Below are positions 1 through 32,473 of a stretch of DNA of 32,473 nt, in pieces. Source of the DNA: Verrucomicrobiales bacterium (GTDB taxonomy: Bacteria; Verrucomicrobiota; Verrucomicrobiia; Verrucomicrobiales; DEV007); the NCBI GenBank assembly GCA_028281705.1, contig JANQJH010000519.1, positions 1 to 32,473 on the forward strand. The letters run 5' to 3'. The notes under the pieces are model-generated. The model searched no databases. It saw only the letters and a program-made list of their open reading frames with translations, and was not told the origin of the DNA. The position numbers were made by a program, and so were the translations under genes. The first letter of the stretch is position 1; every line of letters starts with the position of its first letter.

Positions 1-2255
1 ATCCCAGCCTCTTTCGCGAGGCGAGCTGGGAGGAGGCCGAGGAACTGGTGGCGGAGCAAGTGGCCGAGATCGTGAAGGAGAGCGGGGGAAACGCCGTGGG
101 GCTCTACGGCTCCGGGCAGTTGTCTCTTGAGGGGCAGTACCTGGAGAACATTTTCATGAAGGGCGTTCTCGGATCCAATACGATCGAGGCCAACGCCCGC
201 ATGTGCATGACTTCGGCGGTCACGGGGTATTTCAAATCGCTGGGATCGGATACGCCGCCGACTTGTTATGACGATGTGGAGTTGGCCGATATGATTTGTT
301 TCTGGGGGCACAACGCGCGAGGTGCGCATCCCATTCTCTATTGGCGGGTGGCCGATTACAAATCTCAGAAAAACATCCCGACATTGGTGGTGGATCCGCG
401 GAGAACGGGAACGGTGATGGGGTTGGAAGACGTGAACAAGGAGAATAGCTATCATTTTCCCACAATCAACGGTGATATCTCGATCCATAATGCATTGGCC
501 TGGGCCATCATGGAAAAGCATCCCGAAGCCGTGGCCTGGGATTTCTTGAAGGAACACAGTACCGGCTGGGAGACTTATGTGGAAGAGGTGAAGAACGGCT
601 ACCGGCCGGAGGACGTGGAAGACAAGACGATGATTCCCGCGGCCGAGATCTACAAGTTGGCGGCCGTTTGGGCCAAGGCGAGCATGACGGGCCGGGAACG
701 GGGTTCGGGTGGCGTGCTGTGTATTTGGGGGATCGGCTACAATCAGCACTTGCACGGGCAGCACAATACGATGAGCCTGATCAACTTGTTGGCCTTGACG
801 GGGAATATCGGAAGGCCCGGCTGCGGGCCGCACTCGCAAACGGGGCAACCGAATGCCATGGGTGAGCGCCTCACTGGCGGACTCACGGGCCGGCTTCCCT
901 TCAATATCGGGATCGATAACGCGAAGCACCGCGCCTGGTGCGCGCAAAACTGGGGCATCCCGCAGGAACGGCTCGACGCCGTGGCGGGGCTCCAGAACAC
1001 GGGCTTTGCCGTGGGCATGATGGAGCGGGCGATCAAGGGCGATGTGCAGGCCATGTTTCTCATCTACGCGACCCACATCGACCTCCCGGATGCCTACACG
1101 CTCTCCCGGCCGGCTCTGACAAAGACGTTTACCGTGGTGCAAGATATCTATAAGGACGCACCGAACAATCTCTATGCGGATGTGATTCTGCCAGCAGCGA
1201 CCTGGGGCGAATGGGTAGGCGGTATCTATGTCCAATCGGAACGGCGTCTCTTTGTCGCTGACGGCACGGCCAACCCGGTCAAGGGATGCCGGCCGGACAT
1301 GGACATGGTCATCGATAAAGGCAAGCTGATCGCCGAAAAACTTGGATTGGATGCCGGGAAGATCTTTCCTTATGAACGGAAGGAGAACGGCTTCTACGAC
1401 CCCGAGGAAGTGTTTCGCGAGTTCCTCAAGGCTTCCAAGGGCACGGATGCGGACTTGTCGGGCATTCTCGAGGTCGAGAAGGAGACGGGAAAATCGCCCT
1501 ACGAACAGATTCGAGAGCTTCGGGGCATTCAGTGGCCGGCGCCGACGGCGGCGATTGCCAAGGCGGGCGGGACCAAGCGCCGTTACATGGGGCAAGAGGA
1601 ATACTGGCCCGAGAAGCCGTATGGAGAGTTTCGTCACCCGGATGGCAAGTTGCACATTCACATGTGCCATCAGGACTACTCACAGTACCGCGAATTGACG
1701 GATGAAATGGCCAAGGCGGGGACGGATCCGAATTTCTTCATCAGCGATCACTATGATCTCTTGATCAAGGCGCGCGATGCCGGGATCACCCCGGAACTTC
1801 CTCACGCGGATTTTTTGGGCAGAAAGATCGGCGAATGTCCTGAAGACAAGTATCCCTTCTGGTGGGCTACCGGCGTGGTCTACGAGCACTTTCACACCGC
1901 TAAGACCATTCGCTCCGGAACGACGAAGAAACTGGTGCCGGAGATGTATGTCGAGATGCATCCGGAGGACGCCGCGGAGCTTGGAGTCAAGGATGGCCAG
2001 TGGGTCAAAATCACCTCGCGCCGGGGATCGGTTGAGGCGCGTGTGTCGATTGGGCTCGACTCCGTCGTCAAGCCGGCCCGCAATACGGTGCCCAAGGGCT
2101 TTCTCTTCTCGCCCTGGAATCTCTCCGTGGCTGATTCGGCGGATCCGGAGAAGAACAAGTGGCTGGCTAACGGAACGACGCACCGGGCCTTTGATCCCGT
2201 ATCAGGACAGGCCGACTTCAAGAAGTGCGCCGCTCGGGTGGAACTCCTGACTTAA
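1..2255 (+). CDS. napA: Periplasmic nitrate reductase catalytic subunit NapA, 5'-truncated by the window edge
   Basis: Large molybdopterin (bis-MGD) subunit that reduces nitrate to nitrite. The reading frame is already open at base 3 and encodes about 751 residues, so roughly the first 80-90 residues (Tat signal and CxxC [4Fe-4S] segment of a usual ~830-residue NapA) lie outside the window. Seen here: the NARMCMTSA segment, whose Cys (TGC at 204-206) is the expected molybdenum ligand; the cofactor-binding stretches VVDPRRTGT and QTGQPNAMG; and the closing molydopterin-binding domain (WATGVVYEHFHT, then MHPEDAAELGV). The C-terminus DPVSGQADFKKCA matches the typical NapA ending, which argues against assimilatory NasA or formate dehydrogenase. 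The next gene starts 13 bp downstream with iron-sulphur partners following, so this is the enzyme of the operon. Confidence 0.92.
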   Translation, partial: PSLFREASWEEAEELVAEQVAEIVKESGGNAVGLYGSGQLSLEGQYLENIFMKGVLGSNTIEANARMCMTSAVTGYFKSLGSDTPPTCYDDVELADMICFWGHNARGAHPILYWRVADYKSQKNIPTLVVDPRRTGTVMGLEDVNKENSYHFPTINGDISIHNALAWAIMEKHPEAVAWDFLKEHSTGWETYVEEVKNGYRPEDVEDKTMIPAAEIYKLAAVWAKASMTGRERGSGGVLCIWGIGYNQHLHGQHNTMSLINLLALTGNIGRPGCGPHSQTGQPNAMGERLTGGLTGRLPFNIGIDNAKHRAWCAQNWGIPQERLDAVAGLQNTGFAVGMMERAIKGDVQAMFLIYATHIDLPDAYTLSRPALTKTFTVVQDIYKDAPNNLYADVILPAATWGEWVGGIYVQSERRLFVADGTANPVKGCRPDMDMVIDKGKLIAEKLGLDAGKIFPYERKENGFYDPEEVFREFLKASKGTDADLSGILEVEKETGKSPYEQIRELRGIQWPAPTAAIAKAGGTKRRYMGQEEYWPEKPYGEFRHPDGKLHIHMCHQDYSQYRELTDEMAKAGTDPNFFISDHYDLLIKARDAGITPELPHADFLGRKIGECPEDKYPFWWATGVVYEHFHTAKTIRSGTTKKLVPEMYVEMHPEDAAELGVKDGQWVKITSRRGSVEARVSIGLDSVVKPARNTVPKGFLFSPWNLSVADSADPEKNKWLANGTTHRAFDPVSGQADFKKCAARVELLT

Positions 2256-2268
2256 GCCGGGAGGGTAG

Positions 2269-2904
2269 GTGGTGGGTAGATCGATCCAGCAGATCAGCCG
2301 CTCGGGTTTCCTTCGGGCCTTCCTGGTCGGAGCGATCTTTCCCTTTCTTCTGCCGCTTCTGGAAAAGCTTCCCCGGCGCCGGCAGCCGCGACGTTACCTG
2401 CGGCCGCCGGGCGCTTTGGCCGAGGACGAGTTTCTTCAATCCTGTATCGGCTGTGGACAGTGTGCCAATGTTTGTCCCAACAAGTGCATCACGCTCTTCG
2501 GGTTGGAGGCCGGCATCGAGAATCTGGCCACACCCAAGATCACGGCACGCGCGCAGGGATGCATCCTTTGCATGGCCTGTACTGAGGTCTGTCCCACGGA
2601 CGCCCTGGAAAAGCTCGAGCCGACGCCGGCTGGCATGGCCATGGTCGACATGGGGCGGGCCGTGGTGGCGGAAGATCTTTGTTACTCGTTTGCCAAGCGG
2701 ACCTGTGGCGTGTGTTACCGCGCCTGCCCGCTGCCGGGCAAGGCGATGACACTGGGCCTCTATGAGCAGCCTCACGTTCATGCGGAACACTGTGTGGGAT
2801 GCGGACTCTGTGAACAGGCTTGCGTGCAGATGCCGCAAGCGATCCGTGTGATTCCCAAGATGGAACTCACTCAAGACGCACTCCAACTAGCCCAGGCCTC
2901 CTGA
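2269..2904 (+). CDS. napG: NapG-like ferredoxin with four Cys clusters
   Basis: 211-residue iron-sulphur protein with four Cys groups: CIGCGQCANVCP (residues 59-70), CILCMACTEVCP (from 98), CGVCYRACP (from 146) and CVGCGLCEQAC (from 175). This is the pattern of NapG, the periplasmic ferredoxin that hands quinol-derived electrons toward NapA together with NapH. Start is GTG at 2269 (a second GTG follows immediately) behind a G-rich gggagggtagg stretch; napA ends 13 bp upstream. The N-terminus has a hydrophobic stretch (about residues 14-30) but reads SRSGFLRAF, so the second Arg of a Tat motif is missing. It could be Tat-exported with a degenerate motif, or membrane-anchored. The family is clear; the topology is inferred. 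Confidence 0.85.
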   Translation: MVGRSIQQISRSGFLRAFLVGAIFPFLLPLLEKLPRRRQPRRYLRPPGALAEDEFLQSCIGCGQCANVCPNKCITLFGLEAGIENLATPKITARAQGCILCMACTEVCPTDALEKLEPTPAGMAMVDMGRAVVAEDLCYSFAKRTCGVCYRACPLPGKAMTLGLYEQPHVHAEHCVGCGLCEQACVQMPQAIRVIPKMELTQDALQLAQAS

Positions 2905-2908
2905 GAAG

Positions 2909-3853
2909 ATGCGCGCCGGTCGATTACTCCTAGCCCTCTCCATCGTCACTCGCTTGGCGGTGGTCTTGCTTCTCTGTGTGTTGGCCTTGCTCACCGAATA
3001 TCACAATCTCAAACTGGCCTACAATCATCCGCGCCTGGTGGAACTGAGCGAGGGTAAAACGGCTCGTGTTCTCTATGAAAAGACCGATGCCTTCTTTTCC
3101 CGGTTCAGCGAGGATCCGGCGGAGGCCGCGGCCAAGAGCGGAGGCATGACGTGGTCGATTCGCCTGGCTGGCATTCCGTTTACGGATCCCGTGGCGGCGC
3201 TCACGGTTGCGGTGAAACGCCATCGCTTTGAGACGGGATTCGCCTTGGGATTGATCGCTCCCCTGACGCTGGCCTTGCTCTTTGGACGCGTCTTTTGTGC
3301 CTATGTCTGCCCGGCGTCCCTGCTCTTTTTTACCATCTCAAGGATCCGTAAACTGCTCCTTCGGTTCTTATATTTGCCTGAGATGCAGCTCAATCGTGGT
3401 TTCGCCTGGGGAATCCTCGCGGGAGGGCTGGGGGCGGCCATTTGGTTAGGCCATGGCCTCTGGAGCCTCATTCTACCGTACTTCGCCCTCGGACAGACGC
3501 TCTTTCACGGGATCGCCTACGGGACCCTTTCATTTGCCTTGGGAAGTCTCGTTGTTTTTGCGGCCGTTGACCTCGTCTTGGGGAAGCAGTTCACTTGCCG
3601 CTACGTCTGTCCCACGGGAAGACTCTTGGGCGCCATTGGGCGGAAATCGGTCTTCAGCCTGAACCGCGAAGCATCGAAGTGCCTCAGCGCCTGTCAGGCT
3701 TGTGTCGATGTGTGCCCCATGAAGGTGAGCCCCAAATTGGACGAGACGCTCGATTGTTCCATGTGCGGGGAGTGCCTCACGATTTGTCCTAGCAAATGCC
3801 TGTCTATTGGTGTGAGACCGCGGCAGGCAACCCTTGGTCCCAATGATGCGTGA
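2909..3853 (+). CDS. napH: NapH-like membrane ferredoxin (quinol dehydrogenase component)
   Basis: 314-residue integral membrane protein with a first transmembrane helix at about residues 5-28 and further helices at about 110-128, 165-185 and 200-225. It carries the two CxxxCP loops typical of NapH (CAYVCP from Cys130 and CRYVCP from Cys230) and a C-terminal pair of [4Fe-4S] motifs (CLSACQACVDVCP at about 258-270, CSMCGECLTICP at about 281-292). In the NapGH system this protein takes electrons from quinol and passes them to NapG. It begins 4 bp after the napG-like stop, with GAGAAG just before the ATG, so the two are translated together. A soluble loop of about 80 residues (35-105) separates the first two helices. 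Confidence 0.87.
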   Translation: MRAGRLLLALSIVTRLAVVLLLCVLALLTEYHNLKLAYNHPRLVELSEGKTARVLYEKTDAFFSRFSEDPAEAAAKSGGMTWSIRLAGIPFTDPVAALTVAVKRHRFETGFALGLIAPLTLALLFGRVFCAYVCPASLLFFTISRIRKLLLRFLYLPEMQLNRGFAWGILAGGLGAAIWLGHGLWSLILPYFALGQTLFHGIAYGTLSFALGSLVVFAAVDLVLGKQFTCRYVCPTGRLLGAIGRKSVFSLNREASKCLSACQACVDVCPMKVSPKLDETLDCSMCGECLTICPSKCLSIGVRPRQATLGPNDA

Positions 3854-4472
3854 TCTTAATCAGCGATTCCTCATCGTCTCCCTCCTCGCCATGCTGGCTC
3901 AGGTGACTTCAGCCTGGGCGCATCATTTCAAGGGGCTGCCTCACTACAACTATTTTGAAAACTATCCTCAGGTTCCCGAAGAGGAGTTCCTTGGTCGCGT
4001 GGGCGATTATGAGGTGTCGCTCGTGGTCTACGATTTTCAGGGAATCGATCGAGAGAAGGTGGAGGAACCGGAGAGTGTCCGTCTCTTCCTCGTCATCTTC
4101 AATCTGCGGACGAATGCCGTTTACGGAGGACGGCTTCACCTGGAGATTTTGGATCGCGACCGCGTGGTTCACGAGGAAACCCAGGTATCATCGCAACTGG
4201 AGAACCTCTATGCCATGCACCGGCAACTGCCGGAGGATGGCAGATACTCTCTGAGGCTGACACTGCGGGATGAAAATGATTTGCAGTGCCGCATCCCCTT
4301 TGTCTTGTCGTCCCAGAAGATCCACTGGGGCAAGTGGATCGGTCTGGCGCTCGGTCTTCTGGTCATCGTGGCGGCGGTCGGGGCGCGCCGGGCTCGTGTC
4401 CGCCTGGATCGTCAGGCGGCGTCGGACAAGCGCCGTCGTTCCCAACGCACGGAAACGGTTCTGAGCCCTTGA
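3843..4472 (+). CDS. Exported single-span protein of unknown function in the nap operon
   Basis: About 209 residues; start taken at ATG 3843 (or the adjacent ATG 3846) rather than an upstream TTG, giving an 8-11 bp overlap with the end of napH. It has an N-terminal signal peptide cut near AWAHH, a conserved-looking block HHFKGLPHYNYFENYPQ right after the cleavage site, a beta-rich extracytoplasmic domain, one transmembrane helix near residues 160-180 and a short Arg/Lys-rich cytoplasmic tail. The layout suggests a membrane-anchored periplasmic domain. I recall similar HxxGxPHYxYxENYPQ starts in exported proteins linked to NapH/NosR-type gene sets, but know no assigned function. The His cluster at the mature N-terminus could bind a metal or heme iron; that is inference. 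Confidence 0.75.
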   Translation: MMRDLNQRFLIVSLLAMLAQVTSAWAHHFKGLPHYNYFENYPQVPEEEFLGRVGDYEVSLVVYDFQGIDREKVEEPESVRLFLVIFNLRTNAVYGGRLHLEILDRDRVVHEETQVSSQLENLYAMHRQLPEDGRYSLRLTLRDENDLQCRIPFVLSSQKIHWGKWIGLALGLLVIVAAVGARRARVRLDRQAASDKRRRSQRTETVLSP

Positions 4473-4491
4473 ACATTCGAACCCGTTGAAA

Positions 4492-6075
4492 ATGGTCATC
4501 GCCGAGTCAGAGTCTTGGTTAGGACGTTGGTGTGGACCGGCGTCGTTCCGGAGCGCCGTCGGCGATGGAACGGTGAACGACGGCATTCCCACCTGGATGG
4601 GAGTTGCGGGCATCATTGCAATCATTTTGGCCTCTCACCTCATCGTGCATTTCCGGAGAAAGAGATCCGGTCGGTCTTCCTACGAGACCATCAATCTTCT
4701 CCGGTTTCGCCCGCTCAATGCCTTGGTGAAGAAGTCCTGGTTTCCGCTCATGATGCAATCGAGCGCTTTGCTACTCTTTCTCCTGGTCATCACGGCGGGA
4801 CTGATTGGGCACGAAACCAACAATATTGGTCCGGTCATCACGTGGACTTGGTGGTGGGTGCTTTTGATTTTTCTGGTGTTGGGATTCGGCAAGGCCTTTT
4901 GCATGGTTTGCCCTTGGGAGGCGGTGACGTCGATGGTGACTTCACTTTCGTTGAAGTCGCGGGTGAAAAAATTGGGCTACGAAAAGCCGTGGCCCAAATG
5001 GGCGCGGAATATTTATCCGGCGATTCTCTTTTTCGTCGTTCTCACATGGTTCGAGCTGGGGCGCGATGTCACGCGATCGGCTTCAATGACGGCCATTCTC
5101 GCGATGCTCATGGTCGCCATGGCGGTCATGGTGGGGATTGTCTACGAGAAGCGTGCTTTTTGCCGGTATGGCTGTCTGGTGGGGCGGGTGAGCGGTCTTT
5201 ACGCCATGTTCGCGCCAGTCGAGTTGCGGGCGGCCTCGGCGGAAGTGTGTGCCGGCTGTCGCACCAAGGACTGCTACAAGGGGACGGAGACCACGACCAG
5301 TTGCCCGACGTCGCTTTTTCCCTCGAAGGTTGATGAGAACACCTACTGCACCCTGTGCACGGAGTGTGTGCGTTCCTGTCCACACGATAACATCGCCATC
5401 AATGTGAGGCCTTTCGGTGTGGACCTCGAGCGCAAGGAGCGGTTCAAATGGGACGAAGCCATCCTGGCAATCGTCCTTCTCTCACTCACGAGTTTTCACG
5501 GGTTGACCATGACACCCCAGTGGGTGCGGATGAACCAGGTCTTGCGAGCGGAGTTCAATCTGGGGGCCTCGGCGTGCTTCACGCTTTTGATGGCACTGGT
5601 CGTGCTGCTTCCGATACTCCTCTTTTGGGTGGCAGCCAAGCTAGCCTACCGCTTTGCTGGCACCGAGCGTGTCTCCGTCTCCAGAATATTCCGAGCTTTT
5701 GCCTACTCATTGGTTCCCATCGCTTTGTTCTATCATCTGGCGCATAACTGCATGCATTTTTTCACCGAGGGCCAGCACATCATCCCGTTACTCAGTGATC
5801 CCTTCGGGTTTGGCTGGGATCTCTTTGGCACCGCCGGTCGATCCTACCCGCCGATCCTGTCGGTCTCGACGATCTGGGTTCTGCAGATTCTTTGTATTGT
5901 CATTGGGCATGTCTATGGCGTGGTTTTGGCGGATCGTTATGCCAATCAGCTCTATGATCGCCAATCGAAACCGGTCTTCAAGAGCCTGCTTCCCCTCTTG
6001 GCGACCATGATCCTTTACTCGAGCTTCAGTGTATGGCTCGTGATGCAACCGATGGACATGCGGTCTGCCATGTGA
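4492..6075 (+). CDS. NapH/NosR-like membrane polyferredoxin
   Basis: 527-residue multi-spanning protein (start taken at ATG 4492; a TTG lies two codons upstream). Helices near residues 35-52, 85-105, 112-132, 165-180, 190-212 and several in the C-terminal half. Cys motifs: CMVCPWE (Cys137), CRYGC (Cys224), CAGCRTKDC (from 253) followed by SCP, and CTLCTECVRSCP (from 286). The CxxxCP-type loops plus the ferredoxin pair are typical of NapH and of the membrane half of NosR/RdxA proteins. Unlike NapH it has a long extra membrane region after the clusters (about residues 325-527) with several His residues, including HLAHNCMHFF. Probably a second quinol-linked electron-transfer module for the operon; the true partner is not known. 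Confidence 0.8.
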   Translation: MVIAESESWLGRWCGPASFRSAVGDGTVNDGIPTWMGVAGIIAIILASHLIVHFRRKRSGRSSYETINLLRFRPLNALVKKSWFPLMMQSSALLLFLLVITAGLIGHETNNIGPVITWTWWWVLLIFLVLGFGKAFCMVCPWEAVTSMVTSLSLKSRVKKLGYEKPWPKWARNIYPAILFFVVLTWFELGRDVTRSASMTAILAMLMVAMAVMVGIVYEKRAFCRYGCLVGRVSGLYAMFAPVELRAASAEVCAGCRTKDCYKGTETTTSCPTSLFPSKVDENTYCTLCTECVRSCPHDNIAINVRPFGVDLERKERFKWDEAILAIVLLSLTSFHGLTMTPQWVRMNQVLRAEFNLGASACFTLLMALVVLLPILLFWVAAKLAYRFAGTERVSVSRIFRAFAYSLVPIALFYHLAHNCMHFFTEGQHIIPLLSDPFGFGWDLFGTAGRSYPPILSVSTIWVLQILCIVIGHVYGVVLADRYANQLYDRQSKPVFKSLLPLLATMILYSSFSVWLVMQPMDMRSAM

Positions 6076-6660
6076 ATGTCAATTGACTTGGAAATGAGCA
6101 CGCCGATATCAAGACGTCAGTTGTTTCGTGTGGGGTTGGGCGATCTGCGTTCGCTAGTCACGACAGAGAGCGCTGGCGAGGCGCCCCCGGTCTACCGGCC
6201 ACCTGGTGCCGGACGGGATGAGGCGGCGTTCTTGCAGAGTTGCCAGCGCTGCGGCGCCTGTGTGGCGGCCTGTCCCTATGATGTCATCAAGACCTTTGGG
6301 CCCGCTTCCGGTATCCTCGAAGGCACGCCCTATCTCGTGCCGGAAACCGATCCCTGCCGCTGGTGTCCGGAGATGCCCTGCATCGAGAGCTGCCCTTCAG
6401 GCAGCCTGGCGCATGGTGAATCGGGTGGGGTGCCGCCGGTGGCCAAAGTGCGATTGGATCTGGATGCCTGTCTCACGAGCGAGGGCATCCTCTGCGATAC
6501 CTGTAGCCATTTCTGTCCCGAGAGCATTGGTGCCATTCGAATGGTCCGGCGCGTTCCTGTGCTCGATACGGACAGGTGCGTGGGCTGCGGGATGTGTGTC
6601 CACTACTGCGAATCCGAGAAGCAGCCTTTCTCACTCGAACCCCTGCCGGAGCCTCTCTGA
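6076..6660 (+). CDS. napF: NapF/NapG-like ferredoxin with four Cys clusters
   Basis: 194 residues, ATG directly abutting the preceding TGA. Cys groups: CQRCGACVAACP (from 56), CRWCPEMPCIESCP (from 94), CDTCSHFCP (from 140) and CVGCGMCVHYC (from 168). The N-terminus SRRQLFRVG resembles NapF, which has a twin-Arg but no following hydrophobic stretch; here the residues after it (DLRSLVTTESAG) are also polar, so a cytoplasmic location is likely. NapF is thought to act on the cytoplasmic side in NapA maturation, while NapG works in the periplasm, so this gene may serve iron-sulphur assembly or electron supply for the membrane polyferredoxin just upstream. The symbol is the best family match, not certain. 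Confidence 0.75.
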   Translation: MSIDLEMSTPISRRQLFRVGLGDLRSLVTTESAGEAPPVYRPPGAGRDEAAFLQSCQRCGACVAACPYDVIKTFGPASGILEGTPYLVPETDPCRWCPEMPCIESCPSGSLAHGESGGVPPVAKVRLDLDACLTSEGILCDTCSHFCPESIGAIRMVRRVPVLDTDRCVGCGMCVHYCESEKQPFSLEPLPEPL

Positions 6661-6683
6661 TTGATTGCCCCATTTCTCTGACC

Positions 6684-7682
6684 ATGTATCTCCCTCAAGC
6701 ACCAACAGTAAGACCGTCGAGAAATCGATCGGCTCATCGTGTTCACCGATTGATCGACCCTCATCTGCGCCACATTCACAAATTGCGTGTTCAGCTGACT
6801 GACGCCTGCAATTTTCGCTGCTTTTATTGCATGCCGGAGAACGCTGTTTTCGCACCGCCGAACTCCTTGTTGTCCAGCGCGGAAATTGTTGAGATCGTGT
6901 CAGGATTGGTCGACCAAGGAATTGACGAGATCCGGCTTACCGGCGGTGAGCCGACATTGCGGAAGGACCTCGATGAGATCGTTGTCGGTCTGTCGAGATT
7001 GCCTCTGGCCAAGTTCGGGCTCACGACAAACGGTTTTCTTTTGGAGAACAAGCTTCCCATGCTTCGGAATGGAGGCTGTGAATACATCAATGTGAGTTTG
7101 GATAGCTTGGACCGGGATTGCTATCACCGGATCAATCGTCGAGATGCCTTTGATCCGGTTCTTCGCGCCGTGAAGCGGGCCATCTCCATGAAGTTCAAGG
7201 TCAAGATCAATGTGGTCATCTTCCGCGGTATCAATGATGGGGAAATTCACGATTTCATCCGCTTCGCCGAGGCCAACCGGGTGGAAGTGCGGTTCCTTGA
7301 ATACATGCGCATCGGGCTGGGAAACACGAGTTTGTCAAAGCACTTCATGCCGATGGCGGAGATCAGACGTGAGATTGAGAGCCAGCATTCCCTGCGTGCG
7401 GTGCCCGGACCGATCGATGCCACGGCTCGCACCTTCGAGACGGGATCTGGAGCGCGCGTGGGCTTCATCGCCTCCGAATCCCAGCCCTTCTGTTCGGGTT
7501 GCTCGCGACTCCGTCTCTCTGCCAAAGGCAAGTTGCGTGCCTGTATCATGTCGGAGGCGGGCATCGATCTGCACGGCGTGGCACGCCGGGATTATCCGGA
7601 TCTGCTCAAACAGGTGATGGCGCTCAAGCCGGTGGGCCGGCTCGATTCCATCGATCAGCCGATGCATGAGATCGGTGGCTAA
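6684..7682 (+). CDS. moaA: GTP 3',8-cyclase MoaA (molybdenum cofactor biosynthesis)
   Basis: Radical SAM enzyme for the first step of molybdopterin synthesis from GTP. Start taken at ATG 6684 (MYLPQAP), giving 332 residues; an open frame extends back to 6576 but would overlap the previous gene. The SAM cluster motif C-x3-C-x2-C is at Cys42, Cys46 and Cys49 in TDACNFRCFYCMP; TGGEPTLR follows as the SAM-binding GGE segment. The second cluster C-x2-C-x13-C is at Cys270, Cys273 and Cys287, specific to MoaA. The protein ends in Gly-Gly, the C-terminal tail needed for activity in this family. It lies 23 bp after the NapF-like gene, which fits supply of cofactor to NapA. Confidence 0.93.
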   Translation: MYLPQAPTVRPSRNRSAHRVHRLIDPHLRHIHKLRVQLTDACNFRCFYCMPENAVFAPPNSLLSSAEIVEIVSGLVDQGIDEIRLTGGEPTLRKDLDEIVVGLSRLPLAKFGLTTNGFLLENKLPMLRNGGCEYINVSLDSLDRDCYHRINRRDAFDPVLRAVKRAISMKFKVKINVVIFRGINDGEIHDFIRFAEANRVEVRFLEYMRIGLGNTSLSKHFMPMAEIRREIESQHSLRAVPGPIDATARTFETGSGARVGFIASESQPFCSGCSRLRLSAKGKLRACIMSEAGIDLHGVARRDYPDLLKQVMALKPVGRLDSIDQPMHEIGG

Positions 7683-7710
7683 CCAGATCCATATTGAAAG
7701 GACATTGAGT

Positions 7711-8166
7711 ATGAAGATTGAGCATCTCTATATCTCTCCGGACCACAACTTTTTCGGCCATCACGGTGGGCCGGCCGGTGAGACACCGATCCAGGCGGTA
7801 GACGAGGTGGCCTGTGATGCGGGCCGCGGCATTCGCGGCGATCGGTTCTATGACTACCGGCCGGATTACAAAGGGCAGATCACATTCTTTTCCAGTGAGG
7901 TCTACGAGACGCTTTGTCGTCAGTTGGGGGTCACGGATCGGGACCCTTCGGTCTTGCGGCGAAACGCTATCGTATCCGGGGCCGATCTCAATGCGCTGAT
8001 TGGTCAAGAGTTTGAGGTTCAGGGAATTCGCTTTCTCGGCACACAGGAGGCGGCGCCCTGTTATTGGATGAATGGTGCTGTATGCCAGGGGGCGGAGGAG
8101 GCCTTGCGTGGTCAGGGCGGTCTTCGGGCCAAGATTCTGAGTTCCGGTGTTCTTCGGTGTGGGTAG
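7711..8166 (+). CDS. MOSC-domain protein
   Basis: 151 residues from ATG 7711, with a GAAAGGA ribosome-binding site about 9 bp upstream. The sequence follows the MOSC fold: an N-terminal strand region, GIRGDRFYDYR, QITFFSSEVYETL, RRNAIVSGADLNALIGQEF, and the conserved Cys in APCYWM (Cys117), which in MOSC proteins is proposed to carry sulphur for the molybdenum centre or bind the cofactor. Located right after moaA and at the end of the nitrate reductase operon, so it probably acts in handling or sulphuration of the molybdenum cofactor. Which molybdoenzyme it serves cannot be told from the sequence; NapA itself does not need a MOSC sulphurase in studied bacteria. Confidence 0.83.
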   Translation: MKIEHLYISPDHNFFGHHGGPAGETPIQAVDEVACDAGRGIRGDRFYDYRPDYKGQITFFSSEVYETLCRQLGVTDRDPSVLRRNAIVSGADLNALIGQEFEVQGIRFLGTQEAAPCYWMNGAVCQGAEEALRGQGGLRAKILSSGVLRCG

Positions 8167-8311
8167 TTAGGTGTCTATGGAGTCAATCATTTTTGCCAGA
8201 CCTGATCTTGGCGAGCAGTTCACACCAATGGGTGCGCAGTCTTCACCGGATCCCAGTCTATTCTATGGATCGGAGGGTGATGCCCCCACGTGAACCAATG
8301 AAACGAGATCA

Positions 8312-10291
8312 ATGAAGACGATCGAAAGAATCCTCTCGGCGATTTTTTTACTTGCAACAGCCATGCCGATGTGGGGCGCCGAGCGCTTCCCTTGGCGGGA
8401 TGATTTGGAGGAGGCGCGGGCAGTCGCGAGAGCGGAGGACAAGCCGCTCTTGATCGTGTTCCGCTGTGAGCCTTGAATCGATTGTCGATTATTTGACGGG
8501 CAGGTTGTCCGTCCTCCAAAACCGTTTCGCGACATGGCCCGGAACTATGTGGCGGTTCGCGTGACCAACGTTGATCGAATCAATCTGAGCGACTACGTAT
8601 TTGACTACGATTTGACCATGGCCATCCTGCTGGCCAATGCCGATGGCACTGTTTACCATCGCTATGGCGGCCGTTCCCATCGTTCTCCCATGGACATGGA
8701 GGGATTGGTGGATCTGATGGAGAAGGGGCTGGTAACGCATCGGGAGTATCTGAATCATCCGGAGCCTCCCGAGGCCAAGCCGCCGCAGTTCCTGCCCCAA
8801 CTCATCAACGAGCAGCTGCGCGGCCGGATCAAGCCGGTGTTTGGTTGCTTCCACTGTCACTATGCGCGTGAAGCGCAACAAGTGCTCGCTCTGGAAGCGG
8901 GGCGGTGGAGGCCGAATCAGTTCTGGATCTGGCCATTGCCCGAACGCCTCGGCCTGGTCATGGATCAGAAGCGGCAATATCGAGTCGGGCAGGTCGTTCC
9001 CGGTTCGCCGGCGGATCTGGGAGGCATCAGGAAAGGGGATCTCCTCGATCGGTTAGGCGGGAGGCGGATTCTGACGAAGTACGATATCCAGTGGATTCTG
9101 CACCAGCGTGAGGACGATGCGGGAACCCTGGCCTACGCGGGGCGGCGCGGAGAGCGCCAGATAGAGAGTCTCTTGAATCTCGAGGAAGGGTGGAAAGTGG
9201 GTGACCCGGAGGACTATTTGTGGCGGGTGCGCAATGTTTACACGGAGCACATGATCAAATTCCTTCCGGCACCCGGTTTCATTGGCCGGCCACTGTCTCA
9301 GAATGAGCGCCGTCAGTGGGACATCGCAGGGGACGAGTTCGCATTGATGGTGACGCAATTGAACAACAGCGCGCATCTGTCTGGGATTCGCCCGGGCGAT
9401 GTGGTGACGGGGGCGGGATACCGGAGATCCTTTGGCACGACGAGAGATTTCTACGCCTGGTGTGAAGCCCAGCGGCGCGCCGGCCGGGATCTCAAGGTTC
9501 ACTTGTTGCGCCGGGGAAAGAGGATGAATGTCATGATGGGAATCGAGCATCTGAACGCCTCCCGGGTTGAGAGAGCTCCGCGGGTGAAGTTAGGCTTTAT
9601 TGTACAGGAACTGCCCGGTGATGCCGGGCTGCGTGTGGGCCACGTGGATGATGGGTGCAGTGCCGAACGGGTGGGGATTGCCTGGGGCGATCGAATGTTA
9701 CGCGTGGACGAGCATCCGGTGAGGGACATGGAGAGCTTGGCCGCCATCATGACCCAGAAGCTTCCGGGCGACCTCATTTCGATGGACTTGAGGCGAGGCT
9801 CGGAGCTTCATCAGTTCAGTTTTGTGCTGCCCGAGGAAGGAGAGCGGTTGAGCAATCTGGCGGTCCTGAGTCAACCGGCGGAAAAAGAGGGTCAGGTCCT
9901 TGACTGTGTCGTTTCGCTTCGCTTGCCTCCTGACAAGCACATCTACAGCGCCTTTCATGAGGGGCTGGGTCAGCCGACGCAACTGGAGTTTCGCGGACGA
10001 GGCTATCGTCTTATCGGCGGTATGCAGGAGCCTGCGGCGCGCGAGTGGCGTGATCCCAGTGGAGAAAGGCACAGAGTGTTGGATGGGGACGTCGAGCTGC
10101 GACAACGGATCGAAGTAACCGATGCCAAAGACTTTTACTTGCTTCTGCACGTCTACGCCCAGGTCTGCGACGATCATTCTTGTCACGAGTTTCGTGCCAT
10201 GGTGGCGAGTGATGGAACGAGCCGGAGATTCTCGGAGTTTCGCGGGCGATTCGAGCAGCATCCATTGGTTCCCGTGGTGTCCGGTTTATAA
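8312..10291 (+). CDS. Candidate selenoprotein: exported thioredoxin-like/PDZ/DsbD-alpha-like protein with in-frame TGA (Sec55)
   Basis: Reading through one TGA (8474-8476) gives 659 residues; without it the gene breaks into a 54-residue stub and a 585-residue piece from ATG 8534 that lacks a signal peptide. Domains: signal peptide 1-23; thioredoxin-like part about 30-150, with active site C52-E-P-U55-I-D-C58; a CFHCH heme-c type motif at 179-183; three PDZ-like domains at about 221-292, 341-415 and 425-505; and a DsbD-alpha-like C-terminal domain at about 540-650 with Cys619 and Cys624 in CDDHSC. A SECIS-like hairpin follows the TGA. The likely role is thiol/selenol redox work in the periplasm. 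I recall a public family name of the type 'Trx7/PDZ domain-containing (seleno)protein', not verifiable here. Alternatives: a disrupted gene or a sequencing error at one base (TGC or TGT to TGA). Confidence 0.78.
8495..8513 (+). promoter_or_regulatory. Bacterial SECIS-like hairpin downstream of in-frame TGA
   Basis: GACGGGCA (8495-8502) pairs over all 8 positions with TGTCCGTC (8506-8513), with one G-U wobble, leaving a GGT loop (8503-8505). Twenty-six nucleotides separate the TGA (8474-8476) from the first loop G. The published bacterial SECIS rule asks for a short stem-loop with a G in the first loop positions at about 16-37 nt from UGA; this meets it. The core GCAGGT is the same as in the E. 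coli fdhF element, whose loop lies 18 nt after UGA. The hairpin lies within the coding region, as bacterial SECIS elements do. Confidence 0.72.
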
Positions 10292-10574
10292 ACTCTCGGC
10301 AGGTTGCCAAGCGGGGGGAATGGCAAAATGATTGGGAGGCAAGATGATGGGGCGACATGGATGGTCGATAAGGTGCGGAAACCCAAACCCGGTATTCCTC
10401 GGGAGAGAAACATGAACATCGATGCGCCCAGAGGCTGGGGTATCGAGTCGGGGAACGCCTGACGGCACGGTCATGGGAATGGGATCGGCTTGCCGGGAAC
10501 GCCGTGTGGGAGCCGATGATTCGCAATCCTGCCATTGACGAATTGCGGCGCACCAGAGATTCTGGACGGTACCG
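10292..10574. other. Intergenic stretch without a supported gene
   Basis: The 283 bp between the selenoprotein candidate and the peroxidase gene hold only short open frames (one of about 44 codons from 10328) with no recognisable motif or convincing ribosome-binding site. I see no clear terminator hairpin or RNA gene. It presumably carries the peroxidase promoter, but no hexamers stand out. Confidence 0.5.
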
Positions 10575-12464
10575 ATGATGAGGACACGATGGATTTTTAC
10601 ATTGCCGTTGACGATTGGCATCCTTTCTAACGCCGCCTTTCTCCGAGCGGAGACCCGTTCCTTCGACGGACAGGGAAACAACGAGAAGGTGCCGAAGTGG
10701 GGAATGGCGGGTAGTCAGTTGCAGCGATTCGCCTCGACCTACTATGGAGATGGCATGGCCTCCATGGCGGGGGCTGATCGTCCGAGTCCGCGATTGGTGA
10801 GTAATGAGGTGGCCAGCCAGATGGCGTTGACGCAGTCGGCGCGGGGCCTGAGTGACATGACCTGGTGTTGGGGGCAGTTCTTGGATCACGACATCACCCT
10901 GGTCGTGCCCAGTCCCGATGAGTTCATTCCCGTCATGGTCGAGGAGGGGGATCCCATGGCTCCCATGATCCCCGTGATGCGTTCGCAGTCGGATCCGGAA
11001 ACGGGTTCGAGTCAGGACAATCCGAGGCAGCAGATGAACTCGACCACGGCGTTCATCGACGCCTCGAACGTCTATGGTCCGTCGGCAGAACGCGCTACGG
11101 CGTTGCGGACTCACGAGGGCGGGACTTTGATCATGGGTGAGGGTGATCTGCTTCCGTGGAACACCGCCGAGCTGGAGATGGAGAATCCGAATGGCCTGCC
11201 GTTAGGCGAACTTTACATGGCGGGCGACGTGCGGGCCAACGAAAATCCCGCCTTGATCTCGATGCACACACTTTGGTTGCGGGAGCACAATCGCTGGGCG
11301 AACTCCTTGGGCAAGATGCATCCCGATTGGACGGATGAGGAACTCTATCAGCACGCGCGTCGCATGGTCATGGGGGAGATGCAGAACATCACTTTCCAGG
11401 AGTTTCTTCCCGGCTTGTTAGGTCCCCACGCCCCCGCGCTGGATGAAGGCGGCTACGATCCGGAGATGAATCCCCAGATGTTCAATGAAGTCTCCGGAGC
11501 TCTTTACCGGATCGGGCATACCATGGTCTCGGCCCATATCATGAAGGTGCGGGATGACGGCAGTGCTGCGGCGGACGGAAGCTTCAGTTTTAAGGACGCC
11601 TTTTTTCAGCCCAAGCTGGTCGATGAATCGGCCACGGTGGCAGAGATTCTCAAGGGAGTGGCGAGCAAGCCCATGCAGGAGATCGACGCTTTCGTCGTCA
11701 ATGACTTGCGAAATTTCCTCTTTGCCGACGCTGGGCACGGAGGGATGGATTTGATTTCGATCAATCTCCAGCGAGGACGGGATCACGGGCTTCCGTCGTT
11801 CAATCAGGGGCGGGCCGCCCTTGGACTGACTCCCTACGAGAGCTTTTCCGAGATCACGGAGAACGCCGACGTTGCTCAAGCGTTGGAGAGAGTCTATGTC
11901 GAGATCGATCGAGTCGATCTATGGATCGGCGCCGTGGCGGAAGATCACTTGCCGGGCGCGAGTGTGGGAGAGACCATTGCGGCGGGGCTGATCATGCAGT
12001 TCGAGCACCTGCGAGACGGCGACCGCTTCTTTTTCCTTTGGGATTCTCAATTGACGGAGGATGAAAAGGCGATCATCAAGGCCACATCGCTGTCGGACGT
12101 GATCCGGAGGAATACGGATGTGACATCCCTGCAAGCGAACGTCTTCATGGCGCCGCCGAGGGAGACTTGGATGGACTCGGATGGCGACGGCGTGGCGGAC
12201 ATCAGTGAGGTGATCGCGGGGACCGATCCGGCAGACGCGCAGAGTCTGTTTCGTCTCGTTTCGACAAATCGAAGGGAAGGGTTTGTCGTGCTCGAGTGGG
12301 CGAGCGTCCAAGGAAAGACCTACGTCACTCAGCAGGCGTCCTCGCTCGACCAACCGTGGGCGAATGTGGGGGCGCTGGAAGCGACCGAGGATACGAGTCG
12401 GTACGAAGTGCCCGTGCTTGATGGTGAACGCGAGCGCTACTACCGGGTGGTCGTGGGACGTTGA
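10575..12464 (+). CDS. Secreted animal-type heme peroxidase with Ca-binding repeat and C-terminal beta domain
   Basis: 629 residues starting at tandem ATGs (10575/10578); signal peptide at about 1-25 (cut near LRAE). The animal haem peroxidase family is shown by the distal His105 in WGQFLDHDI, TAFIDASNVYG (about 157-167), NITFQEFLP (about 275-283), the proximal His315 in YRIGHTMV, and the late motif NLQRGRDHGLPSFN. The catalytic domain ends near residue 530. Then comes a DSDGDGVADISEV calcium-binding (thrombospondin-3/dockerin-like) repeat and a final beta-rich domain ending in YYRVVVGR. It probably oxidises halides or phenols with H2O2 outside the cell. Similar bacterial proteins exist (peroxicin/peroxidockerin types). 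Its stop lies 18 bp from the convergent lipoprotein gene. Confidence 0.88.
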   Translation: MMRTRWIFTLPLTIGILSNAAFLRAETRSFDGQGNNEKVPKWGMAGSQLQRFASTYYGDGMASMAGADRPSPRLVSNEVASQMALTQSARGLSDMTWCWGQFLDHDITLVVPSPDEFIPVMVEEGDPMAPMIPVMRSQSDPETGSSQDNPRQQMNSTTAFIDASNVYGPSAERATALRTHEGGTLIMGEGDLLPWNTAELEMENPNGLPLGELYMAGDVRANENPALISMHTLWLREHNRWANSLGKMHPDWTDEELYQHARRMVMGEMQNITFQEFLPGLLGPHAPALDEGGYDPEMNPQMFNEVSGALYRIGHTMVSAHIMKVRDDGSAAADGSFSFKDAFFQPKLVDESATVAEILKGVASKPMQEIDAFVVNDLRNFLFADAGHGGMDLISINLQRGRDHGLPSFNQGRAALGLTPYESFSEITENADVAQALERVYVEIDRVDLWIGAVAEDHLPGASVGETIAAGLIMQFEHLRDGDRFFFLWDSQLTEDEKAIIKATSLSDVIRRNTDVTSLQANVFMAPPRETWMDSDGDGVADISEVIAGTDPADAQSLFRLVSTNRREGFVVLEWASVQGKTYVTQQASSLDQPWANVGALEATEDTSRYEVPVLDGERERYYRVVVGR

Positions 12465-12482
12465 TCGTCGGCTTCTTCGACC

Positions 12483-12902
12483 TTATCGTGATGCCTGATC
12501 GTGCACCACACGGGTGATGGCCGCCGCCAATGCCTCCTTGCCCTCTTGATGGGCAGGGAACGTCCAGAGCTTTTCGCCCTGGGCGCCCGTAATGACGATG
12601 CCATGCGAGCCGAGCTCAAACCGTTTGATCGTGGCTTGGCTGGTCGAAAGGTGGTAATCGACAGTACGAAAATTCATCTGAGAACGGTAACGTTTCTCGC
12701 TCTTTTCGATGACCTCAGAGAGTTGGTCGCAGAGGAAACATCGAGGAATATGGTAAAACGATAGGGTTGGGCGCTCGATTGCAGGGATCTCCGGGATCGC
12801 CGTATCTGAATGCGTTGATCCGGCGTCATCCTTGCACCCTGGAAGGACCATGACGAGTAGGACTGAGAAAATGGCAGTGATCAGGGGAAAACAGACGTTC
12901 AT
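12483..12902 (-). CDS. Thioredoxin-like lipoprotein
   Basis: 139 residues. The N-terminus is a lipoprotein signal: hydrophobic segment then LPGC with the lipidated Cys at 23. A linker leads into a thioredoxin-like fold: strand TLSFYHIPRC, the redox motif CFLC (Cys55 and Cys58) at the start of a helix, FRTVDYHLS, a strand HGIVITGAQGEKLWTFP and a C-terminal helix. The short length means only a minimal thioredoxin fold. It likely acts as a membrane-tethered disulfide reductase or redox sensor on the outer face of the inner membrane or in the outer membrane. The alpha/beta hydrolase gene upstream on the same strand ends 15 bp before its start, so they are probably co-transcribed. The substrate is unknown. 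Confidence 0.75.
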   Translation of the reverse strand: MNVCFPLITAIFSVLLVMVLPGCKDDAGSTHSDTAIPEIPAIERPTLSFYHIPRCFLCDQLSEVIEKSEKRYRSQMNFRTVDYHLSTSQATIKRFELGSHGIVITGAQGEKLWTFPAHQEGKEALAAAITRVVHDQASR

Positions 12903-12917
12903 TGTCTGGAACCTCTA

Positions 12918-13991
12918 TCATCGCTGGAAGAAGTCGTCCAGCCACACGGCGTAGTCCGGATGGCTGATGGTTTCGGCGTGTCCATAGCCTTCGACCCTGA
13001 GAAAACGTGCTCTTCCTCCTGTGGCTTCGTGCAAGGCGAGGCCTTCATCGAAGGGAATGACTCGGTCGGTCGTGCCATGGATGATGAGGAGCTTCTCCCC
13101 GGGAATCTCGGCCACGTTGTCGATGGGCCGGTGCCGATTGAGATCGGCGCCGGTCCAGAGGCGAATCCAGAAGCGCCCAAGGTGCCAGATCGGCGTCCGC
13201 AGAGGGCCGGTGAAGCGGAGCACGGTGGCGTCGGCCACTTGGCGGACTGAGGTAAAGGTGCCATCGATAGCGATGCGACGGAAAATTTTGAAGGTGGCGG
13301 CTGCTCTGAGCACTGCGGAAGCTCCCATGGAATAACCCAGCGCATCGATTGGGAGATCCTGGTGCCTGTGGGAGAGCCACTCATGGGCGACCCGCACGTC
13401 CTCCGCTTCACGCATGCCGAGGGTGGTCGATCTTCCTTGGGAATCACCGTGAGCGGGAAAATCGATGATGAGCACGGCATGCCCGAGATCATGCAGGAGC
13501 CGCACGGGAGCCATGAAGTTCTCGCGATTGGCATTGAGGCCATGCGCGACGAAGACGGCGCTGATGGGATCGTCCTGCGGACAGTACCATCCTTGTAGAA
13601 GGCGTTCGTCCGATTGGAGGACGACGTTCTCGTAGGGGAGGTTCCAATCGCGCGGAGTCCCTTTGGTGCGAATCCGCTGCGGGTGAATCTGGATGGTGGC
13701 CAAGAGGAAAGGAAAGAGGCCTACCGTGAGGAAGAGGAGGCGGGTAGCGGCGATGTAGGTGCGATTCTGGGGAGACCTGGAACAAGCTTTTGCAAGGATG
13801 CCGCGGAGTCCCGCATCCAGTAGGATCACTGTGAGGATCAGCAATGCAAAAGCAGCACTATCACTCAGCCAGTCGAGCCAATGGTAGCGTCCACCGATGG
13901 ATTGGGCGAGGAGAAGACCTCTTGCCCCCGTGACGACGGGAACGAGGGCGGCGTAGAGTGTGGCGCGTTTCCTAGAAAATCCAAGATTCAC
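12918..13991 (-). CDS. Membrane-anchored alpha/beta hydrolase
   Basis: 357 residues. Two or three N-terminal transmembrane helices (about 10-30, 43-63 and 85-102) are followed by an alpha/beta hydrolase domain from about residue 118. Catalytic features seen: the HGLNANRENF oxyanion segment, nucleophile Ser221 in GYSMGAS, the acid in HGTTDRVIP (about residues 304-312) and the His in GYGHAET near 335. The protein resembles the Abhd/BAAT-like serine hydrolases anchored in membranes, which act as esterases, acyl-thioesterases or peptidases. Nothing in the sequence fixes the substrate. The next gene downstream is a thioredoxin-like lipoprotein; the gene upstream on the same strand ends 23 bp before it. 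Confidence 0.82.
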   Translation of the reverse strand: MNLGFSRKRATLYAALVPVVTGARGLLLAQSIGGRYHWLDWLSDSAAFALLILTVILLDAGLRGILAKACSRSPQNRTYIAATRLLFLTVGLFPFLLATIQIHPQRIRTKGTPRDWNLPYENVVLQSDERLLQGWYCPQDDPISAVFVAHGLNANRENFMAPVRLLHDLGHAVLIIDFPAHGDSQGRSTTLGMREAEDVRVAHEWLSHRHQDLPIDALGYSMGASAVLRAAATFKIFRRIAIDGTFTSVRQVADATVLRFTGPLRTPIWHLGRFWIRLWTGADLNRHRPIDNVAEIPGEKLLIIHGTTDRVIPFDEGLALHEATGGRARFLRVEGYGHAETISHPDYAVWLDDFFQR

Positions 13992-14014
13992 TCAATCCTG
14001 GTTGGGACCTCCGA

Positions 14015-15265
14015 CTAACGCCCAAAGAGTGTGGTCTCGATCATGCCGCCTGATGAGCGGTCTGATTGAGGCAGACCCGAGGTCACGTAGCGACTGTTGG
14101 GGAGTCTCGTTTTTTTCGCCGTGCCGCTGAGCTTGCGTCTTTCGTCTTTCTGTGATGAGGCTGGTCGGCGTTTGAAAAGAGAGGATAGACCCCAGCGTCG
14201 TTTTGCTTTCTTTGGTGACGGGGCGGCCTTCTTCTCGAGTTCGTCGGCATGGGGACCACGTGGCTGCCATTGAGTTCGGGAAACGGCGCGTTCGTAGTCC
14301 GATCGCGAAGTGTAAGGGGCCCAAGGATTGGCCGAACGGCCGGAGGATTGGCTCTTGGGGGTGAAGGCGAGCTGGCGTCGCACGCTCGCCTCCCGCTCCC
14401 GGCGTGCGGTTTCATTCATGATCTTGGGCGTCGACGGCGAGGTCGTGGTGGGCTTTGGCCTGGGTTTCGTGATTGGCTTCGGATTGAAGAGAACGGGCGT
14501 CACCTTGTCTTCCGGGGCGGGTCTGGAAAAAGGATTCTTGAAGGTGAATTTGGGGAGCGCGGGAGTCTTTTTCTCGGTGAATCTCCGGGTTTGGGTGGGT
14601 TGAGAAATGGGTCGAATCTCCTTGGTGGCGCGGGACTTGGCGGCGAAGGGATTGCGCAGTCTCAGCGCCGGAAGACGGGGTGTCGCTGAACTCTCGGCCT
14701 TCTTCTTTGTCACCGTGACCCTTGGTTGGGGCTTCGAGGCACGAGGCGCGAGCGGTGCCATCGCAGAGCGTCGCCTGGATTCGGCCGCTGGGCCTGCAAA
14801 ACGCGGCCGTGGAGGCAAAGTCGTCCGTCTCGCGGTCGCCGGTTGGGACACCGGCCGTTTCACGGTGGCATTGATCACCCGAGGCCTCTCGATTCTTCTC
14901 GCGGGCGTGACCTGGGGCGCCCGCGCTGGTGTTCGACGCTGGTAGAGGGATCGGGGGAGACCGTCGGCTCCTGTGGTTGAAGGTGGTGCCGGGGCTGGAG
15001 AAATGCGAGGGGCGGGTCTTGCCGTTGCCCCCGGCTGGGTCCATCGATTGGGGGGTGCCGGGGGCATGCCATAGGTGCGGACGCGGCGCTGGCGCTCTTC
15101 TTCGTTCATCCGGTTGAGGTGTCTCACCCAGCTAGCATTGGTCGAGGAAGCTCCCGGAGTCAGTGTCTGAAACTGGAGCTGCGCTCGCGGTTGAGCGTGA
15201 AGTGATAGGGGAATCACCGCAAGCGTGGCGGCGGCGAAGCAGAGTGAACCATGGATCAGCTTCAT
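14015..15265 (-). CDS. Secreted Arg/Pro-rich, largely disordered protein of unknown function
   Basis: 416 residues with a signal peptide (1-24, cut near LHAQP). Apart from a short structured-looking piece at about 40-70 (SWVRHLNRMNEEERQRRVRTYG), the protein is low complexity, strongly basic and dominated by Pro, Arg, Lys, Ser and Thr, with repeated short phrases such as LRNPFAAK, FKNPFSRP and ALPKFTFKNPF. The single Cys lies in the signal peptide, and no known domain is recognised. Such basic disordered exported proteins can bind nucleic acid, acidic polysaccharide or cell-envelope polymers, but no role can be assigned. The 178 bp upstream region is AT-rich next to the start. Real coding is supported by the signal peptide and by a single clean frame. 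Confidence 0.68.
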   Translation of the reverse strand: MKLIHGSLCFAAATLAVIPLSLHAQPRAQLQFQTLTPGASSTNASWVRHLNRMNEEERQRRVRTYGMPPAPPNRWTQPGATARPAPRISPAPAPPSTTGADGLPRSLYQRRTPARAPQVTPARRIERPRVINATVKRPVSQPATARRTTLPPRPRFAGPAAESRRRSAMAPLAPRASKPQPRVTVTKKKAESSATPRLPALRLRNPFAAKSRATKEIRPISQPTQTRRFTEKKTPALPKFTFKNPFSRPAPEDKVTPVLFNPKPITKPRPKPTTTSPSTPKIMNETARREREASVRRQLAFTPKSQSSGRSANPWAPYTSRSDYERAVSRTQWQPRGPHADELEKKAAPSPKKAKRRWGLSSLFKRRPASSQKDERRKLSGTAKKTRLPNSRYVTSGLPQSDRSSGGMIETTLFGR

Positions 15266-15272
15266 GATTGTT

Positions 15273-15300
15273 AAGATATATTAAACACAATATTTATCAA
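15273..15300 (-). promoter_or_regulatory. Possible promoter of the Arg/Pro-rich protein gene
   Basis: On the minus strand TTGATA (15300-15295) is followed after 16 bp by TATCTT (15278-15273), in an AT-rich patch that stands out from the GC-rich surroundings. Only 7 bp separate the -10-like box from the ATG at 15265, so a transcript from it would be nearly leaderless. Based on generic sigma-70 consensus; other readings of this patch are possible. Confidence 0.3.
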
Positions 15301-15443
15301 AACCAAAAACTGGCGGCAAGAACCTTTTCCCGGGATGACTGGCAATCATGCACCATGCTGCAATGACGGAACCCCCTACCGCATGTTTCCACGCGATAGA
15401 GGGCCTTCTCCATCGTGACAAAAAAGTGTCTTCAGACGGCCGC

Positions 15444-15767
15444 CTACCGCATGACGGTGAGGAGGCGTTCGACGAACCAGATGGACGTCGCAAAAAAGAT
15501 AGTGAGCAGCATGATGAGCTTGATCGCGTAGTAATGGCTCTGGCGTTGCACACGCCTGAGATCTGCCCGGTTGGGAGCTTGGGGTACGCTGGCGACCAAT
15601 TCTTCGGGCGGAGGAATCAAGTAGCGGGATTCCTCACGCATCTTGGGAGCGGCACTGAGGAAACGCTGCAGGACACCTAACTCAAATTCGACCTCTTCAA
15701 CCTCGCGGGAGAGCGACGATTCGCGCTGACCGATCGGGTTGCCGCTTCTGGAGATATTGGGCGTCAT
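15444..15767 (-). CDS. Small C-terminally anchored membrane protein, unknown function
   Basis: 107 residues. The first 80 are polar, with an acidic helical stretch (REVEEVEFELGVLQRFL, about 21-37) and a Pro-rich segment; one transmembrane helix lies at about residues 82-100 (IKLIMLLTIFFATSIWFV), followed by a short tail. It starts 12 bp after the stop of the coiled-coil gene, which has the same plan (cytoplasmic domain, then a C-terminal anchor), so the two are probably made together and may form a complex. No family was recognised. Confidence 0.65.
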   Translation of the reverse strand: MTPNISRSGNPIGQRESSLSREVEEVEFELGVLQRFLSAAPKMREESRYLIPPPEELVASVPQAPNRADLRRVQRQSHYYAIKLIMLLTIFFATSIWFVERLLTVMR

Positions 15768-15779
15768 GGATCGAGAAGG

Positions 15780-16481
15780 TTACTGCGTGACCACCAGATA
15801 AGTCACGACAAGAGTAAAGGCGATGAAGATCATGGCTGGCAAGGCAAAGGCGAAGCCCATCTTCATCCATCGGGCAAACTCCACCTCGGCTGGCCGCATT
15901 TTTCCGCTGCGCCTTCCCGCAGAGGTGGTGACGGCCCCGCCGCTGAAGTTCCCCAGGCGTTCTTCGAAGCGTTCGATTTCCGACTTGGCGTCGTCCAGGG
16001 CCGAGGAACTCCGTTCAAGCTCGAACTTGATCTCATTCTCGTCCCAGTCTTCCGGTTTAACCGTCTTCAGGACCTCGAGGTGTTGGCTGAAAACTTCCCG
16101 CATTTGGCGGAGGAACTCGGCGCGTCGCTGGGCCTCATCAGCTTCATCGCGGAGTTCGGGGAGGGCTTCCGACAAGACCTGGACGACTTCGGCTTTGCCC
16201 TCGGTGAACGATTGGCGGCGCGAACTCAGGATCTGGAGTTCCTCCTTCTCCTGTTCGAGCTTTTGCCGCCTCGCTTGCAGTTCGGCGAGCTGTTCCTCGG
16301 CTCGTTTGACCTTGTCCTCGACTTCCAGGTGCTGGGAAACCGAGGGGCGGCTCGCCGAGGGGATGAGTTCAGGCTGAGAGGCGTATCCCGCATGCGAGTC
16401 TAGAGAGGTCATTGGGCCTTGAGTCTCGTCAAAGTTGAGCAAGGCTTCTTCTTTTTCCGATGGATAAGCGAGATGTTGCAT
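15780..16481 (-). CDS. Coiled-coil protein with C-terminal membrane anchor, unknown function
   Basis: 233 residues taking ATG 16481 as the start (a TTG two codons upstream is possible). After a variable N-terminus of about 55 residues, a long heptad-like helix runs from about 55 to 185 and is rich in Glu, Arg, Gln and Leu (EDKVKRAEEQLAELQ and similar). A Gly/Ser hinge (NFSGGAVTTSAGRRSG) precedes a basic juxtamembrane stretch and a transmembrane helix at about 210-232. This looks like a cytoplasmic coiled coil tethered to the inner membrane. Its partner is likely the 107-residue membrane protein encoded immediately downstream. No known family is recognised; a scaffold or envelope role is only a guess. 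Confidence 0.7.
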   Translation of the reverse strand: MQHLAYPSEKEEALLNFDETQGPMTSLDSHAGYASQPELIPSASRPSVSQHLEVEDKVKRAEEQLAELQARRQKLEQEKEELQILSSRRQSFTEGKAEVVQVLSEALPELRDEADEAQRRAEFLRQMREVFSQHLEVLKTVKPEDWDENEIKFELERSSSALDDAKSEIERFEERLGNFSGGAVTTSAGRRSGKMRPAEVEFARWMKMGFAFALPAMIFIAFTLVVTYLVVTQ

Positions 16482-16516
16482 GGCCAACTGGGAAGGTTTA
16501 ATTAAGTAAAATTAAT

Positions 16517-16522
16517 ATTATA
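16517..16522 (-). promoter_or_regulatory. Possible -10 box upstream of the coiled-coil gene
   Basis: A perfect TATAAT on the minus strand, 35 bp before ATG 16481, in an AT-rich block (about 16498-16570) unlike the rest of the window. No good -35 hexamer lies at standard spacing; TTGGAA is only 12 bp upstream. Confidence 0.35.
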
Positions 16523-16571
16523 ACTAGCTTTACTTTCCAAGTATTTTTTGGAGATTTTTTAAATTTTTTAG

Positions 16572-16606
16572 AATCGGGCTGCCGAGAGAGGCGATTCTTC
16601 CCGATT
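16572..16606 (-). terminator. Hairpin directly after the lactate permease stop codon
   Basis: On the minus strand AATCGGG (16606-16600) pairs perfectly with CCCGATT (16578-16572) across a 21-nt loop, starting immediately after the TGA of the permease gene. The bases that follow are A/T-only (about 12 bp) but not a T-run, so this is a weak rather than classical intrinsic terminator. Confidence 0.4.
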
Positions 16607-18274
16607 TCAGCTGAGGCGAGTGAGGGCAAATCCAAGAAGTCCGGAAAAGGTGACGTAGTAGAGGAAAACGAGGGCTGTTTTCCGGATGACATCGCCTTCG
16701 CGGCCAACCATACCGACGACGGCGGAGGCAGCGACGACGTTGTGGACGCAGATGACGTTTCCCGCCGCGCCTCCGACGGCTTGGAGGGCGACGGTCCAGC
16801 GTGGATCGGTGCCAATCTGTTGGCCGACTTCGAACTGGAAGAGGGAGAACATCATGTTGCTGATGGTATTGCTCCCGGCGACGAAGGCGCCGATGCCTCC
16901 GATGAGAGGGGCAAAGCAAGGCCATGCCTGTCCGGCAAGGGCGGCCACGCCGCTGGCGAGTTCCACGGGCATCGATTCCAATCCCGCGAGACCGCCACCT
17001 GATCGGATGAAGACCTGGACCATGGGGACGGTGAAGACGAGCGCCACCGAGGCCGAGAGGAGCATCTTGCAGGACCGCCGAAACCCTCGGACAAAGGCCT
17101 CTCCCTTCATTTGGTGGAGGGGAAGCGTCACGAGGACGACGACAATGAAGATCGTGCCCGGAAGGTAGAGCGGCTGGACGTTGGCGTTGACGGACGTGCC
17201 TAACAATAGCCCTGAAAAACTGAAAGACTTGAGCCAGCTGCCAAGACCGACCGCCGGAAGTCTGGAGAGGACGAGCAAGGCGGCGATGAGGAAATAGGGA
17301 AACCAGGCCTTCCACATGGGGAGAGCAGTGGATTTATCCTCAGGTGTTGACGTCAATGCATTGTCAGGGCTCCATTCACTCTCCCAGGAGTCCCGTGGCC
17401 CAAATTGCCAAACGGGCTCGTCGCGCGGGAGGAGAAACCCTTTCTTCGCTGCGGGAACGACGATGGTGAGTCCGACGAGTGATCCTAACAAGGAGGGAAA
17501 CTCCGGGCCCAGGAGATGAGCGATGATGACATAGGGAATGGTCATGGCGAGGGCGGCAAACAGGGCAAAGCGCCAGAGCCGCAGTCCGTCGCGGTAGGAG
17601 CGGTTGGGACCGAAGAATCGTGTCATGAACGCGATGACGAAAAGGGGGATGAGCGTCCCGGTGGCGGCATGGAGGATGGCGACCTTGGCGCCGATTTCCG
17701 GGAGCAAGGCTTCCCAGCCGTCGAGGCCGCGGGCTGCGGCGAACTCGCTCACCTGCGGAGCGCCGTCGAGGCCCCGCCGGACGCCCACCATGATGGGCGT
17801 GCCCACGGCGCCAAAAGAGACCGGCGTGCTCTGGATCATCATTCCGGCGACCACGGCAGCCATAGCGGGGAAGCCCAGCCCGACGAGTAGGGGCACGGCG
17901 ACGGCAGCCGGCGTGCCAAACCCGGCGGAGCCTTCGATGAAGGCTCCGAAGAGCCAGGCAATGATGATGACCTGGACGCGCCGGTCCGGGGTGATGTTAG
18001 TGAATCCGCTGCGGATGGTGGCCAGGCCGCCGCTCTCTTGCAGGGTGTTGAGCAGGAGGATGGCGCCAAAGATGATGTAGAGCAGGGTCCCCGTGATGAT
18101 GAGGCCGTTCAAGGAGGCGGCCGCGACTTGAAGCGTGGGAATCTTCCAGACGAAGAGTGCGAGCAAGACCGCGGTGATGTAGGAAAGTGGCATGACCCGG
18201 CTCGCGGGCAGACGAAGTCCCACGAGGAAAACGGCGACCACGAGGATGGGGAGTAGAGAAAGCAGGGCGTGCAT
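16607..18274 (-). CDS. lldP: L-lactate/glycolate permease (LctP family)
   Basis: 555 residues, almost entirely hydrophobic with about 12-14 transmembrane helices, the usual length for the LctP family (TC 2.A.14). Typical segments: [21 protein letters not shown] (about 110-130), [14 protein letters not shown] (about 148-161), [21 protein letters not shown] near 465-485 and [17 protein letters not shown] near 515-531. These symporters bring in L-lactate, D-lactate or glycolate with protons. No lactate dehydrogenase gene is adjacent, so the exact substrate is open. The gene diverges from a small PQQ-propeller gene across about 100 bp, and a hairpin follows its stop codon. Start is ATG at 18274. 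Confidence 0.9.
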
Positions 18275-18375
18275 GACGTCGTCTGTTTAGAGATTCTCCC
18301 GTGTGATTGCACGACCAAAGGCGACTACAAAGTGCGTCGAGACTTATACTCGTTTGCCGGGGGGCGTGGTCTACG

Positions 18376-18708
18376 ATGGCTCCCATGAAACTCATGCATA
18401 TCGGGATCAAAGGACGCGTGATCGGAATCAATCGCAGCTCGGGAAGGATTCAATGGGAGACCCGCCTCAAGGGATCCGGATTCACGAATGTTAGTCTGGA
18501 GGGAAAACATCTCTATGCTGCGACCAAGGGTGAACTTTGGGCCCTCAATCCATCGACCGGGTCCATTCTGTGGCACCAGAGCCTGCCAGGCAAAGGGTAT
18601 GGCTACATCTGCTTGGCGAATTCTCCCGATGGGAATCTCGGGGCGCTCTCGGCCCAGTTGGAGAGTGATAGTCAGGCGGGAGCCGCGGCTGGAGGGGGCG
18701 CCGTCTGA
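18376..18708 (+). CDS. Small PQQ-type beta-propeller repeat protein
   Basis: About 110 residues from ATG 18376 (alternative ATG 18385; an open frame runs back to a TTG at 18307). It contains roughly two PQQ-like blades: GRVIGINRSSGRIQWETRL and GELWALNPSTGSILWHQSL, each with the A/G-x-D/N-x-x-[ST]-G-x-x-x-W signature. After a GYGY segment the C-terminus is Ala/Gly-rich. No signal peptide is seen, so the protein is probably cytoplasmic. Two blades cannot close a propeller alone, so it may oligomerise. I recall similar ~110-residue proteins in related bacteria, so it need not be a fragment. Its function is unknown. Confidence 0.62.
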   Translation: MAPMKLMHIGIKGRVIGINRSSGRIQWETRLKGSGFTNVSLEGKHLYAATKGELWALNPSTGSILWHQSLPGKGYGYICLANSPDGNLGALSAQLESDSQAGAAAGGGAV

Positions 18709-18771
18709 GGAGGGGAGGGAGGGAATGCTTCGGTGAAAGGGTGATCGGGTGGTTATTGGTTAGCACCCCAA

Positions 18772-18816
18772 CCCTTCGGGACTTATCCCAGAAGTAACGA
18801 AGGGACTAAAGTCCCT
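18772..18816. repeat. Compound inverted repeat between convergent genes
   Basis: CCCTTCG (18772-18778) is inverted as CGAAGGG (18798-18804), and a second palindrome AGGGACT (18801-18807) / AGTCCCT (18810-18816) overlaps it. The two hairpins share bases, so they are mutually exclusive. They sit in the 134 bp between two genes that converge (18708 and 18843) and may serve as a bidirectional terminator or be a dispersed palindromic repeat. Confidence 0.5.
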
Positions 18817-18842
18817 GCCACTTTCCCGGAATTTGGCTCCGC

Positions 18843-21800
18843 CTATTTGGAAGCGTCGGGTTGGGCGCCGTAGGCCTTCCGCAGAAATGCGATGAGATTG
18901 GCGACGTCCTCGGGAGTCATCGCCTCGTGCAAGTTGCCGGGCATGAGAGAGATGCTAGACGTCGTCATGCTGGCAATGTCCCGCCGCAGGACCACCGCCG
19001 TAGAGCCATCGGCCTGTCGCATTGTCAGGCTAGTGGGGGACTCGGAGGCCAGCAGACCGGCAAAGGATTGACCTTGGTTCGTGCTCACGATGTAGAGAGT
19101 GTATTCGGGGTCGATCTTGCTGCTGGGATCGAGGAGGTCGACGAGGATGGTTTCGTCCGGTTTCGTCGTGATGCTGCCCAGTGACGGGCCGATGTCGGTC
19201 CCCTGGTCGCCCAACTGGTGGCACAGGAGGCAGTTCTGGCCAAAGACGGCCTCACCCGATTGGAGATCGCGAGGGCCACTGAGTGCCTTCTGATAGCGGG
19301 CGAGTCGTTCTTCCAAGTCATGGTCGGCCGCCTGCCCGTCCTCGAAGACGCCTTGGGCTTCACGGGCGATCTCAGCATCGCGGCTCGAAATGAGTTTTTC
19401 CCGATCGACTTCGCGGATCTCGCTCGGTTTCACCGTGCCTTCCTTGAGGGCTGAGAGAAGGGCAGGGAGACGATTTTCCCGGGCGAGTATTTGGCTGAGG
19501 ACCGCCTTTCGGGTGAGCGGTGAGAGGCGGGCCCAGTTGTTTAGCAAGACGGCGCTCACCGTCGGATCCTCTTTGGCTCCGAGGGCGGCGATGGCGGCCA
19601 ACTGCAAGACTGGAGGATGTCGGGCATCGAGCATCGACTGAGCCACCGGTATCAGCCGGGGTAGTGGGGCATGTGTCAGAAGCTTCAGAGCCTCCTCGCG
19701 CGAACCCGTTTCCGCGGTCTCATCCAGAGCCTCGGTGGCGGCCCTGTCAAAGTATCCATCCACGATATCATTGGACTCCATGATATCGAGTGCGGCGGCG
19801 AGTTCGACAACGAGCGCAGGTACTACCCCTTCACCGTCCCCTTCCAAAAGGGGCACGAGGCTCGTCCAACTCTCAAGGGCGCCGGGTAAAGGCGAAGATC
19901 GCGAGGAGAGTCCGGCAATGAGGCCTTCGAGACAGGCGTGCTGTGTCTTTTTTTCGAACTCCACGATTTTCGGTAGCACATCAGATAGTGTGGAATCATC
20001 GCGACTGGCGAAAGTTTTGGCCAGGGGGGTAACCAAGCTGGCGCTGCCCTGGCTTGAGGAAGCATCGTCCATCACGCCTAACAACAGGTCGCCTACCTGA
20101 TGATGGTTGGACGAACTGAGGATCGCGGCGTCCATCCATCGATCAGTGCCGTGATTCCGGGCGAGTATCCGCAGGGTTTCGGTGACTTCGGGTCCCGGTG
20201 CCTCTCCCAGGGTCATGGCTAACTGAAGCCGGACGCTCGGGTCGGGATCGGCGGACAGGGAAAGAACTCTCGACAACAAGGATTCGCTCGCGGGCCCCTC
20301 CAGCCGGGGAGCGGCCTGTTTCAGGGCGTGCAGGCGAACGCCATAGTCGGCGTGCTCCAGGGCCGGCAGCACGTCCGCCGGAGCGAGCGACTCCAGGCCG
20401 GCGAGGGTGTAGAGGGCGTGGATCATAGCCTCGGCGGAGGCGGAGGCATCACGGAGGCGTTGTCTGAGGATGGCGTTGCCCCCCAGATCCTGGCGCTCCA
20501 CGAGCAAGCGCTGGGCGGTGTGCCGGCGCCAGGCGATCGGAGAACCGGTGGCGTGGGCGAGGTCCGTCGACGAACGGCCGGCGAGGTTGACAGGACGAGG
20601 TTCGAGCCGTGCGTCTTCCGGCAGGAGCCTCCAGAGACGGCCATGTGCGTGGCCTTTGTCCAGTCCGTACTGCTGTTGGAGGAAGCGGGGAATGGCGGAG
20701 TAGTCCTCGATGATTTCGCGGTACATGTCGACGATGTGAAGGGCGCCATGTGGCCCCGCCCGAAGGTTCATGGGCCGGAACCATTGATCGGTGGAGGCGA
20801 GGAATTCGGAGGTTTGCTCATCGGACGCCCGTTCAGCCCGGTATCCCGGTCCATCCCGATGTAGGAGGCAACGGTGGACAATGTTGAGTGAGGGTTCGCA
20901 GTAGAAGAGATTTCCCCGGAACCGGGGTGGGAAGAGAGGATCGCCGTAATAGGTCGTGCTGCATCCACCGGAGAAGTAGATACTGGTGGTTTCGTGAGAG
21001 CCGTAGAACTTCACCCAGGCGGGATCTTGGCCTCGACGAACGCGCCAGGGGTGCGGTTTGCTGATGCGATAGCCGCGGTTGTGGCCTGCCGCCGTATGAT
21101 TCGATCTCGGTGTGGCGACAAAGGGGTTTCTCTTGAGGTAATGATAGGGGAGCGGCAGAGCGTAGATGGCGGGCTGGCCACCGGAGGAGGGGAAACGATG
21201 GCCCACGGCATTCATCGTCATCCCGAAAGTGCCGACCCGGCCGTTGACCGGTTCGATGGCCGATCCGTCGGGCTTGATCCTGAAATCTGAACTCCCGAGT
21301 TTCACGGGCGCCTTCAAGTGGGGACCTGTGATCGTTCCACCGTCGCCGCCGCTGCCGACATAGATCCAGTTGTCCGGGCCCCAGCGGGGGTTGTTAATGC
21401 CGCGTTCCAACACGTGGATGTCGAAGCCGGTGAAGAGCGTTTGGCGGACGTCGGGTTTGCCGTCACCATCGCGATCGGCGAAGTAGATTATGTCAGGGGC
21501 GCAGGTCACGAGTACGCCGCCGCGTGCGGGGACCACGCCGTAGCATGGCGGGAGGTCATCGGCCCAGATCTCGGCGTGGTCCATCCGGCCGTCGCCATCG
21601 CGGTCGCTTAGCAGTTTGAGGACGCCGTATTGCCGGGCCTTGGCTTTTTCGGCGATCTCGCCCCCCTGGAGTTCCCAGCGGATGCGGCGCACCTGTTTGT
21701 CGAGGACGCCGGTCTGATTGAGTTGCTCCGTATCGATGTGCCCCTCGATGTTGTAACCGTGGAGTTCGCAGACGAAGAGTCGTCCCCACTCGTCAAAGGC

Positions 21801-22010
21801 GATGCAAGACGGTTCCTCGACGATCGGTTCGCTGGCAATGAGTTCGAGGCGGAAACCCTCTGGAAGTTGGATCCGGGCGGCGCTCTGCTCAGGTGACAGC
21901 GGCTGGGGTGCGTCCTTCGCGGGTTGGATCTCAGCTCGTGAGAGGGACGAAAGGAACACGAAGATGACGAACGCAAGAAGGCGACTGGATATTCGGAAGG
22001 GAACAATCAA
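18843..22010 (-). CDS. Exported propeller-HEAT-cytochrome c protein (PVC-type membrane-bound dehydrogenase family)
   Basis: 1,055 residues, start TTG at 22010 (no ATG or GTG in range), signal peptide about 1-26. An N-terminal six-bladed propeller of the sugar/sorbosone dehydrogenase type covers about 45-470, with calcium-loop-like repeats DRDGDGRMD and DRDGDGKPD and the GINNPRWGPDNWIYVGSG signature. HEAT-like helical repeats span about 490-880. A c-type cytochrome domain carries the heme motif CLLCH at 927-931 in a GxxxFxxNCxxCH context, with a likely Met ligand in the C-terminal part. This is the standard layout of a large PVC family presumed to oxidise sugars or alcohols in the periplasm. 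True substrates are unknown. The DUF1552 gene lies upstream on the same strand, 108 bp away. Confidence 0.85.
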   Translation of the reverse strand: MIVPFRISSRLLAFVIFVFLSSLSRAEIQPAKDAPQPLSPEQSAARIQLPEGFRLELIASEPIVEEPSCIAFDEWGRLFVCELHGYNIEGHIDTEQLNQTGVLDKQVRRIRWELQGGEIAEKAKARQYGVLKLLSDRDGDGRMDHAEIWADDLPPCYGVVPARGGVLVTCAPDIIYFADRDGDGKPDVRQTLFTGFDIHVLERGINNPRWGPDNWIYVGSGGDGGTITGPHLKAPVKLGSSDFRIKPDGSAIEPVNGRVGTFGMTMNAVGHRFPSSGGQPAIYALPLPYHYLKRNPFVATPRSNHTAAGHNRGYRISKPHPWRVRRGQDPAWVKFYGSHETTSIYFSGGCSTTYYGDPLFPPRFRGNLFYCEPSLNIVHRCLLHRDGPGYRAERASDEQTSEFLASTDQWFRPMNLRAGPHGALHIVDMYREIIEDYSAIPRFLQQQYGLDKGHAHGRLWRLLPEDARLEPRPVNLAGRSSTDLAHATGSPIAWRRHTAQRLLVERQDLGGNAILRQRLRDASASAEAMIHALYTLAGLESLAPADVLPALEHADYGVRLHALKQAAPRLEGPASESLLSRVLSLSADPDPSVRLQLAMTLGEAPGPEVTETLRILARNHGTDRWMDAAILSSSNHHQVGDLLLGVMDDASSSQGSASLVTPLAKTFASRDDSTLSDVLPKIVEFEKKTQHACLEGLIAGLSSRSSPLPGALESWTSLVPLLEGDGEGVVPALVVELAAALDIMESNDIVDGYFDRAATEALDETAETGSREEALKLLTHAPLPRLIPVAQSMLDARHPPVLQLAAIAALGAKEDPTVSAVLLNNWARLSPLTRKAVLSQILARENRLPALLSALKEGTVKPSEIREVDREKLISSRDAEIAREAQGVFEDGQAADHDLEERLARYQKALSGPRDLQSGEAVFGQNCLLCHQLGDQGTDIGPSLGSITTKPDETILVDLLDPSSKIDPEYTLYIVSTNQGQSFAGLLASESPTSLTMRQADGSTAVVLRRDIASMTTSSISLMPGNLHEAMTPEDVANLIAFLRKAYGAQPDASK

Positions 22011-22082
22011 GGGGACAGCGGTCGTGGTTGGGCAACTCGTGCATACCCTGGGAGGAACAGGGAGTCGAGCTTGTCTGACACC

Positions 22083-22107
22083 GGAATCGAGGGGGAATCG
22101 AGTCCCC
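22083..22107. repeat. Short direct repeat and palindrome between two genes
   Basis: GGAATCGAG occurs twice, 11 bp apart (22083-22091 and 22094-22102), and GGGGA (22092-22096) pairs with TCCCC (22103-22107). It lies in the 108 bp between the DUF1552 gene and the propeller-HEAT gene. It resembles the GGGACT/AGTCCC palindrome near 18801 and may belong to a dispersed intergenic repeat family. Confidence 0.35.
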
Positions 22108-22118
22108 AGCTCTTGGGC

Positions 22119-23483
22119 CTAGGCAGAGAGTTCCGTCACCGGCGTCTCGCTGTCACCGAACCTCTCGGCCTGGACTCCCATTTGTTGCAGAGTGAACAAG
22201 TGGTAGTTGGAGAGGCTGAATGAATCCTCAAAGCGGAGCTGGCGTCCGGACTTGATCGCGCCGGCGCCGTGACCGGCGATCACCACCGGGAGATCTTCTT
22301 CGTCGTGTGCGTGCCCGTCACCCAGGCTGGATCCATAGAGGAGCATGGTGTTGTCTAACAAGCTGCCGTCTCCATCCGGCAGTTCTTTCATCCGGCCCAG
22401 AAGGTAGGCGACCTGCTCGTGATGCCAGCGATTGACCGCGCAGTACATGCTGCGCTTGCTATTGAGGGATTTCCACGAGGTTTTGCCGTCGTCATCTTCG
22501 GTCTTCCCGCTGATGTCACGATAGTGGGAGAGGGCGTGCCAGGTACCCTCCACGCCGTCAATGAAATTGAAGTAGCGATTGCTCTGACCGTGATCGAGCA
22601 TCATGCTAGAGACACGCGTGGCGCCGGACCAAAAGGCCAGAGCCATCATGTCGAGAAGTTGTCGTACATATTCCTCGTGATTGTTGGGGATGCCGGCTTC
22701 GGGCCGCTGTAGCGTATCGGTGAGGATGCCTTCCCTGGAGGCGCGCGCGCTCTGGGCCTCGGCAAATTCCATGCGCTTTTCCACGGCGCGAATGGATTCG
22801 AGGTATTCGTCGATCTTCTGTTTGTCGGCCGCGCTGACCTGGGTCTTGAGCGTCTTGGCGTGCGCCAGGACGAGGTCGAGGACGCTCTTGTCCGTCATGC
22901 CCTCCTCGGGACGCCGGAACATGCGATCAAAGATGATGCGAGGCACGGTTTCCCGGCTCGCCGGTACGTTGCTCGCCGTCCAGGAGATGGTATTTCGCGG
23001 AAGATCATTGGAGAAATAGCCCTCTCCCTGGGTGCCGAGTTCGAGAGAGGGGAGGGGCGTTTCGTGGCCCACATGCTTGGCCGCGATCTGGTCCACGGAA
23101 ACGCCGCCGGCGTCGATGCGGCGACCACTGTAGCGTCCGCCGGTGAGCCAGGTGGCGGTCCCGGCGCCGTGACCGTTCCCTCGGGGGGTCCACATGTTCT
23201 CCGGAATGATGATGTCCTCTTTGAACGGCTCCAGTGGCTTCATCCAAGGATTCAACTCCTGGAGCCGGCCGTCATCCGACACACGTTCCGGATGCCACGA
23301 ACCCTTGGCCACCCCGTTGGGGAAATAGAGGTAACCCACTTTGAGCTTCTTCCGTGCGGCGTTGACCACAGCTGCTTTCGAAGTCACCGGCTCCATGACA
23401 TCGAGAAAGGGAAGAGCGAGGGAAGCTCCCAAACCGCGCAACATCGTGCGGCGGGAAAGGTGCCAGGATCGGGGCGTGTTCAT
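22119..23483 (-). CDS. Tat-exported DUF1552 protein
   Basis: 454 residues from ATG 23483 (MNTPRSWHLSRRTMLRG). The twin-Arg motif SRRTMLRGLG followed by ASLALPFLD is a Tat signal. The body matches DUF1552: GYLYFPNGVAKGSWHP, WTPRGNGHGAGTATWLTGG, SVDQIAAKHVG, SLELGTQGEGYFSNDLPRNT, LLDMMALAFWSGATRVSSMMLDHG, HHEQVAYLLGRMKE and NTMLLYGSSLGDGHAH. The HAHDEEDLPVV segment resembles metal sites of the related DUF1501/sulfatase-like fold. DUF1552 genes normally sit beside a DUF1592-type cytochrome gene; here that partner is the giant gene, with a Uma2 gene between. The open frame continues upstream to 23915, but this part lies over the Uma2 gene in another frame and looks non-coding. Confidence 0.88.
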   Translation of the reverse strand: MNTPRSWHLSRRTMLRGLGASLALPFLDVMEPVTSKAAVVNAARKKLKVGYLYFPNGVAKGSWHPERVSDDGRLQELNPWMKPLEPFKEDIIIPENMWTPRGNGHGAGTATWLTGGRYSGRRIDAGGVSVDQIAAKHVGHETPLPSLELGTQGEGYFSNDLPRNTISWTASNVPASRETVPRIIFDRMFRRPEEGMTDKSVLDLVLAHAKTLKTQVSAADKQKIDEYLESIRAVEKRMEFAEAQSARASREGILTDTLQRPEAGIPNNHEEYVRQLLDMMALAFWSGATRVSSMMLDHGQSNRYFNFIDGVEGTWHALSHYRDISGKTEDDDGKTSWKSLNSKRSMYCAVNRWHHEQVAYLLGRMKELPDGDGSLLDNTMLLYGSSLGDGHAHDEEDLPVVIAGHGAGAIKSGRQLRFEDSFSLSNYHLFTLQQMGVQAERFGDSETPVTELSA

Positions 23484-23502
23484 CTTGCGCGTTCGTTTTT
23501 GG

Positions 23503-24078
23503 TTAGGGAGATTCGTCGAACTTGAGGCCGGCGTAGATTTGCCCAACCGGCATCTCGAACTCGATCGACGCAAGTTGGAGCGTGTCGGATTCGGTGAGGA
23601 ATTCGGGGAGCCAGCGATGGGATCTGCGGAAGACGGTGAGGGCGGCCGTGTGCTGGGTGACGAGGACATATTCCTCAAGCGAATCCAGTGTCTGATAGGC
23701 CCAGAATTTCTCGACCCGATCGATACGCTCGGTTGATGGAGAGAGGACTTCAACGATGACCTTCGGCTCCGTGGTGTAGTAGTCGTCCTCGGGAGGAGCC
23801 GATTGGCATTCCACCACGACATCCGGATAGTAAAAAAGAAACCCGCCTGAGCGTTCAATGCCAACCTTGAGGTCACCCATGAAGGGGCGGCACGGCCCAC
23901 CTTGAAGCTTGCCATTGAGTGCTGAAGCGATGTTCAGCGCAATAGAATTGTGGCGCCGAGACGCCCCCGCCATGGCGACGACCAGGCCATCGAGGTATTC
24001 GTGGCGGAATTCGGCCTGCTTCTCCCCCTCGAGGTAGTCCTCGACGGAGATGCGGTCGAGTGCTGCAGCGGTGGCCAT
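23503..24078 (-). CDS. Uma2-family (DUF820) putative restriction endonuclease
   Basis: 191 residues. The pattern matches Uma2 (PD-(D/E)xK superfamily): the N-terminal ISVEDYLEGEKQAEFRHEYLDGLVVAMAGAS, then RHNSIALNIASALN, a PDVVVEC strand bearing the catalytic Asp, and KVIVEVLSPSTERIDRVEKFWAYQTL with a Glu-x-x-x-Ser and downstream Lys. These proteins are abundant in cyanobacteria and PVC bacteria, often in many copies, and their role is not known. It lies between the giant cytochrome gene (30 bp away) and the DUF1552 gene (19 bp away) on the same strand, so it is likely part of the same transcript although it interrupts a usual gene pair. Confidence 0.87.
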   Translation of the reverse strand: MATAAALDRISVEDYLEGEKQAEFRHEYLDGLVVAMAGASRRHNSIALNIASALNGKLQGGPCRPFMGDLKVGIERSGGFLFYYPDVVVECQSAPPEDDYYTTEPKVIVEVLSPSTERIDRVEKFWAYQTLDSLEEYVLVTQHTAALTVFRRSHRWLPEFLTESDTLQLASIEFEMPVGQIYAGLKFDESP

Positions 24079-24108
24079 GGCGTTATTCTATCATCGTTGG
24101 AGGCTGGA

Positions 24109-27100
24109 TCAACCGGCGTTGGAGGGCGTTTGAGCGTCTTCGGCGGGCAAGCGCTTCCATTGGAAGGGATAGCTGTTGACGATCCCGTCGATGAGTGTGT
24201 GGAAGTGATAGTTGTCTTTCTGCACTGCGCCAACGATGCGCTGGACGGCGAGTTCATCGTAGTACTCGAGTTGGCGTCCGAGACCAAAACTGAGCATTTT
24301 GCGGGTGATTTGACGCGTGAGGTCTGGGAGGCGCTGCTCGATGAGAACGTCGCGCAGGCCTTCCAGCCCGGCAAAGGTGCGGCCGTTGGGAAGCTTGCCT
24401 TCGGAATCGATGGCCTGGCCCCGGTGGGTTTCGCGATAACGGCCAAACCAGTCGTAGTTTTCCAGGGAGAATCCTAACGGATCAATCTTGGCGTGGCAGC
24501 CGGCGCATTGGGGCGCGCCGCGGTGGAGGGCCAGTTTTTCTTTCAGCGTGAGATCGCGTTTGCGGGCGATCGATTCATCGAGTTCACCAGCATCGGGTGG
24601 TGGCGGCGGGGGTGGCGTGCCGAGCACGTCGTCGAGAATGTACTTGCCGCGGACCACGGGACTGGTGCGTCCCGGGAAGGAAGTCACGGCGAGTACGCTG
24701 GCGTGTCCCAAAATGCCTCCGCGTCTCGGGTCGTTCAAGGTTACGCGGCGCATGTGCTCGCCCTTGATACCCGCGATCCGATAGTGTTTTGCCAGTTCCT
24801 CGTTGAGATAAGTGTAGTTGGCGTTGATCAAATTGTGAATGGGGCGGTTTTCTTGAACCAGGGAATGAATGAACATGGAAGACTCGTGACGCATCGCCGC
24901 CATGAGGGTATCGGTGCACCAGGCGTTGTCGATCGGATCAAGACGCACGCGGGTGCCCACGTGTTCATACTTGAGCCATTGAGAGGCGAACTCCTCGCCC
25001 AAGGCGCGGGACCGGTCATCTCGCAGCATGCGCTGCACTTGAGCTTGTAGAGTGCCAGGATCCCGCAGTTGGCCGGCGGCGGCGAGATCGAGCAATTCTT
25101 CGTCCGGAGTGGAAGCCCAGAGGAAGTAGGACAGACGACTGGCAAGTTCCCACTCATTCACCCGGTGGTCCTGACCTGGATTGGGAGGAGCGGCTTCGAT
25201 TCGAAAGAGGAAGTGGGGTGAGACCAGGGCAAACCTCGCGGCCGGTTGGATGGCTTGAAGGTGTGAGGCGCCACTTTTCCGCGCCGCTTGGTAGCGGGTC
25301 ACCAGTTCGTCGACTTCGGCGCCGGTTGGCGGGCGTCGATAGATCAGTCGAAGAAACTTCTGGAACAGATTCGCCGGATCGGTTTCTGCGGCCAGCGGCC
25401 AGGCGGGTTGGCGGTCTTCAGCGAGAGCCCCCGTGACGACCGCTTCCGCCGCGCCGATGTAGCGCTCGAGCAAGGTGGGCTGGATGAAAAGGGTGTTCGC
25501 GCTATTGGCGAAGCCGCTGATGCCGCTGAGATCGTGGGGAAAGCCGTTGGCTGGACGAAGATCGATTCCGAAGAGGTCGCGCACCGTGTTGTTGTACTCT
25601 GTGTGGGAGAGCCGCCGCGCGCGTTCATAACCGGGATTCTTGACCTGGGTGTAGTCAAATTCGATCACCTCGCGATTGATCCAGGCCTCCATCGCGGCGT
25701 ATTCCTCGGCTGATGGCTTGGGTTCGTCCTCAGGCGGCATCTCGCGGTTCTTGACGCGTTCCAGTACATTGATCCAGAGGTCGCGGCTCTTGACCAGAGG
25801 CGTTTCTGTGAGGGCGGTTTCCATGTCGAGATCACCTTTGCCCACGGAGGAATCGTGGCATTCGAAACAGTGTTTCTCGAGCAAACCAACGGCGTGTGCC
25901 CGCGCCTGGGCGTGGTCCTCCGTAGTCTCCTGGGCCACGGCGGGCTCTTCGGTCCTCTCGGGGCTGGCCGAGGTTTGTTCCTTCCGGCCGCCTAACTGAT
26001 GGATGGTGTTGTGGATGACGCGCCGCACGCGTTTCCCCGTCGCATCCTCGACGTCGATCTTGATCTCCATGCACCACGTCGGTGCGATGTCGGGGATGGT
26101 GAGAAAGACCGTCTTGCCGTCGGCAGAAACGGTGGCTGCCGTGACCTCGAGCGGCTTTTCGTTGTAATGTCTCGAACCGTAACTCTTCGTCCGCTTCAGG
26201 TCCCAGATCTTGATCTCGTAGTTATCCGTTTGGGTGGCCGACTGGCGGTCCAGCGGGTCGGTGAAGCCGAGTTCGATTCCGGTGCTGCGGGCTTTGAGCT
26301 CGATGGGCAGGTTTTTGGCCTTCCCCGTGGCGCGGATGCGGTAGAAGCCGCCGTCCTGGTGCTTGCTCCCGGCCCAGGCGAACATCCCGGTGGTGTAGAG
26401 TTGACCGTTTTCCGGATGGAACCGGCCGCGCATGATTCCCGTGGGAAAATCGAGCCCGAGGCTCACCATGCCGCCCTGGGCTTGTCCGTCCTCCATCTTT
26501 TCGTGAGGCACAGCAAAGACGCGACCCGTGCCATAGCTCAGGTTGAGCAGCTTGCCGTTCAGGGCTCCCCACTGGGCGTCCTCGGGGACCCAGAGCAATT
26601 CGCCAGGGCTGCGGTCGAAGGCGTTGGTGATCCAGCAAAGCGGCTGTTCCATGGCCTCGTCGCTTGAATCAGTGACGTCGTGATAGCCATACATATTCCC
26701 GTAGAAACCGCCTTCCTTGACGTAGTTGATCCGGTTCTTCGGGTTCCAGTGTCCCTCTTGGTCGGTGACGATGTAAGTGCCATCGGGATTGAGGCAGACG
26801 CCGTTGGCCGCGCGGAAACCCGTGGCCAGAATTTCCGTTTTGGAGCCGTCCTTGCTCACCCGGAGGAGTGTTCCGTGATGGGGGACCACGGCGGCCAAGG
26901 CGTGCCGGGCCGACTTGGCGTAGTAGAAATTGCCCGCCTCATCGATCTGCAGGCCCATGGCGAACTCGTGGAAATGTTCGGTGACTTGGTGGTCGTTATT
27001 GAAACACTCGACGAAATCGATCTCCTCATCGCCATTGAGATCGTGCAGTTTGGCTAACTGATCTCGACAGGTGACATAGATATGGCCATCGACCCACTTG

Positions 27101-30100
27101 ACGCCCAGAGGCTGAAAGAGGCCCGTGCAGATGCGCTTCCAACGATGTTCACTGAAGCTGCCGTCGATACCGTCGACTAACCAGACATCGCCCAGCCAAG
27201 TGGCCACGGCGGCCCGCTTGTTTCCCGGCAGGAAATCGAATCCGCCGATACGCATCCAGCTGTTCCAGGGATTCTCATTGGGGTAGGTGATCTCATCGAC
27301 GGCGAAGGGATCATCGTCGTTGCCCATCTTGCCCTGGGTGACCACCGTTTCCGTCCAGTGGGCGGGGCTGCCTTTGGTGTATTTCGTTAGGTCCTCGGCT
27401 TCCCCGGCGATGAGGGAGGCGATGAAGAGGCCCTGGGCGTCCGCCTTGCTCGAGAGCAGGGTGACATTGATCGGCGTGTCCTTGGCGGCGACGGACATCA
27501 CCTGGTAGCCGTCGCGCACTTCGACGGTGGCCGCGGTCTGGCCCACGAGGAGGGCCGTGACTTCCGCCGGCGAAACACGCAAGTGGAGGTCGTTGGAGGA
27601 CTTTCCGATGTTTAGCGTGCGGCCGAACACGGGCGTGGCGCCACCTTGGACCAGGCTCGGTGATTCCAGCACCGTGGCATCCCCTACGGTGTATTTGATG
27701 ACGATCTTGTTCCCGTGGATGTATTGGCCCTTGAACTGGGTCCAGGCTCGGGGCAGAGGACCGTAGGGCTTGCCATCGCGACCGAGGAAGCGAGGATCGG
27801 ACCAGGATCCGTCCGCCGGGTTGGCCCAGCCGGGTCCGACGGGATTGACCAGCGTCTTGTCGCCCACGATGCTGGTATGCGTGCCGTGCGACTGGTCAAA
27901 GGCGATGCCTTTCCAATCGACGAACTTGTTACCCGACCACGCGGCGGCGACCCGCATGGTGTCGTGATCATAGACCATCCAGTGACGTCCCTTGCTCACG
28001 CCGCCGGGACCTTCATCCAGGCGAATCGCGATGGCCTTGTAGGCGATGTTCCCCGGCGCGACTTGAAACGTCCAGTCGAGCATGGGGCCAAAGTTCATGC
28101 GCTCGTACTTGGGTCCCCGGGCATAATCGATTTGTTCCTGCGTCAGGGTGCCCTCGGTGCTCATGCCTTTGGGCAGGGAGGTCAGGTATTCCGGGGTGAT
28201 CTCGACATACTCGGATTTGTTGTTCGTCTTGACGAACTCCTCACGGATGTAGTGAATGACATCGTAGGCTGCGGAAGGCGTGAGCCAGGGCTGCGGGGGC
28301 ATTTGATTGTAGCCCTTCTTCATCGTGAGATAGAGGCTGTGGGGATCCTTGCCATTCTTGAAGGGTTCCTTCCAGAACGGCCGGGACGTGGGCAAGGAGC
28401 CTGCTTTCTCCAGATTGCCGTGGCAGGCGAAACAGATGCCTTGATAGATCTTCTCACCCCGAGCAAAGGCGTCGTCGTCCCACGCGGCAATGATGCTGGC
28501 GTGATCGACATCCGCTAGAGGCCGCCGGGTCACATTGGCAAAACGAACTTTGGCGCTATCTGCTTGAAGGCGGAGAGGACCCTGCGCTACCGGCTCACCT
28601 TCGGTTTCCTCTTCCTCAATGTCCTCCGCTTCCTCTTCATCCTCCGCTTCCTCTTCCTCAGATTCTTCATCCTTCGCTTCCTCTTCCTCAAATTCCTCCT
28701 CCTCCTCCTCTGGTTTTTCGAGTGCCTCCTCTTCGATTTCCTCGTTCTCGTAGAAGAACAGCACTTGCTCTTCATCGATATCACCTTCGCTAATCAGGTA
28801 GACGGCGTTTTGCGTGAGTTCTTTGCGGAAAAAGAGGGCGTGCGAAATGTGACCAGGGAAGCTCTCGGGCCCCGGGGGAAAATCGACAGAGCAGGTGCCA
28901 AGTTTGAACACGTGGTCGGGGTTGTCCGGCCTGCTAAAGTCGGCATTCTGAGCCGCGCGTTTGCCGTCGACGTACAAGCGCGTGCGACCGTTCTTGTGGG
29001 TGATCACCGCAATGTGCCACCCGCCGTCATTGACTTTCAATCCCTCGGCCGCAATGTCGCCTAACCATCCGATATCATAGACGAGGCGATCGCCTCGGAC
29101 AAAGAGTACCTTGCCGTCCGGTTCCCATTCGCCGCTCGCGGGAGCCTTGGAAAACAAGGGGCCACTCTGATAAGTGCGGAAACGTAGGGCCATGCTGAAC
29201 TCCTCGCCCATGTTGAGCGACTTGGCCTGCGCCCCGCGAATCACCTTGAGTGCGGCTCCGTCGTCTCCCTTCCAGTCGAGCACGGGTTTGACGCGTTCAA
29301 TGGGTTCGCTGGCGCCGGTGAGTTCGAGATCCTGATCGCTCAGAGCTTCGGCGAAGAATTGGAAATTGCTGATATCGCCTTCCCAGTGGCGGTCGCCATC
29401 AGGAAAGTCATTCGCGCCCGCGGCAATCTTGATCACACTGCCTTCATTGTCGGGCGCGGTGAAGTCATCTTTCTCGGCCAGTTTTTCGCCATCGAGGTAG
29501 ATCTCTGCCAGGCCATCCTTGGTCCGCAGAGCCACGGTGTGCCACTCGCCGTCGGTGACGTGTTTCTCCGAGGAGACGACGCCGACCCAACCGATGTCGT
29601 AGTGCAGGACGTTTTCCGAAATAAACAGAACCTTGTCGTTTTCCCGGTGCCTTCCGTCAGGGCTGAGTTTGCCGAATAGCGGGCCTTGTTCCACAGTGCG
29701 GAAACGCATCACCACGGTGAAGTCTTTCCCCATGTCGCAGAGCACTCCTTGTTCTTTGGTCGAAACGAACCACGGGGAGGGCGGAGCGCCGTCCTCTTCG
29801 TCGTCAGCTTCCTCGTCTTCCTCTTCCTCCTCGCGTTCCGTTTCGAATCCGTAGATCGTGCGTCCTTCCACGCGCACCCGGTCGTGAATCTGGATTCCGT
29901 TGAGCCAGACCGAGAGGTCGGCGGCGTCCCGGCCCACGTGTTGCACCGCGACCTGCATGTTCTGCCAGGTTCCGGGCTTACCACAGGCGTTGGTCGACGG
30001 CGCGGCCACGCCGAAGATGGCTCCGCAGGTCCGTTCATCATCCAGACGGTCGCTCCCGTAGGAATCGACAATCTGGATTTCCCATTTGCCGTCGATAAAG

Positions 30101-31167
30101 ACGCCGCTGTTTCCACGGAACGGCCGTCTGATATGGGGAGGTTCTTCGGGAATGAGAAAGTCAAAATGATAGACCGAATCGCCAAATGATTCCTTGGTTA
30201 GGATGTCGCCATAGCCAGGTTGAGCCACAGCCGCCTTGTTGTTGATCTGCCAACGGGCGTCCTTGTATTCGGGACCGCCAGAGGTGGTGTCGGCGCGCTG
30301 ATCAATGCCGATGGCGCGCGGAGGTGTGCTAGGGTCCCAATGCCTCCATTGCGAGAGGTCGGATCCGTCAAACAAGACGGTGGCATCCGGTGCGATCTGG
30401 ATTGCGGGAGGATCGGGTATACGGGTCGGTGGAGCGTTCGTGGACGTGGCCGTGGTCTCCCCGAGACACCATTGACTGGCATTGAGAATCAGTTTCTTGA
30501 AAGGAGCACTCTCGAAGTTGTCCTCCGCGCCGAGAGAGGTGTAAAACAGACGCTGTCCCTTCTTGGGACTTGCAATCCAGGCCACGGGTTCTGCGGGGAG
30601 GTTCTGTGTCTTGCCCAGGAGGATGGGCGTGGCGAAATCGGAGAGTGGCTGGGTATTGTAAGTGCCGCCATAGCCAACGCGGAATTGTCCTTTCACCCCC
30701 TGTACGATCGGATGGTTCGCGGCCTCGGCGGGGACGACGGCGATGGTCCCCGGTTTGTTCGGGGCATGGCCCTTGTAGTGGCCGCCAAAGAAGGGGACAA
30801 ACCAGCCCTTGTTCTCCCAGAACCCGTGGCTCGTCGTGCGGAAGGCCATGGCGGGCTTGCCAGAATCGAAATAGGCTTGGAGTTGGGCAAATTGAGCCTC
30901 CGTGGCCTCGCGAAAACGGATGTACAAAATGAGGAGATCGGCGTCATCCAGGGGGGAGAGATCGGGAAGATCCTTGGTTCCCTCGGGCGAGGTGAGGATC
31001 GTGGTTTCGTAGCCATGGGTGGCTTTGAGATCCTCTGCCAGAGCGGGCATGGTCTGATCGGCCCCATACTCCGATTCGCCATGGAGAATCACCACTTTGG
31101 GAGCGGCCGTCGCAAACGGAAGGCTGATCGCGAGGGCCGCGAGCAGAAAGATGAGGGGATATTTCAT
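24109..31167 (-). CDS. Giant exported multidomain protein: ThuA, split DUF1080 with two LamG modules, cytochrome c, DUF6797, propeller, DUF1587/1595/1592/1588/1585
   Basis: About 2,352 residues from ATG 31167 (an in-frame GTG at 31197 would add 10 residues before the signal peptide). Order: signal peptide 1-21; ThuA-like domain about 22-240; DUF1080 (3-keto-disaccharide hydrolase) part 1 about 260-440; acidic tract about 441-457; LamG-like modules near 470-600 and 645-790; second Glu-rich tract about 807-857; DUF1080 closing strand (GPLRLQ...VRFANVTRRPL); cytochrome c with CFACH at 912-916; DUF6797 about 1000-1280; sorbosone-dehydrogenase-like propeller about 1290-1590; Ig-like domain; second cytochrome c with CFECH at 1767-1771; DUF1587, DUF1595, DUF1592; DUF1588 with CAGCH at 2221-2225; DUF1585. 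Probably a periplasmic oxidoreductase acting on (keto-)sugars. Separate genes in many relatives are fused here. Substrate unknown. Confidence 0.85.
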   Translation of the reverse strand: MKYPLIFLLAALAISLPFATAAPKVVILHGESEYGADQTMPALAEDLKATHGYETTILTSPEGTKDLPDLSPLDDADLLILYIRFREATEAQFAQLQAYFDSGKPAMAFRTTSHGFWENKGWFVPFFGGHYKGHAPNKPGTIAVVPAEAANHPIVQGVKGQFRVGYGGTYNTQPLSDFATPILLGKTQNLPAEPVAWIASPKKGQRLFYTSLGAEDNFESAPFKKLILNASQWCLGETTATSTNAPPTRIPDPPAIQIAPDATVLFDGSDLSQWRHWDPSTPPRAIGIDQRADTTSGGPEYKDARWQINNKAAVAQPGYGDILTKESFGDSVYHFDFLIPEEPPHIRRPFRGNSGVFIDGKWEIQIVDSYGSDRLDDERTCGAIFGVAAPSTNACGKPGTWQNMQVAVQHVGRDAADLSVWLNGIQIHDRVRVEGRTIYGFETEREEEEEDEEADDEEDGAPPSPWFVSTKEQGVLCDMGKDFTVVMRFRTVEQGPLFGKLSPDGRHRENDKVLFISENVLHYDIGWVGVVSSEKHVTDGEWHTVALRTKDGLAEIYLDGEKLAEKDDFTAPDNEGSVIKIAAGANDFPDGDRHWEGDISNFQFFAEALSDQDLELTGASEPIERVKPVLDWKGDDGAALKVIRGAQAKSLNMGEEFSMALRFRTYQSGPLFSKAPASGEWEPDGKVLFVRGDRLVYDIGWLGDIAAEGLKVNDGGWHIAVITHKNGRTRLYVDGKRAAQNADFSRPDNPDHVFKLGTCSVDFPPGPESFPGHISHALFFRKELTQNAVYLISEGDIDEEQVLFFYENEEIEEEALEKPEEEEEEFEEEEAKDEESEEEEAEDEEEAEDIEEEETEGEPVAQGPLRLQADSAKVRFANVTRRPLADVDHASIIAAWDDDAFARGEKIYQGICFACHGNLEKAGSLPTSRPFWKEPFKNGKDPHSLYLTMKKGYNQMPPQPWLTPSAAYDVIHYIREEFVKTNNKSEYVEITPEYLTSLPKGMSTEGTLTQEQIDYARGPKYERMNFGPMLDWTFQVAPGNIAYKAIAIRLDEGPGGVSKGRHWMVYDHDTMRVAAAWSGNKFVDWKGIAFDQSHGTHTSIVGDKTLVNPVGPGWANPADGSWSDPRFLGRDGKPYGPLPRAWTQFKGQYIHGNKIVIKYTVGDATVLESPSLVQGGATPVFGRTLNIGKSSNDLHLRVSPAEVTALLVGQTAATVEVRDGYQVMSVAAKDTPINVTLLSSKADAQGLFIASLIAGEAEDLTKYTKGSPAHWTETVVTQGKMGNDDDPFAVDEITYPNENPWNSWMRIGGFDFLPGNKRAAVATWLGDVWLVDGIDGSFSEHRWKRICTGLFQPLGVKWVDGHIYVTCRDQLAKLHDLNGDEEIDFVECFNNDHQVTEHFHEFAMGLQIDEAGNFYYAKSARHALAAVVPHHGTLLRVSKDGSKTEILATGFRAANGVCLNPDGTYIVTDQEGHWNPKNRINYVKEGGFYGNMYGYHDVTDSSDEAMEQPLCWITNAFDRSPGELLWVPEDAQWGALNGKLLNLSYGTGRVFAVPHEKMEDGQAQGGMVSLGLDFPTGIMRGRFHPENGQLYTTGMFAWAGSKHQDGGFYRIRATGKAKNLPIELKARSTGIELGFTDPLDRQSATQTDNYEIKIWDLKRTKSYGSRHYNEKPLEVTAATVSADGKTVFLTIPDIAPTWCMEIKIDVEDATGKRVRRVIHNTIHQLGGRKEQTSASPERTEEPAVAQETTEDHAQARAHAVGLLEKHCFECHDSSVGKGDLDMETALTETPLVKSRDLWINVLERVKNREMPPEDEPKPSAEEYAAMEAWINREVIEFDYTQVKNPGYERARRLSHTEYNNTVRDLFGIDLRPANGFPHDLSGISGFANSANTLFIQPTLLERYIGAAEAVVTGALAEDRQPAWPLAAETDPANLFQKFLRLIYRRPPTGAEVDELVTRYQAARKSGASHLQAIQPAARFALVSPHFLFRIEAAPPNPGQDHRVNEWELASRLSYFLWASTPDEELLDLAAAGQLRDPGTLQAQVQRMLRDDRSRALGEEFASQWLKYEHVGTRVRLDPIDNAWCTDTLMAAMRHESSMFIHSLVQENRPIHNLINANYTYLNEELAKHYRIAGIKGEHMRRVTLNDPRRGGILGHASVLAVTSFPGRTSPVVRGKYILDDVLGTPPPPPPPDAGELDESIARKRDLTLKEKLALHRGAPQCAGCHAKIDPLGFSLENYDWFGRYRETHRGQAIDSEGKLPNGRTFAGLEGLRDVLIEQRLPDLTRQITRKMLSFGLGRQLEYYDELAVQRIVGAVQKDNYHFHTLIDGIVNSYPFQWKRLPAEDAQTPSNAG
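28598..28746. repeat. Low-complexity CTTCCTC-type tandem repeat coding for a Glu-rich tract
   Basis: On the plus strand, imperfect repeats built from CCGCTTCCTCTTCCTCA and runs of TCC triplets. On the coding (minus) strand they give long runs of Glu with some Asp, Ala and Ser. A shorter tract of the same kind lies at about 29797-29845. Such repeats can change length by slippage. Confidence 0.7.
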
Positions 31168-31362
31168 GAGAGTTATGGGGAACGAACCCTGATTCACGGG
31201 ATAGTTCTACTGCAAGACGTGCCAACGCGGGAATTATTGTTCAAATCTGGCGCCGGGTCGATGGCAGTTGGTCGTTGTCTTGGCGAGCCTTCTCGCTCCA
31301 CCGGGGCCTGGGCTGCGGGGTGAGTAGGATAGATTCGCTGGTCATGGGAGCGTTTTCTTCTT
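31168..31362. other. Divergent intergenic region between the giant gene and the amidohydrolase gene
   Basis: The 195 bp must hold the promoters of both genes. It contains several short direct and inverted fragments but no convincing -35/-10 pair or operator. Confidence 0.4.
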
Positions 31363-32376
31363 ATGACCGGACTCATGAAGAGAAACCCCAATCGACGCCG
31401 ATTTCTCCAGACGAGCGCAGTTACCGGTGCCGCCGTGATTCTCGGTGGGCCGACGGACGCCCAGGACGCTGATCCCTTGCCCATCATCGATACCCACCAG
31501 CACCTGTGGGATTTGGACAAGTTCACGCTCCCCTGGGTCAATGCCCAGAGCGAGCCCGCGGTGCTCAAGCGGAGCTACGTGACCAAGGACTTCCTTGAGG
31601 CTACCAAGGGCTTGAACGTGGTGAAAGCGGTCTACATGGAAGTGGACGTCCGGCCCGACCTCCAGGACAAGGAGGCGGAGCACGTCATTGCGCTCTCAAG
31701 AAGTCCGGAGCATCCGACGGTCGCGGCGGTGATTTCAGGCCGGCCGGCCTCGGAGAAGTTCCGGGATTACATTCTGAAGTATGAAGACGTTCCGGAGATC
31801 AAGGGCGTGCGCCAGGTCTTGCAAGTGCCGGAGACGCCGCAGGGATTTTGTTTGGGCGAGACCTTTGTCAAGAGCGTGCGCTTGTTAGGCGAACTCGGCA
31901 AGAGTTTTGATATCTGTATCCGGCCGTCGGAGTTGGGGGATGGGGCCAAGTTAGCCGAACGATGTCCTGAGACGCGCTGCATCGTGGATCACTGCGGCAA
32001 TGCGGATCCCAAGGCCTGGCTGCCGGAGAGCCGTCGCGAGGGCAAGGAACCCTGGCACCAGGTGGATCAATGGAAGCGGGACATCGATGCCTTGGCAAAG
32101 CGTGAGAATGTGATCTGTAAGATCTCCGGGCTGATCGCGCGGGCGCCCAAGAAAGATTGGAAGGCGGAGGATCTCGCTCCGGCGATCAATTTCTGCCTCG
32201 ATACCTTTGGTCCCGATCGTGTGATCTACGGCGGGGATTGGCCGGTCTGCAAGGTGACCGCCCCCTATCGGGATTGGGTCCATGCCTTGAAAGAGATCAT
32301 TGGTTCGCGCTCACGGTCGGAGCAGAAGAAGCTCCTGCATGACAATGCGGTGAAATATTACGAACTTGCCCCGTAG
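31363..32376 (+). CDS. Tat-exported amidohydrolase (COG3618, lactonase-like)
   Basis: 337 residues from ATG 31363 (or 333 from ATG 31375). The twin-Arg motif NRRRFLQTSAVTGAAVI is a Tat signal. The mature part is an amidohydrolase-2 (TIM-barrel) enzyme: metal motif HxH at His45/His47 in DTHQHLWD, RPSELG and CIVDHCGN in the middle of the barrel, KISGL, and the late Asp292 in YGGDWPV. This pattern matches the COG3618 group, which includes L-fucono-1,5-lactonase and 2-pyrone-4,6-dicarboxylate lactonase. A periplasmic lactonase would fit beside sugar-oxidising dehydrogenases, whose products are lactones; this link is inferred from the neighbourhood. Confidence 0.85.
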   Translation: MTGLMKRNPNRRRFLQTSAVTGAAVILGGPTDAQDADPLPIIDTHQHLWDLDKFTLPWVNAQSEPAVLKRSYVTKDFLEATKGLNVVKAVYMEVDVRPDLQDKEAEHVIALSRSPEHPTVAAVISGRPASEKFRDYILKYEDVPEIKGVRQVLQVPETPQGFCLGETFVKSVRLLGELGKSFDICIRPSELGDGAKLAERCPETRCIVDHCGNADPKAWLPESRREGKEPWHQVDQWKRDIDALAKRENVICKISGLIARAPKKDWKAEDLAPAINFCLDTFGPDRVIYGGDWPVCKVTAPYRDWVHALKEIIGSRSRSEQKKLLHDNAVKYYELAP

Positions 32377-32393
32377 GGGGATCGGGTAGGTCA

Positions 32394-32409
32394 GGGGCCT
32401 TGCGGCCCC
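32394..32409 (+). terminator. GC-rich hairpin after the amidohydrolase gene
   Basis: GGGGCC (32394-32399), loop TTGC, GGCCCC (32404-32409), 17 bp after the stop codon. No T-run follows (the next bases are mostly C), so it may act with Rho or be an intergenic palindromic repeat. Confidence 0.45.
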
Positions 32410-32473
32410 CTTCCCCCCTAAGCACCGGCCATGCCCGTTTCCAGGCTAACGGCGCAAGCTTTCCATAGGCTTC

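Follow-up and report, generated by a model that had tools for sequence, protein, structure and literature searches.

A divergent Trx7/PDZ protein of a Verrucomicrobiales bacterium with a probable selenocysteine codon, a covarying SECIS hairpin and a DsbD-like C-terminal domain

The closest described relatives of the protein considered here are catalogued as NCBIfam NF041199, the Trx7/PDZ domain-containing (seleno)proteins. One review, in the entry available, lists a PDZ domain-containing protein with a Thioredoxin_7 domain and the motif CxxU, where U is selenocysteine (Sec) (PMC9312934), and the corresponding entry of another names NF041199 itself, with CxxU and one Sec (PMC13188914). Both entries credit the Sec form to the 2008 GOS study, the relevant part of which records a 'putative secreted serine protease MucD' with CxxU, a predicted SECIS, two Sec sequences and 12 Cys homologues (PMC2398784), and the citation together with the motif suggests that this MucD entry is the NF041199 family. 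In the relevant passages of a 2021 paper, MucD (CxxC/U) is fused with a PDZ domain and a Prx-like selenoprotein is fused with a PF11412 domain (PMC9402790), and the accessible part of a paper on planctomycete selenoproteins makes no mention of PDZ (PMC4807772). In the open-access literature, so far as its available excerpts go, the chemistry of the Trx7/PDZ family is not worked out.

The protein described here is encoded within a window of 32,473 nucleotides, which is the whole stretch of DNA that was analysed, from a Verrucomicrobiales bacterium. It belongs to NF041199, with residues 27-409 aligning to profile positions 2-388 of 390 at 342.5 bits (cut-off 300), and at the CxxU/CxxC position where the family has Sec or Cys it has the TGA of codon 55 together with C52. 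Since the protein passes this cut-off, the family and its Sec form are to be counted as already known. As the preliminary description of this DNA had stated, and as the sequence confirms, the frame from ATG 8312 to the TAA at 10289-10291 has a single internal stop, the TGA at codon 55 (8474-8476), which lies in the context R-C-E-P-[TGA]-I-D-C-R-L-F-D and is followed by 604 further open codons with PDZ matches and a DsbD-like domain. We put the probability that this TGA specifies selenocysteine in a Trx7/PDZ protein at about 0.95, a figure that does not extend to the electron-relay role considered further below. The gene and the features nearest to codon 55 are as follows.

8312 to 10291, forward strand: predicted gene for a Trx7/PDZ selenoprotein of 659 residues, Sec55 included, ending in TAA (NF041199, 342.5 bits, cut-off 300)
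8312 to 8380, forward strand: predicted signal peptide, covering roughly residues 1-23 (sequence MKTIERILSAIFLLATAMPMWGA; residues 2-17 modelled as a helix; cleavage point estimated)
8393 to 8569, forward strand: Thioredoxin_7 domain, residues 28-86 (PF13899, E 8.7e-11)
8465 to 8485, forward strand: redox motif C52-E-P-U55-I-D-C58 (sequence and homologue comparison)
8474 to 8476, forward strand: TGA at codon 55, read as selenocysteine (TGA or a Cys codon in 31/31 homologous loci read)
8495 to 8513, forward strand: bacterial SECIS hairpin, GACGGGCA-GGU-UGUCCGUC (loop 26 nt after the UGA; pair conservation and covariation)

The N-terminus is signal-peptide-like, with the modelled helix at residues 2-17, in agreement with the signal peptide proposed earlier, and its extent is a sequence-based estimate. 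The table-11 ORF at the locus starts at ATG 8534 and has 585 aa without the signal peptide and the active site, just where gene callers had been expected to start, so that plain table-11 ORF finding drops both the export signal and the active site and the protein would be misannotated. The Thioredoxin_7 domain spans the TGA, because residues 28-86 together match positions 2-60 of the PF13899 profile at 42.3 bits (cut-off 27), compared with 22.6 bits for the 54 aa before the TGA alone, and the part after it alone does not match Thioredoxin_7 with the threshold at E 1. This bears out the earlier statement that the residues downstream of the TGA continue the same fold.

Homologues were sought in 57 genomes (the window's own and 56 relatives), with matches in 38. 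The 31 loci read were taken from the 34 listed matches covering residue 55, matches to other parts of the protein alone being left aside, and the three omitted are weak ones without internal stops (G035:C221, G011:C320 and G013:C10; E 2e-4 to 5e-4). In this first set, the codon aligned to codon 55 is TGA in 12 of the 31 loci and TGC or TGT in 19, with nothing else at the site, a restriction well beyond what chance would give; Cys codons in homologues, which had been suggested as a check, are therefore present, and unrelated residues are not. The window's genome itself has six homologous loci, with TGA in the window gene and on contigs C57, C111 and C460, and Cys on C448 and C113. When named genomes were scanned, 379 relatives came up, whose records are titled for the most part Verrucomicrobiota or Planctomycetota, and among the best 80, which were kept, 33 have TGA and 47 have Cys at the site. 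Seven of these 80 (L129, L130, L131, L133, L177, L189 and L205) are counted as the same as first-set loci, six of them with TGA, and 78 of the 80 were picked by a pattern with Pro before the site, C..CH downstream and the site residue free, while L166 and L193, which failed the pattern at Pro (RUIIU), were read by eye. An NF041199 search of 387 genomes of the phylum found the family in at least nine genomes at E 1e-30 or better, which is a lower bound, as four candidates per genome were scored and the window gene was not among the rows.

In a tree of 88 rows with the site masked, at least five Sec/Cys changes are needed, and well supported branches force two. No end branch of the tree is longer than that of the window row (3.41; best identity 32%), so the place of this row is unsure, and the window copy is 22-33% identical to 24 aligned family members. 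MAG records titled Akkermansia muciniphila or Klebsiella pneumoniae also contain NF041199-type genes (L139, L164, L192 and L194), and the Klebsiella title above all looks like a mislabel.

The hairpin downstream of codon 55 is kept with compensatory changes in the TGA genes and is not kept in the Cys genes. It has 8 bp and the loop GGU, starting 18 nt past the UGA with the loop 26 nt past it, and it lies within the limits that the available part of a recent review gives for bacterial SECIS elements, namely a loop of 3-9 nt, a stem of 4-16 bp, a G at the first or second loop position and a spacing of 16-37 nt (PMC13188914). TGA and Cys loci are not told apart by the folding energy of the whole 57-nt stretch, compared with synonymous shuffles (mean z -0.41 vs -0.19, p 0.21); only the specific stem, a repeated one read off the 57-nt folds, distinguishes them. 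In the 12 TGA loci of the first set 90 of 96 pairs form, as against 62.2±3.1 in 2000 synonymous shuffles (maximum 73), while the 19 Cys loci form 45 of 152, as against 46.0±3.9. The hairpin register was chosen on those 12 TGA loci, which makes their test post hoc, and because the register came from them, the later TGA set is the test that counts. There, 31 named TGA loci form 240 of 248 pairs (167.8±5.0 in 1000 synonymous shuffles, maximum 183), 47 named Cys loci form 99 of 376 (107.8±5.9 in shuffles), and the 25 TGA loci that are new among the 31, some of them near-copies of one another, form 196 of 200.

Covariation was assessed in an alignment (A4) of 39 TGA rows, in which the window gene and five loci of the first set join the 33 named TGA loci, with six duplicates and the loci L117 and L119 excluded. 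Within it, 96.8% of cells pair, a value that falls to at most 52.6% when the partner is slid by 1-3 columns, and 20 cells are changed on both sides compared with 3.1±1.5 in shuffles. The covariation score is 0.315 against 0.130±0.016, which 0 of 500 shuffles reach, and by the weakest of the measures 3 pairs have changes on both sides, a number reached by 22 of 500 shuffles. This covariation evidence for the SECIS of the Trx7/PDZ family is new here, if modestly so. With its covarying hairpin, the Sec/Cys homologue set lends itself to clean tests of how SECIS elements function and of the reasons for which Sec is retained or lost.

Variants of this arrangement occur among the homologues. In the loci L022, L136, L149, L162, L176, L190, L191, L201, L166 and L193, a second TGA follows the first at a distance of three codons (R-U-I-P-U or R-U-I-I-U), and there is a single hairpin, with its loop 35 nt after the first UGA and 26 nt after the second; in the seven double-TGA loci that were checked, the first-TGA register holds only 2-4 of 8 pairs. 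Judging by these sequences, a single SECIS may act for both Sec codons of such homologues; the 2026 review, in its entry for the NF041199 family, gives one Sec (PMC13188914). The hairpins of L166 and L193, from a search that kept only stretches with at least 6 pairs, have 8 of 8 pairs each, and a second stretch that the same search returned for L166 was dropped as chance. A clade with R-C-A-P-U-x-x-G, consisting of L052 (on C460), L117 and L119, retains Sec with Gly in place of the +3 Cys and has hairpins of 6-7 of 8 pairs, L117 and L119, which are TGA loci from the phylum search, having 7 of 8 each.

The preliminary description had proposed a check for selA, selB, selC and selD, of which all except selC are present in the window's own genome. 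The matches are to selA at 493 bits, to selB at 265 bits in a frame that runs off the contig end (L057 1-1647, G000:C423), and to selD at 364 bits with one in-frame TGA, at CGU-AAK (L059, G000:C92). Upstream of this selD on the same strand, L059 has a frame with thioredoxin-like and cytochrome-like (CVECH) parts as judged by eye. In the same assembly, which is 91% complete in 678 contigs, selC was not found by Rfam search, by pattern search or by ARAGORN: the best tRNA-Sec match of the Rfam search is called tRNA-Ser by ARAGORN, a 15-base pattern taken from the selC of relatives gave, with one mismatch, six loci of which none is tRNA-Sec by ARAGORN, and ARAGORN run on the selD, selB and selA stretches gave no tRNA-Sec. 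Among three congeners, selC is present in G001 and G002 and was not found in G003. Because two congeners carry selC, its non-detection in the window's genome would reflect a gap in the assembly and not absence of the gene. Within the 57-genome set, the best 20 selC loci, from 20 genomes, are all tRNA-SeC with anticodon tca by ARAGORN, and these 20 genomes include seven of the nine with a TGA homologue, the window's own genome and G003 being the exceptions. All nine genomes that carry a TGA homologue have a selA match, which in two of them (G009 and G026) is partial and below the cut-off, compared with 2 of the 13 that have only Cys homologues (Fisher p 2.2e-4).

Selenocysteine was weighed against two other accounts of the TGA. 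One is a nonsense mutation, or an error of sequencing or assembly, in an ordinary Cys gene whose product would be dead or made from ATG 8534; a lone TGA on a MAG contig could indeed be an artefact, and the window copy is divergent, yet other loci have TGA at the same codon together with the covarying hairpin, Cys homologues are without that hairpin, all 8 of its pairs are intact in the window copy, and the 604 codons past the TGA stay open through the PDZ matches and the DsbD-like domain, all of which makes such an accident very improbable. Equally little weight is given to decoding of the UGA as Cys, Trp or some other residue by an unusual tRNA, or to general read-through. The genome has selA, selB and selD, with SelD carrying an active-site TGA of its own, tRNA-Sec with a TCA anticodon is present in two congeners, and the hairpin fits the bSECIS model, and these points outweigh the one in favour, that no selC was found in the window's assembly. 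Of 14 ORFs of the window that were checked, moreover, 7 use TGA as an ordinary stop, so the genetic code is not reassigned. The reading of codon 55 as Sec, and with it the selenocysteine protein claimed at the outset, is supported by the Cys/TGA homologues, the sel genes and the covarying hairpin.

For the active site of the selenoprotein, the preliminary description had given U-x-x-C, with residue 55 where the first Cys of CxxC would be. The position agrees with the AlphaFold model (mean pLDDT 68.6, and 62 for residues 51-60), in which residue 55 comes immediately before helix 56-66, itself after strand 46-50; this is the position that the first Cys occupies in a thioredoxin CxxC. This placement, the match of residues 28-86 to Thioredoxin_7 positions 2-60, and a +3 Cys that is kept in 80/80 named loci would all suit a selenoprotein in which U55 and C58 are the working pair and C52 is structural, a reading to which we give somewhat less than even odds. 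Set against it is the residue at -3, which is Cys or Sec in 31/31 first-set loci, in 80/80 named loci and in L117 and L119, while the residue at +3 is Gly in L052, L117 and L119. Because the -3 Cys or Sec is kept throughout the homologues read and three members are without the +3 Cys, CxxU may be a better description of the redox pair, and the earlier U-x-x-C is to that extent doubted as a pair; on the sequences at hand, the motif is refined to C-x-P-U-x-x-C. The entries available in the two reviews likewise give CxxU (PMC9312934; PMC13188914).

Beyond the thioredoxin domain, the protein has the following features.

8846 to 8860, forward strand: C179-F-H-C-H183, a CxxCH motif, the form of the c-type haem attachment motif (CxxCH in 29/29 first-set loci reaching it)
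8984 to 9115, forward strand: PDZ 1, residues 225-268 (PF17820)
9332 to 9541, forward strand: PDZ 2, about residues 341-410 (PF13180, with three stretches in the protein; NF041199 end at 409; model strands and helices 345-410; limits estimated)
9593 to 9820, forward strand: PDZ 3, residues 428-503 (PF13180; past the family-shared part)
9893 to 10183, forward strand: nDsbD-like C-terminal domain, about residues 528-624, with C619-x4-C624 (PF11412, 18.5 bits, and Foldseek)

The CxxCH motif, which may carry haem c, is also found in the 80 named loci, of which 78 were selected with the motif required and two were read by eye. Complete first-set homologues have 420-465 residues and 78 named homologues end 363-376 residues past the site, whereas the window protein continues for 250 residues past residue 409 with the third PDZ and a beta domain. 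The latter matches PF11412 (DsbD_N) at 18.5 bits, under the Pfam gathering cut-off of 25, and is for that reason not filed as a PF11412 member by sequence. When it was folded alone from the single sequence, the best model had pLDDT 78.8 and the other four 38-56, and the Foldseek hits to the tail model at ranks 1-12 are all titled DsbD N-terminal domain, ScsB or complexes with the DsbD N-terminal domain, rank 1 being 6dps_E (E 2.0e-4; TM 0.55 by query and 0.67 by target), a structure that the whole-protein model also retrieves, at rank 44. The C-terminal domain thus appears DsbD-like, resembling the nDsbD fold in one good model of five, and C619 and C624 could be its Cys pair. A search for the same tail in 189 genomes of the order gave a good match in the window's own genome only and one weak match, in G090 (E 0.002, with one internal TAA), and among the homologous loci (tblastn, E 1) it was found in the window gene alone; in the relatives examined the tail would therefore seem to be missing, which does not mean that it is unique. 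What is new in the protein, again modestly, is a divergent multi-domain member of the family with a DsbD-like tail, and this tail suggests a redox partner.

Upstream of the selenoprotein gene are a NapA/NapG/NapH-like cluster of molybdoenzyme and ferredoxin (48-6660; matches under the NCBIfam cut-offs), which is probably cut by the contig start, then moaA (6576-7682) and a MOSC protein (7666-8166), and adjoining downstream is an animal-type haem peroxidase (10575-12464; PF03098, 486.9 bits), in which a bacterial TSP3 repeat also matches below threshold. In these neighbours (the nitrate-reductase-like cluster, moaA, MOSC and haem peroxidase) no argument was seen for a function shared with the selenoprotein gene. 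Farther along, the reverse strand has a 2362-aa frame with ThuA, 3-keto-disaccharide hydrolase, lectin-like, cytochrome c and PSD/PSCyt domains (24109-31197) and, at the contig end, a Group II intron match (32381-32457; RF00029, 41.6 bits, cut-off 40).

From the cis signal and the sel genes, synthesis of the protein would proceed by the ribosome reaching the UGA at codon 55, where the hairpin, 18 nt past the UGA and with its GGU loop 26 nt past it, would recruit SelB with Sec-tRNA(Sec) so that Sec is inserted, and the product would leave the cytoplasm by means of its signal peptide. Sec55, positioned directly ahead of the first helix of the thioredoxin active site, would be the attacking selenol, and Cys52 (in C-x-P-U) and/or Cys58 (in U-x-x-C) would close the selenenylsulfide. 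The PDZ domains might hold a substrate or a partner protein, and the nDsbD-type module would pass reducing equivalents to or from the Sec-thioredoxin module within one polypeptide. Because the nDsbD-like domain has two cysteines of its own, C619 and C624, a periplasmic thiol-selenol relay between the nDsbD-type module and the Sec-thioredoxin is tentatively put forward as the most likely role of the protein. It is distinctly less probable, and on the whole unlikely, that the one exported polypeptide is a complete electron relay, with its PDZ domains linking the Sec-thioredoxin to a disulfide module of the nDsbD type and perhaps to a c-type haem. If it were, a single soluble protein lacking the membrane part of DsbD would combine thiol-selenol exchange with electron transfer through haem.

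Compared with known systems, the window copy has in common with the NF041199 family the Thioredoxin_7 and PDZ domains, the exchange of Sec and Cys at the same codon and the SECIS-like hairpin, and it differs in adding PDZ 3 and the nDsbD-like domain beyond residue 409. With the N-terminal domain of DsbD and ScsB (PF11412; PDB 6dps, 6dnv, 1l6p and 6c29), the tail appears to share the fold and two cysteines late in the domain, C619 and C624 in the window protein, whereas here the domain is fused to a Sec-thioredoxin/PDZ chain and is under the Pfam cut-off. The fusions described in the relevant passages of the 2021 paper join selenoproteins to the same two kinds of domain as in the window protein, PF11412 and PDZ, but the Sec domain in the PF11412 fusion is peroxiredoxin-like, while that of the window protein is Thioredoxin_7 (PMC9402790).
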